Assembly: GCF_009930815.1 (NCBI RefSeq)
Contig: NZ_CP022222.1
Location: 5,188,501 to 5,252,500, forward strand
Direction of reading: 5' to 3'
Source: Bradyrhizobium sp. CCBAU 051011
GTDB taxonomy: Bacteria > Pseudomonadota > Alphaproteobacteria > Rhizobiales > Xanthobacteraceae
DNA: 64,000 nt
Below are positions 1 to 64,000 of this stretch, one piece after another. Positions within the stretch are counted from its first letter, which is position 1. Each line of letters begins with the position of its first letter. Both the position numbers and the translations under genes were made by a program. The notes under the pieces were generated by a model. It saw only the letters and a program-made list of their open reading frames with translations. It was not told the origin of the DNA and did not search any database.

Positions 1-177
1 TGCGCCCTGGTGCGCGTGAGCGACAACGGCCGCGGCTTGGCGCCGGATCACAAGTCCGGCTTCGGCCTGGTCGGGATGCGCGAGAGAATACTGGCGCTGG
101 GCGGGACGCTGAATGTCATCTCCGACAATGGGGGCGTAACGGTCGAGGCGGTCGTCCCCCACGGGTCGCATCCTTGA
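1..177 (+). CDS. Sensor histidine kinase, C-terminal end (partial)
   Basis: Only the last 58 codons are present; the gene begins before the window. The reading frame shows the end of a GHKL ATPase domain: an SDNGRGL stretch (N and G1 box) followed by GFGLVGMRERI and a Gly-Gly turn. This is typical of HisKA_3/NarX-type kinases that pair with LuxR-type response regulators. Kinases of this type (FlhS/MoxY class) often sit beside xoxF clusters and sense C1 compounds, so a role in controlling the downstream methanol genes is plausible, but that is inference from position. Stop TGA at 175-177. Confidence 0.75.
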   Translation, partial: CALVRVSDNGRGLAPDHKSGFGLVGMRERILALGGTLNVISDNGGVTVEAVVPHGSHP

Positions 178-195
178 TCGATTGCGAGTTGCTGT

Positions 196-212
196 CCGGG
201 AATTTGTCCCGG
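196..212. terminator. Short hairpin after the kinase gene
   Basis: A perfect 6-bp stem (CCGGGA / TCCCGG) with a 5-nt loop lies 18 nt after the kinase stop codon. No T-run follows, so it is at best a weak terminator or a processing signal between the kinase and the receptor gene. Confidence 0.3.
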
Positions 213-339
213 TCCCCGTCGGGAGGAATGCAAGGTGAGGAACCAGACCTTTTGCGGCTAGCGCGTATCGTTGTCTTCTCACTAGTATCGTCGACATCGA
301 ACCGGCAGGGGACAAGCCGGTATGTCGTGGGGTGGGGAT

Positions 340-2775
340 ATGGGTGCACGCGTACGGGTGGTCGGGACGATCTCGATCTGTCTGGCTCCCGGGCTGGACT
401 GTGCTCAGGCCCAAACCGCACCCGCAGCCAGCGACGTTTTGCCGGCCATCGAGGTCGTAGCGCCGGCGACGAGCGCCAAACCAGCGCGCGCCCGAGGTGC
501 AACTCGGGCGCCCGCAAGGAATGTTCGCAGGGTCTTTGTTTACCCGACCGCGCCTACGCCGACGGTCGGCTCGGGAATGGATGTCGATAAGGTGGCCGCA
601 GCGGTCAATGCCGTCGGTGCCGGGCAGATTGCGCGCACCGGCTCGCTGAACATCGCGGATGCGCTGCAGCAACAGGTGCCGGGTATTGTCATCAGCGATA
701 CGACCGGCAACCCGTTCATGCCGGACATACAATTTCGAGGTTTCGTTGCATCTCCCGTCTCGGGCACACCCCAGGGACTGGCGGTTTACCAGAACGGGGT
801 GCGCGTCAACGAAGCGTTCGGCGACACTGTCAATTGGGATTTGATCCCGACTGCCGCGATCAGGTCGGTTACCGTCGTAACCAACAATCCCGCGTTTGGT
901 CTCAATGCCTTGGGCGGTGCCGTCAACGTGCAGATGAAGGACGGCTTCAACTATCAGGGCGGCGAAATCAACACGATGGGCGGCTCGTTCGGCCGCATCC
1001 AGAGTTCGGCGCAGTATGGCAAGCAGATCGGCAATTTCTCGGTCTATGGCGCGCTCGAAGGCGTGCGTGACAACGGCTATCGCAATTTTTCGGAATCGGC
1101 GATTCGCCGGTTTTACGGTGACGTCGGTTACCGGACCGACAGCAGCGAATTTCACCTCAACGTGGGCGTTGCCAAGAACAATTTCGGCGCGGCGGCGGCC
1201 GTTCCGGTCGAACTGCTCCAGAAATATTGGGGGGCGACCTATACGACGCCGCAGACGCACGACAACCGCGTTGCCTACGCCAATCTGACCGGAAAGGTCG
1301 AGGTGACGCCGACCTGGACGATCGAAGGCTCGGCGCGCGTCCGCGCGTTCCGGCAGAAGACGGTCGATGGTAATCCGACCGAGACGGCGCCATGTGTTGG
1401 CGATCCGACTCTGCTTTGCTTCAACGAAGAAGACACCGTGCCAGGAGCGCCGGCGAACGGGCTCAATGGAGTCCAGCTCGCAAATCCGTTCCCAACCGAC
1501 GCCGTGCTGGGGCAGATCGACCGGACGACCACCCGTTCGACCACGACCGGGGTGACCCTGCAGGCCACCAATACCGACCAGTTGTTCGGACACAACAACC
1601 AGTTCATGGTCGGCACCAGTTTCGATTCCGGCGTCACCCGCTTCGGGGCCAGCGCGGAACTGGGCACGATCGGTTCAAATTACGTCGTCAGCGGTAGCGG
1701 CATCTTCCTCGGACCATCAGGCATTCCGATTTCGATCGGTCCGGTCTCGCTTCGCGCCACCAATAAGTACACCGGGTTCTACGCGCTCGACACCTTTGAC
1801 GTGACGGACGCGTTTTCAATTTCGGGCGGCGGCCGCTTCAACCATGCAAATATCGTCCTTCAGGATCTGATCGGCACCGATCTCAACGGCAATCATACGT
1901 TCAGCCGCTTCAATCCGATGATCGGCGGCACCTACAAGATTATGCCTGAACTGACGGCTTATGCCGGGTATTCCGAAGCCAATCGCGCACCCACCCCGCT
2001 GGAACTCGCATGCGCCGACCCTGCGCGCCCCTGTATCGCCGCGGCATTCCTCATCGCCGACCCGCCGCTGAAGCAGGTTGTCTCCCGCACCGTCGAGGCC
2101 GGCTTCCGCGGCACCAAGGAGCTGAATATCGGCACGCTCGGGTGGAAAGTCGGCGCGTTTCGCGCGACCAATGCCGATGACATCCTGGCGATCCCGAGCC
2201 CGGAGTTGCAGGGATTTGGCTATTTCCAGAACGTAGGCCGGACGCGCCGCCAGGGCATCGAAGCCCAGGTCAATCTGACGTCGAAGACGCTGCAGCTCTA
2301 CGCCAGCTACGCCCTAGTCGATGCGCGCTTCCTCGACGCCCTGCAGATCGGCTCCAATAGCCCATTCGCCGTTGACGACGTAATCCAGGTCCAGCCAGGC
2401 AATCGTATACCGGCGATACCTCGCAACCGGGTCAAGGTGGGCATCGACTATTCGGTCACCGACGCCTTCAAGGTCGGGGGCGATGCATTGTTCGTCGGCA
2501 GCCAGTATTTTGTGGGCGATGAATCGAACCAGGCCGCGAGGCTGCCCGGGTATTCGGTTTTCAACCTGCACGCCTCGTATCAAATCAACAAGACATTCCA
2601 GATCTACGGTCGCGTCGACAATATCTTCGATAATCGCTATGCGACCTACGGGACGTTCTTTGATACTGGTGACGTGCCCAATTTCACCAACGGGGGCGCG
2701 GAGTTTACCGATCCGCGTTCGGTCAGCCCGGCGCGGCCGCGCGCGTTCTATGCAGGGCTAAGGGCAACCTTTTAG
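340..2775 (+). CDS. TonB-dependent outer-membrane receptor (possible lanthanide/metallophore uptake)
   Basis: About 811 residues. A signal peptide ends near AQAQT. A plug domain covers roughly residues 80-200 (NIADALQQQVPG; then DIQFRGF, GLAVYQNGVRVNEAFGD, and GLNALGGAVNV), followed by a long beta-barrel ending in Phe (AGLRATF), the usual outer-membrane insertion signal. The ATG at 340 follows a G-rich stretch and starts directly at a signal peptide; an upstream ATG at 322 adds six residues and is less likely. It would import a scarce ligand using TonB energy. Placed near xoxF, it is a good candidate for lanthanide-complex uptake (LutH-like role), but the ligand is inferred from context only. 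Confidence 0.85.
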   Translation: MGARVRVVGTISICLAPGLDCAQAQTAPAASDVLPAIEVVAPATSAKPARARGATRAPARNVRRVFVYPTAPTPTVGSGMDVDKVAAAVNAVGAGQIARTGSLNIADALQQQVPGIVISDTTGNPFMPDIQFRGFVASPVSGTPQGLAVYQNGVRVNEAFGDTVNWDLIPTAAIRSVTVVTNNPAFGLNALGGAVNVQMKDGFNYQGGEINTMGGSFGRIQSSAQYGKQIGNFSVYGALEGVRDNGYRNFSESAIRRFYGDVGYRTDSSEFHLNVGVAKNNFGAAAAVPVELLQKYWGATYTTPQTHDNRVAYANLTGKVEVTPTWTIEGSARVRAFRQKTVDGNPTETAPCVGDPTLLCFNEEDTVPGAPANGLNGVQLANPFPTDAVLGQIDRTTTRSTTTGVTLQATNTDQLFGHNNQFMVGTSFDSGVTRFGASAELGTIGSNYVVSGSGIFLGPSGIPISIGPVSLRATNKYTGFYALDTFDVTDAFSISGGGRFNHANIVLQDLIGTDLNGNHTFSRFNPMIGGTYKIMPELTAYAGYSEANRAPTPLELACADPARPCIAAAFLIADPPLKQVVSRTVEAGFRGTKELNIGTLGWKVGAFRATNADDILAIPSPELQGFGYFQNVGRTRRQGIEAQVNLTSKTLQLYASYALVDARFLDALQIGSNSPFAVDDVIQVQPGNRIPAIPRNRVKVGIDYSVTDAFKVGGDALFVGSQYFVGDESNQAARLPGYSVFNLHASYQINKTFQIYGRVDNIFDNRYATYGTFFDTGDVPNFTNGGAEFTDPRSVSPARPRAFYAGLRATF

Positions 2776-2812
2776 GTGCGTGATGCGGGTTGTCTCAACC
2801 GGGACGTTCGCC

Positions 2813-3781
2813 TCAGGAAGCATCCAGCGCCGGATCGATGCAATGCGCCTTGTGGATGGTAGAGGGCGCGAAGCCAAAATGCTTCCGGAACACGCGGCTG
2901 AAGTGCGACGAGCTGGAAAAGCCCCAGGAAAACGCGACGTCCGTGATCGTCTTTCCATGCTGGGTCTCCAGCTCCTGCCGGCAGTGCAGCAGCCGCGCCC
3001 GCCAGATGTAATCGCTGACGGTCATGCCCTTGTCGCTGAACAGCATGTGCAGATAGCGCTTGGTGCAGCCCAGCGCCGCCGAGATCTGGTCGATGCAAAG
3101 CTCCGGGTCGCGCAAATGTTCCCGGATGAAAGCCTGGGCGCGGATGTACATTGCTTCGGGACCGACGCGATCGAACATCGTGTCGGCCTCGCGCAACGGC
3201 AACAGCAGCAAATCGATCAGCGAATCGGCGACGCCGATGGCGTTGTAGGGCGATAGCCGGTTCGCTTCATCAAACGCGGTGTGCACGAAGTCGTAGGCAA
3301 TACGGCCGGTGCCGTTACGTGCGGAAAGCTTGCACGGCAACATCTTCGACGTGCGGAAGCCGCGTTCGTGAAGCAGTTCCTTCGGCACGATCACGACCTC
3401 GTGCCGGGTCAGCGAGGGGCTGACGATCGTGTGCGGGCAGGAGACGTCATAGGCGAGACAATCGCCGGGCATGATGTCCATGCGCCGGCCGGCCTGTTCG
3501 AAATGCGAGATGCCGTAGGTCTGGAACAGTATCTTGACGTAGGGGTGTTCGCTCAGCTTGGTGCCTGAGACCGTGTGCGCGATACGATGCTGGCTTGCCT
3601 CGATCTGGCACAGCTTCAACTGCGAGACGGTCGTGTAGTTTATCCGCCCCTCCAGCGAGGAACCTTCCAGCGGATCGACGTCGAACTGACCGCACAGATC
3701 CGTCAGCGCATCTGACCAAGTTTGCAGCTGCTTCTTCGGCGCCAACCCGGAAGTGCTGAGTGAGCGGACTGTATCGGACAT
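2813..3781 (-). CDS. AraC-family transcriptional regulator
   Basis: About 322 residues. The N-terminal half resembles the AraC-binding-like sensory domain (PF14525 type). The C-terminal 100 residues hold the two helix-turn-helix motifs (CIDQISAALGCTKRYLHMLF and TDVAFSWGFSSSSHFSRVFR, the second being the conserved AraC signature). The gene points away from xoxF and toward the receptor gene, with 31 bp between the two stop codons. Start chosen at the ATG at 3781, because homologous sensory domains begin about here; a GTG at 3835 would add 18 residues. Control of xoxF or of the receptor is a positional inference. Confidence 0.85.
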   Translation of the reverse strand: MSDTVRSLSTSGLAPKKQLQTWSDALTDLCGQFDVDPLEGSSLEGRINYTTVSQLKLCQIEASQHRIAHTVSGTKLSEHPYVKILFQTYGISHFEQAGRRMDIMPGDCLAYDVSCPHTIVSPSLTRHEVVIVPKELLHERGFRTSKMLPCKLSARNGTGRIAYDFVHTAFDEANRLSPYNAIGVADSLIDLLLLPLREADTMFDRVGPEAMYIRAQAFIREHLRDPELCIDQISAALGCTKRYLHMLFSDKGMTVSDYIWRARLLHCRQELETQHGKTITDVAFSWGFSSSSHFSRVFRKHFGFAPSTIHKAHCIDPALDAS

Positions 3782-4185
3782 GGTCGAAGCACCGATTCGA
3801 GAACAGGCCACGACCTCGGCAAAAGCTTCGGTCACAGGACGCTACATTTGCCTCGACTTAAGGCGGTCGTGGGGAAGTCGCGCAGATTCTTCCCAATATC
3901 CCTTTGACAATCCTCCAACTTAGTTTCGGCTGCGTCAAGGGGAACCTCAGCCTCGGGACGCGCGGGTGCTTGTGGGAACGAGCCCACGATTGATGCTTCG
4001 CAGCATGAGAGGGACGGCTCTCGACGTTCCCAAAATTAAAAAGTTTATTGTGTTTCGCTTCTGAGCAAACGCGCTTCGCTCTTGGGCAAGTTTCCCATTT
4101 CCGAACGGGATAGGAATAGGGACCAAGAATGGAAAATGGGCCGTCTCGACGGAAACCCTAAACCCTCAATCTGGGAGGAACCACT
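3782..4185. promoter_or_regulatory. Divergent regulatory region upstream of xoxF
   Basis: About 400 bp without a gene, between the AraC-type regulator and xoxF. It holds several inverted repeats: GGGAAG-N11-CTTCCC (3872-3894), GTGGG-N6-CCCAC (3972-3987), ATGCT-TCGC-AGCAT (3993-4006), TGGGAACG/CGTTCCCA arms (3973-4031) and CCCATTT/AAATGGG arms (4094-4140). A TTGACA at 3904-3909 has no convincing -10 partner. The xoxF ribosome binding site GGGAGGA is at 4173-4179. The recurrent GGGAA/TTCCC half-sites suggest binding of a dimeric regulator; which one is unknown. Confidence 0.5.
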
Positions 4186-6072
4186 ATGCGCAAAGTGCTA
4201 TCCGCTGCCTGTCTCGGCGCCGTGGCGGCATTCGCTGCCGGCGTTGCGTATGCCAATGACGAACTGATCAAGATGTCGCAGAACCCAAAGGATTGGGTGA
4301 TGCCGACGGGCGACTACGCCAATACGCGCTACTCGAAGCTCAACCAGATTACTGCAGCCAACGCCGGCAAGTTGCAGGTCGCATGGTCGTTCTCGACCGG
4401 CGTGCTGCGCGGCCACGAGGGCGGACCGCTCATTATCGGCAACATGATGTACGTCCACACACCGTTCCCGAACAAAGTCTATGCTCTTGACCTATCCCAG
4501 GAGCAGAAGATCGTTTGGGTATATGAACCCAAACAGGATCCGAACGTCATCCCGGTGATGTGCTGCGACACGGTGAATCGTGGCGTGGCCTACGGCGATG
4601 GAAAAATCTTTTTGCACCAGGCCGACACGACCCTTGTCGCCCTCGATGCCAAGACCGGGAAGCTGGTCTGGTCGGTGAAGAACGGAGATCCCAGCAAAGG
4701 TGAGACCGGGACGTCGGCACCGATGGTTTTTAAAGACAAGGTCCTCACCGGCATCTCGGGCGGCGAATTCGGCGTTCGTGGTTCGGTGACTGCCTACAGC
4801 ATCAAGGACGGCAAGCGGGTCTGGCGCGGCTATTCGATGGGACCCGACAGCGACACGCTGATGGATCCGGTGAAGACCACGCATCTAGGTAAGCCGGTCG
4901 GTAAGGACTCCGGCATCGATACTTGGCAGGGCGACCAGTGGAAGATCGGCGGCGGACCGACGTGGGGCTGGTATTCTTATGATCCCGAGCTGAACCTGAT
5001 ATATTACGGAACCGGCAACCCCTCGACCTGGAATCCAAAGCAGCGGCCGGGAGACAATCGCTGGTCGATGACCATCTTTGCGCGGGACGCCGACACCGGC
5101 ATGGCCCGCTGGGTCTATCAGATGACCCCGCACGACGAGTGGGACTACGACGGCGTCAACGAAGTGATCCTCAGCGATCAACAGATCGGCGGTCAAGCGC
5201 GTAAGCTACTGACCCATTTCGACCGCAACGGGCTCGCCTATACGATGGACCGCACCAACGGCGAATTGCTGGTGGCGGAGAAGTACGATCCGAAGGTCAA
5301 CTGGACCAGCGGCGTCGACATGAACAAGAGCTCGCCCACCTATGGTCGACCGAAGGTCGTCGACCAATATTCGACCGACAAGCAGGGCGAGGACGTCAAC
5401 GTCAAGGGTATCTGCCCGGCCGCGCTCGGCACCAAGGACCAGCAGCCGGCGGCGTATTCGCCGGACACGCAACTGTTCTACGTGCCGACCAACCACGTTT
5501 GCATGGACTACGAGCCGTTCAAGGTGAACTACACTGCGGGCCAACCCTATGTCGGGGCGACGCTCTCGATGTATCCGCCTCCTGGCGAAACCCACATGGG
5601 CAACTTCATCGCGTGGGACAACAAGACCGGCAAGATCGTGTGGTCGAACAAGGAAATGTTCTCGGTGTGGTCCGGTGCGCTCGCTACCGCCGGCGGCGTG
5701 GTGTTCTACGGAACGCTCGAAGGCTACCTGAAGGCGGTCGATGCCAAGACTGGCAAGGAGCTCTACAAGTTCAAGACCCCGTCCGGCATTATCGGGAACG
5801 TCACGACCTACGAACAGGGCGGCCGGCAATACGTGGCCGTGCTTTCCGGCGTGGGCGGCTGGGCCGGCATCGGCTTGGCGGCCGGGCTGATGAGCCCGGA
5901 GGGTGCCGCTGAATGGCAGGGCGCTGCGGGCCGTGCAGCGGCGGGCCGGGCATTGGAATCCGCCGCGAGGAACGTGGACACCGCCGGCCTCGGCGCCGTC
6001 GGCGGTTACGCTGCCCTTAGCAACTACACCGCGCTCGGCGGAACTCTGACCGTATTCGCTCTGCCGCAGTAA
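4186..6072 (+). CDS. xoxF: Lanthanide-dependent methanol dehydrogenase XoxF
   Basis: PQQ-containing periplasmic quinoprotein of 628 residues that oxidises methanol to formaldehyde and reduces a cytochrome c. A signal peptide ends near AYA-ND (residue 24). Visible landmarks are the vicinal cysteines C126-C127, metal ligand E194 (GGEFG), N278 (GTGNP) and the motif DEWDYDG with catalytic D320 and D322. The second Asp, two positions after the catalytic one, marks lanthanide-type enzymes; calcium MxaF has Ala there. Repeated beta-propeller motifs ([10 protein letters not shown] type) run throughout. A strong GGGAGGA site precedes the ATG. An Ala/Arg/Gly-rich stretch at about residues 570-597 is extra relative to the usual about 600-residue XoxF. 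First gene of xoxF-xoxG-adh-gfa. Confidence 0.96.
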
Positions 6073-6089
6073 GCTGAGCCAACTTCGTT

Positions 6090-6118
6090 CCGGCGCATGG
6101 AGTTGCTCCATGCGCCGG
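6090..6118 (+). terminator. Perfect 13-bp hairpin between xoxF and xoxG
   Basis: CCGGCGCATGGAG (6090-6102) and its exact reverse complement (6106-6118) flank a TTG loop. It begins 18 nt after the xoxF stop and has no T-run, so it is more likely an mRNA-stabilising or processing hairpin, or a partial terminator, that sets the xoxF to xoxG ratio. Confidence 0.6.
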
Positions 6119-6150
6119 TTCGCCTACCACCGAATCTCGAGGACAAGCTC

Positions 6151-6657
6151 TTGCGTAAAATCTGGTTTGTGGGTGCTGCGATGATCTTCGTGGTATCAGG
6201 AGGAATTTCCTTCGCCGAAAACGCGGTCGACCCGGCTGCCGTCAAATCCGAGGACGGAAAGTACCTCGACAAGGAAGGCAATCCGACCTTCAAGGTTGGG
6301 GCCGACGGAACGGTGGATTGGTACACCTACTCCGGTTACCGGCGCTATCACTCGGAATGCCACGTCTGCCATGGCCCCGACGGGATGGGATCGACCTACG
6401 CCCCTGGCCTCACGAATTCACTCAAGACCATGAATTACGGCGACTTCGTCGGCGTAGTCGCGAGCGGTCGCAAGAACGGCAACTCCGTCATGCCTGCGCT
6501 CGGCGATAATCCGAACGTCGCCTGCTACATGGACGACCTCTACATCTATCTGCGTGCCCGCGCCAATGACGCCGTCGGGCGTGTGCGTCCCGCCAAGAAG
6601 GAAGACAAGCCGGAGGCCTACACCCAGGCGGAGAATTCCTGCATGGGCAAGAAATGA
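6151..6657 (+). CDS. xoxG: Cytochrome c, XoxG-type electron acceptor of XoxF
   Basis: Small periplasmic class I cytochrome c, about 168 residues. The signal peptide starts [17 protein letters not shown] and ends near SFA-EN. A single haem site CHVCH is at residues 70-74; the VMPAL stretch about 40 residues later is a likely methionine ligand. The TTG at 6151 is preferred because CGAGGA lies 6 nt upstream and translation begins exactly at the signal peptide; an in-frame ATG at 6097 would start inside the intergenic hairpin. It follows xoxF and should accept its electrons and pass them to the oxidase chain. No xoxJ gene follows, unlike many methylotroph clusters. Confidence 0.88.
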
Positions 6658-6730
6658 TCCGTCGGCATGTGCAAAGGACCAGTCACACTGCGTTGTTGCA
6701 GCGGCTCGAAAAGCGAAAGTGGAGTTGAAA

Positions 6731-7837
6731 ATGAAGACACGCGCTGCAGTCGCATTCGAAGCCAAGAAGCCGCTTGAAATCGTCGAGGTCGACCTGGAAG
6801 GCCCGAAGGCCGGTGAAGTTCTCGTCGAGATCAAGGCGACCGGAATCTGCCACACCGATGCCTATACGCTCGACGGATTCGACAGCGAAGGAATCTTTCC
6901 TTCGATCCTCGGTCATGAGGGCGCGGGCATCGTCCGCGAAGTCGGCCCGGGCGTGACGTCGGTCAAGGCCGGCGATCACGTGATTCCGCTGTACACGCCG
7001 GAATGTCGCCAGTGCAAAAGCTGCCTGAGCGGCAAGACCAATCTATGCACCGCCATCCGCGCCACCCAGGGCAAGGGGCTGATGCCGGACGGCACCTCGC
7101 GCTTCAGCCATAAGGGCAAGCCGATCTTCCATTACATGGGCTGCTCGACGTTCTCGAACTTTACCGTGCTGCCGGAAATCGCGGTGGCGAAGATTCGCGA
7201 GGACGCGCCCTTCGACAAGAGCTGCTACATCGGTTGCGGGGTGACGACGGGCGTTGGCGCCGTGGTGAATACCGCCAAGGTGACACCTGGCGCCAACGTC
7301 GTCGTTTTCGGTCTCGGCGGCATCGGGCTCAACGTCATCCAGGGCGCGAAGATGGTGGGCGCCGACAAGATCGTCGGCGTCGACATCAACGATGCCAAGG
7401 AGGATTGGGGCCGCCGCTTCGGCATGACGCATTTCGTCAATCCGACCAAGGTCAGTGACATCATCCAGCATCTGGTCGGGCTCACCGACGGCGGCGCCGA
7501 CTACACCTTCGACTGCACCGGCAATACCACCGTGATGCGGCAGGCACTCGAAGCGTGCCATCGCGGCTGGGGCGTCTCCGTCGTGATCGGGGTTGCTGAG
7601 TCGGGCAAGGAAATCGCTACCCGGCCGTTCCAGCTCGTGACCGGCCGCGTCTGGAAGGGAACGGCTTTTGGCGGCGCGCGTGGCCGTACGGACGTGCCGA
7701 AGATTGTCGACTGGTACATGAACGGAAAGATCGAGATCGATCCGATGATCACGCATGTGCTCAAGCTGGAGGAGATCAATCAGGGATTCGATCTCATGCA
7801 CCAGGGCAAGTCGATCCGTTCGGTTGTCGTGTTCTGA
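6731..7837 (+). CDS. frmA: S-(hydroxymethyl)glutathione dehydrogenase, class III alcohol dehydrogenase
   Basis: Cytoplasmic zinc/NAD enzyme of 368 residues (FlhA/AdhI/FrmA family) that oxidises S-hydroxymethylglutathione to S-formylglutathione. Catalytic zinc ligands C40 (ATGICHTDA) and H62 (GHEG), structural zinc cysteines C92, C95, C98 and C106 (CRQCKSC then C), and the Rossmann motif GLGGIGLNV with a VDIN acidic end are all visible. Length matches the family. The ATG at 6731 has GGAG ten bases before it. It lies 73 bp after xoxG in the same direction and detoxifies the formaldehyde made by XoxF. S-formylglutathione hydrolase is not in the window. Confidence 0.95.
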
Positions 7838-7871
7838 ATAGGGGAACTTCAAACACAAGGAGGAGAGGCCC

Positions 7872-8441
7872 ATGACTGTTCACATCCACCCATCGGTTGA
7901 CAGCGGCGTAAAACAGGGGACCGGCAGCTTCGCCGGCGGCACCTTGGTCTGCAAGTGCTCGGACAGGCCGGTCAAGGTCGCCATCAAGGGCGACGTTGCC
8001 CACAATCACGCTTGCGGCTGCACCAAATGCTGGAAGCCCGAAGGCGCGATCTTCTCCGTTGTCGCCGTCGTTCCGCGCGACAATGTGAAAGTGATCGAGA
8101 ATGGCGACAAGCTGCAGATCGTCGACCAGGCGGCCACGATCCAGCGCTATGCCTGCAAGGCCTGCGGCACGCATATGTACGGCCGGATCGAGAACACGGG
8201 ACATCCGTTCTATGGCCTCGATTTCATCCATCCCGAGCTGTTCCAGGAAGGCGGCTCGGCGGCTCCGGGGTTTGCGGCGTTTGTGTCGTCCGTTCTGGAG
8301 TCCGGCGTCCAACCAGGGGAGATGGCTGGAATCAGGGCTCGCCTGAAGGAACTCGGACTGGAGCCTTATGACTGCCTGTCGCCGCCATTGATGGATGCGA
8401 TCTCGAGCCACGTCGCCAAGTCCAAGGCCAAGGCGGCCTAG
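7872..8441 (+). CDS. gfa: S-(hydroxymethyl)glutathione synthase Gfa
   Basis: 189 residues, glutathione-dependent formaldehyde-activating enzyme family. Zinc-binding cysteines are seen in the expected three groups: VCKC near residue 33, CGCTKCW near 56 and [10 protein letters not shown] near 97. It condenses formaldehyde with glutathione or carries the adduct, feeding the dehydrogenase encoded just upstream. A strong AAGGAGGAG site precedes the ATG and the gap to the previous gene is 34 bp, so the two are probably co-transcribed with xoxF and xoxG. Some authors doubt true catalysis by this family and regard it as a glutathione carrier. Confidence 0.94.
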
Positions 8442-8869
8442 ACAAGGCGAAGCGGGCACTGGCCCGATCTAGCGAGATACCGAACTTGCGCTGATGGCGA
8501 TCGCCGTCAGCGCAGAAGCAGGGCCACCATGTGGTGCCACTCCTTGGTTGAGCGCCGGCCGGAGAGGGTTGCGCAGCCATCACAGACCCGCGGCATTCCG
8601 GCGGGATTGTGCCGCATGTAATTCCCGGACATCGAATCTCGTAGCGGTCTTTGTTCGACCGCCATGCGCAAGACCAGATTGCCTGCGCGTGTAATCGGTC
8701 GCATTTGACCAATCGTCTGATTTTGCATGCTGCGGCGCGATGAACCTGTACCGGCGGCCGCGGTGCCGACGTCGGCCCCTCCCTGAAGGTGTTGACCCGT
8801 CCAGCGGTTTCCCTTCTATGGACGGTGCTGCCCTGACCGCACACACGCCCCCTCGCGAGGACTCCCACG
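8442..8869. other. Intergenic region, no gene recognised
   Basis: About 430 bp between gfa and the FAH-family gene. A weak hairpin CGGGC-ACTG-GCCCG sits just after gfa (8450-8463). A 73-codon open frame on the minus strand (8507-8728) has no recognisable family and no clear ribosome site, so it is not called. The 3' part should hold the promoter of the FAH gene, but no clear -35/-10 pair was seen. Confidence 0.4.
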
Positions 8870-10057
8870 ATGCCGATCGTCACCGACGCTGCTTTCATCC
8901 TGCCCGACGATTTCGCCGACGCCGCGCTGATGGGGCGGATCTGGCGTCCCGACCTTGCCGGGCCGTCGGTGGTCGCGATTCGTCAGGACGGCGTGTTCGA
9001 CGTCACCGACGAATTTCCCACCGCCAGCCAGCTTGCCGCCGTTGCCGATCCGGCCGGGGCGCTGCGTGCTGCGCGTGGCGAGCGGGTTGGCGCGCTGCAG
9101 GATCTCCTGAACAATACGCCGCCCGACACCCGCGACCCGGCCAGGCCATGGTTGCTGGCCCCGATCGACCTGCAGGTGATCAAGGCCGCCGGCGTCACCT
9201 TCGCCGTCTCGATGCTTGAGCGGGTGATCGAGGAGCGAGCGCGCGGCAATCCGGATTCGGCGGAAGCGATCCGGGCCGAGGTGACGCGGATCGTCGGCAC
9301 CGATCTGTCGCAATTGAAGCCGGGCTCGGCCGAAGCGCAGCATGTCAAGGACGTGCTGGTTTCGCAGAACGCCTGGAGCCAGTATCTCGAAGTCGGCATC
9401 GGGCCGGATGCCGAGGTGTTCACCAAGGCTCCCGTGCTGTCGGCGGTCGGCACCTGCGTGGATGCGGGCCTGCATCCGAAATCGACCTGGAATAATCCAG
9501 AGCCCGAGGTGGTGCTGGTGGTAGCCAGCGATGGCCGCATCGTCGGCGCCACACTCGGCAACGATGTCAATCTCCGCGACTTCGAGGGGCGCTCGGCGCT
9601 GTTGTTATCCAAGGCGAAGGACAACAACGCGTCCTGTGCCATCGGCCCGTTCGTGCGATTCTTCGACGCGAGCTTCACGCTCGACGACGTCAGGAAGATG
9701 GATATCTCGCTGGAAGTGAAGGGACCGGAGGGTTTCGTCCTGCACGGCGCATCCTCGTTGACAAAGATCAGCCGCGATCCGGCCGACATCGTCGGGCAGA
9801 CGATCAACGAGAACCATCAGTATCCCGACGGCTTCGTGTTGTTCCTCGGCACGATGTTCGCGCCGATCCAGGACCGTTTCGCGAAGGGGCAGGGGTTTAC
9901 CCACGTGGAAGGCGATCTGGTGACGGTCGCCACGCCGAAACTCGGCCGGCTGACCAACCGCATGCGTCACAGCGGCGATTGTGAACCCTGGCGGTTCGGC
10001 CTGACCGAGCTCTTCGCCACGTTGATGCGCCGTAAGGCCGGCCGAAGCAGCAATTAG
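8870..10057 (+). CDS. Fumarylacetoacetate hydrolase (FAH) family protein
   Basis: 395 residues. The C-terminal two thirds show the FAH fold: NPEPEVVLVV (metal-binding acidic residues), GATLGNDVNLRDFEGR, the following KAKDNNASCAIGPF, and a late QDRFAKGQGFTHVEGDLV segment. Members cleave C-C bonds or dehydrate 2-keto-3-deoxy sugar acids; the long N-terminal part resembles the subgroup linked to sugar-acid dehydration (2-dehydro-3-deoxy-arabinonate dehydratase type). Paired with a Gfo/Idh/MocA oxidoreductase just downstream, a sugar or polyol catabolic role is likely. The exact substrate cannot be read from sequence. Confidence 0.85.
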   Translation: MPIVTDAAFILPDDFADAALMGRIWRPDLAGPSVVAIRQDGVFDVTDEFPTASQLAAVADPAGALRAARGERVGALQDLLNNTPPDTRDPARPWLLAPIDLQVIKAAGVTFAVSMLERVIEERARGNPDSAEAIRAEVTRIVGTDLSQLKPGSAEAQHVKDVLVSQNAWSQYLEVGIGPDAEVFTKAPVLSAVGTCVDAGLHPKSTWNNPEPEVVLVVASDGRIVGATLGNDVNLRDFEGRSALLLSKAKDNNASCAIGPFVRFFDASFTLDDVRKMDISLEVKGPEGFVLHGASSLTKISRDPADIVGQTINENHQYPDGFVLFLGTMFAPIQDRFAKGQGFTHVEGDLVTVATPKLGRLTNRMRHSGDCEPWRFGLTELFATLMRRKAGRSSN

Positions 10058-10112
10058 CGCCCCGAACCACGCCAGCAATTCGGTCTTGGTCGACGAGGGA
10101 GGCATTCCGCAG

Positions 10113-11282
10113 ATGGCGAAAATCAGGATCGGCCTGGCCGGCTGCGGCTTCGTGTCCGAGCTGCACATGCATGCCTACCGTCGCGTTTACGGTGTGAACG
10201 TTGAGGTCGCCGCTGTTGCTGCGAGAGGCAATCATGTCGTCGAGTTTGCCGGCCGCCACCAGATTCCGACGGTCTATCGCAGCTTTCGCGACCTCATCGC
10301 CGATGCTGATCTCGACGTCATCGATATCTGCACGCCGCCCAATCTGCACACCTCGATGATCGTCGAGGCGATGCAGGCCGGCAAACACGTCATCTGCGAA
10401 AAGCCGTTCGCCGGCTATTTCGGCCGGGATGGCGACACGGCGCCGATCGGCAAGCATGTGCCGAAGGCATTGATGTATGAGCGCGTGCTGGAGGAAATGG
10501 AGAAGACCCGCGCGGCAATCGGCAACACCGGCAAGCTCTTCATGTATGCCGAGGACTGGATCTACGCGCCGGCGGTGACCAAGACTGTGGAGATCCTCAA
10601 AGCCACCAGGGACAAGATCCTGTTCATGAAGGGGGAGGAGAGCCACTCCGGCTCGCATGCCGCGCACGCCGCGCAATGGGCGATGACCGGCGGCGGCTCG
10701 TTGATCCGGATGGGATGCCATCCATTGTCGGCGGTGCTCTATCTCAAGCAGGTCGAGGCGAAGGCGCGCGGCGAGACGATCGGTGTTGCCAGCGTGACGT
10801 GTGACGTCGGCAACGTGACGGCGTGCCTGCGTCCGGACGAACGGACCGCACTCAAGGCCAATCCCGTGGATGTCGAGGATTGGGGCGTGCTCACGGCCAC
10901 CTTCTCGGACGGTACCAAGGCCACGGTGTTTTCCGGCGACATGATCCTTGGCGGCGTCCGCAACCTGATCGAAACCTATACCAGCAGCGGCTCGCTGTTC
11001 GCCAACATCACGCCGAACACGCACATGATGAGCTATCAGACCAGCGAGGAGAAGCTGGCCAACGTCTACATTACTGAAAAAGTCGACCGGAAGACCGGCT
11101 GGCAATACATCTGCCTCGAAGAGGAATGGACGCGCGGCTACACGCAGGAAATCCAGGATTTCATGGAATGCGTGGCGACAGGCCGCCAGCCGCTCTCGGA
11201 TCTGACGCTGGCCTTTGAGACCATCAAGGTCAACTACGCCGGCTATTGGGCGGCGGAGGAGGGGCGGCGCGTGACGCTTTAA
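10113..11282 (+). CDS. Gfo/Idh/MocA family NAD(P)-dependent oxidoreductase
   Basis: About 389 residues. The N-terminal Rossmann segment IGLAGCGFVSELHMHAY and the family signature EKPFAGYF (Glu-Lys-Pro) near residue 98 identify the family; the C-terminal alpha/beta domain contains a long HSGSHAAHAAQW stretch. Such enzymes act on sugars, inositols or related cyclic polyols. The ATG at 10113 is preferred because GAGGGAGG lies 10 nt upstream; a TTG at 10086 would extend it by nine residues. It follows the FAH-family gene by 55 bp, probably one operon. Substrate unknown. Confidence 0.85.
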   Translation: MAKIRIGLAGCGFVSELHMHAYRRVYGVNVEVAAVAARGNHVVEFAGRHQIPTVYRSFRDLIADADLDVIDICTPPNLHTSMIVEAMQAGKHVICEKPFAGYFGRDGDTAPIGKHVPKALMYERVLEEMEKTRAAIGNTGKLFMYAEDWIYAPAVTKTVEILKATRDKILFMKGEESHSGSHAAHAAQWAMTGGGSLIRMGCHPLSAVLYLKQVEAKARGETIGVASVTCDVGNVTACLRPDERTALKANPVDVEDWGVLTATFSDGTKATVFSGDMILGGVRNLIETYTSSGSLFANITPNTHMMSYQTSEEKLANVYITEKVDRKTGWQYICLEEEWTRGYTQEIQDFMECVATGRQPLSDLTLAFETIKVNYAGYWAAEEGRRVTL

Positions 11283-11290
11283 CGGCAATC

Positions 11291-11451
11291 TCTCTTCTCG
11301 CCTTGTGGGAGAAGGTGGCACGCGCAGCGTGCCGGATGAGGGGTTCTGTCCGCGGACTCAATTGCGAGAGGTTCATTCGCGGAGAGAGATCCGTCGCTCT
11401 TCGATGCGAAGCATCGAAGCCACCCTCTCCCAACAGCAAGGGGAGAGGGTG
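11291..11451. repeat. Palindromic intergenic repeat element
   Basis: A 160-bp element between convergent genes with imperfect outer inverted repeats (11297-11318 against 11420-11445; the right arm reads CCACCCTCTCCC). Inside are two perfect hairpins: GGCACGC-GCA-GCGTGCC (11317-11333) and CTTCGATGC-GAA-GCATCGAAG (11399-11419). This pattern, with GTGGGAGAAGGTGG next to GCCGGATGAGGGG, matches a repeat type I know as common between genes in Bradyrhizobium-like genomes. It may also end transcription from both sides. Confidence 0.7.
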
Positions 11452-11461
11452 AAAGATCGAC

Positions 11462-12772
11462 CTACGCCGCATACACCGACGATTTCGGCAGCGGGAATAC
11501 CGGGTCCTGCGTCCTGATATTGGTCGGCCAGACCACCGAGATATGCTCGCCGGCATTCTGCATCACGACAGGGGTCGAGCGCTCGTTCTGGCCGGAGAGC
11601 GGCGTGCCGGGCCGATAGAATTTCACGCCATAGCCCTGGATGGTGCCGCCCGGCGGGATATCGACGTCGAGCGCCGCCTTGCGAATGGCTTCGGGATCGA
11701 AGCCGCCATACTTCTCCTTGGCCACCGGCAGCACGCTGTTGAGCAGGATCCAGGTCTGATTGAAGCCCATCGAGCAGTGCGGCGGAATATCGGTCGCGTT
11801 GGTCTTCTCCTTGTAGCGCGCGATCATCACCTTGGTGAGGTCGCCGATCCCGGGCGCGAGCTTCGAAGCATCGAGCAACTGTGCCGGCACCGGATCGATA
11901 TTGCAGAAATTGTCGATGTCGGCGCCGAAGGTCGCCCGCAATTTGTCGAGCTGGCTGTAGCCGGCGCCGGCGCCGAACAGCATCTTGAACTTGAGGCCGT
12001 TCTCGCGCGCCTGGCGCAGGAACAGGGTGATATCAGGGTTGTATCCCGCGTGCGAGATGACGTCGGCCCTGGCGCGCTTGATCTTGGTTACCAGCACTGA
12101 GAGGTCGGGGGCGGATGCAGAATAGCCTTCCTTGAGCACGACCTGCAGGCCGGCCTCCTTCGCATAGGCCTCATCGGCGGCGGCGACACCGACCCCATAA
12201 GGACCATCCTCGTGGATCAGCGCGACCTTGACGTCCTTGGGCTCCATGCCGAGCTTCGCCTTGGCGTGCTCAGTGATGAAGCTCGCAAAGGCCTGGCCAT
12301 ATTGGTCGGAATGAATCTGCGCGCGGAAGACGTATTGCAGGTTCTTGTCCTTGAACACGGCGGTCGAAACCGCGGTCGTGATCCAGAGGATCTTCTTCTG
12401 CTGCTCGACCTTGGCCGCGAGCGGGACCGCATGCGAACTCGCGTAGACGCCGTTGATGATGTCGATCTTCTCCTGGTCGATCAGGCGATTGGCCTCGTTG
12501 ATCGCGACATCGGGCTTGCTCTGGGAATCCGCGGCGATGGCGGCAACCTTGTACTTGCCGCCGACGCCACCCTTTTCGTTGACGAGGTCGATGGCGATCT
12601 GCGCACCGATCGAGGACGCGACGGAGCCGCCCGCGGCAAAGGGACCGGTCAGATCGTAAATCAGACCGATGCGGACCGTCTCGGCTTGCGCCTGCGCGCG
12701 GGTCCAATCGAAGGTGAATGCAGCGGCGGCAGCCGCAGAAGTCTTCAGCAGTGTTCTGCGTGAAGTCGGCAT
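11462..12772 (-). CDS. LivK-type ABC transporter substrate-binding protein
   Basis: 436 residues, periplasmic binding protein of the branched-chain amino-acid class (Peripla_BP_6). The N-terminus has a twin-arginine motif SRRTLLK followed by a hydrophobic Ala-rich segment, so export by Tat is likely. The mature part begins VRIGLIYDLTGPFAAGG, the standard start of this fold, and contains NGVYASSHAVPLA and GYNPDITLFLRQ. GGGAGGA precedes the ATG. No permease or ATPase genes are adjacent, so it is an orphan here. Its ligand could be a substrate of the neighbouring FAH/oxidoreductase pair, though these run in the opposite direction; ligand unknown. Confidence 0.88.
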   Translation of the reverse strand: MPTSRRTLLKTSAAAAAAFTFDWTRAQAQAETVRIGLIYDLTGPFAAGGSVASSIGAQIAIDLVNEKGGVGGKYKVAAIAADSQSKPDVAINEANRLIDQEKIDIINGVYASSHAVPLAAKVEQQKKILWITTAVSTAVFKDKNLQYVFRAQIHSDQYGQAFASFITEHAKAKLGMEPKDVKVALIHEDGPYGVGVAAADEAYAKEAGLQVVLKEGYSASAPDLSVLVTKIKRARADVISHAGYNPDITLFLRQARENGLKFKMLFGAGAGYSQLDKLRATFGADIDNFCNIDPVPAQLLDASKLAPGIGDLTKVMIARYKEKTNATDIPPHCSMGFNQTWILLNSVLPVAKEKYGGFDPEAIRKAALDVDIPPGGTIQGYGVKFYRPGTPLSGQNERSTPVVMQNAGEHISVVWPTNIRTQDPVFPLPKSSVYAA

Positions 12773-12994
12773 CGTGTCCTCCCTTTTTTATCTGTTTTAT
12801 CTGTCGCCGGGACAGCTTGTCTGCGCTTTTTGCCAAGTATTTGGAGAAGAGGACAGGATGTCAACCTGTCGGCGACTGCTGCTTGATTAGGTCCGGTGGC
12901 GTGCCGGGAGGGAGGTACTCAGACTTTCGTCTCATCGCACCATCCAGGGCCGATGATCGGCATTCCGCAGTCTTTATTGGCTGCTCGGGCAACG

Positions 12995-13966
12995 TCACCG
13001 CCGCTTGCCGCGCGCCGACGTCCGGGTGATCCTGATCCTGCCCTGGGTTCGCGGCAGGAATTGCGCGCCGCGGGCGCTGAGGAAGTCCAGCATGGCGCGC
13101 GCCGGGGGCAGAAGGATCTTGTCCTTGCGGGAGAGGGCGAACCATTGCCTGACAATGGGAAGGCCGACTACATCCAGCGTGACCAGCCGTCGCTCGTCGA
13201 GTTCGGTGGCGACCGTATGCGCGGAAATAAATGCAATGCCGAGTCCGGCGATCACCGCCTGCTTGATCGTCTCATTGCTGCTCATCGCCATGCCGATGTT
13301 CGGGCGAATCCCTGCCGTCTCGAACAGTTGCTCCATCAGGCCGCGCGTCCCCGAGCCGGGCTCGCGCATCAGGAACGTCTCGTTGGCGAGGTCGCTCAGC
13401 GCAATGCGCGACTTTCGCGCCAGGCGATGGCTGGTCGGCGCGATAATGACATGCGGATGATCGCCGATCGGATGGACGTCCATCTCGATGTCGGCCGGGG
13501 GGCGGCCCATGATCGCGAAGTCGAGATCGTAGCCGCGTAGTGCGGTGCCGATCTCCTGGCGGTTTCCGATCGAGAGCGTGACATCGATATTCGGATGCCG
13601 TTTCGAAAATCCCGAGATCATGAACGGCACGAAATATTTCGCAGTACTGACCGCGCCGATCGAGATGCGCCCTGCCGTTTTGCCTGCGATCATCTCCAGC
13701 GAGGTTTCGCAGTCTGCAATCGCCGCTTCGATGCGCTCCGAAAGCGTCAGCACCTCGCGCCCGGCGTCGGTCAGCAGCATGCCGTCATTGGTGCGCTGGA
13801 TCAGCGGCACACCCGCAATCTCCTGCAGATTGCGGATCTGCAACGTGACCGCCGGCTGCGTCAGATGCAGTCGCTTCGCGGCCGCGGTAACCGACCGATC
13901 GCTGTGAACGGCTGCCAGCGCGCGCAACTGGCGAATGGTCAATTCTCGCCGAAACCTGTTTGCCAT
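12995..13966 (-). CDS. cbbR: LysR-family regulator CbbR of the Calvin cycle operon
   Basis: About 323 residues. An N-terminal winged helix (LRALAAVHSDRSVTAAAKRL then LTQPAVTLQI) is followed by a LysR effector domain. CbbR activates cbb operons in response to metabolites such as RuBP or ATP/NADPH status. It is divergent from cbbF, the standard arrangement. The ATG at 13966 is preferred over a TTG at 13978, because GGACAGG lies just upstream and the protein then begins ANRFRRELTIRQL. The 222 bp between its stop and the LivK-type gene show no further gene. Confidence 0.92.
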   Translation of the reverse strand: MANRFRRELTIRQLRALAAVHSDRSVTAAAKRLHLTQPAVTLQIRNLQEIAGVPLIQRTNDGMLLTDAGREVLTLSERIEAAIADCETSLEMIAGKTAGRISIGAVSTAKYFVPFMISGFSKRHPNIDVTLSIGNRQEIGTALRGYDLDFAIMGRPPADIEMDVHPIGDHPHVIIAPTSHRLARKSRIALSDLANETFLMREPGSGTRGLMEQLFETAGIRPNIGMAMSSNETIKQAVIAGLGIAFISAHTVATELDERRLVTLDVVGLPIVRQWFALSRKDKILLPPARAMLDFLSARGAQFLPRTQGRIRITRTSARGKRR

Positions 13967-13978
13967 GGGCCTGTCCAA

Positions 13979-14015
13979 TATAAGAAAAACTTTGGCAAAG
14001 CCAAAGATAAGAAAA
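13979..14015. promoter_or_regulatory. Putative CbbR operator in the cbbR-cbbF intergenic region
   Basis: A perfect inverted repeat CTTTGGC-AAA-GCCAAAG (13990-14006) is flanked by two direct copies of ATAAGAAAA (13980-13988 and 14007-14015). LysR regulators bind such sites between divergent genes. The site lies just upstream of cbbR and about 100 bp before the cbbF start. Binding is inferred from symmetry and position. Confidence 0.6.
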
Positions 14016-14116
14016 TTTCACTAATTTTGCAAACTGGGTTGTTGTTAGGCGCGGAGTGCGGATGGGCACGACGCTTTGCAATCGCCCCGAAAGCGGGCGC
14101 CAAACGGGGAACGGCC

Positions 14117-15154
14117 ATGGGCGCACGCGTGACCTTGTGCTCGCATCTTGATCAAACGGGGTCGGAGACACCGGTCGGGCCGGCCGTGTCCACCGTGATT
14201 GAGGCGATCGCTGCTGCGGCGATCGGCCTTGCCGATCTCATTGCCGACGGACCGTTGGCGGGCATTACCGGGAAAACCGATAGCGTCAATTCCGACGGCG
14301 ATTTTCAGAGAGACATCGATCTCGCCGCCGACGGAATGATGCGCGCAGCGTTGCGCAAGTCGCCGGTCGCCGCCGTTCTATCAGAGGAATCGGAACTGCC
14401 GGAAGTGTTCGATGCCGGGGCATCGCTCTGCGTCGCGATCGATCCGCTCGACGGGTCCGCCAACCTCGAAAACAACATTTCCGTCGGAACCATCTTTTCG
14501 ATCCGCTCGCGCGGCAACGACATCGTCTCCACTTTCTTCGAGCCCGGCACGGCGCAGTGCGCGGCAGGCTTCGTGGTCTATGGCCCGCAAACCACGCTGG
14601 TGCTGGCGTTCGACGAGCGCGTCGACATCTTCATTCTGGACCGGCGCGCGAGGGAATTCCTGCTGATCGCGCGCCGCGTCAGGATCGCGCCCGACACGCC
14701 CGAATTCGCCATCAATGCCTCGAACCGCCGGCACTGGCACGGACCGGTGCGGACCTATATCGACGAGTGCCTGGCCGGCACCAACGGCAGCTGCGCGGCC
14801 GATTTCAACATGCGCTGGATCGGCTCGCTGGTTGCGGAGTCGCTTCGCATTCTCGTTCGCGGCGGGGTGTTCCTGTATCCGGCGGATGCGCGACCGGCCT
14901 ATCGCGAGGGACGTCTTCGCCTGCTTTACGAGGCGCATCCGATGGCACTGGTGATGGAGTGGGCGGGCGGTGCCGCGACCACCGGCCGCCGCCGCATCCT
15001 CGAATTGTCGGCGAAAACGCCGCACCAGCGGGTGCCGCTGATCATGGGGTCGATGCGCGGCGTTCGCGACGTCACCGCCATTCATGAAGGCACCCAGCCG
15101 ATGTTCGACAACAGCGACGCGCCGCTATTCGCGCGGCGTGGCCTGTTTCGCTGA
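14117..15154 (+). CDS. cbbF: Fructose-1,6-bisphosphatase CbbF
   Basis: 345 residues, class I FBPase. The catalytic metal motif AIDPLDGSANLE is near residue 110, preceded by VLSEESE and followed by the SVGTIFSI core; the substrate phosphate-binding region YIDEC and FNMRWIGSLVAE lies in the second half. It dephosphorylates fructose-1,6- and probably sedoheptulose-1,7-bisphosphate in RuBP regeneration. The ATG at 14117 has GGGGA just upstream and begins the protein at the expected place; the open frame runs further upstream through the antisense strand of cbbR but that part is not coding. First gene of the cbb operon. Confidence 0.95.
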   Translation: MGARVTLCSHLDQTGSETPVGPAVSTVIEAIAAAAIGLADLIADGPLAGITGKTDSVNSDGDFQRDIDLAADGMMRAALRKSPVAAVLSEESELPEVFDAGASLCVAIDPLDGSANLENNISVGTIFSIRSRGNDIVSTFFEPGTAQCAAGFVVYGPQTTLVLAFDERVDIFILDRRAREFLLIARRVRIAPDTPEFAINASNRRHWHGPVRTYIDECLAGTNGSCAADFNMRWIGSLVAESLRILVRGGVFLYPADARPAYREGRLRLLYEAHPMALVMEWAGGAATTGRRRILELSAKTPHQRVPLIMGSMRGVRDVTAIHEGTQPMFDNSDAPLFARRGLFR

Positions 15155-15169
15155 CAGGGAAGAGCGCAG

Positions 15170-16045
15170 ATGTCACGCAGCTACCCCATCATATCGATTA
15201 CGGGTTCATCGGGCGCCGGCACGACGTCGGTGAAGAAGACGTTTGAAAACATCTTCCGCCGCGAGAACGTCGCCGCCGCCTATGTCGAGGGTGACGCCTT
15301 CCATCGCTACAACCGCTTTGAGATGCGCACGAAAATGGCCGAGGAAGCCGAGCGCGGCAACAAGCATTTCAGCCATTTCAGCCCGGAAACCAACCTGTTC
15401 GAAGAGCTGGAGAAGCTGTTTCGCGACTACGGCGAGTCCGGGACCGGCACCACGCGGCACTACGTCCATGACGATGAGGAAGCAAGACTGTACGGCGCAA
15501 AGCCGGGCACATTCACCGAATGGGCGCCGCTGCCGGAAAATTCCGATCTGTTGTTCTATGAGGGACTGCATGGCGCTGTCGTGACCGACAAGGTCAACAT
15601 CGCGCAACATGCCGACCTCAAGATCGGCGTCGTTCCCGTCATCAATCTGGAATGGATCCAAAAGCTGCATCGCGATCGCCGCGACCGCGGTTACACCGCA
15701 GAAGCGGTGACCGACACGATCCTGCGGCGGATGCCTGACTACGTGAACTATATCTGTCCGCAGTTCACCGAGACCGACATCAATTTCCAGCGGGTGCCGA
15801 CCGTCGACACCTCGAATCCCTTCATCGCGCGTTGGATACCGACGCCGGACGAATCGATGGTGGTGATCCGGCTGAAGAATCCGCGCGGCATCGATTTTCC
15901 CTATCTGCTGTCGATGATCCCAAACAGCTTCATGTCGCGCGCCAATTCGATCGTGATCCATGGCTCGAAGCTCGACCTCGCCATGCAGCTCATCCTCACC
16001 CCGCTGATCCTGCAACTGATGGAACGTAAGAGGCGCATGATATGA
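15170..16045 (+). CDS. cbbP: Phosphoribulokinase CbbP
   Basis: 291 residues, class I (bacterial, octameric) phosphoribulokinase. The P-loop GSSGAGTTS is at residues 12-20, followed by [10 protein letters not shown], with the catalytic Asp in the GDAFHR region and FYEGLHGA as the Walker B region. It phosphorylates ribulose-5-phosphate to RuBP, the committed step that supplies RuBisCO. It begins 15 bp after cbbF and its stop overlaps the cbbT start (ATGA), indicating translational coupling. Length and all motifs are normal. Confidence 0.96.
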
Positions 16046-18081
16046 CCGATCTAGCTCTATCCCGCGTTGCCAACGATTCGACTGTTTCGCACGCGGAAAT
16101 GGCGAACGCGATCCGCTTCCTGGCCATCGACGCCGTCGAGAAGGCGAAGTCCGGCCATCCCGGCATGCCGATGGGAATGGCGGACGTCGCCACTGTGCTG
16201 TTCTCGCGTTTCCTCAAATTCGATGCCGCCGATCCGGCGTGGCCGGATCGCGACCGGTTCGTGCTGTCGGCCGGTCACGGCTCGATGCTCTTATATGCGC
16301 TGCTGAACCTGACCGGCTACGAGGGCGTGACGGCGGACGAACTGAAGGCGTTCAGGCAATGGGGATCGAAAACCCCTGGTCATCCCGAGTACGGACATAC
16401 GCCCGGCGTTGAGACGACCACGGGCCCGCTGGGGCAGGGCATTGCCACAGCGGTCGGCATGGCGCTGGCGGAGCGCCTGATGAACGCGCGCTTCGGCGAC
16501 GACCTCGTCGATCACTATACTTATGTGATCGCCGGCGACGGCTGTCTGATGGAGGGTCTCAGCCACGAAGCGATTTCGCTGGCGGGACATCTCAGGCTCA
16601 GCCGGTTGATCGTGCTCTATGATGACAACGAGATTTCGATCGACGGCGCCACGTCGTTGTCATGCTCGGATGACCAGCTTGCGCGCTTCAAGGCGTCCGG
16701 CTGGTCAGCGGTCCGGATCGATGGCCATGACCCCGAAGCGATTGCGGCAGCGATCCGTCGCGCCCGGCAGAGCGACCGGCCATCCCTGATTGCTTGCCGT
16801 ACGGTGATCGGTTTCGGCGCGCCGAATCGGCAGGGCACCGAAAAGGCGCATGGCGCGCCGCTCGGAGCCGATGAAGTCGGGAAAACGCGCGGCGCGTTGA
16901 ACTGGCCGCATGCGCCATTTGAGGTTCCGGAAGCCGTCATCGATGCCTGGCGCGAAATAGGTGCGCAGGGACATGCCTCTCGGCGCGCCTGGGTCGAGCG
17001 GAGCAGGCGGGTCAATTCGGCGGGACGGTCGCCGTTTCACGATGCGCTGAACCGGAATTTGCCCTGCGGATATGCCGACGTCATGGCGCAACTACGGGTC
17101 CGGTTCGGCAGCGAGCGGCCGCGGGTCGCCACCCGGCAGGCGTCGCAAACGGTGATCGACGCGATCGCCGAAGCGCTGCCGAATCTCCTCGGCGGCTCGG
17201 CTGATCTCACCCATTCGAACCTGACGCGCGCCAAGACGCAGCAATCGGTGCGGGCCGATAGGCTCGAAGGCAGCTATATTCATTACGGTGTCCGCGAACA
17301 TGCGATGGCTGCCGCGATGAACGGCATCGCGCTGCATGGCGGCTTCATTCCCTATGGCGGCACGTTTCTCAGCTTCGCTGATTACAGCCGCCCGGCGATC
17401 AGGCTGGCGGCGCTGATGGGCATCCGCGTCATCCATGTCATGACGCATGACTCGATCGGCCTGGGTGAGGACGGTCCGACGCATCAGCCCGTCGAGCATC
17501 TGGCGTCGCTGCGGGCCATCCCGAACTTGCTGGTATTTCGGCCCGGCGATGCCGTCGAGACCGCGGAGGCGTGGGATTGTGCATTGCGGCAGCTCAGCGC
17601 TCCGTCCGTGCTGTGCCTGTCGCGGCAGGCGGTCCCGACGTTCCGTGAAGTCACTGACCAAACCAATCTGGTCGCGTTCGGCGCTTACGTCGTCGTTGAA
17701 CCGGAGGCCGGCCGCGACGTCACTCTGATCGCAACGGGTTCCGAAGTATCGATCGCGCTCGAGGCGGCAAGATTGCTCGAGAAGGACAACGTCCGCGCCG
17801 CGGTGGTCTCGGCGCCGTGCTTCGATCTGTTTCGCCAGCAATCCCGCGAATATCGGACCGCCGTTCTGGGTCGCGTTCCAAGGGTAGGCGTTGAGGCCGC
17901 GGTCGAAGGCGACTGGGCCCACTGGCTTGGCGATCGCGGCGAATTCGTCGGCATGACCGGCTTTGGAGCATCCGCGCCGGCCGAGACGCTCTACCGCGAG
18001 TTCGGCATTACGCCGCAGGCGGTTGCGACCGCCGCCATGCGTTGCCTGGCCCGAACCAGAATGACGGAGACCTACGCATGA
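16042..18081 (+). CDS. cbbT: Transketolase CbbT
   Basis: 679 residues, thiamine diphosphate enzyme that moves two-carbon units in the Calvin cycle. TPP-binding segment [13 protein letters not shown] and Mg-binding [10 protein letters not shown] are in the N-terminal domain; [12 protein letters not shown] and [12 protein letters not shown] are classical transketolase blocks. The pyrimidine domain has [17 protein letters not shown], and the C-terminal domain is intact. It overlaps cbbP by four bases. A housekeeping tkt elsewhere is expected but not visible here. Confidence 0.95.
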
Positions 18082-18118
18082 TGATGAACGTAACGCCGAA
18101 CCAGAAAAGGAGGCGCCG

Positions 18119-20720
<2,602 letters not shown>

Positions 20721-20732
20721 GGAGAGAAGATC

Positions 20733-21152
20733 ATGCGTATCACTCAGGGATGTTTTTCGTTTCTGCCTGATCTTACCGATGAGCAGATCACCCGGCAGGT
20801 GCAGTATTGCCTCGGCAAGGGATGGGCGGTGAACATCGAATTCACCGACGATCCGCACCCGCGCAATAATTTTTGGGAGATGTGGGGCCTGCCGATGTTC
20901 GACCTGCCCGATGCCGCGGGCGTGCTGATGGAACTCAACGAGTGCCGCAAGGTCTATGGCGATCGCTACATCCGGATGTCGGCCTACGATTCCAGCCATG
21001 GCTGGGAGTCGCTGCGGCTGTCGTTCATCGTCAACCGGCCGAAGGATGAGCCCGGCTTCCGCCTCGAACGCCACGAGATGGCCGGCCGCAACATCAGGTA
21101 CACGACGACATCCTATGCCGCCGACCGCCCGGAGGGCCGGCGCTACGGGTAA
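20733..21152 (+). CDS. cbbS: RuBisCO small subunit, form I (red type)
   Basis: 139 residues. The start [19 protein letters not shown] and the blocks [24 protein letters not shown] (positions about 30-53) and [13 protein letters not shown] near the C-terminus are typical of red-type small subunits, including the C-terminal extension absent from green types. It follows cbbL by 12 bp with GGAGAGAAG upstream, and together they form the L8S8 enzyme. A terminator-like hairpin follows it. Confidence 0.96.
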
Positions 21153-21211
21153 ACAACTCCTCGGGCCGGCGGACGAGTTCTCCCTGATCGTTGCTGCGTT
21201 CGCCGGAACTG

Positions 21212-21249
21212 CTCCGTCGCTGTGCAAGCGGCGACGGAGGTTTTTTGTT
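21212..21249 (+). terminator. Rho-independent terminator between cbbS and cbbX
   Basis: A perfect 9-bp stem CTCCGTCGC (21212-21220) and GCGACGGAG (21231-21239), with a 10-nt loop, is followed by G and a T-rich tract (21241-21249). It should end most transcripts after cbbS and lower cbbX expression relative to cbbLS. Confidence 0.8.
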
Positions 21250-21278
21250 TCTCAGGAATGCGCGCTGAGGTTCGGCAG

Positions 21279-22193
21279 ATGGATATGGATGTGCCAACAA
21301 CCACGGACAGGGTAAGCCTTCGGGAGGAGCTCGAGGCCGTCGGCATCGAGGAAATCCTGACGCAGCTCGATCGCGAGCTGATCGGCTTGAAGCCGGTCAA
21401 GACGCGAATCCGCGAGATCGCGTCGCTGCTGCTGATCGAGCGCATCCGCAAGCGCATGGGACTGACGTCGGAAGCACCGACGCTGCACATGTCGTTTACG
21501 GGGAATCCCGGCACCGGAAAGACCACGGTGGCGCTGCGGATCGCCGATATCCTGCACAGGCTCGGCTATATCCGTCGCGGCCAGGTGGTGTCGGTGACGC
21601 GTGACGAGCTGGTCGGACAATATATCGGTCACACCGCGCCGAAGACCAAGGAGATACTGAAGAAGGCAATGGGCGGCGTGCTGTTCATCGACGAAGCTTA
21701 TTACCTGTACCGGCCGGACAACGAGCGCGACTACGGCCAGGAGGCGATCGAGATCCTGCTGCAGGTGATGGAATCGCAACGTGACGATCTGGTGGTGATC
21801 CTTGCCGGCTACGGCGACCGCATGGACAAGTTCTTCGCCAGCAATCCCGGCTTCCGTTCACGCATCGCGCACCACATCGACTTTCCCGATTATTTCGACG
21901 ATGAGCTGATCGACATCGCGGAACTGATGCTGCGGGAGATGAATTACAAGTTCACGCCGGAGGCGCGGGCGGAGTTCGTTCGCTACATCGCATTGCGCAA
22001 GAACCAGCCGCTGTTCTCCAACGCACGCTCGATCCGAAATGCCCTGGATCGTCTGCGGCTGCGCCAGGCCAATCGTCTGATCGCCGATCTCGACCATGTC
22101 CTGACGGTAGACGACATCAGGTCGATTGAGGCGTCGGACGTGCTGGCGAGTCGCGTGTTCAGGAAGGGAGAAAAATCCGCCGAAGCGAATTAG
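21279..22193 (+). CDS. cbbX: Red-type RuBisCO activase CbbX
   Basis: About 304 residues, AAA+ ATPase that removes inhibitory sugar phosphates from red-type RuBisCO by pulling on the large-subunit C-terminus. Walker [10 protein letters not shown] is at residues 75-83, Walker [14 protein letters not shown] near 130-142, and sensor/arginine-finger region [14 protein letters not shown] follows. The conserved pore segment YIGHTAPKT is present. The ATG at 21279 is preferred (TGAGG 8 nt upstream); an ATG at 21258 would add seven residues. It lies just downstream of a terminator, so reduced read-through expression is expected. Confidence 0.95.
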
Positions 22194-22237
22194 CGCGTGC
22201 CTTCTCGGCGCCGGATAGACGACTGCGATCAACGAAG

Positions 22238-22711
22238 CTAACGCTGTAATGCCGTTTCAGGGATCGCCCTGCGAACCACTTCGCGCATCGCAAAGCTCGA
22301 ATGGATGCGCGCGACGCCGGGCATCCGCGAAAGGTGCTGTTTGTGGATGCGCTCGAAGTCGGCAATGTCGCGCGCGATCACCTGCAGATGGTAGTCATCG
22401 CTGCCCGACATCAGGTGGCAGGACACCACGTCGGGACAGCGGGCAATCGCCGCTTCGAACGCGGCGAGATAATCCTCACTCTGTTTTTCCAGCGTAATGG
22501 TGACGACAACCGTCGTGACGAGTCCGAGCGCAGTCGGTTCGAGATCGGCCCGATAGCCGCGAATGATGCCGGCTTCCTCGAGCTGACGAATGCGACGCGC
22601 GCAAGCGGTCGGCGACAGCCCGACCTTTTCGGCGAGTTCGATCTGGCTTGCCCTCGCATCGGAGAGCAGCTCAGCCAGAATCCGAAGATCAATACGATCT
22701 AGCCCTGTCAC
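22238..22711 (-). CDS. Lrp/AsnC-family regulator (AldR-like)
   Basis: 157 residues. The N-terminal helix-turn-helix (RASQIELAEKVGLSPTACARRI, within residues about 20-41) and C-terminal RAM effector domain (CHLMSGSDDYHLQVIARD) identify the family. It is divergent from the alanine dehydrogenase gene, the same pairing as rhizobial aldR-ald, in which AldR activates ald in response to alanine. So local control of ald is the likely role. Direct evidence is limited to family and position. Confidence 0.88.
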   Translation of the reverse strand: MTGLDRIDLRILAELLSDARASQIELAEKVGLSPTACARRIRQLEEAGIIRGYRADLEPTALGLVTTVVVTITLEKQSEDYLAAFEAAIARCPDVVSCHLMSGSDDYHLQVIARDIADFERIHKQHLSRMPGVARIHSSFAMREVVRRAIPETALQR

Positions 22712-22856
22712 GCCGTTATTCTCTAATTTTTATCAGCAAAGAGAAGAATATCTGCACAAATGGATGCCGGCAAGCCGTAATTCGCAGAGAAGCGTTGCCC
22801 GTTCAGAGGTAGTTTTTCTGGCACAGGAAAGCAGCCTCCAATGCAGGAGCAGCGCC
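22712..22856. promoter_or_regulatory. Divergent aldR-ald promoter region
   Basis: 145 bp. An AT-rich stretch at 22716-22750 carries imperfect inverted arms TATTCTCT and AGAGAAGAATA, a plausible Lrp/AsnC operator. The ald ribosome site AGGAG is at 22845-22849. No clear -35/-10 pair was assigned. Confidence 0.4.
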
Positions 22857-23972
22857 ATGCGAATCGGTGTGCCCAGGGAAATCAAGGTCGAGGAATATCG
22901 CGTTGGGCTCACGCCGGCGTCGGTGCGGGAATATGTGGCGCATGGACACCACGTGATCGTCGAGCAAGGCGCCGGGCTCGGCATCGGCGCCAGCGACGAT
23001 ATCTATCGTTCGGCCGGCGCAGCGGTCGTGGACACGGCAGCCGAGATCTTCGCGACCGCCGACATGGTGGTCAAGGTCAAGGAACCGCAGCCGACGGAAT
23101 GGCGCCAGCTTCGCGAGAACCAGATCCTCTTTACCTATCTGCACCTTGCGCCGGATACCGCGCAGACGAAGGGGCTTCTCGCGTCCGGCTGCACGGCGAT
23201 CGCCTACGAGACGGTGACGGATGCCCATGGCGGGCTCCCGCTGCTGGCGCCGATGAGCGAGGTGGCGGGACGGCTGGCGATCGAGGCGGCAGGCGCCGCC
23301 TTGCGAAAACCGGCTGATGGCATGGGCAAGCTGATCGGCGGCGTGCCCGGCGTCGCGCCGAGCCGGATCGCCGTGATCGGCGGTGGCGTGGTTGGTACGC
23401 ATGCCGCCAGGATGGCGGCAGGCCTGGGCGCCGATGTCGTCATCCTTGACCGCTCTCTGCCGCGGCTTCGCGTCCTTGACGAGATGTTCCTCGGTCGCGT
23501 TCGCACGCGCTATGCGACGCAGGAAGCGATCGAGGAGGAGAGCATCGGCGCCGACGTCGTCATTGGCGCGGTGCTGGTGCCGGGCGCCAGCGCGCCGAAA
23601 CTCGTCTCTCGCGCGCATCTCGCCCGCATGAAGCGCCGCGCCGTGCTGGTCGATGTCGCGATCGACCAAGGGGGTTGCTTCGAGACGTCGCGGCCGACGA
23701 CCCATCAGGCGCCGACCTATCTGGTCGACGAGATCGTGCATTATTGCGTCGCCAACATGCCCGGTGCCGTGCCGGTGACGTCGAGCCACGCGCTCAATAA
23801 TGCCACGCTGCCGTTAGGCCTTGCGCTGGCCGGGAAGGGTATCCGCGCGCTGATCGAGGATCCGCATCTGCGCGCCGGGCTCAACGTGCATCGCGGGCAG
23901 ATCACCAACCGTGCGGTCGCCGACAGCCAGAATTTGCCCGCGGAGACGCCCGAGAAAATTCTGGCGGCGTGA
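22857..23972 (+). CDS. ald: Alanine dehydrogenase
   Basis: 371 residues, NAD-dependent oxidative deamination of L-alanine to pyruvate and ammonia, or the reverse. The start MRIGVPREIKVEEYRVGLTP, the substrate-binding VVKVKEPQPTEW (catalytic Lys) and YLHLAPD (catalytic His), and the NAD motif VIGGGVVGTHAA are all present. The ATG at 22857 has AGGAG 7 nt upstream; the open frame extends upstream through the aldR-like promoter but this is not coding. It ends with a hairpin terminator. Confidence 0.95.
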   Translation: MRIGVPREIKVEEYRVGLTPASVREYVAHGHHVIVEQGAGLGIGASDDIYRSAGAAVVDTAAEIFATADMVVKVKEPQPTEWRQLRENQILFTYLHLAPDTAQTKGLLASGCTAIAYETVTDAHGGLPLLAPMSEVAGRLAIEAAGAALRKPADGMGKLIGGVPGVAPSRIAVIGGGVVGTHAARMAAGLGADVVILDRSLPRLRVLDEMFLGRVRTRYATQEAIEEESIGADVVIGAVLVPGASAPKLVSRAHLARMKRRAVLVDVAIDQGGCFETSRPTTHQAPTYLVDEIVHYCVANMPGAVPVTSSHALNNATLPLGLALAGKGIRALIEDPHLRAGLNVHRGQITNRAVADSQNLPAETPEKILAA

Positions 23973-24003
23973 AGTCCGGCGGTCGAGCCTTGAGCACCCC
24001 GCG

Positions 24004-24030
24004 CGATTGTCTTTGATGAACAATCGTTTT
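24004..24030 (+). terminator. Rho-independent terminator of ald
   Basis: Stem CGATTGT (24004-24010) and ACAATCG (24020-24026) with a 9-nt loop, followed by TTTT (24027-24030), 31 bp after the ald stop. Confidence 0.7.
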
Positions 24031-24057
24031 GCGCCGACCCGGTATTGACCAGAGATG

Positions 24058-24091
24058 AGAAAAAAGGCGGCCAACGAATGCATGGCCGCCT
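24058..24091 (-). terminator. Rho-independent terminator of the small secreted protein gene
   Basis: Stem AGGCGGCC (24065-24072) and GGCCGCCT (24084-24091), perfect over 8 bp. On the minus strand it is followed by a run of T (the A-run at 24058-24064 on the plus strand). It lies about 30 bp after the stop of the minus-strand gene. Confidence 0.75.
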
Positions 24092-24121
24092 CCTTATTGC
24101 TCTTCGCTACAAGTGCCGCGG

Positions 24122-24385
24122 CTACTTGCCTTTGGTATCGACCTTCTGCTTTTCGTCTTCGTTCATTTTCTTCACCACTGGATCGCGACTGGCTTCGCCG
24201 GTGGTCTGGGTTGTCGTGGCAGGCGGGGCTTCGTTTGGCATGGAGGTTTGCCCCGGCGGTGTCGTTGCCGGCCGCGTTGCGGTTGCGCTCGGCGGCGACG
24301 TGGTTTGAGCGGTCGCCGCCTGAGCATTCAATAGAAGCACGCCCGACAGTAGCGATACCGTGAGCGCCGTTGAGCTGGGTTTCAT
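24122..24385 (-). CDS. Small secreted Thr/Pro-rich protein, function unknown
   Basis: 87 residues. A clear signal peptide ([26 protein letters not shown]) is followed by a low-complexity segment rich in Thr, Pro, Ala and Ser, and a charged Lys-rich tail ([16 protein letters not shown]). GAGGAG lies upstream of the ATG, and an intrinsic terminator follows the stop, so this is a real transcription unit. No family is recognised. A small periplasmic protein of unordered structure is the most that can be said. Confidence 0.75.
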
Positions 24386-24441
24386 CGGCCTGAACTCCTC
24401 TCAGACCAAGGAAAACGGCCCGTCCGGTCTAAACGTTCCCC

Positions 24442-26760
24442 CTACACCTCCAATTGCTTGCCGATCGGCAGCGCGCGAATGCGCTTGCCGGTCGCGGCGA
24501 AGATCGCGTTGATCAACGCAGGCGCAACGGGCGGCAGTCCTGGCTCGCCAACGCCGCTGGGCGGCGTGTCGGGGCCCGCAGGCGCGATATAGACGTTGGT
24601 CACAGCGGGGGCTTCGTCGATCCGAATTACCGGGAAATCGTCGAAATTGCCCTGTTGCACCTTGCCGTCCTTGAAAGTGATCTCGCCATATTTGGCGAAG
24701 CTCATGCCCATGATTACAGCGCCTTCCATCTGCGCCTGGATTCGCTCCGGATTGACGTGAGTTCCGCAATCGATCGCGGTATCCACCCGGGGCACGGTGA
24801 GCTTGCCCTTGTCGTCGAAAGCTACCTCGACAATGGTCGCGATGTAGCTGACGAAGCTGCGGTGCGCGGCAATGCCGAGCCCGTGGCCCTTGGGCACGGA
24901 CCGTCCCCAACCGCCCTTGTCCGCGACCAGCTCGACGACCTTGCGAAGGCGCGCGGTATCGATTGGATAGCTGTCATAAGGCTCACCATAGTTCCAGAGG
25001 TCCTTCACGGAATCTAGCTTGAGGATCCGGGGAGAGCCGATCAGCTCCAGCAGCATGGCCTTTTGATCGCGGTTGGTGGCATGGGCGAGTTCGCCCACCA
25101 TCGATTGCACCGCAAAGGCGCGCGGGATATTCGACACCGAGCGGAACCAGCCGATGCGGGTCCGCGCGGCCGCTTCCGGATTCTCGCATTGCACATTAGC
25201 GATCTCGAAGGGCATGTCGACAAGCCCCATGCCAAGCTCAAACGGCGCCTGATGCACCGCGCCAGCCTCAAAGGTCGAGGCGATGGTCGGCGCGACGCTG
25301 CGATGCCGCCAGGCCGTCACCTTGCCGCTCTTGTCGAGGCCGGCCTCGATGCGTTCCACCGAGACGGTGTGCAGGAAGCAGTTGCGAATGTCGTCTTCCC
25401 GCGTCCATTGCACCTTGACGGGAGCGCCGAGCTCCTTTGAAAGCAGTGCCGCCTCGAGGGCGAAATCGCACTTCGACTTGCGCCCGAACCCGCCGCCGAG
25501 CAGCGTGACGTTGACGGTGACATTCTCCTGGGGAATGCCAAGCGTCTTGGCGACGTCCTCGCGCGTTCCGCCCGCGCTTTGCACCGGTGCCCAGATCTCC
25601 GCCTTGTCGCCCTTGACGTCCGCGACCGCGACCGGCGGTTCCATGCTGGCATGGGCATGATGCGGCACGTAGTACTCACCGACGATCACCTTGTCGGCGC
25701 CCTTCAAGGCGGCCTCCACGTCGCCCTCCTTGCGTACCACCAGGCCGGGTTTCCGTGCGGCTTGCTCCAGCTCGGCGCGGTAGGCGACCGACTCGTATTT
25801 GCCGTTGGCGCCATCGTCCCAGACGACCTTCAACGCGTTGCGGCCCTTGATTGCCGCGCCGGTGTTCCGCGCGATCACGGCAACGCCGCCGAGTGGCTGG
25901 AATTTGGATGGCCACGGCCAGCCCTTGACTTCCATGACTTTCTCGACGCCGGAAACCTTCATCGCTTCCGCCCCGTCGAACGACGCGACCTTGCCGCCGG
26001 TCACCGGCGGCCGGGCAATGACGGCGTATTTCATGCCGGGCAAACGGACGTCGGCGCCGTAACGAGCGGCGCCCACCGTGATGTCGCGACCGTCGACGAT
26101 GCCGATCGCGCCCTTGCCGAGATAACGGAAGTCCTTCGGGTCCTTGAGCCTCAAGCCTTCGACACTCGGCACCGACTCCCTGGCGGCATCGGCTGCTAGC
26201 TCGCCGAAGCCAATGCGGCGTCCGCTCGCATTGTGAACGACCTCGTGATTGATCGCCTTCACTTCGGTCGCCGGCACGCCCCAACGTTTCGCCGCGGCGG
26301 CTTCCAGCATCGTGCGGGCGGAAGCGCCGATCTGGCGCATTGGCATCAGATAGTGCCGCGTGCTGCGCGATCCGTCGGTATCCTGGTTGCCAAACTTGAC
26401 CTCGTCGCCAGGCGCCTGCTGGACGCGAACGCGCGACCAGTCGGCTTCCATTTCTTCGGCGACGATCATCGGCAGGCTGGTGCGGACACCCGTTCCCATC
26501 TCGGCGCGGTGCGCGACGATCGTCACTGTTCCGTCGGATGCGATAGAAACGAAAACGCGCGGGTTCACCACGGTACCGTGCGGCATCTGGTCCGCACCGG
26601 TCTGGTACGCAGCAAAGCCGGGGCGCGACATCACGGGAGCGGCGAGCACAAAACCGCCGGCCAGCCCGAGGCCCTTCAAGATACTGCGGCGTGAAACGTT
26701 GTCGACCTTGATGTGCCGTTCGAAGCCACGGAGCTTGTTGGGATTGGTTGACATATTCAT
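24442..26760 (-). CDS. Molybdenum hydroxylase large subunit, IorB/aldehyde dehydrogenase type
   Basis: About 772 residues, xanthine oxidase-family molybdopterin subunit (isoquinoline 1-oxidoreductase beta-like). The N-terminus has a twin-arginine motif [15 protein letters not shown], so the complex is exported folded to the periplasm. Mo-cofactor blocks [12 protein letters not shown] near residue 510 and the C-terminal [14 protein letters not shown], carrying the catalytic Glu, are present. Two ATGs compete (26760 and 26754); the frame extends upstream into the small subunit but that is not coding. It pairs with the adjacent 2Fe-2S subunit, 2 bp away. Likely reaction: aldehyde or N-heterocycle hydroxylation in the periplasm; the substrate is unknown. 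Confidence 0.88.
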
Positions 26761-26762
26761 GG

Positions 26763-27215
26763 TCACACCCCCGTCGATGCGAGATGCACAGCCTTCTCGA
26801 TGCGTTGATAAGTGCCGCAACGGCAGATGTTGCCCGACATCGCTTCGCGTATCTGGTCGTGATTGGGCTTTGGATTTTCCATCAACAGGGCCGCCGCCTG
26901 CATGATCTGGCCGACCTGGCAGAAGCCGCATTGCGGAACATTGAGCTGGCGCCAGGCCTTCTGAACTGCATGATCGCCTGTGGGGTGAAGACCTTCGATC
27001 GTTGTGACCTCCCGGTCGACCACGTCGGAGACCGACGTGATGCAGGAGCGTACCGCCTGCTTGTCGACGATGACGGTACAGGCGCCGCAAAGCGCCTGGC
27101 CGCAGCCGAATTTCGTACCCGTCAGCCCGACTTCGTCGCGGAGGAACCAGAGTAGCGGAAGATCGGGATCGCCATCCCAGTTCTTTTGCTGGCCGTTAAT
27201 CTTCAAAGTAATCAT
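26763..27215 (-). CDS. Molybdenum hydroxylase 2Fe-2S small subunit, IorA type
   Basis: 150 residues. The N-terminal plant-ferredoxin cluster is [16 protein letters not shown] with its fourth cysteine in VRSCITSV, and the C-terminal cluster is [12 protein letters not shown] with NICRCGTY. This is the full four-plus-four cysteine pattern of these subunits. It has no signal peptide and is presumably exported with the Tat-bearing large subunit. It is translated just before the large subunit. It relays electrons from the Mo site to an acceptor not encoded alongside; no cytochrome c gene follows, unlike many such operons. Confidence 0.92.
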
Positions 27216-27835
27216 GATCGATCCTCGCTCTTCATAAGCTGCTGATGGTTGCTCCGACGTGCGCGATAACAGTCCTGCTGACCGCTCGACGCCGTCGCTT
27301 CGAAATTCCTTGCTGTCTGGCTGGGATTTCTGTGAGCCATCCTCCTGATCGTTATTATTGGCTGTTGTTCAGTAGGCCGCGCTTCTCGATCACTACCACA
27401 AGGCGTTCTACATTTTGCTTCCGCATGTTTGGCGAAAGCGGGGCATCGCCAAAGAATTGCATTTGGTAAGCGACGCTGACGCAGTGAGGGCGAACAATGC
27501 GCAATTGCGTCAAACTTGAATGTTCCCGTCGGGACAAAATGGAAGATCGCCTCGTCGACGTTGTGCGGCCAGCATCGGCGTGCACCGTGCGCGCAACGGA
27601 CACCGGGATGCGCCGCTTGCGGGCCCGTAACGCACTGCACATCGCCAAAGGCTGAGCTGTTCTGCGAAATACGCATGAGGCGTCGAGCTGCAATGGCGAT
27701 CTCAGGAAATGCGAAGGGTGCTTACTGTTACGGGCGTTTGTTGCAATCGCTGTCACCAGACGGAAGAAAAGTTTGCTCAAGGCGCAATCTGTCTGTCGCC
27801 TTTTTTTTGACCGACTCTCTCCTTCAGGTTGAGTG
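27216..27835. promoter_or_regulatory. Large divergent regulatory region, no gene recognised
   Basis: 620 bp between the molybdenum hydroxylase genes and the Rieske/PQQ dehydrogenase genes. It contains an inverted repeat TTGGCGA-N10-TCGCCAA (27429-27452), a palindrome CGCAATTGCG (27500-27509) and TCCCG-T-CGGGA near 27528. Two minus-strand open frames here (27212-27676 and 27355-27843) look non-coding: Arg/His/Ser-rich with no family. The base composition is less GC-rich than in the flanks. It should hold both divergent promoters. Confidence 0.5.
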
Positions 27836-28486
27836 ATGTGCAAATCAGATCAGGCAACAACGTCGATCACACGCACAGACACGGAGCTTGCGACAGCGAT
27901 GTGTCAGGATCCAACGCGGCGCGCACTCATCCTGACGGCTCTTGCGACCGGGGCCTGCTTGGCGTCATCCAGCCCCTCCATTGCCGAGGAAGATTTGCCT
28001 GGAAGCAACGAGCGGCCCCAGAAGGGCGACGTTCTGGTTTTCGCCGAAGGGGATCGTGCGGGCGAGGTGATCAAGCCGCAGGATTTGCAGGCTGGTGGAC
28101 CGCCGGTTCGGGCCTGGCCAAAGGATCCCAAGACATCGGTCGTGCGCAAGGGCTCGCGCCTGAACGAGGTGCTCGTCGTAAAACTGGAACCGACTGAGCT
28201 GGATGAAGAAACGCGCTCACGCGCCGCCGGCGGCGTGGTGGCCTATTCGGCAATCTGCGTCCACACCGGTTGTCCGATCACTGCATGGGTAAAGGCGGCA
28301 GGCGGCGACAAGGACGTGTTCAAATGCGTTTGCCATAATTCGGAATATGACCCCCGGCAAAGCGCGCAAGTCATCTTTGGACCGGCGCCCCGGCGTCTGC
28401 CGGCGCTTCCGTTGGCGCCAGATGACGGTCCGCTGACGGTGGCCGCAACATTCATTGGAAAGGTAGGTGCGCAGCAAGCCAGATGA
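27836..28486 (+). CDS. Periplasmic Rieske 2Fe-2S protein, partner of the PQQ dehydrogenase
   Basis: About 216 residues. The N-terminal TRRALILTALATGA segment at residues 27-40 looks like a Tat signal or membrane anchor. Rieske motifs are C141-V-H143-T-G-C146 and C164-V-C166-H167-N-S-E-Y: two Cys plus two His ligands and the two extra cysteines that form the disulfide of high-potential, bc1-type Rieske proteins. No cytochrome b or c1 gene is nearby. It lies 71 bp before the PQQ dehydrogenase gene, so electron transfer between the two is a reasonable inference. Start: ATG 27836, or the overlapping GTG at 27833. Confidence 0.85.
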   Translation: MCKSDQATTSITRTDTELATAMCQDPTRRALILTALATGACLASSSPSIAEEDLPGSNERPQKGDVLVFAEGDRAGEVIKPQDLQAGGPPVRAWPKDPKTSVVRKGSRLNEVLVVKLEPTELDEETRSRAAGGVVAYSAICVHTGCPITAWVKAAGGDKDVFKCVCHNSEYDPRQSAQVIFGPAPRRLPALPLAPDDGPLTVAATFIGKVGAQQAR

Positions 28487-28557
28487 CGGCGGGAAGCCGT
28501 CGATCCACGACAAAAACAGAATTCGTGAGAGGAAAACAAAAAGGGGAGTGCTGCGCT

Positions 28558-30279
28558 ATGGCCTTGAAGCAATGGATCTTGTCGGGTTTGCTTGCGTCCA
28601 CATGCCTCGTTTCGATCGCTGCCGCCGGCCCGATCGAGAATTACAGCCCGGTAACCACCGAACGGCTCAAGAATCCCGAACCCGGCAACTGGATGCATTA
28701 TCGCCGGACTTATGACGGCCAAGGATACAGCCCGCTCGACCAGATCAACACCTCGAACGTGAAAAACCTGACGCCAGCGTGGACATTCTCGACCGGTGTG
28801 GTCGAGGGACACCAGGCGCCGCCGATCATCAACAATGGCGTGATGTTCGTCTCAACGCCGGAGGGACAGGTGATCGCGCTCAACGCCAAGACCGGCGATG
28901 AGTACTGGCGATACAAACGCCAGCTTCCCGAAGATCTCTTTCAACTGCACCCGACCAACCGCGGCGTAGGACTGTGGGAGGACAAGCTGTACCTCGCCAC
29001 GACGGACGACCATCTGGTCGCGCTCGATGCCAAGACCGGCAAAGTAGTCTGGGACACCAAGGTTCAGGACTACAAGAAGGGACAGTATTTGACGCTGATG
29101 CCGCTGGTCGTCGACGGCAAGGTGATCGTCGGCGGTTCCGGCGGCGAATTCGGCATCCGCGGTTATATCGTTGCCTACGATGCCAACACAGGCAAGGAGC
29201 TTTGGCGAACCTTCACCATACCCGGCCCGGGCGAGCCCGGCCATGACACGTGGAGCGGAGACGACTGGAAAACCGGGGGTGCACCTGCCTGGATGACAGG
29301 CACCTACGATGTGGACACCAGAACGGTCTACTGGGGCACCGGCAACGCCGCGCCCTGGCCAGGCGAAACCCACCCCGGCGACAATCTCTACTCGACATCG
29401 GTGCTCGCGCTCGATCCCGACAGCGGCAAGATGAAATCATATTTCCAGTACCATCAAAACGATTCCTGGGACTGGGACGAGGTGGACGCCCCCATGCTGA
29501 TCGACCTGCAAAGGGACGGCCGCACCATCAAGAGCTTGGTTCATCCCGGACGCAACGCGATCTTCTGGGTGCTCGAGCGCAAGCCGGAGGGCATCAAATA
29601 CGTCGCCGGCTGGCCTTTCGTTTATACCAACGTCTGGAAGAGTATCGATCCCAACGGCAAGCCGATTGCGGATCCCGCCCACAAGCCGGGAATTGGCAAG
29701 CGGGTTGAATTCTGCCCGTCCCTGTGGGGCGGCAAGGATTGGCCGTCGGCGGCATATAGTCAGAAGACCGGATTGGTCTACGTTCCCGCCAACGAGAATT
29801 TCTGCGGCGGCTTTACCGGCGAGAAAGTGCCGCTCGTTGCCGGCAAGCTTTGGCTCGGGACCAAGCCCGAGGATATCGGCTTGACGCCCCGTCCCGGCGC
29901 TACCCACTTTGGCGAACTGCAGGCGTGGGATCCGGCCACGGGCAAGAAGGCCTGGTCGCATAATTTCCCAAAGTCACAACTGTTCGGTTCGGTGACCGCT
30001 ACCGCCGGCGACCTCGTCTTTGTCGGCGGCACCAATGACCGGATGTTCCGCGCCTTCCATGCCAAGACCGGTGAACTGCTTTGGGAGCAAAAGACCAACT
30101 CCGGGATCGTCGGCATGCCGATCGCCTATGAGGTGGACGGCACGCAATATATCGCCGTCCAGTCGGGTTGGGGTGTCGACGCGCAGCGCATTCAGGACGC
30201 ATTGGTGGGCAAGGTCCCTGGCTTGGAGAATAACGTGCCGCAAGGCGGCGTCGTCTGGGTGTTCGCCGTTAAGAAGTGA
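28558..30279 (+). CDS. PQQ-dependent alcohol dehydrogenase with lanthanide-type motif, no vicinal Cys pair
   Basis: 573 residues, methanol/ethanol quinoprotein family. Signal peptide ends near AAA-GP. Beta-propeller W motifs (LDAKTGKVVW, DANTGKELW, HAKTGELLW) are present. Metal and catalytic landmarks are E197 (GGEFG), N263 (GTGNA) and WDWDE with D305 as catalytic Asp and D307 as the extra lanthanide-type Asp. Where XoxF has C126-C127, this protein has Q129-L130 (FQLHPTNRG), so the characteristic disulfide ring is missing. No haem-binding motif is present. Start ATG 28558 follows AAGGGGAG. It probably oxidises a primary alcohol; the exact substrate is unknown. Confidence 0.9.
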   Translation: MALKQWILSGLLASTCLVSIAAAGPIENYSPVTTERLKNPEPGNWMHYRRTYDGQGYSPLDQINTSNVKNLTPAWTFSTGVVEGHQAPPIINNGVMFVSTPEGQVIALNAKTGDEYWRYKRQLPEDLFQLHPTNRGVGLWEDKLYLATTDDHLVALDAKTGKVVWDTKVQDYKKGQYLTLMPLVVDGKVIVGGSGGEFGIRGYIVAYDANTGKELWRTFTIPGPGEPGHDTWSGDDWKTGGAPAWMTGTYDVDTRTVYWGTGNAAPWPGETHPGDNLYSTSVLALDPDSGKMKSYFQYHQNDSWDWDEVDAPMLIDLQRDGRTIKSLVHPGRNAIFWVLERKPEGIKYVAGWPFVYTNVWKSIDPNGKPIADPAHKPGIGKRVEFCPSLWGGKDWPSAAYSQKTGLVYVPANENFCGGFTGEKVPLVAGKLWLGTKPEDIGLTPRPGATHFGELQAWDPATGKKAWSHNFPKSQLFGSVTATAGDLVFVGGTNDRMFRAFHAKTGELLWEQKTNSGIVGMPIAYEVDGTQYIAVQSGWGVDAQRIQDALVGKVPGLENNVPQGGVVWVFAVKK

Positions 30280-30367
30280 CGGCGAGCGGTCGCGTCGGAC
30301 GTCTGGCTGCTGCGGCGGCAGTGGCGAGGCGCTGGCGCGATCCAGTCCTCTCACGCGTGCCGGACGG

Positions 30368-31651
30368 CTATGCCTCGTTCAAAGCCTGTGCGAGGTCTGC
30401 GATCAGGTCGGACGGGTGCTCGATGCCGATCGACAGCCGGATCGTGCAGTCGAGAACGCCGATTTTCTGTCGAATGTCGGCCGGAACGCCGGAGTGGGTC
30501 ATGCTTGCGGGCAGGCTGGCAAGCGATTCAGTGCCGCCCAGGCTCACCGCCAGCTTGAAGATCTGCAGCGCGTTGAGGAATTTCGAAGCGGCGGCTTGGC
30601 CGCCGACGATGTCGAACGAGAATGTGGAACCTGCGCCGCTGCATTGGCGCGCGAACAGACGGCCGGCGACGGAGTCCGGTTCGTGGTGAGCAAGGTAATG
30701 GACCTTCGCCACCTTGTTGTGTTCGCGCAGGTAATCCGCCACGAGCCGCGCGTTTCGGTCTGCTTTTTCCATTCGCAGGCTCAGCGTCTCGAGCGATCGG
30801 CCGATCATCCAGCAGGAGTGCGGATCGAGTTGGGTGCCGATGGCGCTTCGCAGTGCCTTGATATCCTTCAAGATGGCTTTTGAGCCGATCGCCGCGCCCG
30901 CGATCAGGTCGGAATGACCGCCGACATATTTGGTCAGCGAGTACACCGAAAGATCAGCGCCGTGTTCGATCGGCCGCTGAAACACCGGCCCGAGCAAGGT
31001 ATTGTCGCACGCAACGATCGGCGTGTGCCGCTGGGTCTGCCCGATCATATCGGCGACGCGGCGGATCATCGCGATATCGACCAGTCCATTGGTGGGGTTT
31101 GCCGGAGTTTCGATGAAAATCATCGCAACCCGGCCTTTCTGCATGGCATCCTCCGCCGCCAGCCTGACCGCAGTTTCGTCGAGGCCGTCGGCAAAGCCCA
31201 CGGCGCCGATCGAGAGACCGGCAAGCGTCTTCGCAAGCAGCGTCTCCGTTCCGCCATAGAGCGGCTGAGAGTGCAGAATGACGTCACCGGGGCGGACGAA
31301 CGCAAGAATCGTGGTCGCGATCGCCGCCATGCCCGAAGAGAACAGCGCGCAATTCTCGGCGCGTTCGTAGACGGAGAGCCTGTCCTCGACAATCTCGCTG
31401 TTGGGGTGATTGAAACGCGAGTAAACCAGACCCGCGCCCATCCCCTCCGGAGGCTCGCGCCGGCCTGAGACGAAATCGAAAAAATCCTGTCCGTCTTCGG
31501 CGGTCCTGAAGACGAAGGTAGAGGTCAGGAAGACCGGTGGCTTGACGGCTCCTTCCGACAGTTGCGGATCGTAGCCGTAGTTCAGCATCAACGTTTCCGG
31601 ATGCAGCATGTGGTTGCCGATGTGGGTCTTCGACGGAAACGGTTTCACCAT
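30368..31651 (-). CDS. Cys/Met-metabolism PLP enzyme, cystathionine gamma-synthase/methionine gamma-lyase family
   Basis: About 427 residues, fold-type I PLP enzyme. Seen are the YSRFNHPN substrate region, [11 protein letters not shown], the ring-stacking LYGGTET, cofactor Asp in ACDNTLLGP, and the PLP lysine in [11 protein letters not shown]. It catalyses a gamma-elimination or replacement on a sulfur amino acid; sequence alone does not separate synthase from lyase. The ATG at 31651 is preferred since GGGAGA precedes it; the frame extends 31 codons upstream. It is convergent with the PQQ dehydrogenase. No SAM riboswitch was recognised in the 186 bp upstream. Confidence 0.87.
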
Positions 31652-31837
31652 GGCTGTCTCCCTGTCGGGGATGCGGAGCGTCGCACTGCGTTGGAGGTTC
31701 GCAATGGCGAGGCGGTCAGGAGCGATCGATGCGGCGGCATCCAACGGCCCCAGCTAACGTCGCAAGCAGGGATCAGCGTAGCAAAATTCGGAACTGATTT
31801 CACCGCATCCCGGGCAGATTTCGCAAGCGCGCGATCG

Positions 31838-32623
31838 TCAGGCGTGAACCGCAACCTTCAGTGCCTCGGCGCGGATCTCTTCCACGAGCCGTTCCTTCAG
31901 GCTGACGAATTCGGGCGTGGTCTTGATCTTGTAGGATCGCGGGTGCGGCAGATCGATCGCGATCTCCGCCTTGATGCGGCCGGGACGGGCGCTCATGACG
32001 ATAACGCGGCTGCCGAGGAAGATCGCTTCCTCGATATCATGGGTGACGAATAGTACGGTCTTCTGGTCGCGTTCCCAGATGCCGAGCAACATTTCCTGCA
32101 TCAGCACGCGGGTTTGATTGTCCAGTGCGCCGAACGGCTCGTCGAGCAGCAGGATTTTTGGATCGTTGGCAAGGGCCCGCGCGATCGCCGTGCGTTGCTG
32201 CATGCCGCCGGAGAGTTGCTTCGGCCAATGATTCTCGAAGCCCGACAGGCCGACGCGCTGGATGAAGCCGTCGGCGATTTTTTCGCGGTCCGCTTCCGAA
32301 ATCCCGCGTTCGCGCAGGCCGAACGCGATGTTTTCGCGCACGGTCAGCCATGGAAACAGCGTGTAGGACTGAAACACCATGCCGCGATCCGCACCAGGAC
32401 CCGTGACCCCCTGTCCGTCCAGAATGACGCGGCCACTGGTCGGCCGGTCGAGCCCGGCGATGATGCGCAGCAGCGTCGATTTTCCGCAGCCCGACGGGCC
32501 GAGGATGGTGACGAAGTCATTGTTGCCGACGTTGAGGTCAATCGGTTCCAGGGCACGGGTCGGCGCATGGCCCTGGCGCGCGGGGAAGGTGCGGGCGACC
32601 TGATCGATTCTGAGTTCGGTCAT
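31838..32623 (-). CDS. ABC transporter ATP-binding protein (SsuB/TauB/NrtD type)
   Basis: About 261 residues. Walker A LGPSGCGKST is at residues 41-50, signature LSGGMQQR near 140, Walker B ILLLDEPFGALD near 161, and the switch THDIEEA follows. This is the nitrate/sulfonate/taurine family. The ATG at 32623 overlaps the permease stop by four bases (ATGA on the minus strand), so they are translationally coupled. The open frame runs further upstream through the permease, but that part is not coding. It energises the importer formed with the next two genes. Confidence 0.92.
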   Translation of the reverse strand: MTELRIDQVARTFPARQGHAPTRALEPIDLNVGNNDFVTILGPSGCGKSTLLRIIAGLDRPTSGRVILDGQGVTGPGADRGMVFQSYTLFPWLTVRENIAFGLRERGISEADREKIADGFIQRVGLSGFENHWPKQLSGGMQQRTAIARALANDPKILLLDEPFGALDNQTRVLMQEMLLGIWERDQKTVLFVTHDIEEAIFLGSRVIVMSARPGRIKAEIAIDLPHPRSYKIKTTPEFVSLKERLVEEIRAEALKVAVHA

Positions 32624-33396
32624 GCCAGTTTCCACGGGAACAGCCAGGCGTTGAAAGCCTTGAACAGAAAGTCCGACACCAGGCCGATCAGCCCGATGAC
32701 GATGATGCCGAAGATGATCTGACCGGTGTTGAGCAGGGCCTGGCTGTCGGTGATCATGTGGCCGATGCCCGAGGATGATCCGATCAACTCGGCGACGATG
32801 ACATAGGTCCATGCCCAGCCGAGAACGAGTCGAAGGATTTCCGCGACCTCGGGGGCAGAGGAGGGCAGCAGCACCCGGTTGATGATGCCGCGGTCGCTGG
32901 CGCCGAGCGTGTAGGCGGCCTCAACGAGGTCGCGCCTGGTGTTGCCGACCGTCACGGTGACCATCAGGATGATCTGGAACACCGAGCCGATGAAAATGAC
33001 CAGGAGCTTTTGCAGTTCGCCAATACCCGCCCACAGGATCAACAGCGGGATGAAGGCTGAGGCAGGCAAATAGCGGGCAAACGAGACGAACGGCTCCAGG
33101 AAGGCTTCGATCGGCTTGTACGCGCCCATCAGGACGCCGAGCGGAACGGCTATGATGGCCGCCAGTACGAAGCCGCCGACGACCCGCCAGATCGTCATGC
33201 CGATGTCGAACAGGAAGCCGTGCTTGGTCAGGAGTTCAAAGCCTTCCTGTAGCATGGTCAGTGGGTTCGCGAGAAACGTTTTGGATACGTAGCCGCCAAA
33301 CGTTGCCCATGCCCACACGGCAACGAACAGGATGAAGAACGCCAGGCCATAGGCGGCGCGTTGCTTCGACGTCACAGGATCGAGAGGACGTATCAC
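32620..33396 (-). CDS. ABC transporter permease (SsuC/TauC type)
   Basis: 258 residues with about six membrane segments. The EAA-like loop EAAYTLGASDRGIINRVLLPSS (positions about 170-190) that contacts the ATPase is clear, and the fold matches BPD_transp_1 permeases of the nitrate/sulfonate/taurine class. It overlaps the ATPase gene and follows the binding-protein gene by 88 bp. The location next to hutC suggests uptake of histidine, urocanate or a related nitrogen compound, which is an inference. Confidence 0.9.
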   Translation of the reverse strand: MIRPLDPVTSKQRAAYGLAFFILFVAVWAWATFGGYVSKTFLANPLTMLQEGFELLTKHGFLFDIGMTIWRVVGGFVLAAIIAVPLGVLMGAYKPIEAFLEPFVSFARYLPASAFIPLLILWAGIGELQKLLVIFIGSVFQIILMVTVTVGNTRRDLVEAAYTLGASDRGIINRVLLPSSAPEVAEILRLVLGWAWTYVIVAELIGSSSGIGHMITDSQALLNTGQIIFGIIVIGLIGLVSDFLFKAFNAWLFPWKLA

Positions 33397-33484
33397 AGGG
33401 CATATTCCTCAAAGCGGTGCGCTGATCGCGGAACGTCCTGCTTCCACATCTGTGGAAGCAGGACCAGTGCGGCGCCGACCGAAC

Positions 33485-34429
33485 CTACTTGATGAAGCTC
33501 GTGTCAACGAGGTCGTCGATCTTCGGAACCGATTTGATGATGCCGATCTCAAGCAACAAGTCCGCAGCCTCCTTGGTAAAGGCCTGCCACTCGCCTGCGA
33601 AGAACTTCTGGTTCGCGGCCTTGTCCTGCCAGCGCAGATACTTTGCCGAATTGCCGAACTGTTCGCCGGACTGCTTCACATCGGAGCCCATGATCTCGTA
33701 GGACTTGGCCTGATCTTTCTCGATCAAGGCGACGGCCTCGAAATAGCTGTCGGCCAGCGCCTTCGCGGCTTTCGGATTCTCGGTCAGGAATTTCGGCGTG
33801 CAGCCGAACGTGTCCATGATCATCGGGTAGTCGAGCGTGGTGGCGATGATCTTGCCCTTTTCCGGCGCGGCGCGCACGGTCGAGAGGTAAGGCTCATAGG
33901 TCATGGCTGCATCGTTCTGGCCGGACACGAATGCCTGCGCGGCTGCAGCCGGCTCCAGGTTCACCACGGTCACGTCCTTGACCGAAAGGCCGTTCTTCTT
34001 GAGCATCCAGGCCAGCGTGAAATAGGGCGCTGTACCGGGCGCGGAAGCGGCGACCGTCTTGCCCTTCAGATCCTTGATCGCTGCGATATCGTTTCGCGTT
34101 GCCATGCCGTCGGCGCCGTAGCTCTTGTCGAGCTGGAAGATCTGCTTGGTGGCGACGCCATTGGCATTCCAGGATATCCATGTCTCGACCGTGGTCGCCG
34201 CGCACTGGATGTCGCCGGAGGCGATGGCAAGATGGCGATCCTTCTGCGGGATCTTCTTGATCGTCACGTCGAGGCCGTTCTTCTTGAAGATGCCGGCCTG
34301 GTTTGCGAGCGTGAGCGGCGCAAAGCCGGTCCATCCGGAAATGCCGATGCCGACCTTTACGTCCTGAGCGGCGGCCGGTGCGGTGACTATGAGAGCGGCG
34401 GCTGCCGCGAAAAATCCAAAACTACGCAT
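33485..34429 (-). CDS. ABC transporter substrate-binding protein (NMT1/TauA-like)
   Basis: About 314 residues. A signal peptide (RSFGFFAAAAALIVTAPAAAQ) is followed by VKVGIGISGWTGFAPLTLA, the usual start of NMT1/SsuA-type binding proteins, then the KKNGLDVTIKKIPQKDRHLA block and YEPYLSTV. The ATG at 34429 has GGGAT upstream and begins the signal peptide. First gene of a binding protein-permease-ATPase set. It lies directly downstream of hutC-hutF in the same direction, so HutC control and a ligand linked to histidine breakdown are plausible. Confidence 0.9.
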   Translation of the reverse strand: MRSFGFFAAAAALIVTAPAAAQDVKVGIGISGWTGFAPLTLANQAGIFKKNGLDVTIKKIPQKDRHLAIASGDIQCAATTVETWISWNANGVATKQIFQLDKSYGADGMATRNDIAAIKDLKGKTVAASAPGTAPYFTLAWMLKKNGLSVKDVTVVNLEPAAAAQAFVSGQNDAAMTYEPYLSTVRAAPEKGKIIATTLDYPMIMDTFGCTPKFLTENPKAAKALADSYFEAVALIEKDQAKSYEIMGSDVKQSGEQFGNSAKYLRWQDKAANQKFFAGEWQAFTKEAADLLLEIGIIKSVPKIDDLVDTSFIK

Positions 34430-34551
34430 GGCTGTATCCCTTTTGCTGGTTCCTGGATGTGTCTTGGTCTGTTCACGTTTCTTGCATTGAAGCTCGTTGC
34501 GTCTAACTGCTGCATAGTCTGTGCCAGATCTTGCGTGCATCATTGTCCCCC

Positions 34552-35295
34552 TCAGCCGCCTTTGAAGCGAGCAACCAGTTTATGGGACTCGCCCGGATAG
34601 AGCAGGCGCACGGCGGTCAGCGGCCGGGCGCTGCGCCAGGTGTGCCGGTCGATCACGAGGCAGGGGGCGCCAATCGCGATGTCCAATGCCGCCGCAGCTT
34701 GCTCGTCAGCTACGATGGCGCTGATCGAATGTTCGGCTTCCGTCCATGGCACATGGTGAAGCAGCCACGTGCCAGGTGGCTCGGTCGCAAAATCCGCCGT
34801 GGCCGCTTCGGGCACCGCGTCGAGGTCGATCAGCCTGTCCTCGATGGCGAACGGCACGTCGTCGGCGCTGTGACGGCATGCAATCGCGATCACCTTGCCG
34901 GTTTTGCTTGCGCCGAGGCGGGCTCGGTCGGCGGCATTTGCGGCGCGTCGCGAGCACTGGATCAGCTCATAGCCGTAACTGCGGCCGAGCGCGCCGATCT
35001 CCGCACGGATGTCGGAGATCTTGAGCACCGCCGACAGAAATGTGGGCCGGCGGACAAAGCTGCCGGCCTTGCGCCGCCGCTCGATAAGATCGGCTTGCGC
35101 GAGCTCCGACAGCGCCTTGCTCACCGTCATGCGCGAGCAGCCATAGAGCGACATCAGCTCGTGCTCAAACGGGATGCGGTGACCGGGCGGCCATTCTCCG
35201 GTCAGGATGCGGCGCTCGATATCGATCCGGATCTGCTTGTACAGCGTCGGCTTGTCGGCTGCGACGGGTTTGCCGCGATCGGTGGCGAGGCTCAT
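34552..35295 (-). CDS. hutC: Histidine utilization repressor HutC
   Basis: 247 residues, GntR family, HutC subfamily. The N-terminal winged helix (YKQIRIDIERRILTGEWPPG, then YGCSRMTVSKALSELA) is followed by a UTRA ligand domain ending in YPGESHKLVARFKG, the block typical of HutC. It represses hut genes and is released by urocanate. Its start overlaps the hutF stop (ATGA on the minus strand), and hutF is upstream of it. A likely operator lies in the hutF-hutI gap. Confidence 0.93.
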   Translation of the reverse strand: MSLATDRGKPVAADKPTLYKQIRIDIERRILTGEWPPGHRIPFEHELMSLYGCSRMTVSKALSELAQADLIERRRKAGSFVRRPTFLSAVLKISDIRAEIGALGRSYGYELIQCSRRAANAADRARLGASKTGKVIAIACRHSADDVPFAIEDRLIDLDAVPEAATADFATEPPGTWLLHHVPWTEAEHSISAIVADEQAAAALDIAIGAPCLVIDRHTWRSARPLTAVRLLYPGESHKLVARFKGG

Positions 35296-36650
35296 GCCAC
35301 GAGCCTCCGGACCGTTGTGTTGAACGTGTCCCGCGCGCTCTCGCGGAGCCTGTGGCGTCCATTCTCGACGACCTTGGCGCCGCCTGCCCAGACCGTGTCG
35401 ACGGCGCCCGCGCTCGTCGCAAAAATCCAGCCGTCGAGGACGGCGTCTCCGTGACGTCCGGCGAGCGAGGGTTGGGTGGTATCGAGGGTCACGATGTCCG
35501 CGCGCGCACCTGCCTGAAGCCCGGCGGTTGGCTGCGCGAGCGCCTGGGCGCCGCCGGTGAGCGCTGCTTCGAACAGCGCACGGCCGGTCGACAGGCCGGG
35601 ACCGCTGGACAGCATATTGCGTTCGCCGTGCTTCAAGCGCTGGCCATATTCAAGCTGACGCAGTTCGTCGGTGACGCCGACCAGCACGTTGGAGTCCGTA
35701 CCGATGCCGAACCGGCCGCCGGCCCCGAGGAATTCGCGGGCCGGAAAAATGCCGTCGCCAAGGCTGCCTTCGGTGACCGGGCAGAGTCCGGCGACCGCGC
35801 CGCTTCGTGCGAGCGCGATGGTTTCCGCCTCCGTCATATGGGTCGCATGGATGAGACACCAGCGCTGATCGACGGGTGCATGTTCGAGCAGCCACTCAAC
35901 CGGCCGCCGGCCCGACCAGGCGATACAGTCCTCAACTTCTTTTGTCTGTTCAGCGGCATGGATATGCACCGGTCCGCCTTCTGCCAGTGGCGCCACGGCC
36001 GCCAATTCGTCCGGCGTCACGGCGCGCAGGCTGTGCGGCGCAATGCCGACATTGGCTCCGGGCAACGCGCGAATGGCGATGCGCGTCGCGTCGATCAGCT
36101 TCGTAAACTGGTCAACCGAGCAGATGAATCGGCGCTGGCCGGCATGGGGCGCAGCCCCGCCGAATGAGCCGTGTGCGTAAAAACTCGGCAGCAGCGTCAA
36201 TCCGATGCCGGCGATTTCGGCCGCCCGCGCAATTCGCATCGCCATCTCGGCGGGATTGGCGTAGGGCGCGCCGTCGTGGTCATGGTGGAGATAGTGGAAT
36301 TCGCCGACGCGCGTATAGCCTTGCTCGAGCATCTCGACATAGAGCAGCGTGGCGACGGCTTCGGTGTCGTCCGGCGTCATCTCGAGCGCGAAGCGATACA
36401 TGGTCTCGCGCCATGTCCAGAACGTATCCGCAGAATCGCCGCGCGTTTCGGCAAGCCCCGCCATGCCACGCTGGAACGCATGGCTGTGCAGGCTCGCTAT
36501 CCCCGGAATGGCCAGCCTGTGGCGTTCGTCGTGCGGTCCCGGCGGAACGCCGGCCGTAACCTTCGCGATGGTCTGTTCCGTCACCACCACCTGCACGTCA
36601 TCGGCCCACCCGGAGGGGAGCAGCGCTGATGCGAAATGCAGTGTCGACAT
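35292..36650 (-). CDS. hutF: Formimidoylglutamate deiminase HutF
   Basis: 452 residues, amidohydrolase superfamily. It converts N-formimidoyl-glutamate to N-formyl-glutamate and ammonia, the five-step hut route. Metal-binding [14 protein letters not shown] near residue 58, the [13 protein letters not shown] block, LIHATHMTE and the GTDSNV end of the barrel are visible. It is transcribed away from hutI across an 87-bp gap that holds the HutC-type operator. The next enzyme, N-formylglutamate deformylase HutG, is not encoded in the window. Confidence 0.94.
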
Positions 36651-36687
36651 GTTTCGAAACCGGCTGGACAGAACACCCGCACGATTT

Positions 36688-36701
36688 TATGTATAGACAT
36701 A
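36688..36701. promoter_or_regulatory. Putative HutC operator between hutF and hutI
   Basis: TATGT-ATAG-ACATA is a 5-bp perfect inverted repeat with a 4-bp centre. It resembles known HutC sites built on TGTATAnACA-like palindromes, and lies in the 87-bp gap that must hold both divergent hut promoters. Confidence 0.65.
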
Positions 36702-36737
36702 TCGATACGTCAAGCTCCTGCCGCGGAGGAGAACTGC

Positions 36738-37952
36738 ATGGCCGAGCGCTTCGATCGAATCTGGCTTAACGCCCGGCTCGCCACGGTCCGGGAGGATCTG
36801 CCCGGGCTCGGTGTGATCGAGGACGGCGTGGTCGCCGCGCGCGGCGGCCGCATCGCCTTCGCAGGCAATCGTTCCGACCTTGCATTGGACGTCGACGCGA
36901 ATGAACGGATTGATTGCGCCGGGCGCTGGATCACGCCGGGACTGGTGGATTGTCACACCCATCTGGTGTTTGGCGGAAACCGTGCGCATGAGTTCGAGTT
37001 GCGACTGCAGGGTGCAAGCTACGAAGAAATCGCGCGTGCCGGGGGCGGCATTGTCTCGACGGTCGCGGCAACGCGGGCGTCCAGCGAGGCCGAGCTTGTG
37101 GCCGGCGCGTTGCCAAGGCTCGACGCCCTGATTGGCGAGGGCGTGACGACGCTGGAGATCAAATCCGGCTATGGCCTCAATACGGAAACCGAGATGCGCC
37201 AACTGTCGGCAGCGCGGGCGCTGGGAGACAAGCGGCCGGTCGCCATCAAGACATCGTTTCTTGGCGCGCACGCGCTGCCGCCGGAAGCTGATGGCGACAA
37301 GGACCGATACATCGACCTTGTCTGCCGCGAGATGTTGCCGGCAGTGGCGCAGGCCGGATTGGCCGACGCGGTTGATGCCTTCATGGAAGGCATTGCGTTC
37401 TCGGGAGAGCAAACGACGCGGGTGTTCCGCGCGGCCAAGGCGCTCGGATTGCCGGTCAAGCTGCACGCGGATCAACTGTCGAACCTCGGGGGAGCCGCGC
37501 TTGCCGCGGAATTTTCCGCTTTATCCGCCGATCATCTGGAGCACACGGACGAGGCCGGCGTTGCCGCCATGGCGCGGGCAGGGACGGTGGCCGTCCTGCT
37601 GCCGGGCGCATTCTATTTCATTCGCGAGACGAAAAAGCCGCCGGTCCAACTGTTCCGCACCCACGGCGTGAAGATGGCGCTTGCCACCGACTGCAATCCC
37701 GGCAGCTCGCCGCTGACATCGCTGCTGCTGGCCATGAATATGGCCGCGACCCTGTTCCGAATGACCGTTGCCGAATGCCTCACCGGCGTAACGCGGGAAG
37801 GTGCGCGCGCGCTCGGCATTCTCGGCGAGACCGGTACGCTCCAGGCCGGCAAGTGGTGCGATCTCGCGATCTGGGATATCGAGCGGCCGGCCGAGCTCAT
37901 TTACCGGATGGGTTTCAATCCGTTGCACAGCCGGGTGTGGAGGGGACAGTGA
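36738..37952 (+). CDS. hutI: Imidazolonepropionase HutI
   Basis: 404 residues, amidohydrolase that opens imidazolone propionate to N-formimidoyl-glutamate. The metal site [17 protein letters not shown] near residue 73, [29 protein letters not shown] and [10 protein letters not shown] are characteristic of HutI. The ATG at 36738 follows CGGAGGAG; the frame extends upstream across the operator but that is not coding. Its stop overlaps the GTG start of hutH. Confidence 0.95.
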
Positions 37953-39522
37953 GCCACCCCGACTCCTCCATTGTGGTTTCGCCTGGAAGGGTCAGCCTCG
38001 ACGATCTGGCGCAGGTCCTTGCCGGTGCTCCGGTCGTGCTCGATCCATCCTTCTGGCCGCGCGTTGAAGCTGCATCTTCGATCGTTGCCGCGGCTGCGCG
38101 CGCGGAAGCACCCGTCTACGGCATTAATACCGGATTCGGAAAACTGGCGTCGAAACGGATCGCGGCCGACCAGACGGCGCTGCTGCAGCACAATCTCATT
38201 GTGTCGCATTGCTGCGGGGTAGGGCCGCCGACGCCCGAGCCGATCGTCCGGTTGATGATGGCGCTCAAGGTCGTCTCGCTGGGGCGAGGCGCTTCAGGCG
38301 TGCGCCGCGAAATCATCGAGCAGCTTCAGGCCATGCTGGCGCGAGGCATTTGTCCGCTGGTGCCGCAGCAGGGATCGGTCGGAGCGTCCGGCGATCTGGC
38401 GCCGCTCGCACATATGACCGCCGTCATGATCGGCGAGGGGCAGGCGCTGGTCGGCGGAAGCGTTGTGCCGGCGCGCGAGGCGCTGGCCGCCGCCAATCTC
38501 ACGCCGATCACGCTCGGGCCGAAGGAAGGCCTTGCTCTGATCAACGGCACGCAGTTTTCCACCGCTTATGCCATTTCCGGATTGCTGCGCGCCCATGGCC
38601 TGGCTTGCGCGGCGCTTGCGACAGGCGCCTTGTCGGTCGATGCGGCAATGGCTTCGACGGCGCCGTTTCGCCCGGAAATCCAGCAACTGCGGGAGCATGC
38701 CGGACAAATCGCGGCAGCCGCCACTCTGATGGCATTGCTTGAAGGCAGTGATATCCGCATGTCGCACCTCGAAGGCGATGAGCGCGTGCAGGATCCCTAT
38801 TGCCTGCGCTGCCAACCCCAGGTGGCCGGCGCCGCGCTTGATCTGCTCACGCAAGCCGCTCGCACGTTGGCGATCGAAGCCAACGCCGTCACGGATAATC
38901 CGCTGGTCCTGGTCGACACCGGAGAGATCGTCTCGGGCGGCAATTTTCACGCGGAGCCGGTCGCGTTTGCCGCCGATCAGATCGCATTGGCGCTGTCCGA
39001 GATCGGCGCGATCAGCGAGCGGCGCATCGCGACCCTCGTCGATCCCGCGCTCAATTTCGGCCTGCCGCCGTTCCTCACTCCCGATCCCGGCCTCAACTCC
39101 GGCTTCATGATCGCCGAAGTGACGGCGGCCGCGCTCTACGCCGAGAACAAGCAACGCGCCGCCGCCTGTTCGATCGATTCGACGCCGACCAGCGCCAACC
39201 AGGAAGACCATGTGTCAATGGCCGCGCACGCCGCGCGCCGCTTGTCCGACATGGCGGACAATCTTGCCACTATCCTCGGCATCGAACTGCTGGTTGCAGC
39301 GCAGGGCATCACCCTGCGCGCACCGCATTCGACCAGTCCCGCCCTTGCGGCTGTCATTGCAGCGTTGCGCGAACAGGTGCCGGCGCTGGGTAGCGATCGC
39401 TACATGGCCGACGATCTCGCCAAGGCAACGGCGCTGGTTGCATCCGGTGCATTGCCGATGGCCGCGATGTCGGTCCTCGAACAGAACCCGTTTCCAATCC
39501 TTGCCGAGAGAGGCCATTTGCC

Positions 39523-39526
<4 letters not shown>
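37949..39526 (+). CDS. hutH: Histidine ammonia-lyase HutH
   Basis: About 525 residues. It eliminates ammonia from histidine to give urocanate. The MIO prosthetic group forms from A146-S147-G148 in [14 protein letters not shown]. Other conserved blocks are [28 protein letters not shown] and QEDHVSM near the C-terminal third. The GTG at 37949 overlaps the hutI stop (GTGA), implying translational coupling. The C-terminus overlaps the hutU start by four bases. Confidence 0.95.
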
Positions 39527-41190
<1,664 letters not shown>

Positions 41191-41348
41191 TAGTGCACCG
41201 GATCGGCGCGTGCGTCGCCAGCGTCGTTGATTACCCTAAAAAGTGATCAAGCGTTGATACCGGTGATTTACCCTTTGGCGTCCTTCAGCCGTGGATTCCG
41301 GTCAGCCGACGGCCCTGGTCCGGCGGGCGGATTTACCTCTCTTGATTG

Positions 41349-41398
41349 TTGTGTATTCGCGCAACTTACCTATATAATGCAGTATGGGTCAGTGACCC
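41349..41398 (+). promoter_or_regulatory. Promoter with overlapping palindrome upstream of the URC operon
   Basis: TTGTGT (41349-41354), an 18-bp spacer and a consensus TATAAT (41373-41378) make a good sigma-70 type promoter. Right after it, over the expected start point, lies the perfect palindrome GGGTCA-G-TGACCC (41386-41398), a likely repressor operator. The surrounding sequence is visibly AT-rich compared with the rest of the window. Confidence 0.6.
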
Positions 41399-41425
41399 GC
41401 GCAAATTTAGTTGGTTCTCCGGTCA

Positions 41426-41446
41426 GGCCCGTCATTCAGGCGGGCC
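41426..41446 (+). other. Leader hairpin before the URC1-like gene
   Basis: Stem GGCCCG (41426-41431) and CGGGCC (41441-41446) with a 9-nt loop lies in the 5' leader, followed 8 nt later by a short TTTT. It could act as an attenuator; no known riboswitch class was recognised. Confidence 0.35.
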
Positions 41447-41471
41447 GTTGCCGTTTTGGGACTACCGAAAG

Positions 41472-42722
41472 ATGAGCCAGTCCAATCGTACCGACCATAT
41501 CCGCCTGACATCGCATCCGGTGCCGGGTGCGACGCATGAATTCCCGATCGTGTGGGGCGCGCCGACCGCGCGCGAACGTGGTCCGATCATCGGGACGGTA
41601 TCGCGTCCGCAGGATCGTAACGTGATTGGCACCCATGGCGGTTCCTATGCGGTTTACCGCGCGCTTGCCGTATCTTCCGGCACGCTGGACCCGATCCGTC
41701 GCCCTGATCTGACCAACACACACCCGGCCGCGACCGTTGGGCCGTTCTCGCAATGGATCGATCCGGAGCGCATTGTTGCCCTTGACCCATGGGGACATCT
41801 CGTCGCCGAGAACTTCCGCTCCGAAATCGCTGAGGGCATCGATATCAGGCCGAGCATCGCGATCACGCGCGCTCGTCTTGATTTGCCCGAAATTCAGGCG
41901 GCTCTGGCGGCCAAGCGCTTGGAGCCCGATGGCGAGTTCGTTCACGCCAGCGGTTCGGTCTCCGTCGTCAAGATCGCGATCGATCCGGTATGGTATCTGC
42001 CGGGGATCGCGCAGCGCTTCGGCACGAGCGTGACCAATCTGCGCCGCGCGCTGTTCGAGCAGACGGCCGGCATGTTTCCCGAGCTTGTCACGCGCCCCGA
42101 TTTGCAGGTCTTCCTTCCGCCGATCGGCGGAACGACCGTCTATCTGTTCGGCGACGTCACGAAGCTTCCGGACCATCGGACCAAGATCACCTGCCGGGTC
42201 CATGACGAGTGCAACGGCTCGGACGTCTTCGGCTCCGATATCTGCACCTGCCGTCCTTATCTCATCCATGGCATCGAGGAATGCGCGCGCGCCGGACAAG
42301 CCGGCGGTTTGGGCGTCATCGTCTACAACCGCAAGGAAGGTCGGGCGCTCGGCGAGGTCACGAAGTTTCTGGTCTACAACGCGCGCAAGCGTCAGGAAGC
42401 AGGCGACGATGCAGCCGCCTATTTCGAACGAACGGAATGCGTTGCCGGGGTTCAGGATGCGCGCTTCCAGCAATTGATGCCGGATGTCATTCACTGGCTG
42501 GGATTGAAGCGGATCGACCGCTTCATCTCGATGAGCGACATGAAGTATGACGCATTGACGGGACAGGGCATCGATATTGTCGAGCGCGTCGCCATTCCCG
42601 ACGACATGATTCCGGCCGACGCCCATGTGGAGATCGCAGCCAAGAAGGCCGCTGGATATTTTTCGCCTGACCAGAAGCCTGAGGACCTGATCGCCTCCGG
42701 CCGACCGCTCGAAAAATACTAG
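41472..42722 (+). CDS. URC1-like GTP cyclohydrolase II homolog of uracil catabolism
   Basis: About 416 residues. The C-terminal half aligns with GTP cyclohydrolase II: CRVHDECNGSDVFGSDICTC has the three zinc cysteines C247, C258 and C260 with RibA spacing, followed by YNRKEGRALGEVTKF. The N-terminal about 200 residues are not those of RibA or RibB. This extended form is the URC1 type, found with DUF1688 and a UPRT in fungi and bacteria that degrade uracil through the URC route; the three genes here are exactly that set. The reaction is thought to open the pyrimidine ring of a uracil nucleotide. Start ATG 41472; the frame extends upstream but is not coding there. Confidence 0.85.
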   Translation: MSQSNRTDHIRLTSHPVPGATHEFPIVWGAPTARERGPIIGTVSRPQDRNVIGTHGGSYAVYRALAVSSGTLDPIRRPDLTNTHPAATVGPFSQWIDPERIVALDPWGHLVAENFRSEIAEGIDIRPSIAITRARLDLPEIQAALAAKRLEPDGEFVHASGSVSVVKIAIDPVWYLPGIAQRFGTSVTNLRRALFEQTAGMFPELVTRPDLQVFLPPIGGTTVYLFGDVTKLPDHRTKITCRVHDECNGSDVFGSDICTCRPYLIHGIEECARAGQAGGLGVIVYNRKEGRALGEVTKFLVYNARKRQEAGDDAAAYFERTECVAGVQDARFQQLMPDVIHWLGLKRIDRFISMSDMKYDALTGQGIDIVERVAIPDDMIPADAHVEIAAKKAAGYFSPDQKPEDLIASGRPLEKY

Positions 42723-42742
42723 GGCGGGCCGGACCTTTGATC

Positions 42743-43981
42743 GTGACCGCAGACACGACCGCAGATGCCTTTTCTCTTTTGAGTGCGCAAGCGGTGCGCG
42801 CTCGCGCCCACAGGATGCTGGAAATCGGCTTGAACGACCAGCTTCGGCATTTCCGAGTGAACTTGGGCCGGCTCGACAACGCGGTTGATCTCGTGCTTGC
42901 GGCAACGCGCACGGCCTATCCGACGTTCGACGTGCCCTTTCATTCGCGCTGGCGCCATTTCGTCGTTGGCGGCGTCGATCGCTGGACGGCGCTCGCCGAT
43001 GCGAGGGAATGGCGCAACGGCAACGAGCGCGCCCGCGCCGAATTCGACCTCGCCATCATCAGCGTGCTTCTCGACGCCGGAGCAGGTCCGTCGTGGCGCT
43101 ATCGTGATCCCTTGACAGGCACAAGCATTGGCCGTTCGGAGGGGCTGGCGCTTGCCAGTCTGGATATGTTTGCGCGCGGAATCTTCTCGGCAAAGGTCGA
43201 CGAACCGCTGCGGGCCGATGCCGCTGTCCTTCAGCGGCTGACCGTTGCCGATCTGGAGACCGGCTTTCAGATTGCGGACGACAATGCGCTGGTTGGCCTC
43301 GATGGTCGTGCCGGCCTTCTTCGCCGGCTGGGCGAACAGGTATCGGCAGCGCCGCAGGTTTTCGCCCGCAACGACACCGCCCGGCCCGGCGGATTGTTCG
43401 ATCACCTCACGGGGGTGGCCGAGCAGGGGGCGATCGAGGCCCCGACGATCTTGTCGGAGCTGTTGCGCCAGCTGGGGTCGATCTGGCCGTCGCGGATAGC
43501 GCTTGGCGGAATTGCGTTGGGAGATTGCTGGCGTCATCCGGCGCTCAAGACCGAGGATGCGACCAGCGAGCTGGTGCCGCTGCACAAGCTGTCGCAGTGG
43601 TTGTCGTATTCGCTGATCGAGCCGATGCAGCGGGCGGGGCTGCGGGTGACCGACATCGACGGCCTGACGGGCCTTGCGGAATACCGCAATGGCGGATTGT
43701 TTGTCGACGCCGGGGTGCTGCAGTTCCGCGACCCCGTGGACGCGCAACGCGAACACGATGTCGCGTCTCCGCTCGTGGTCGAGTGGAGGGCGTTGACGGT
43801 TGCGCTGCTGGACGGGCTGGCGGATCTGCTGCGGCAACGCGTAGGTCTTGATGCCGTCTCGCTTCCACTGGCTAAGATTCTGGAAGGCGGCACCTGGGCG
43901 GCGGGAAGGGCGATGGCGTTCGAACGCCGGCCCGACGGTTCGCCGCCTGTCAAGGTCGTCAGCGACGGTACGGTTTTCTAA
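42743..43981 (+). CDS. DUF1688 protein (URC4-like), uracil catabolism
   Basis: About 412 residues, no signal peptide or membrane segment. Recognised as the DUF1688 family by context and by blocks such as [37 protein letters not shown] and FHLTGV-like RPGGLFDHL. The family is essential for the URC uracil pathway in yeast, but its chemistry is not established. Start is uncertain: GTG at 42743 or TTG at 42737; the GGCCGGA stretch fits 42743. It follows the URC1-like gene by 20 bp and precedes upp by 28 bp, so one operon is likely. Confidence 0.82.
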
Positions 43982-44009
43982 GCGCGATTATTCGCAAGAG
44001 GGCAAGAGC

Positions 44010-44639
44010 ATGGAAGGCGTTACGATCGTGGATCACCCGCTGGTCCAACACAAGCTTACGCTGATCCGGGACAAGACGATTTCGACCAAGTCCTTTCGCG
44101 AACTCCTCAAGGAGATCGGGATGCTGCTCTGCTATGAGGTGACGCGCGATCTGCCGTTGACCGATGTGGAGGTCGAAACACCTCTTGCACGCATGCACTC
44201 CGCCAAGATCGCGGGAAAGAAACTGGTTTTCGTGCCGGTATTGCGGGCAGGGGTGACCTTTGTCGACGGCATGCTGGACCTCGTTCCGACCGCCCGCGTC
44301 GCGCATATCGGCCTCTACCGCGAACCGCAGACATTCGTGGCGGTCGAATATTTCTTCAAATCGCCGTCCGATCTTCACGAGCGGCTCGCCATCGTTGTCT
44401 CGCCGGTTCTTGCAACCGCAAACACGGCTGTGGCGGCGGTGGACAGGCTGAAGGAACGCGGTGCGAAGGATATCCGGTTGGTATGTCTGCTTGCCGCGCC
44501 GGAGGGGGTGGAGCGCTTCCGTGGCCTGCATCCCGACGTGCGGTTGTGGACCGCCGGTATCGACGAGGGGTTGGACGCGAATGCCTTTATTTTGCCCGGC
44601 CTCGGCGATGCCGGGGATCGCGCTTACGGGACGCGATAG
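44010..44639 (+). CDS. upp: Uracil phosphoribosyltransferase (URC6-like)
   Basis: 209 residues. It makes UMP from uracil and PRPP. The N-terminus [15 protein letters not shown] and the C-terminal uracil-binding [16 protein letters not shown] are canonical. The PRPP loop is unusual: [12 protein letters not shown] at residues 129-140, where common Upp proteins read VDPMLATGG, so the acidic residue is Ser131 and the glycines are Ala/Asn. It closes the URC-type operon, where UPRT is a known third member. Start ATG 44010 follows AAGAGGGC. Confidence 0.9.
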
Positions 44640-44654
44640 CTGGCAGGTTGCGGC

Positions 44655-46157
44655 TTACTGGAAAGCCGTTTCCGAGAAGTTTCGAAGCTTGCGCGAATGT
44701 AGCCGCTCGAGCGGCATGTCCGCCAGCTTCTCCAACGCCCTGATTCCGATCGTCAAATGCTGGCCGACCTGCCGCTTGTAGAATTCGGTGGCCATGCCGG
44801 GCAGCTTCAGTTCTCCGTGCAAGGGCTTGTCTGACACGCATAACAAGGTTCCGTAGGGCACGCGAAAGCGAAACCCGTTGGCTGCGATCGTCGCCGATTC
44901 CATATCAAGCGCGATCGCCCGCGACTGCGATAGCCGTTGCACCGGACCACGCCGGTCGCGCAGTTCCCAGTTGCGGTTATCGATGGAGGCAACGGTGCCG
45001 GTGCGCATGATGCGCTTCAGGTCGTATCCGGAAAGTCCCGTAACTTCCGCCACGGCTTCCTCGAGCGCGACCTGGATTTCGGCGAGCGCAGGAATAGGGA
45101 CCCACAACGGGAGATCGTCGTCGAGAACATGGTCCTCGCGCACGTAAGCGTGAGCCAGCACGTAATCGCCCAGCGCCTGCGTGTCGCGCAGTCCGGCGCA
45201 GTGTCCGAGCATCAGCCACGCATGCGGTCTCAGCACGGCGATGTGGTCGGTGATCGTCTTGGCGTTTGCCGGCCCGACGCCGATGTTGACCATGGTAATG
45301 CCGCCATAGTCTGGCTTCTTCAAATGATACGCCGGCATCTGCGGCAGACGTAGTGCCAGTGCGCCGGCATCCAGCCGCTGTTCGCCGGGGTAGGTGATGA
45401 CGTTGCCCGGCTCGACGAATTCGGTATAGCCGCCGCCGCCCTTTGCCATTCGGTCCCTGGCGCGCGCACAGAATTCATCGATGTAGAATTGGTAGTTGGT
45501 GAAAAGTACGAAATTCTGGAAGTGCTGGGGGCTGGTGGCCGTGTAGTGCGTCAGGCGATGCAGCGAATAGTCGACACGCTGTGCCGTGAATTGCGCAAGC
45601 GGCCGCGGCCGGCCGACCGGCGCTTCATACGTGCCGTTGGCAATCTGATCGTCAGTTCCGTCAAGGTCGGGAACGTCGAACAGGTCCCGGAGCGGCCGCT
45701 TGATGTGCTTGGCGGCGCTGCCGTCAACATACGTGCCTTCGAGAAAAGCAAAATGCAGCGGGATCGGCGTATCCGATTCCGATACGACGACCGGAACGCC
45801 ATGATTGTGCATGATGAGATCAAGCTGCTCGACGAGATAGGTTTCGAACAGGTCCGGCTGGGTGATTGTGGTTGAGAAGTGCCCGGGCGTTGGCATATGG
45901 CCATAGGCTTGACGGGAATCGATCTGCGTATACGAGTTCGTGGTGACGCTGACTTCTGGATAGAAGGCCCGGTAGCGCCGGTTACTGTCGGCACCAGCCG
46001 CGAGCGCAGCGAAGGAGTCGCGCAGGAACGAAGTGTTTCTCGCATAAATCGATCGCAAGGCCGCGACCGCCTCCCGCGCGTCGTCGAAGCTTTGCCGCGG
46101 GAAGGGCTCTGGCGTGGCGATTGAACCGATGGCTTGGGACTGGCCGTGATTCTTCAT
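44655..46157 (-). CDS. amn: AMP nucleosidase
   Basis: About 500 residues. It hydrolyses AMP to adenine and ribose-5-phosphate, regulating the adenylate pool. The N-terminal Amn-specific domain (GHMPTPGHFSTTITQPDLF) is followed by a nucleoside phosphorylase-like domain with MVNIGVGPANAKTITDH, MLGHCAGLRD and the catalytic-region ALDMESATIAANG. The ATG at 46157 gives the usual length; the frame extends upstream but is not coding there. It is convergent with upp, with 15 bp between stops. Ribose-5-phosphate from this step could support PRPP for UPRT; that link is inference. Confidence 0.94.
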   Translation of the reverse strand: MKNHGQSQAIGSIATPEPFPRQSFDDAREAVAALRSIYARNTSFLRDSFAALAAGADSNRRYRAFYPEVSVTTNSYTQIDSRQAYGHMPTPGHFSTTITQPDLFETYLVEQLDLIMHNHGVPVVVSESDTPIPLHFAFLEGTYVDGSAAKHIKRPLRDLFDVPDLDGTDDQIANGTYEAPVGRPRPLAQFTAQRVDYSLHRLTHYTATSPQHFQNFVLFTNYQFYIDEFCARARDRMAKGGGGYTEFVEPGNVITYPGEQRLDAGALALRLPQMPAYHLKKPDYGGITMVNIGVGPANAKTITDHIAVLRPHAWLMLGHCAGLRDTQALGDYVLAHAYVREDHVLDDDLPLWVPIPALAEIQVALEEAVAEVTGLSGYDLKRIMRTGTVASIDNRNWELRDRRGPVQRLSQSRAIALDMESATIAANGFRFRVPYGTLLCVSDKPLHGELKLPGMATEFYKRQVGQHLTIGIRALEKLADMPLERLHSRKLRNFSETAFQ

Positions 46158-46537
46158 GGCCCTAACATAGTATCCTGGACGCCCCATGGGGAGGCTTGAC
46201 GGGTCGGTCCGGTCAGGAACCTGTTTGGTCCAAAGCAGGCTCGCCTGCCGGTTTTCGTCCAGAAAATGCCCTGGCCAGACGCGACGGCGGCCCTGCTTCC
46301 GCCTTTGCGTCGCAGAATTACGGGTAACAGGTTGGCGCCGCCGTGAACGATCTCGGACTTCGCATCTTATCTGAGCGGGGGCCTGGTCTGTTGCCAAAGA
46401 AGCCACCTGAACTGCCACAGTCACAACATCAGGATCGGAATGGCGAACCGAAGCGCAGCGACGCTGATGACCGCGTTCTGTCCGGCGGAGCAGGGAGACG
46501 AGACGCCTCCGCTCCCAAGCGATGTTTTGCGGAATGA
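46158..46537. other. Intergenic region between amn and the Mfd-like gene
   Basis: About 380 bp with divergent genes on each side. No protein family, RNA gene, clear promoter pair or long palindrome was recognised. Both promoters should be here. Confidence 0.4.
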
Positions 46538-49500
46538 TTGGATTGGAAACGTGCGTTCGTGACCAAATTCGCATATGTACGCAGCCTTGGGCGTAGCTCC
46601 CGCATCGGAGCGCGTCTGTTCGAAGCAATACGCGCCATCAGCATCGGCTGGTCGCGAATCAACGACGGATTCAACGTGGGTCGTTCCAGCAAAGCGCGCG
46701 TTGCCAGCAAGGCAACGAAGCGAAAAAGTTCTCTATCGCGAACTGCGATCTCTTCTTCATCGTCCCTGGGCATGGCGGCCCTCCATCTGCTCGCGCAGTG
46801 GAGGAAGTCGGGTCGCAAAGGCGTCGTCTTTCTTGCTGAAAGCGACCATAGGGCCGAGCGGCTGGGCGCCGTCATCCATGCCCTCGCCCCCTCGTGCGAT
46901 GTGCTGGTCTTTCCGAGACTGAATACGTTGCCGTTCGATCAGCTGGAGCCGTCGCACGAAATCGCGGGTAGACGAAGCTCGGTCTTGAGGCGTCTTGCCA
47001 AGCCCGAGAAGCCAATCTTGCTTGTGTCCACGGCTGAGGCTGTGATGGAGCGCCTGCCTACGCCGGCGAGTTGGTCCCGCGTAATCCTCCGTTTGAAGGT
47101 GGGCGCCGCGTTTTCCGAACAAGATCTTCGGGCGCGGCTCGAGGCCCTCGGATACGATCTCGATGACGAGGCGGATTATCCCGGCGGCGCGCTGTTTCAC
47201 GGGAAGACATTCGAGATTTTTCCCGCCGGCGCACTGGGACCGTTCAGAGTAGAGCATTCCGGCGGGGTGATACGCCGGATCGTGGCGTTCGACCCGATAG
47301 AACATGACATCGTTTCCGAGACGAAGGAACTTCTCATCGACCCGATGTCGGAGCGGCTGGCGTTCGGGAATGTGCGAGGAAAGCGCTCAACTCTGTTCGA
47401 CTATTGTGGGCGGGCCAAGTGGATAGCGGATGCAGGGGTTTCAGCGCACGCTGATAGCTGGCTTGGCACGATCGAAGAGGCGGCCGGTCGCACGGACAGA
47501 GAGCACGAATACCTTGGGGGGCGCGAATGGAAGCAGGCGACCAGACGTATGAACGTGTTGTCGCAAAAAGCATCCTTCGCTCCCACACCGGACTTTTCGC
47601 AGGTCGCATCACCCAGGAAGGCGCTGCGTGCATTCGTCGACGAGACGCGACGCGCCGGCTCGCGATTGGTTTTCGTCGCAGCGCACGCGGACGACTTGCG
47701 CGCGATGGAGCGAATGAGCGGGATCAAGCCGGAGCGCTTTGCGGACTGGGATCAGGCGACGGCCGGACGCAATCGTGAAGCTGCGCTTCTGGCCGACTTC
47801 GACAGAGGTTTTGTCTTTCCTGGCCGGAAACCTCTTGTCGTCGTGACTGCTTCCGATGTGCTTGGCAGCAGGGCACATCATCCGCAGCCCCTGGCCAGGA
47901 ACTGGAGTGCGGCTTTCGACCATGCAGATGTGCCGGAGCAGGGTACGGTGGTCGTTCATCTGCAGCGAGGACTGGCCTTGCTCGACGGCTTGCAGACCGT
48001 GGCAACGGGGGGCGGGTCGTCGCGCGAAATGGTCAGGCTCGTATTTGCGGGGGATGACGCGGTACTCGTTCCGCCCGCCGACCTCGCGATGATCTGGCCA
48101 TACGCGTCGGAGCTCGGCGAGCTGACTCTCGACAAAGCGGATGGAAGTACGTGGTGGAGCCGGCGTACTGAGGCGGAGCGCGAAATCCAAATCGCTGGCA
48201 AGCAGCTCTCCAAACACATCAGCCAGCGACGCCGCCGACGAGCTCAGAAACTTGTGCCTCGGGGGCCCGTCTATGAGAGGTTCGTCGCGCGTTTTCCCTA
48301 TTTCACGACGGTCGACCAGGCGAAGGCCATTCGGGACGTTTTGGATGATCTTGCGTCGGGCCATCCCATGGACAGGGTCATTTGCGGCGACGTCGGGTTC
48401 GGCAAGACCGAGGTGGCGTTGCGAGCCGCGGCCGCCGTGGTGTTGTCAGGGAAGCAGGTCGCGATCGCGGTACCGACCACGGTCCTGGCAAGACAGCATG
48501 TCGCGACTTTCCGCAAACGTTTCGTTCCGTTCGGTATCGAAGTGGGAAGCTTGTCGCGGACTGATTCCGGCGCGCAGACAAGAGAGGTGAAGGAGGGACT
48601 GAAGAGCGGAAGATTGAAGGTCGTCGTTGGAACGCAGGCTCTCGCCTCGAAGGACGTGAAGTTCGCCGACCTCGGCCTGGTCATCATCGACGAGGAACAG
48701 CATTTTGGAGCGGCAGAGAAGGCGAAACTTTCCGGGTTGGCCAAGAGTATTCATGCCCTTTGGATGAGCGCCACGCCGATCCCGCGGACCCTCGCGGCAG
48801 GTCTCGCCGGCTTCAGGGATCTCAGCGTCATTGCCTCTCCGCCCGTACATCGACTTCCGGTCGTCACCAAGGTCGCCCCGCTTTCGGACGCGGCCATCGC
48901 CGCGGCATTGCTGCGCGAACAAAGACGCCATGGACAAAGCTTCTTGATCTGTCCGCGCATTCAGGATCTCGATCCGATGCTGGCGCGAGTTCAGTCGATG
49001 GCCCCGGATCTCCGCATCGTCTGTCTTCACGGCAAGTTGCCCGCCGACGAGATAGACGACCGAATGATGAGTTTCGTGGAAGGCACGGCGGACGTTCTGC
49101 TGGCGACCAACATCGTCGAGAGCGGTCTCGATATTCCGCGGGCAAACACGATCGTGGTCTGTTGGCCCGAAAGATTCGGTCTTGCACAACTCCATCAACT
49201 CCGAGGAAGGGTGGGACGCGGCGGAATACGCGCGTTTGCGTATTTGCTGAGCGATTCGGACTCGGAACGATCCGAGAAGCGATTGGCTGTTTTGGAGGAG
49301 TTCAACAGACCAGGTGCGGGTTTTGCCATCAGCGCGCGGGATCTGGACCTCAGGGGGGCAGGCGACCTGCTTTCCGAGCGGCAGTCGGGCCATGTCCAGG
49401 TGTTCGGACCGGTGCTCTATAGCCACCTTCTGAAATTGGCCTCGGAGAAAGCAGACGACAGGGCAGCCGACCTGTGGGTGCCCGATCTCAACCTGCCGAT

Positions 49501-49876
49501 CCCGGACATGTTGCCGGCAGGCTACGTGCAATCTGAGGCGGTTCGGCTGGAAATCTACGCCCGTGCCGCGCGGTGCCCAAGCGAAGACGAGTTGAACGAC
49601 CTCGAGGAGGAGACTTCCCGTCGTTTCGGCAAATTGCCACCGGCGGCACGCGATTTCTTTGCCGCAGCAAGGCTCAGGATCGACTGCAGGCGAAGAGGAA
49701 TCGTAAGGCTCGATGTCGGAGCGGATGCCGTAGCCGCGACGTTCTTGCCGGGAAGACTTGGCAAATCAAGGGCGAGATCCCTGCAACGCGACGGCGATCG
49801 GGTCGTCTACATCAGCAAAGATCGCGAGGGACCGCTTCGAAAGGTGGAAGGCTTCCTCGACGTTCTGGACGAGTGA
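46538..49876 (+). CDS. Mfd-like ATP-dependent DNA translocase (TRCF paralog)
   Basis: Up to 1112 residues. The order is a UvrB-like N-terminal module (LLAQWRKSGRKGVVFLAES and FPRLNTLPFDQLEPSHEI near residues 82-145), a CarD-like RNA polymerase interaction domain (GTVVVHLQRGLALLDGL near 475), SF2 helicase motifs (Walker A GDVGFGKTE at 617, DEEQHFG at 718, MSATPIPRT near 744), the RGRVGRGG motif and a C-terminal TRCF domain. It could remove stalled RNA polymerase and recruit repair. The N-terminal about 75 residues are Ser/Arg-rich and poorly conserved, and the start (TTG 46538, GTG 46559 or later) is uncertain. A regular housekeeping mfd is probably elsewhere, making this a paralog. Confidence 0.85.
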   Translation: MDWKRAFVTKFAYVRSLGRSSRIGARLFEAIRAISIGWSRINDGFNVGRSSKARVASKATKRKSSLSRTAISSSSSLGMAALHLLAQWRKSGRKGVVFLAESDHRAERLGAVIHALAPSCDVLVFPRLNTLPFDQLEPSHEIAGRRSSVLRRLAKPEKPILLVSTAEAVMERLPTPASWSRVILRLKVGAAFSEQDLRARLEALGYDLDDEADYPGGALFHGKTFEIFPAGALGPFRVEHSGGVIRRIVAFDPIEHDIVSETKELLIDPMSERLAFGNVRGKRSTLFDYCGRAKWIADAGVSAHADSWLGTIEEAAGRTDREHEYLGGREWKQATRRMNVLSQKASFAPTPDFSQVASPRKALRAFVDETRRAGSRLVFVAAHADDLRAMERMSGIKPERFADWDQATAGRNREAALLADFDRGFVFPGRKPLVVVTASDVLGSRAHHPQPLARNWSAAFDHADVPEQGTVVVHLQRGLALLDGLQTVATGGGSSREMVRLVFAGDDAVLVPPADLAMIWPYASELGELTLDKADGSTWWSRRTEAEREIQIAGKQLSKHISQRRRRRAQKLVPRGPVYERFVARFPYFTTVDQAKAIRDVLDDLASGHPMDRVICGDVGFGKTEVALRAAAAVVLSGKQVAIAVPTTVLARQHVATFRKRFVPFGIEVGSLSRTDSGAQTREVKEGLKSGRLKVVVGTQALASKDVKFADLGLVIIDEEQHFGAAEKAKLSGLAKSIHALWMSATPIPRTLAAGLAGFRDLSVIASPPVHRLPVVTKVAPLSDAAIAAALLREQRRHGQSFLICPRIQDLDPMLARVQSMAPDLRIVCLHGKLPADEIDDRMMSFVEGTADVLLATNIVESGLDIPRANTIVVCWPERFGLAQLHQLRGRVGRGGIRAFAYLLSDSDSERSEKRLAVLEEFNRPGAGFAISARDLDLRGAGDLLSERQSGHVQVFGPVLYSHLLKLASEKADDRAADLWVPDLNLPIPDMLPAGYVQSEAVRLEIYARAARCPSEDELNDLEEETSRRFGKLPPAARDFFAAARLRIDCRRRGIVRLDVGADAVAATFLPGRLGKSRARSLQRDGDRVVYISKDREGPLRKVEGFLDVLDE

Positions 49877-50362
49877 TCGCGACGAAGGCTGTTCATTCGA
49901 CATCAGAGACAACTGATCCTGGTCTTTTCATCCGTCGCAGACCGCTCCGGGCCAACGCGAGTCGAAAACCCGCCGACCTTAGTTGTGCGGCGAGCCTTGC
50001 GCCTTCCACAAGCCTGCCTCCCGTTGAGTTCAGCTGAACTGCTTCGATTGTTCTTCACGCAGCATTTTTCCGCGTGCTGGCTGCGACGAAGAGGTTCGCT
50101 TCGTCCGGCTCGATCTGGCTCGAAGCCTCGACAACAACGCAGCCGCAAATATCGTTAACGTAACGGCGGATCGCGGAGGTACCTCGGAATTTCCAGCCGC
50201 ATCGCTCCGTGTAACTACGGAAAAGCGCTGCCGCAGCAAGTGACAGCGTTTTGGCCGAACATTAGAGTGGGAAAAGTTGGCAATGGCTTCATCTGCCAAC
50301 GCTTCTGGAATTTTTCTTGCCAGCGGTTCTGCAAATTCATCGTGAAAGAAGGGATTTCTCCT
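49877..50362. promoter_or_regulatory. Regulatory region upstream of the Flp pilin genes
   Basis: 486 bp without a recognised gene. It has a perfect 14-bp palindrome AGTTCAGCTGAACT (50027-50040), a hairpin GACGAAG-N7-CTTCGTC (50085-50105), and in the pilin leader a hairpin GTTGGCA-N11-TGCCAAC (50276-50300) followed by a T-run at 50312-50316. The promoter of the tad operon should lie here. The pilin ribosome site AAGGGA is near 50349. Confidence 0.5.
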
Positions 50363-50572
50363 ATGTTGAAATACTACGTCAAGACCACGGAAGCCCTGAA
50401 GCGTCTGCGCACGGACCAGGACGGCGTGGTGTCGTTCGAGTACATTATCGTCGCGGCCTGCATCATCGGCGCAGTGACTGCTGCGTTTGGTACTGGAGCC
50501 GGTGGTGCGATCGCGACGGCGCTGACTGGCGGGATCGCCGCTATCACCGCCGCTTTCACTGCGGCCGTGTAA
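50363..50572 (+). CDS. flp: Flp-type pilin 1
   Basis: 69 residues, Flp/Fap pilin subunit. A 21-residue basic leader ends at Gly21 and is followed by VVSFEYIIVAACIIGAV: cleavage is expected after the Gly, with Glu and Tyr at mature positions 5 and 6, the Flp signature. The remainder is hydrophobic and Ala/Gly-rich. ATG 50363 is preceded by GAAGGGA. It is the major building block of Tad pili used for surface attachment. A hairpin and a second, similar pilin gene follow. Confidence 0.93.
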   Translation: MLKYYVKTTEALKRLRTDQDGVVSFEYIIVAACIIGAVTAAFGTGAGGAIATALTGGIAAITAAFTAAV

Positions 50573-50592
50573 TCCAGGCATCTCGCCCCGGA

Positions 50593-50616
50593 GGGGGGCA
50601 TAGGAATCTGCCCCCC
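50593..50616 (+). terminator. Hairpin between the two pilin genes
   Basis: Stem GGGGGGCA (50593-50600) and TGCCCCCC (50609-50616) with an 8-nt loop, followed by ACTTTATT. It is a likely partial terminator or 3' stabiliser that makes pilin 1 mRNA more abundant than the downstream tad message. Confidence 0.65.
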
Positions 50617-50669
50617 ACTTTATTGGATTGCTCCAGTCCTGCCTTCGGCCCAAAGTAAGGATTCCTCGT

Positions 50670-50885
50670 ATGTTGAGGTATCGGGTTGAGTCCACGGACG
50701 CGTTGAAGCGTCTGCGCACGGACAAGGACGGCGTGGTGTCGTTCGAATACGTGATGGTGGCGGCTTGTGTCGTCGGCGCAGTGAGTGCTGCTTTCGGTAC
50801 TAGCGCTGGTGGAGCCGCCGCGACGACGCTGACGAGCGGGATTAGCACGATCAGCGCCGCTATCAGCACTGCCGTCGGAAGCTAA
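50670..50885 (+). CDS. Flp-type pilin 2
   Basis: 71 residues. The leader again has 21 residues ending in Gly, followed by VVSFEYVMVAACVVGAV, and the TDALKRLRTDKDG leader end is nearly identical to that of pilin 1. The C-terminus differs, being richer in Ser and Thr (SGISTISAAISTAVGS). TAAGGA lies 8 nt before the ATG. The two genes are a tandem duplication that has diverged at the exposed end; the second may be a minor pilin. Confidence 0.92.
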   Translation: MLRYRVESTDALKRLRTDKDGVVSFEYVMVAACVVGAVSAAFGTSAGGAAATTLTSGISTISAAISTAVGS

Positions 50886-50947
50886 TGCAGCCGTCTGGTC
50901 TCATGGAGGCACGGGAGATCTGTCACCATATTTTCTAAGGCGATTTG

Positions 50948-51454
50948 ATGAGTTGGATTGTTCCCATAACCTCGTTTCTCGAAATCCTATTGTTGCTCTA
51001 TGTCGCAACGATCGATGTCGCGACACGATTGATCCGAAATGAGATCTGTCTGGCGCTGGCGCTCATTGGGATCGCCGGTCAACTTGCCAGCCCGATGCAG
51101 CTTGTCGAATCCATGATCGCCGCGACGATCTTGTTCTTGTTGCTGTTCATGATTTACCAGCGGGGGTGGATTGGCGGCGGCGACGTCAAGTTGCTGGTTG
51201 CTTTGGCGATCGGTCTGCCGTTGACGGCCGTGATTCAGTTGTTGACCGTAACCGCGCTGGCCGGCGGCATTCTTGCCCTGGTGCATCTGATGATGCGCCT
51301 CCTGCCATATCCCAGGCTAGCGCCCGCCGGATCGTCGCTCGTACGCCGCGTCTACGCGATAGAGCGTTGGCGCCATTTGCGACACGCGCCGCTACCTTAC
51401 GGGGTTGCCATAGCGTGCGGTGGTATCTGGACCGTTCTTAGCAAAGGACTTTGA
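50948..51454 (+). CDS. cpaA: Prepilin peptidase CpaA/TadV
   Basis: 168 residues, inner-membrane aspartyl (A24) peptidase that removes Flp and pseudopilin leaders. It has several membrane segments and the two catalytic Asp regions: ATIDVATRLIRNE near residue 25 and the GGGDVKLLVALAIGLP motif near 78. ATG 50948 has AAGG 7 nt upstream. First of the assembly genes after the pilins; cpaB starts 1 bp after its stop. Confidence 0.9.
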   Translation: MSWIVPITSFLEILLLLYVATIDVATRLIRNEICLALALIGIAGQLASPMQLVESMIAATILFLLLFMIYQRGWIGGGDVKLLVALAIGLPLTAVIQLLTVTALAGGILALVHLMMRLLPYPRLAPAGSSLVRRVYAIERWRHLRHAPLPYGVAIACGGIWTVLSKGL

Positions 51455-51455
51455 T

Positions 51456-52403
51456 ATGTCATCCGCTTTGCGCCTCTCGATCATCATGGTGTTTTTCTTC
51501 GCGACCGTTGCGCTCGGGCTTATCGCCTACAACATGAACCTGCCAAAACAGGCCCCGGTGGAAGTCGTGGAGAAGGCGCCGGTGGCACCTGCGACCGTCG
51601 GGTATTTCGTTGCGGCACGTCCGCTGTCCAAAGGTACGTTAGCCCGCGAAGAAGATTTCACGGTACGCTCGGCCCTGCCGGAACGTGTTCCGGCAGGGGC
51701 GATCCTTGAGACGCCCGACTCCAAGATCGGACTTCCCGGCTCCCTGGTTCGCAAGTTCGTCGACGCTGGCAGTCCCATCACTTTGCAAGAGATATTGCGC
51801 CCGCGGGATCGCGGTTTTCTCGCCAGCGTCCTGGCGCCGGATAGCCGCGCCATCAGCATCAAGGTTGACGAGGAGTCGGGCGTCTCAGGATTGATCCGAC
51901 CGGGCGACTATGTGGATGTCGGACTGACTCAGCTGTTCGACAAGGTGGATCCCGCGCGTCGCGCCCTGAGCGAAACCGTTCTGCGCAATGTTCGAGTCAT
52001 TGCGATTGACCAGGACATTGCGCAAGGCGGGCATGCCGCTAGCGCAAAAGGCAAGGCCGCCCAAACCGTGTCGCTGGAGCTCACGCCAGAGCAGGTCAAG
52101 AAGATCGCAGTCGCAAAACAGCTCGGGACGCTCTCCCTGGCCGTACGTGCAGCAGTCGAGCAATGGAATACGGCGGACACCGGCGCGATGTCCAGTTGCG
52201 ACGTGTCACCGGAACTTGCGCGCCAGAATGCAATTGCCGGCCAAACGACAGCGGTGGTGGTTCATGTTGGCGGTGAGGTCAAGCAATACTCGGTCAGGAA
52301 GCAGTACGCGGACGACATCGCCGGCTGCGATGGATCACCGGACGTTGCTCGCCAGACTGCAGTCGCAACGGGATACGGTGGCAAGAGGTCGGAGAAACGT
52401 TGA
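51456..52403 (+). CDS. cpaB: Flp pilus assembly protein CpaB/RcpC
   Basis: About 315 residues. One N-terminal membrane anchor (RLSIIMVFFFATVALGLIAY) precedes a SAF/CpaB domain (VAARPLSKGTLAREEDF, then the block VDEESGVSGLIRPGDYVDV). CpaB is a periplasmic protein thought to bind the pilus channel or peptidoglycan. ATG 51456 follows AAAGGA. It overlaps the cpaE start by one base. In the classical order cpaC and cpaD come next, but here cpaE follows directly. Confidence 0.9.
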   Translation: MSSALRLSIIMVFFFATVALGLIAYNMNLPKQAPVEVVEKAPVAPATVGYFVAARPLSKGTLAREEDFTVRSALPERVPAGAILETPDSKIGLPGSLVRKFVDAGSPITLQEILRPRDRGFLASVLAPDSRAISIKVDEESGVSGLIRPGDYVDVGLTQLFDKVDPARRALSETVLRNVRVIAIDQDIAQGGHAASAKGKAAQTVSLELTPEQVKKIAVAKQLGTLSLAVRAAVEQWNTADTGAMSSCDVSPELARQNAIAGQTTAVVVHVGGEVKQYSVRKQYADDIAGCDGSPDVARQTAVATGYGGKRSEKR

Positions 52404-53611
52404 TGAATATCGCCGTAGTCAATGCGCCTGAAGCTGCATCTCCTGAAGCTGCATCTGTCGTAACGCGCGACCGGGTCGTCTGTTTCGTAAATGACGATCT
52501 TAGCGCTGCGGCTCTGCGCAAAGGTCTCGAAGGCAGCAACCTGTCGATCAGGCGTGGTACGATCCGCAATGCCATACGGATGCTCGAAACCGACACTGAT
52601 CTATCCGCGTTGGTGACGGACATCAGTGGGATCGAAGATCCATTCACCGAACTGGAAAGGTTGGCCGGCGTCTGCCCACCCGACGTTCGGGTGGCTCTGA
52701 TCGGTGAGAGCAGGGAGATCACCTTCTATCGCGAACTGATGGAGCTCGGCTTGACGGAGTATCTGCCGAGGCCGCTCACGCGCGATATGGTGCTGGACCA
52801 ACTGCGCCCGAAGCTGCTTGGCGACGCGGCGCTCGGTCCGACGGATCGGGGCGGTCATGTGGTCTCGATCTGCGGTGCGCAGGGGGGCGCCGGAGCAACA
52901 AGTATCGCCATCAACCTCGCACTACAACTGGCCGAGACCACCAAGGCTAAGGTCGCGCTGCTCGATCTTCACCTTCAAGGTGGTGAAACGGCAGTGATGT
53001 TGGGTGTTCAGCCCGGGCCGGGCTTGCGCATCGCTCTGGAAAACCCGATGCGGGCTGACACGCTGTTCCTCGAGCGCGCGGCAATTGAAGTCAACGAGCG
53101 GGTTTGCCTGATCTCCGCCGATGAGGAGCTGGATGCGCAGCTGGACATCACTGAAGCGGGCGTGCGACACGTGCTGGGTCTGCTCCGTCAACGGTTCAAT
53201 TACATCGTTGTCGACATACCGGTCCCATTTCCGCCATCGATTCATCCGGTGATCAACCTCTCCCGTCACGTGCTGGTGCTGCTGGAAGCGGAGGTGACCG
53301 GACTTCGCAATGCCCATGCACTCCGCAACGCCGTCACCAACATCGCCGGCAAAGATCGCGTCTTTACCTTGCTCAATCGTGCCGGTCGTGCCGGGGGCCT
53401 TCCCAGAGCCACGATTGTCAAGGCGCTGGGCGCAGAACCGGACATGGTGATTCCCGATCTCGGGAAGGGGATGACCCAGGCGGTCAATCTCGGAATTCCA
53501 GCTCTAAAGCACGTATCAGGACTGCGACGCCACCTCGCTCCGATTGTACGAGAGATCGCGGGTATCGGTGCCGAGCGGAAGGGATGGTTGAGAAGGCTGC
53601 TAAGGCTATGA
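52403..53611 (+). CDS. cpaE: Pilus localisation ATPase-like protein CpaE/TadZ
   Basis: 402 residues. An N-terminal receiver-like domain (VVCFVNDD ... EYLPRPLTRDMV) is followed by a MinD/ParA-type ATPase domain with a deviant P-loop CGAQGGAGATSIA, lacking the usual lysines as is common in CpaE, and LDLHLQGG as the switch. CpaE/TadZ places the Tad machine at the pole. The start overlaps the cpaB stop (TGATG), and the cpaF start overlaps its stop. Confidence 0.9.
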   Translation: MNIAVVNAPEAASPEAASVVTRDRVVCFVNDDLSAAALRKGLEGSNLSIRRGTIRNAIRMLETDTDLSALVTDISGIEDPFTELERLAGVCPPDVRVALIGESREITFYRELMELGLTEYLPRPLTRDMVLDQLRPKLLGDAALGPTDRGGHVVSICGAQGGAGATSIAINLALQLAETTKAKVALLDLHLQGGETAVMLGVQPGPGLRIALENPMRADTLFLERAAIEVNERVCLISADEELDAQLDITEAGVRHVLGLLRQRFNYIVVDIPVPFPPSIHPVINLSRHVLVLLEAEVTGLRNAHALRNAVTNIAGKDRVFTLLNRAGRAGGLPRATIVKALGAEPDMVIPDLGKGMTQAVNLGIPALKHVSGLRRHLAPIVREIAGIGAERKGWLRRLLRL

Positions 53612-55041
53612 AGAGATTTGGCCGCCGCGCAGACGATACGCCAGTTCGTTTGCCTTCATTAGTGCCAAGCCCGCCTGCGTCGGCGCCGAGCCCGTCTGTG
53701 CAGGGCTTGGCTGCATCCGCACCAGCCGCATCGACCACAGGTGTGCCCGCGTCGACGCCAAGGCGCGATGAACCTTCCGCTCATCATCCCGTGATGCCGG
53801 CTTCGCTGCGCGAACGAGTCATCGAGCAGATTGAGCCGTCGGTGGCCGCAACTGTTTCGCGCGATGTGCTTCGGCGGCAGATTGAGGAGATCATCCACGG
53901 AATCGCCAACGAGGAACGGCTTGAATTGTCAGGCCGCGAGCAGTTTCAACTGGCGGACGAGATTGCGGACGACATGACCGGCTACGGGCCGCTCCGCCCG
54001 CTGCTGCTGGATCAGTCGATTAACGACATCATGGTCAACGGAGCGAGCAACGTTTATGTCGAGCGGCACGGCAAGCTGGAACGGATCGCGGTACGATTCC
54101 GCGACAATGATCACATCGCCTCGGTGGCGCAGAAGATTGCAGCGCAAGTCGGCCGGCGCGTTGACGAATCCAGTCCGATGGTGGATTGCCGCTTGCCGGA
54201 CGGCAGCCGGGTCAACATCATCCTTCCGCCGCTCGCGATCCATAGCCCGTGCATTTCCATTCGGAAATTTCCAAGCCGCCGCTTGAATATGACTGGAATG
54301 ATCGAAAACGGCTCAATGACCCCGGCCATTGGACAGCTGCTGGAGATTGCCGCGCGATCCCGGCTCAATGTTCTTGTCTCTGGCGGTACCGGTTCGGGCA
54401 AGACGACGCTGTTGAACGCCATGAGCCAGTTCATCGATCACAGCGAACGCGTTGTCACCATCGAAGATGCAGCCGAGTTGCAGTTGCAACAGCCGCACGT
54501 GATCAGCCTGGAGACCCGGCCTGCCAGCCTGGAAGGCACGGGGCAGGTGACACAACGCGATCTGGTGTGGAATGCGCTGCGCATGCGTCCTGACCGGATC
54601 GTCGTAGGTGAGGTGCGCGGCGCTGAAGCGTTTGACATGCTGCAAGCAATGAACACAGGCCATGATGGTTCGATATCCACGGTGCATGCCAATAGCGCCC
54701 GCGACGCAATGACCCGTATTGAAAACATGGTCCAGATGGGACAGCCAAATCTGCCACTCCGGGCAATTCGATCTCAGATCGTCGCTGCGTTGGACATCAT
54801 TGTGCAGGTAGAACGCATGCGGGATGGACAGCGTCGCGTTATCCAGATTAGCGAGGTGATCGGGCTGGAAGGCGAGGTGATCACCACCAATGACATCGCG
54901 GCGTTCGAGTACGAACACGAGGATGTTCACGGCCGGATATCGGGCGCCTACAGGTCCACACACGCAGTCCCAAAGTTCAAGAGCCGTCTTACCTATTATG
55001 GGCTTGATCGAGCCTGGGCCGAGGCTATGAGGCAGCTATAA
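53608..55041 (+). CDS. cpaF: Tad secretion ATPase CpaF/TadA
   Basis: About 477 residues, VirB11-like ATPase driving pilus extension and retraction. A Pro/Ala/Ser-rich linker (residues 10-60) precedes the conserved part. Seen are [17 protein letters not shown], Walker [11 protein letters not shown] (about 258-267), the Walker B-region [21 protein letters not shown] and [12 protein letters not shown]. The ATG at 53608 overlaps the cpaE stop (ATGA) with TAAGG upstream; an ATG at 53584 would add eight residues. Partners are TadB and TadC, encoded next. Confidence 0.94.
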
Positions 55042-55970
55042 TGCCGCAGTTTCTGACCACCATTGACCTGGTGCTCCTGATATGCGCGGCAGCCGCGACG
55101 TTGTGGCTCGACGCACGAGAACGGCGCATCGCTCGTCAACTATCGATAGCTCTGCCAATTTCGCATTCAGCGAAGCTGCCCTCCATTCGTCGGTTGGAGG
55201 CCGGGTCCCGCTCGCAGTTTCTCTTCCGCATAGCCGGTTACAAGACTGGGATAGTTTACGCTTGGCACCCCGCGTATGTGCTGTTTGCCGGTGTGATCGC
55301 AGCAGTCGCAATCCTTTACGCCAATAGCGTGCTGAAGTTTTCTAACTTCTACGCGTATCCGGCGGCTGCAGTTGTCGCCATCATGGTCGTGCGAGGCCTG
55401 TTTGGATGGCAACGACATCGCCTCGCCAGTCAACTGTTCCGACAGCTACCCGACACGATCCAGCTGGTTACGAGTACTGTTCGAGCTGGGCTACCCGTGA
55501 CCGAAGCATTTCGCACCATTGCTCGCGAGATGCCGCAACCAACAGCTGGGCAGTTTGCAATCGTATGCAGCGAACTGAGTATGGGGAGACCTCCAGAGGA
55601 GGCTGTAGAAGCTGTCTATCGGCGAACGCAAGTGACAGAGTATGGGATCTTTGCGGTCACACTTGCAGTCCAGCTAAAGTCAGGTGGCAGTTTGACCGAA
55701 ACCTTACAAACACTGGGAGATACTGTGAGGCAGCGCGTTGCGCTCGCTGCTCGCGCGAAGGCTCTGGCTGGAGAGGTGATCTTTTCCTCACGAGCGCTTT
55801 CATTGTCGCCCGTAATTGTAGGTGGGTTACTATACTTGATCAATCCGCTGACAGTCGATCTGCTGATCTATGATCGGACGGGAAACAAGCTCCTGGCTTA
55901 CGCAGCAGCCTCAGTGATTGTCGGGTCCCTTGTGATACGTTGGATGGTCAGAAGGGAAACAGAACTATGA
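55041..55970 (+). CDS. tadB: Tad inner-membrane platform protein TadB
   Basis: 309 residues with N- and C-terminal membrane segments and a central T2SSF domain (LPDTIQLVTSTVRAGLPVTEAF and QLKSGGSLTETLQTLGDTVRQR, the second being the family signature). It forms the platform with TadC on which CpaF acts. The start shares an A with the cpaF stop (TAATG). By eye this and the next two genes are less GC-rich than the rest of the window. Confidence 0.9.
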   Translation: MPQFLTTIDLVLLICAAAATLWLDARERRIARQLSIALPISHSAKLPSIRRLEAGSRSQFLFRIAGYKTGIVYAWHPAYVLFAGVIAAVAILYANSVLKFSNFYAYPAAAVVAIMVVRGLFGWQRHRLASQLFRQLPDTIQLVTSTVRAGLPVTEAFRTIAREMPQPTAGQFAIVCSELSMGRPPEEAVEAVYRRTQVTEYGIFAVTLAVQLKSGGSLTETLQTLGDTVRQRVALAARAKALAGEVIFSSRALSLSPVIVGGLLYLINPLTVDLLIYDRTGNKLLAYAAASVIVGSLVIRWMVRRETEL

Positions 55971-56878
55971 CTTTTGGTCTCAGTTTGGTGGCCCTCACCA
56001 TAGCACTTGCGACCGCGACCGTCGTGCTGATCATCCACGAACTGCACATTCGTGCGTTGAACATGCGGGTGTCAAACGCCGTGTTGGGCGTTCCTGGCCG
56101 GTCAGCGCCCCTCCAAGACGTGACCGGTTGGCTTTCGTCGCTCGGCATGCGGTATCGGCACTTCTACTCTGCGGAGAATATCGACCAGCTCCGAACGATC
56201 GTTCAATCGTCAGGTTTGAATCCTCATCGAACCGTGCCGATCTGGATCGGTGTCAAAACTGTCAGCATGTTCTTATTTCCGATCATTGCCCTGTTTGTCG
56301 GGCAGCTTCTTGGGAAGCCACTGACCGATGTGCTGATCTTCAGTCTCATTGGCGTGGTGCTCGGAATTATGGGGCCGCGGTTGATCCTGTTGGTGCTGAA
56401 GCGGCGCTTCAATGCCGCCATTCGGCAAGGCACGCCGGATATGATCGATTTGCTGGTTGTCTGCAGCGAAGCGGGAATGGGTCTGGAGAGCGCGCTGGAA
56501 CGAGTAGCGGAAGAAATGAACCAGACTAATCCTGCGATGGCCCGGGTTTTGTACGGCCTTCTTGATGATCTCAGGATATTGCCAAATCGCAGCGAGGCAT
56601 TCGAGAAGCTGGCATTTGCGTCAGAAGGACTTCGCCGGTTCGGCACCATGGTTAGCCAGAGCCTGCAGTACGGAACGCCACTGAGCCAGGCCCTGCGCAG
56701 TATCGCTATCGACCTCCGGCGAGAACGTATTACTAACCTGGAGGAACGAGCGCACAAGTTAGGCGCCAAGCTGACCATTCCGATGGTGTTGTTCTTGCTT
56801 CCAGCCATGTTCGTCATTCTGGGTGGAAGTCCGTTTCTGCACCTCGTGCGTACATTCTCCAGTATCGGGGTGAAGTGA
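55967..56878 (+). CDS. tadC: Tad inner-membrane platform protein TadC
   Basis: About 303 residues. T2SSF domain with PDMIDLLVVCSEAGMGLESALERVA and MVSQSLQYGTPLSQALRSIA, and a C-terminal membrane segment (IPMVLFLLPAMFVILGG). The ATG at 55967 overlaps the tadB stop (ATGA). It acts with TadB in the pilus platform. The next gene, a methyltransferase, starts 3 bp after its stop. Confidence 0.9.
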   Translation: MTFGLSLVALTIALATATVVLIIHELHIRALNMRVSNAVLGVPGRSAPLQDVTGWLSSLGMRYRHFYSAENIDQLRTIVQSSGLNPHRTVPIWIGVKTVSMFLFPIIALFVGQLLGKPLTDVLIFSLIGVVLGIMGPRLILLVLKRRFNAAIRQGTPDMIDLLVVCSEAGMGLESALERVAEEMNQTNPAMARVLYGLLDDLRILPNRSEAFEKLAFASEGLRRFGTMVSQSLQYGTPLSQALRSIAIDLRRERITNLEERAHKLGAKLTIPMVLFLLPAMFVILGGSPFLHLVRTFSSIGVK

Positions 56879-56881
56879 GCC

Positions 56882-57526
56882 ATGAGCACGGTTACCGTGT
56901 CGAAGAACTGGTCTTACGAATGGATGATGCAACTGCTCGGCAGTATGTGGTTTCTGTTGCTGGCACTTTGCGTCGCCATCAGAATTGGGTCATTTACCGA
57001 TCCCTGGCCATCGCTGCTATCAAGTTTTTGCCTTGCCGTCTTCTACATGCTCCTGGCGCTGTTGATCATGACCAGATCACCGGCAAAAGCGCATGCGGAT
57101 GGGTTGCTGCCCAGGGTAGCCGCGTTCGTCGGCAGCTATATGCCATGGACAATCTCCTTCTTCGGCAAGTCCGACCAGGCGTTGCCAAACTTGCTGTCCA
57201 CCGCTTGCGTGCTGATCGGCATGATCATGATGCTTGTCACCATCCGACACCTAGGGCGGTCGTTCAGTTTGGTGCCACAGGCGCGTTCAGTGGTGCAAAC
57301 CGGTCCCTATCGATGGATCAAGCACCCGCTCTACCTCGCAGAAGAGATCGTAATACTGGGTGTAGTGCTGCAATACCTGACACCGGCAACGGTGATCGTA
57401 CTGGTCCTGCATATCGGCGTTCAAGTATGCCGAATTCTTTACGAAGAAGACCTGCTTCGGCGCACTTGCCCAGAGTATTCCAGCTACGAAGCATCGCGTT
57501 GGAGATTGGTCCCTTATGTTTGGTGA
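56882..57526 (+). CDS. Membrane methyltransferase, ICMT/PEMT-like, inside the tad operon
   Basis: 214 residues with about five membrane segments. The C-terminal block QTGPYRWIKHPLYLAEEI and the later EEDLLRRTCPEYSSYEA with RWRLVPYVW match the isoprenylcysteine carboxyl methyltransferase / phospholipid methyltransferase superfamily, where these residues bind SAM. It sits 3 bp after tadC and 6 bp before a TadE-like gene, so it is co-translated with pilus genes. Its substrate is unknown: a pilin-related protein, a lipid or an isoprenoid are all possible. Confidence 0.8.
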   Translation: MSTVTVSKNWSYEWMMQLLGSMWFLLLALCVAIRIGSFTDPWPSLLSSFCLAVFYMLLALLIMTRSPAKAHADGLLPRVAAFVGSYMPWTISFFGKSDQALPNLLSTACVLIGMIMMLVTIRHLGRSFSLVPQARSVVQTGPYRWIKHPLYLAEEIVILGVVLQYLTPATVIVLVLHIGVQVCRILYEEDLLRRTCPEYSSYEASRWRLVPYVW

Positions 57527-57532
57527 GCGGCT

Positions 57533-58066
57533 ATGCGTGGCCGAATTGTCATGGACATCGTTCAAATCGCTCGTGCTCGGGGTCGTCATTCGGACGTGGT
57601 AAGTGTCCGTCGAGGCAGGCGCGCGAGCCATCGAAAGTCTTTCATCCCGGATCAGCGCGGTGCCGCCGCGTTGGAAATGCTGGTTGTCTTCGCGTTCTTG
57701 GGGGTGACTCTGCTTCTGCCGCTTGCCGACGTTGCTGCCGCTGGCTTTCGGTTTGTAGCCGCGTGGGAGGCATTGCGCGCCTTCGGGCAAAGAATCCAGT
57801 ACAATCCGCCACCTGACGTTACAGATTGGGCAGGCTGGAAGTCAGGGCTCCCCACTTCGGTTTCGGGTTATCCCATCAACAATCTCCAAGTCGTTTGCAG
57901 CGACTCCATGGCTGCCTGCTCCGCAGGCAACTCTGATTCGCCCAAGCACTACACATACACGACGACCGTCACCGTGGCGCCGATCGTGCTGAGATCGGTG
58001 ATCTGTCGGAGTGGTAACGCCGATCCTTGTTCGTTCACACTGCCTTACGCAGAACGGTTTCAATAG
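57533..58066 (+). CDS. TadE-like pseudopilin
   Basis: 177 residues. After a basic leader of about 43 residues comes DQRGAAALEMLVVFAFLGV: Gly at the prepilin cleavage site and Glu at mature position 5, followed by a membrane helix, the TadE pattern. The C-terminal periplasmic part has several Cys (VVCSDSMAACSAG; later VICRSG and DPCSF) that may form disulfides. Likely processed by CpaA. Start ATG 57533; a shorter form at 57551 is possible. Confidence 0.8.
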   Translation: MRGRIVMDIVQIARARGRHSDVVSVRRGRRASHRKSFIPDQRGAAALEMLVVFAFLGVTLLLPLADVAAAGFRFVAAWEALRAFGQRIQYNPPPDVTDWAGWKSGLPTSVSGYPINNLQVVCSDSMAACSAGNSDSPKHYTYTTTVTVAPIVLRSVICRSGNADPCSFTLPYAERFQ

Positions 58067-58075
58067 GAGTGGTCC

Positions 58076-59416
58076 ATGCGTGGCTTGCTTCACTCTCGTC
58101 GTGGTTCCGTCGCCTTCGCAACCGTTATCGCCCTGGTGCCGCTGATAGGTGTGGTCGCGCTCGGGGGCGAGGCGGGATCGTGGTACGTCACCAGGCAACA
58201 CGCGCAGAATGCCGCCGATGCGGCAGCCTATTCCGGTGCCGTGCAGCAATTATGCTTATCGAACCCGCCGTGCGCGGCGGGTCTAGAATCAGTGGACTAT
58301 CGCGCCAAGCAATCCGCGGCACAGAACGCGTTCTGCAACGCGGGCGGCACCTCCTATCCCGGCTCCCAGTGCGCCGGTAGTCTTCCATCAGGAGTCTCGC
58401 AGACCGTCCAGGTCGCTTCGCTCACTTCATGGAAGGGGGCGGCCGGAACTTACGTTCAGGCCACTGTCAGCCAGCAACAGCCAGCATACCTGGCGAGAGT
58501 GCTTGGCTTGTCCACTGTCAATATAGGCGCGACAGCCGTGGCCAAAGTACAAAGCCTGACGGCGCCGCCGTGCGTGTTGTCATTGACCGGCTCTATCAGT
58601 TTTCAAGGCAGCCCGAACATCGATGCGCCTAATTGCGGCATGGCCTCGAACAGTACGGCCAAGGATGCAATCAACTTCACTGGCGGCGGGATGAGCATGA
58701 ATCTCGGCTCATTATCGACTGTCGGCGGCTGCACGGGTGGCGCATCGTTCTGTAACACCGCGCTCACTTATATGCCGGCGCCGATCCCAAATCCCTTCTC
58801 CGCGCTTGACGGAGTTACGATACCGACGCTCGCGAAGTGTCCGGATAACACTCTGACCGCTTCCAGTGCAGCGACCCCTTGCAGGAACGACAAGTTTAAA
58901 TTGACCGGTAATGCTAGTGACTCCCCCGCTCCATTGACGGGTGGGGTCTACTTCATCTCTGGCGAATTCACCCTCAGTGGTGGCGTGTCGATCTCCGGCA
59001 CAGCACTTTTCATCCTGTTGCCCGGTTCGAGCTTGAAGATGAATGGCGGGAGTTCCCTCAATATCACTGGCAACCCGTCGGTCGCAGCCTCGCAGCTTCC
59101 GTCTGCACTTCAGTCCTACGCCAGCCTGTTCGCCAATATGGCGATCTATAAGATCCCTGATCCTGACACGAGCAAGAATGGCCCGAACGACCTACAATTC
59201 GGCGGAAATTCCGGTATCAATTTGAAAGGGGTCATGTACTTGCCGAGCGCGAATGTGACGTATCAGGGCGATCCGACGCTCGACTTAGCCGGCGGCAAGT
59301 GTGGCGAGTTGATCGCCAAGTCAGTCGAGTTCAACGGTAATGCCACCTTTGACACCACAGGGTGCCCGTCGCAAACGAAGCTGACTAGCAGCCAGTATGT
59401 CCAGTTGGTGCAGTGA
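58076..59416 (+). CDS. TadG-like pilus assembly protein
   Basis: 446 residues. The N-terminus SRRGSVAFATVIALVPLIGVVALGG is a TadG/TadE-type membrane anchor, followed by the block VTRQHAQNAADAAAYSGAVQ typical of the putative Flp pilus-assembly TadE/G-like family. The long periplasmic remainder is Gly/Ser/Asn-rich with paired Cys and resembles beta-helical surface or anchoring modules. No von Willebrand A motif (DxSxS) was seen. It is between two TadE-like genes, and its stop overlaps the next start. Confidence 0.82.
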   Translation: MRGLLHSRRGSVAFATVIALVPLIGVVALGGEAGSWYVTRQHAQNAADAAAYSGAVQQLCLSNPPCAAGLESVDYRAKQSAAQNAFCNAGGTSYPGSQCAGSLPSGVSQTVQVASLTSWKGAAGTYVQATVSQQQPAYLARVLGLSTVNIGATAVAKVQSLTAPPCVLSLTGSISFQGSPNIDAPNCGMASNSTAKDAINFTGGGMSMNLGSLSTVGGCTGGASFCNTALTYMPAPIPNPFSALDGVTIPTLAKCPDNTLTASSAATPCRNDKFKLTGNASDSPAPLTGGVYFISGEFTLSGGVSISGTALFILLPGSSLKMNGGSSLNITGNPSVAASQLPSALQSYASLFANMAIYKIPDPDTSKNGPNDLQFGGNSGINLKGVMYLPSANVTYQGDPTLDLAGGKCGELIAKSVEFNGNATFDTTGCPSQTKLTSSQYVQLVQ

Positions 59417-59829
59417 TGAGAACGCTCGATCAGCGCGGCGTAGGGGCGATGGAATTTTGTCTCGTCGCGGTGCCGCTTTTCATACTGATGTTCGCCATCT
59501 TCGATTTGGGGCGTTACGCAATCACCATGCAGTCATTGCGCACACTCGCGAATGCTGGTGCTCGGACCTGGATGATCAACGATTGCTTCGTCAATAGCGC
59601 ACTCCAGAAAGTTCCACCAACCTGTTCCGGCGACCCCCTGCCATCTGCTGCGGAGAAAAAGGCCGTTGCCCCAATGCTGTTTGCCGGCGGTCTCACGCCA
59701 ACGCTGACCACCACGACGGGAGCCAGCGCAATTACTGTTACGGCATCGGAACCGAGTTTCAACATGCTGATGCCGATTTGGGGCACCGCATTGAACGCGC
59801 CGAGCGCCTCCACGACCATCCCCTTCTAA
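59416..59829 (+). CDS. TadE-like pseudopilin 2
   Basis: About 137 residues. DQRGVGAMEFCLVAVPLFILMFAIFDLGRYAI has the prepilin Gly (written here in full as positions 6-37), Glu at mature position 5 and one membrane helix. The periplasmic part contains NDCFVNSALQKVPPTCSG. The ATG at 59416 overlaps the previous stop (TGATG). It ends the first tad transcription block; a 460-bp gap then separates it from the secretin gene. Confidence 0.82.
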   Translation: MRTLDQRGVGAMEFCLVAVPLFILMFAIFDLGRYAITMQSLRTLANAGARTWMINDCFVNSALQKVPPTCSGDPLPSAAEKKAVAPMLFAGGLTPTLTTTTGASAITVTASEPSFNMLMPIWGTALNAPSASTTIPF

Positions 59830-60292
59830 TCGGCATCGTTCTGGAGTTCGTGCGGTAAGTGCTGGAGGAGTTTGACCTGACTGTCTGAACGGATGTGCCG
59901 CATCGGTCAGGGAGCCTTTGCCGAGGCGAGCTGCCAAGCGGAGAGAGGGCAGGTAGGCACGCAATGCACGCAAGCGGGCATAGCAGTGGTGCCTTGGCAA
60001 CATTCAAAAGTTTTCTCCGGTGCTGCACAGCCCGATAGAGGTCTCTCCTTGCCAACGATGCAGATGAGGGGATGATGAATTTAGTGCCGCATCCGCGGCG
60101 AAGACTTGGCCTCTGTGAGGCGGCGCTGAGTTTGTGCGTAAGGCCGGTGTGCGCAAGGACAAGGGATTCGGACGTAACGATTTATATTGGAACAGCTTGT
60201 AAGCTCTACGGCCTGGTGTGCGAGGGAGAGTTTTAGGACGCCGAGGCCGTAAATTTACGGGGACGGAAGTGGATCGCGGCGAGGGGAATGGA
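59830..60292. promoter_or_regulatory. Regulatory region upstream of the secretin gene
   Basis: About 460 bp without a recognised gene. A perfect 14-bp palindrome CCGTAAATTTACGG (60247-60260) lies 33 bp before the cpaC ATG. An AT-rich patch at 60175-60205 (with arms AGCTT/AAGCT) may hold the promoter. GAGGGG (60281-60286) is the cpaC ribosome site. Confidence 0.5.
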
Positions 60293-61951
60293 ATGGGCGG
60301 TCGCGTTTTTTGTAAGGCACGAGGGAGGCTTTTCGCCTCGAGCACGATAGTTCTTGTCGCTGCGCTTGCCATGTTTGATACCGTCGACCAGGCGGGGGCT
60401 GCCGATCGGCGAAGCTCCGGCGGCGGCGTCTTTGTCAGCGAAATGAACGACGTCCAGCGCGTCAAGGTGACCCTCAACAAGTCACGCACCTTCAGGGTCA
60501 ATACGCCGTTTTCGACGATTGTCGCGGGCTCGCCTGACATCGTCGACGTGAAGTCCCTGAGCGATCACCTGATTTACATCCAGGGCAAGCAGACCGGCAC
60601 CACCAACGTCATCCTGTTCGACTCGTCGATGAAGCAGATCGGCATCCTCGATGTCGAGGTAGCGATCGACACCGGAAATCTGCAGCAGAACATCCGGACC
60701 AGCACCGGCATGCAGGGGATTCGTGTCTCGTCGTCCGAAGGGCAGGTGGTGCTCAGTGGAACCGCCGTTGACGCCGTTGCGGCGGAGCGGGCGATGGCGA
60801 TCGCCACCAGCACCGTTGCGAAAGGGGGCGTCGTCGTCAACGCGATGAGCGTCGCGGCACCGCAACAGGTGATGCTGGAGGTGCGCTTCCTCGAGGTTAA
60901 TCGGGAGGCTGGGCGTAATCTCGGGGTGAACCTGTACGCTGCCAATGCCAATGGCACCAATGTCGGGAATACGGGACTTGGCAATTTGAACACTGCGGCA
61001 GGCCGAACACCGATTGGTGGTATTAATACGGTCCAAAACCCCATTGGTAATACTGGCGGCACGCCTGTTGGTGCTTCTCCTACCGGCAGCCTTCCGTTAC
61101 TCGGAACGTTGGGAGCGCTCGTCGGCACCGCGGGCGGCGTCGCCCCGATTCCGTTCGGAAGCTTGTTGACCAGTATTGTTCGAACCAGCAACGGCGGTTC
61201 GGTGGACTTGCTGATCTCTGCATTGGAAACGAAAGGATTGGTTCGCCGGCTGGCGGAGCCGAATTTGACCACGCTTTCCGGGGATGCCGCCCGCTTCCTG
61301 GCTGGCGGCGAATTTCCAGTGCCGATCCCGAACACGACGACGACCGGTTTTCCCACCATCACCATCGATTACAAGAAATTCGGTGTTGAGCTGGCCTTCG
61401 TGCCCACCGTTCTCTCGCGGGGCGTGATCAATCTTCGGGTGGAGCCGTCGGTGAGCGAGCTTGATTTCACCAATGCTGTGACGATTCAGGGGACGACAGT
61501 TCCTGCTTTGACCCGGCGCGACGCGCGCACCACGGTCGAATTGCGCGACGGCCAGAGTTTTGCCATCGCCGGCTTGCTGCAGACCCGTAACCGGCAGGAC
61601 GTTTCGCAATTGCCGTGGATCGGCTCGGTGCCCGTGCTTGGAACCTTGTTCAGCAGCAAGTCCTACCAGCAGGAGGAAACGGACCTCGTCATCATCATCA
61701 CGCCGCGCCTGGTTGCGCCAGCGGTGCCGGGGCAGGCGCTGGCGTCGCCGCTCGACTCACGGCTGCCGGCCAACGATGTCGACTTCTTCCTCAATGGCCA
61801 GATGGAAGTGCGCAAGCGCTACAACGACTACGTCAATTCCGGAGGCGAGGTAAAAGGACCCTACGGTCACATCATCGCTCCTGAGGTCACTGCGACGATT
61901 CCGGTACCGGCCCCCGCTGCAAACCAGCCGGTTGTGAAAACGCTCAACTGA
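60293..61951 (+). CDS. cpaC: Tad outer-membrane secretin CpaC/RcpA
   Basis: About 552 residues. A signal peptide precedes a BON/N-domain region (VTLNKSRTFRVNTPFSTIVAGSPDIVDV, about residues 57-84), a Gly/Asn-rich segment (about 230-290) and the secretin core with the blocks VRRLAEPNLTTLSGDAARFLAGGEFPVPIP, GVELAFVPTV, LRDGQSFAIAGLL and the terminal WIGSVPVLGTLFSS. It forms the outer-membrane channel for the pilus. The ATG at 60293 follows GAGGGG; a frame from 60218 is longer but lacks a ribosome site. It is detached from cpaB, where it normally lies. Confidence 0.93.
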   Translation: MGGRVFCKARGRLFASSTIVLVAALAMFDTVDQAGAADRRSSGGGVFVSEMNDVQRVKVTLNKSRTFRVNTPFSTIVAGSPDIVDVKSLSDHLIYIQGKQTGTTNVILFDSSMKQIGILDVEVAIDTGNLQQNIRTSTGMQGIRVSSSEGQVVLSGTAVDAVAAERAMAIATSTVAKGGVVVNAMSVAAPQQVMLEVRFLEVNREAGRNLGVNLYAANANGTNVGNTGLGNLNTAAGRTPIGGINTVQNPIGNTGGTPVGASPTGSLPLLGTLGALVGTAGGVAPIPFGSLLTSIVRTSNGGSVDLLISALETKGLVRRLAEPNLTTLSGDAARFLAGGEFPVPIPNTTTTGFPTITIDYKKFGVELAFVPTVLSRGVINLRVEPSVSELDFTNAVTIQGTTVPALTRRDARTTVELRDGQSFAIAGLLQTRNRQDVSQLPWIGSVPVLGTLFSSKSYQQEETDLVIIITPRLVAPAVPGQALASPLDSRLPANDVDFFLNGQMEVRKRYNDYVNSGGEVKGPYGHIIAPEVTATIPVPAPAANQPVVKTLN

Positions 61952-61965
61952 GAAGGAAGCGAGAG

Positions 61966-62364
61966 ATGACCATCAGGTATCTGGCTCTGTTCGCACCCAT
62001 CCTCCTCGGGGGATGTTACGGACTGTACGGTCATGACGAGGTGGACCGCTACTTCCAGCGATCCGACACCATCACGATGAGCGCTGGCGATGCCAAACAG
62101 GTCAACGCCGTCACCCACACAATCCATCCATGGCCGCGAAACGTCGGCGATCGCAGGATCTCGTACGACGCCCGGCGCGTCGGTGCGGCCGTGACACGCT
62201 ATGGCAACACGAAACAGCCGGTGGATCAGCTTCCCGACATTGGCGATGCGACGAAACAGATGGGCGTGCGGCCTACCCCAACCCAGAACATCAGCGTGGA
62301 AGGATTGGGGGCTGGATCGACTGCTGGAGTATCAGTGCCGGTTGGTGGCGCAGAGAGTAGGTAA
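61966..62364 (+). CDS. Small pilus-locus lipoprotein (CpaD-position)
   Basis: 132 residues. The signal ends in the lipobox LLGGC (Cys17), so it is lipid-anchored. The body is polar (RYFQRSDTITMSAGDAKQVN; HTIHPWPRNVGDRRI), with DTITMSAGDA and NTHTIHPWP-like features that recall the C-terminal region of CpaD. It is much shorter than classical CpaD (about 220 residues). The position directly after the secretin fits a CpaD-like or pilotin role. Confidence 0.7.
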   Translation: MTIRYLALFAPILLGGCYGLYGHDEVDRYFQRSDTITMSAGDAKQVNAVTHTIHPWPRNVGDRRISYDARRVGAAVTRYGNTKQPVDQLPDIGDATKQMGVRPTPTQNISVEGLGAGSTAGVSVPVGGAESR

Positions 62365-62446
62365 CTGGTTTTGGTAAGTAAAATTAGCGGTGATTTTTTA
62401 CGAACGGCGCAGTGAGGCCGCTGGGCCGCGCGGGGGACGAGGGGTT

Positions 62447-62983
62447 ATGCGGCGTCTGATTTTAATGCTGGCCTGCTGCTGGTTGGGGATAGTCCTTGGC
62501 GGGTGTGAATATACGCTGAGGGAGGCCGCGATCGTGGCGCCCGTGGATCCGCCGGGCGGGGACCCCGTGCAGGAACCGACCGACGTCAAATACTATCCTT
62601 CCGACGAGCCCGTGCGGCTGGGGCTGGAGCATTTCAACCGCGGCAGTTACGGAAACGCCCAGCGCTATTTCAAGGATGCCGTGGAGAAATCGCCGAAGGA
62701 CGTCACGGCCTGGGTTGGACTCGCAGCAAGCTATGACCGGTTGCGTCGCTTCGATCTTGCCGATCAAGCTTATGCGCAAGCGATCCGGCTGGGAGGCGAA
62801 ACCGTTCAAGTCCTGAATGATCAGGGGTATTCGTACATGCTGCGCGGCAACCTGACTGCGGCGCGGCGAAAGTTCGAGAAGGCTTATTCGCTCGATCCGA
62901 CCAATCCGGTGATTGCCAATAACCTTGAGCTTCTCAATGGCAGCCGGCGGTTCATTGAAAGACCGCCGAACAATCAGCCATAA
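62447..62983 (+). CDS. tadD: TPR lipoprotein TadD
   Basis: About 178 residues. The lipobox VLGGC follows a short signal (RRLILMLACCWLGI). Then two to three tetratricopeptide repeats: LGLEHFNRGSYGNAQRYFKDA, VGLAASYDRLRRFDLADQAY and NDQGYSYMLRGNLTAARRKF. TadD helps secretin assembly or pilus stability. ATG 62447 follows GAGGGG. It is the last gene of the secretin operon. Confidence 0.85.
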   Translation: MRRLILMLACCWLGIVLGGCEYTLREAAIVAPVDPPGGDPVQEPTDVKYYPSDEPVRLGLEHFNRGSYGNAQRYFKDAVEKSPKDVTAWVGLAASYDRLRRFDLADQAYAQAIRLGGETVQVLNDQGYSYMLRGNLTAARRKFEKAYSLDPTNPVIANNLELLNGSRRFIERPPNNQP

Positions 62984-63027
62984 AGCGTAACCTGGCTTTG
63001 AGGCTGTAAGAACGAAATCCAGACGAT

Positions 63028-63987
63028 CTAATACGGCGGCAACACCGCGTCGGCCTTTTGACTGTCTCTCCTGACGATGATGATCGCTCCGTTTCGGATG
63101 GCGAACCGTGCGCCGACCAATTTGGGCACCTTCTCCGTTAGCGAGGATGGCAGAGGGATTGTCCCTCCCGTGACGGGATCGCCGACATTAACGGCTGGCG
63201 CCGCCGGGCCCGTAAACGGCGCCGGCTTGATGTATTCACGGATCAACTGAACTTCCTCGCGCGAAAACGCGAGCGGCGGCTGTTGGGGCAGGCTTTGCGC
63301 CAAGGCTTTGCTCTTTTCGGCGGCGGCCTTGATCTCCGCCTCCCTGACCTTCTCCGCCTGATCAAATCTCGCCAACCGTTCCCTTGAGGAATGCAGTTCG
63401 CGCTGGAGCGAGGCGATTTCGGTTTTCAGGGATTTGATCTGAGTGAGTGCGACCACCGCGCCGGCGCAGATGATGATGACGAGCAAGGTTAGGAGTGCAA
63501 AGGTTCCACCGCCAATCCCTGCGGCTCTGCGCGGGGCTGTTGCATTCGGTGTATCCCGCACCAGGTGGCCGCGCCAGATGCCGCCCAGCCGCTCGAACCT
63601 TGCGGCGATCGCCCTGAGAAGCTTCTGTCGCCGTGAAGCGTCCCGCAAGGGCGGTTGGAACTCGGAGCCAAGACTCCGCGTCAGGAAAGCAGGCGAATCC
63701 GCGCCGCGATCGGGAACGCAAGGCTCATTACCGGCTTCGAGCGTGCTCAAGAGCGAACGGCCGGCGTCAGTGATCTGTAGTTCGCGACTTTCGAGGACCA
63801 CCAGACCGGACTGAATGATGTCGATATCGCCGAGTGGTGGGAGCTCTTCCGTCGCTTGGTCCTGATCTTCGTTCGCGGCAAAGATGCCAACTTCACGACT
63901 GACTTCCTCAAGTGTCGCACGCCCATTTGGGCGTCGGGCCAGCGCAGTCAAGATAGCCAACTTGAGGTGCATGCTAGCCCTCGCCAT
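63028..63987 (-). CDS. Winged-helix/transmembrane/coiled-coil protein with DUF1236-like C-terminus
   Basis: 319 residues (start ATG 63987; an ATG at 63972 is also possible). Residues 1-85 look like a winged helix (KLAILTALARRPNGRATLEEV, then ELQITDAGRSLL). One membrane segment is at about 160-180 (GTFALLTLLVIIICAGAVVALT). A charged coiled coil follows (about 183-232), and the end (FSREEVQLIREYIKP; NVGDPVTGG; PLPSSLTEKVPKLVGARFAI; IIIVRRDS) resembles DUF1236, a domain frequent in Bradyrhizobium periplasmic proteins. A cytoplasmic DNA-binding or protein-binding head linked to a periplasmic domain suggests a membrane-bound sensor; that is inference. Convergent with tadD. Confidence 0.65.
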   Translation of the reverse strand: MARASMHLKLAILTALARRPNGRATLEEVSREVGIFAANEDQDQATEELPPLGDIDIIQSGLVVLESRELQITDAGRSLLSTLEAGNEPCVPDRGADSPAFLTRSLGSEFQPPLRDASRRQKLLRAIAARFERLGGIWRGHLVRDTPNATAPRRAAGIGGGTFALLTLLVIIICAGAVVALTQIKSLKTEIASLQRELHSSRERLARFDQAEKVREAEIKAAAEKSKALAQSLPQQPPLAFSREEVQLIREYIKPAPFTGPAAPAVNVGDPVTGGTIPLPSSLTEKVPKLVGARFAIRNGAIIIVRRDSQKADAVLPPY

Positions 63988-64000
63988 CCGCGAAACGGCT

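Follow-up and report, generated by a model that had tools for sequence, protein, structure and literature searches.

The window, by which we mean the whole 64,000-nucleotide stretch of Bradyrhizobium sp. CCBAU 051011 DNA that was analysed, was searched for open reading frames (ORFs) of at least 90 amino acids by greedy choice. The initial annotation had placed a gene for a Rieske protein 71 bp upstream of a PQQ-dependent alcohol dehydrogenase gene on the same strand, and the ORF calls reproduced this arrangement (Table 1). No terminator-like site was called between the two genes, which, together with the shared strand and the short spacer, suggests that they likely form an operon.

Table 1. 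Positions of the genes and sequence features discussed in the text.
Feature	Position	Strand	Remarks
XoxF-like gene	4186-6072		TIGR03075, 779.9 bits; name XoxF assigned in this analysis
CXXCH ORF behind the XoxF-like gene	6097-6657		methanol-related 4-Cys cytochrome model TIGR03874, 245.7 against 161.75
IorB-type molybdopterin subunit	24442-26760	-	twin-arginine motif SRRSILKG; MoCoBD domains only
IorA-type [2Fe-2S] subunit of molybdenum hydroxylase	26763-27215	-	Fer2_2, 102.6 bits; divergent from the pair
Exported Rieske [2Fe-2S] protein (predicted)	27833-28486	+	217 aa counted from GTG
Putative Tat-type signal region of Rieske protein, MCQDPTRRALILTALATGACLASSSPSIA	27899-27985	+	signal read by eye
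First cluster motif CVHTGC	28256-28273	+	Rieske residues 142-147
Second cluster motif CVCHNSEY	28325-28348	+	Rieske residues 165-172
Spacer between the paired genes	28487-28557	+	71 bp; GGGGAG ribosome-binding-type sequence before ATG 28558
PQQ-dependent alcohol dehydrogenase, methanol/ethanol family	28558-30279	+	573 aa; ATG 28558; putative Sec-type signal, read by eye
EDLFQLHPTNRG	28930-28965	+	place of the vicinal Cys-Cys in other PQQ alcohol dehydrogenases
Asp-Trp-Asp	29470-29478	+	dehydrogenase residues 305-307; catalytic Asp and second Asp

The Rieske ORF opens with GTG at 27833, followed by an in-frame ATG at 27836, and comparison with homologs suggests the ATG at 27899 as the probable start. 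Membership in the Rieske domain family was supported by PF00355 (36.2 bits, cut-off 20.3), and the protein carries the twin-arginine motif TRRALIL; all 20 aligned homologs share the RR pair of the putative Tat-type signal. As initially described for this exported protein, both pairs of cluster ligands were present together with the two disulfide cysteines, and all were invariant in the 20 homologs: C142, H144 and C147 in alignments of 13 as well as 20 sequences, and C165, C167, H168 and S170 in the alignment of 20. The last residue of the second cluster motif varied among 49 paired Rieske proteins (F in 37, Y in 12). Of the solved structures, the Thermus thermophilus Rieske protein 1nyk came nearest both in sequence (133.6 bits) and in fold (TM on target 0.92, 1.8 Å); 3fou, which bears the name of a quinol-cytochrome c reductase subunit, was the second-best chain by sequence. 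The protein did not reach the cut-offs of the bc1 Rieske subunit models TIGR01416 (38 against 97.4 bits) and NF050121 (88.4 against 275 bits), or of the AioB model TIGR02694 (44 against 95.65 bits).

The dehydrogenase belongs to the family modelled by TIGR03075 (623.9 bits, cut-off 480.05), and its nearest solved structure, 6zcv, is named a quinoprotein ethanol dehydrogenase and is presumably PedH. Its Asp-x-Asp motif reads WDWD, a lanthanide-type sequence; at the second Asp position, 36 of 49 paired representatives have D and 12 have A, with 1 unscored by the pattern. The second Asp is taken as a lanthanide signature in a published study (PMC12628762), and on this sequence feature the window enzyme is probably of the lanthanide type.

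The vicinal Cys-Cys disulfide ring was not found in the window dehydrogenase, where EDLFQLHPTNRG stands instead, slightly shortened by a deletion and with a conserved His at residue 131. This ring is associated in the literature with electron transfer to cytochrome c. Cys-Cys was absent from 107 of 108 scorable Rieske-adjacent dehydrogenases, and 40 of the 45 dehydrogenases that have no adjacent Rieske gene possess it; these counts are not independent. H-x-T-N/S-R-G replaced Cys-Cys in 47 of 49 paired representatives. Two Rieske-paired enzymes, L162 and L265 (from Deinococcus), retain Cys-Cys, so loss of the disulfide is no condition for pairing; L250 and L251 have no Rieske neighbor, yet lack it. 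Since the enzymes without Cys-Cys form one clade, the correlation between ring loss and the Rieske gene may reflect one event.

Conservation of the adjacency in relatives, a check proposed in the initial annotation, was surveyed by counting as paired those genes that lie on the same strand with a gap below 1.5 kb. Of 80 Bradyrhizobium copies, 79 were paired, as were all 30 distant copies, which were drawn from 17 families of Pseudomonadota; in a family sample of 29 loci, the dehydrogenase adjoined a Rieske gene every time. The outcome that would have refuted the proposal, adjacency lost in relatives, was not observed, and chance adjacency was rejected on these surveys. Of the 11 plasmid loci opened, 9 also had the pair, among them loci of beta- and gammaproteobacteria and Deinococcus, while no PQQ gene adjoined the plasmid Rieske copies opened in Thermus and Meiothermus. 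The Rieske gene came first in 27 of the 30 distant pairs and the PQQ gene in 3. Two Bradyrhizobium loci, L062 and L064, carry the pair in tandem copies; for L064, an apparent 4.5-kb insertion between the genes was rejected as being a tandem copy of the pair. The converse search covered a sample of 397 genomes from the order; the dehydrogenase (E<=1e-120) occurred in 28 and this Rieske type in 27, with 26 genomes having both; because only the best 3 to 10 candidates per genome were scored, absences in the genome searches are no proof of absence. Single genes were seen at L079, a Rieske copy without the dehydrogenase, and at L243, a Cys-Cys-less dehydrogenase without the Rieske gene. Tree distances of the two proteins correlated (r 0.60 over 49 pairs, reached in 0 of 999 permutations); the support is weak, since r is inflated by common species history.

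Genes for molybdenum-type or AldA-type aldehyde oxidation often lie beside the pair, and IorAB, aldA, LldD-like or lactate genes adjoin it in part of the loci, the last three kinds among the neighbors outside Bradyrhizobium. An IorA homolog was found in 73 of 78 Bradyrhizobium loci, and for 76 of 79 pairs in Bradyrhizobium, versus 10 of 30 distant ones, an IorB homolog lay no more than 6.5 kb away; the IorB-type subunit of the window has no CXXCH motif. Small secreted proteins are encoded behind some of the PQQ genes. Where the opened plasmid records are annotated, they give the paired gene a domain name and nothing more.

The initial annotation had further stated that neither cytochrome c nor bc1 genes are near the pair, and both statements held. 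The only CXXCH ORF called in the 64 kb lies more than 20 kb from the dehydrogenase gene and belongs to a separate XoxF-like system, whose XoxF-like gene is about 22 kb from the pair. Such a gene was present within the fetched flanks of 31 of 78 Bradyrhizobium loci, and iorAB ran in the same direction as it in 30 of these 31. The bc1 genes of the genome are 1.2 Mb away, the neighbors of the window Rieske gene being the PQQ dehydrogenase and the molybdenum hydroxylase, and no adjoining cytochrome b gene was recognised. The genome's bc1-type Rieske gene (C1:4.055 Mb) scored 240.1 bits on TIGR01416, and the ORF beside it matches cytochrome b models, none above cut-off, and holds one CXXCH.

A CXXCH ORF within 1 kb accompanied 0 of 33 distant or plasmid linked dehydrogenases and 1 of 73 in Bradyrhizobium, all with full flanks; within 3.5 kb, the counts were 2 of 33 and 5 of 73. 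For a matched control, the remaining PQQ dehydrogenases of these Bradyrhizobium loci were scored, and 29 of 31 had a CXXCH ORF within 1 kb, although these were counted without the full-flank requirement, unlike the linked enzymes. Among all 45 unpaired dehydrogenases, 10 had full 3.5-kb flanks, and 3 of these 10 had a CXXCH ORF within 1 kb; a missing cytochrome neighbor is thus not peculiar to the pair.

A gene pair kept across many bacteria, where a cytochrome c gene would be expected, points to an electron route that is so far undescribed. The initial annotation had suggested as much, and we found no account of the pairing in the portion of the open-access literature covered by our search. 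Based on the conserved pairing, the missing cytochrome gene and the lost disulfide ring, we consider it quite probable that the Tat-exported soluble Rieske protein would be the immediate electron acceptor of the periplasmic dehydrogenase, replacing a dedicated cytochrome c. By family, the dehydrogenase would oxidise a primary alcohol or 1,2-diol and hold the electrons as PQQH2, from which, on the same three grounds, they may pass singly to the [2Fe-2S] cluster. By analogy with AioB, a general periplasmic cytochrome c and oxidase would reoxidise the reduced Rieske protein, and a cytochrome c likely acts further downstream. The neighboring periplasmic-type molybdenum enzyme IorAB, or elsewhere an AldA-type enzyme, could then oxidise the aldehyde to the acid and, more speculatively, IorAB, which lacks a haem motif, may pass electrons to the same Rieske protein. 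Lactate is probably the product in some relatives, for which 1,2-propanediol is a candidate substrate. A single-chain structure prediction of the pair as a fused read-through gave pLDDT 62.7 and pTM 0.58, values too low for a judgement on docking; the 31 alignment rows differed too little (77-95% identity to the first).

A broader proposal, to which we give slightly less than an even chance, is that a separate branch of quinoprotein alcohol dehydrogenases left the cytochrome c route. The ring would have given way to the conserved His motif, and a soluble Rieske acceptor would be shared with a haem-less molybdenum aldehyde oxidoreductase, forming a four-electron periplasmic alcohol-to-acid module on one 2Fe-2S carrier. 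This branch would occur in at least 17 sampled families of Pseudomonadota, with a more ancestral disulfide-bearing pair surviving in Deinococcus.

Rieske acceptance could also hold with a different substrate: in Bradyrhizobium, the substrate might be methanol or formaldehyde instead of longer alcohols or diols, making the pair a side arm of the XoxF pathway. The XoxF-like genes in the flanks, including that of the window, make this a serious possibility, but the lactate, aldA and LldD-like neighbors outside Bradyrhizobium incline us to doubt it. It is unlikely that the dehydrogenase relies on a cytochrome c from another locus, with the Rieske protein serving mainly IorAB or another neighbor. 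The methanol-type cytochrome of the window could serve, and the recurrence of the XoxF-like gene with co-directional iorAB fits this reading; however, the Rieske and PQQ genes were paired in 30 of 30 distant cases, of which IorB was close in only 10, and the ring associated with transfer to cytochrome c is missing. We rejected a main tie of the Rieske protein to IorAB because IorAB is optional among the pairs. Less likely again is mere co-regulation, in which the Rieske protein would be a redox sensor, assembly or protective factor and not an acceptor: neighborhood alone cannot reveal function, and the small secreted proteins behind some PQQ genes suggest that accessory factors do travel with them, but the cluster ligands and disulfide cysteines are invariant and CXXCH ORFs are nearly absent nearby. 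Finally, a stray copy of the bc1 iron-sulfur subunit, as part of the Rieske sequence matching bc1 Rieske models and the name of 3fou might imply, is very improbable and was rejected on the TIGR01416 scores of this protein and the genome's own bc1-type Rieske, the lack of a recognised cytochrome b gene nearby and the conserved link to a PQQ enzyme instead.

Soil bacteria commonly carry PQQ dehydrogenases whose function is unknown. A 2025 study of lanthanide-dependent methanol growth states this for seven further PQQ dehydrogenases in one Bradyrhizobium strain (PMC12628762). If a Rieske-coupled branch exists, it would suggest a role for one widespread group of these enzymes and would mean that cytochrome c can be replaced by a 2Fe-2S protein. 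Its missing ring would also make it a natural test of what the ring does in electron transfer. The domain-only naming in plasmid records illustrates what annotation misses.

The textbook partner of a quinoprotein alcohol dehydrogenase is cytochrome c. Like the type I enzymes of PedE/PedH-PedF, ExaA-ExaB and XoxF-XoxG, the window dehydrogenase belongs to TIGR03075, is of the periplasmic type and has the Asp-x-Asp motif found in most members; unlike them, it adjoins a Rieske gene instead of a cytochrome c gene and has no vicinal Cys-Cys. Membrane glucose dehydrogenase (mGDH) resembles it in missing the disulfide ring, with His at the ring position, and is not known to use cytochrome c; mGDH is membrane-bound and quinone-linked, however, whereas no extra Pfam domain was found in the window enzyme. 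The Thermus thermophilus Rieske protein (1nyk, 3fou) is closest in sequence and fold but differs in the naming of 3fou and in the plasmid copies of Thermus and Meiothermus that have no adjoining PQQ gene. In arsenite oxidase, AioAB, a Rieske protein encoded beside a periplasmic oxidoreductase takes its electrons and passes them to cytochrome c, and the acceptor role proposed here is an analogy to it; the fold matches of the window Rieske protein also included 8ed4, an entry for arsenite oxidase together with cytochrome c552, its acceptor. That protein nonetheless scores below the TIGR02694 cut-off, and AioA is a molybdenum enzyme whereas the dehydrogenase here is a quinoprotein.

ORF calls bore out the arrangement proposed in the initial annotation, with the Rieske and PQQ dehydrogenase genes in the same direction and separated by a 71-bp spacer. 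As also claimed there, the Rieske protein has intact cluster ligands, carrying the motifs CVHTGC and CVCHNSEY and matching PF00355 at 36.2 bits (cut-off 20.3). It reached the cut-off of none of the seven named families that it matched, bc1 and arsenite oxidase Rieske proteins included. Its predicted structure (pLDDT 85.5; block means of 93-98 across residues 61-210) fit best to the Thermus thermophilus Rieske protein 1nyk (TM on target 0.92, 1.8 A, 44% identity). All 20 aligned homologs share its RR motif, and export of the protein is predicted from its sequence. The dehydrogenase scored 623.9 bits on TIGR03075 against a cut-off of 480.05, and the two genes are presumably co-transcribed.

Features in the window and in fetched loci (L handles; coordinates within each locus)
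Feature	Location	Strand	Basis or remark
Rieske ORF	window 27833-28486	+	ORF call
PQQ dehydrogenase ORF, ATG start	window 28558-30279	+	ORF call; TIGR03075
XoxF-like gene with own cytochrome	window 4186-6657		gene named by recognition; cytochrome TIGR03874, 245.7 bits
XoxF-like gene, 4-Cys cytochrome, apparent glutathione formaldehyde dehydrogenase and Gfa, then RuBisCO-containing Calvin-cycle cluster	window 4186-22193		genes after the cytochrome judged by eye from translations
ORFs resembling a Tad/Cpa pilus cluster (prepilin peptidase, CpaB-like, others)	window 50945-62364		by look
Tandem duplication of the pair, Bradyrhizobium	L062 10007-15388; L064 9902-16920
Orphan Rieske gene, Bradyrhizobium tropiciagri	L079 9962-10594		no dehydrogenase within 10 kb either side
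Related Rieske gene beside distant PQQ dehydrogenase (35%)	L162 5733-8275		Cys-Cys kept; second pairing kind
One Rieske gene, then two tandem PQQ dehydrogenases	L155 3952-8228		one WDWD, one WDWA
Divergent PQQ-like paralog behind Rieske-linked dehydrogenase	L156 10104-11831; L161 4028-5593		27-29% identity
Small secreted-looking protein directly behind PQQ gene	L164 10460-10933; L167 5208-5672; L197 101-583		~155 aa, Asp-rich C-terminal tail; alike by eye
Related Rieske gene adjoining TauE/SafE sulfite-exporter-type gene, Thermus and Meiothermus plasmids	L263 5968-6561; L264 5920-6519

The pair is widely conserved. The Rieske protein occurred in 29 of 296 genomes of the family, with a PQQ dehydrogenase gene beside it in all 29 loci. 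Among 84,980 species genomes scanned there were 184 relatives, and the best 80 of the 184, in 78 loci, all Bradyrhizobium, were taken further; 79 of these 80 copies were paired (same strand, gap <1.5 kb), the exception being L079. The order search (397 genomes) gave 30 matches, three of them weak and AioB-like, and searches of the class (385 genomes) and phylum (398) added nine and two strong matches outside the order. All 30 distant copies (16 from 15 other genomes in the order, three from the family and 11 from the class and phylum) were paired in the wider stretches examined, the Rieske gene coming first in 27 and the PQQ gene in three. By their labels, these pairs cover 17 families: nine in the order, six more in the class and two more in the phylum. 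The gap was widest in L198 (~0.9 kb) and L171 (~0.7 kb), and both gaps contain a called ORF. Loss of adjacency in relatives had been named in advance as grounds for rejecting the suggested electron route, and adjacency was retained in these surveys. For six of the weak hits (E 1e-14 to 3e-18), the neighbouring gene encodes a large oxidoreductase rather than a PQQ enzyme; in five, the start of this oxidoreductase contains C-x-F-C-I-V-G-C-G-Y, which we take to mark AioA.

A tblastn search of plasmids gave 16 records, which included all eight found with a distant query. We examined 11 loci in 10 records, setting aside six (five Thermus, one Paracoccus yeei), and found the pair in nine loci (eight records). 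The order was Rieske-PQQ-2Fe-2S-molybdopterin in Roseomonas marmotae, Rieske-PQQ-aldA in Azoarcus sp. KH32C, and PQQ-Rieske in P. yeei, P. alcaliphilus and Paracoccus sp. Arc7-R13, with aldA nearby, and in Alteromonas macleodii, where aldA is again close, as is a gene for an alpha-hydroxy acid oxidase. The pair also occurred in Deinococcus aetherius and at two loci of Methylobacterium aquaticum 22A, an unannotated record read from ORFs. No PQQ gene was present at the examined Thermus and Meiothermus plasmid Rieske copies.

In the converse direction, the same 397 genomes contained the dehydrogenase (E<=1e-120) in 28 and the Rieske protein in 27 (three AioB-like excluded), with 26 in common. In the sole Rieske-only genome, G503, the contig ends at this locus and the Rieske gene adjoins a PQQ fragment. 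Of the PQQ-only genomes, G574 encodes a dehydrogenase that has Cys-Cys and is flanked by a CXXCH gene, and G518 lacks both Rieske gene and Cys-Cys.

The initial annotation had reported no cytochrome c nearby. This held for the immediate surroundings of the pair, but the 64-kb window does contain one called CXXCH ORF, the cytochrome of the XoxF-like gene. By eye, the region around that gene corresponds to the XoxF-CBB arrangement for methanol that PMC12628762 describes in Bradyrhizobium. A cytochrome gene is missing beside the pair in nearly every counted case: among linked dehydrogenases with full 3.5-kb flanks, a CXXCH ORF lay within 1 kb in 0/33 distant and plasmid cases (38 in total) and 1/73 in Bradyrhizobium (78 in total), and within 3.5 kb in 2/33 and 5/73. 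In those Bradyrhizobium loci, 29/31 unlinked dehydrogenases had one within 1 kb, a count that set no flank condition. Counting against this, only three of the 10 fully flanked unlinked dehydrogenases (45 in total) had a CXXCH ORF within 1 kb, so lack of a neighbouring cytochrome gene is also seen in other quinoproteins. The absence of bc1 genes near the pair was confirmed. The 9.1-Mb, single-contig genome has 18 PF00355 matches, including a bc1-type Rieske gene at C1:4.055 Mb (TIGR01416, 240.1 bits; cut-off 97.4). It adjoins an ORF with one CXXCH that matches cytochrome b models below cut-offs and that we take for the bc1 b/c1 gene.

Nearly all linked dehydrogenases also lack Cys-Cys. Among 154 aligned enzymes, it was absent from 107 Rieske-adjacent ones, present in one (L162) and cut in one, and it was present in 40 non-adjacent ones and absent from five (L243, the second tandem copy in L155, L250, L251 and the second gene in L156); these counts are not independent, because most of the enzymes are from Bradyrhizobium. 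In 49 representative pairs, H-x-T-N/S-R-G took its place in 47, and two (L162 and Deinococcus L265) had Cys-Cys. In a tree rooted on the window XoxF-like protein, the His-motif dehydrogenases formed one clade with Rieske-less L243 basal, L265 beside it and L162 elsewhere. The WDWD and WDWA enzymes of L155 are perhaps lanthanide and calcium forms sharing one acceptor. No catalytic motif was found by pattern in the paralogs of L156 and L161, and the small proteins of L164 and L167 had no Pfam match.

Divergent from the window pair are two genes, one for a 2Fe-2S subunit of IorA type and one for a molybdopterin subunit of IorB type that carries a Tat-type motif. IorB lay within 6.5 kb in 76/79 Bradyrhizobium pairs (one on the same strand) and 10/30 distant pairs (nine on the same strand). 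Pfam matches around L159 were a GntR regulator, lactate permease, pyruvate dehydrogenase E1 and a protein of LutB type; another LutB-type protein occurs around L168, together with one that has a CCG domain; L166, from a third genome of that genus, appears similar judging by ORF starts. The P. yeei aldA product scored 750.4 bits on NF007497 (cut-off 500), and the hydroxy acid oxidase of Alteromonas resembles LldD without reaching the cut-off. Given that AldA of E. coli oxidises both lactaldehyde and glycolaldehyde, and given the lactate-, aldA- and LldD-type neighbours, 1,2-propanediol or ethylene glycol is a candidate substrate outside Bradyrhizobium. Since a XoxF-like gene lies within the fetched flanks of 31/78 Bradyrhizobium loci, methanol or formaldehyde may be the substrate there.

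Rieske-PQQ pairing was undescribed among the matches listed in open-access full-text literature, a scope outside which most subscription papers fall. Passages of PMC12628762, PMC12997753, PMC11102522, PMC12314914, PMC8963497, PMC5023235, PMC10715153, PMC11996626, PMC10875860 and PMC12997859 gave no account of it, nor did the disulfide passages of PMC8546591 or the PQQ passage of PMC4013037. The disulfide ring is tied to electron transfer to cytochrome c550 by Mennenga 2009, as cited in passages of PMC12997753 and PMC8546591. In the route that we propose, PQQH2 would pass electrons to the Rieske cluster, which may in turn pass them to a cytochrome c. There is a precedent in AioB, a Rieske protein that accepts electrons from a periplasmic enzyme, and the structural matches of the Rieske model included an entry (8ed4) that combines arsenite oxidase and its acceptor, cytochrome c552.
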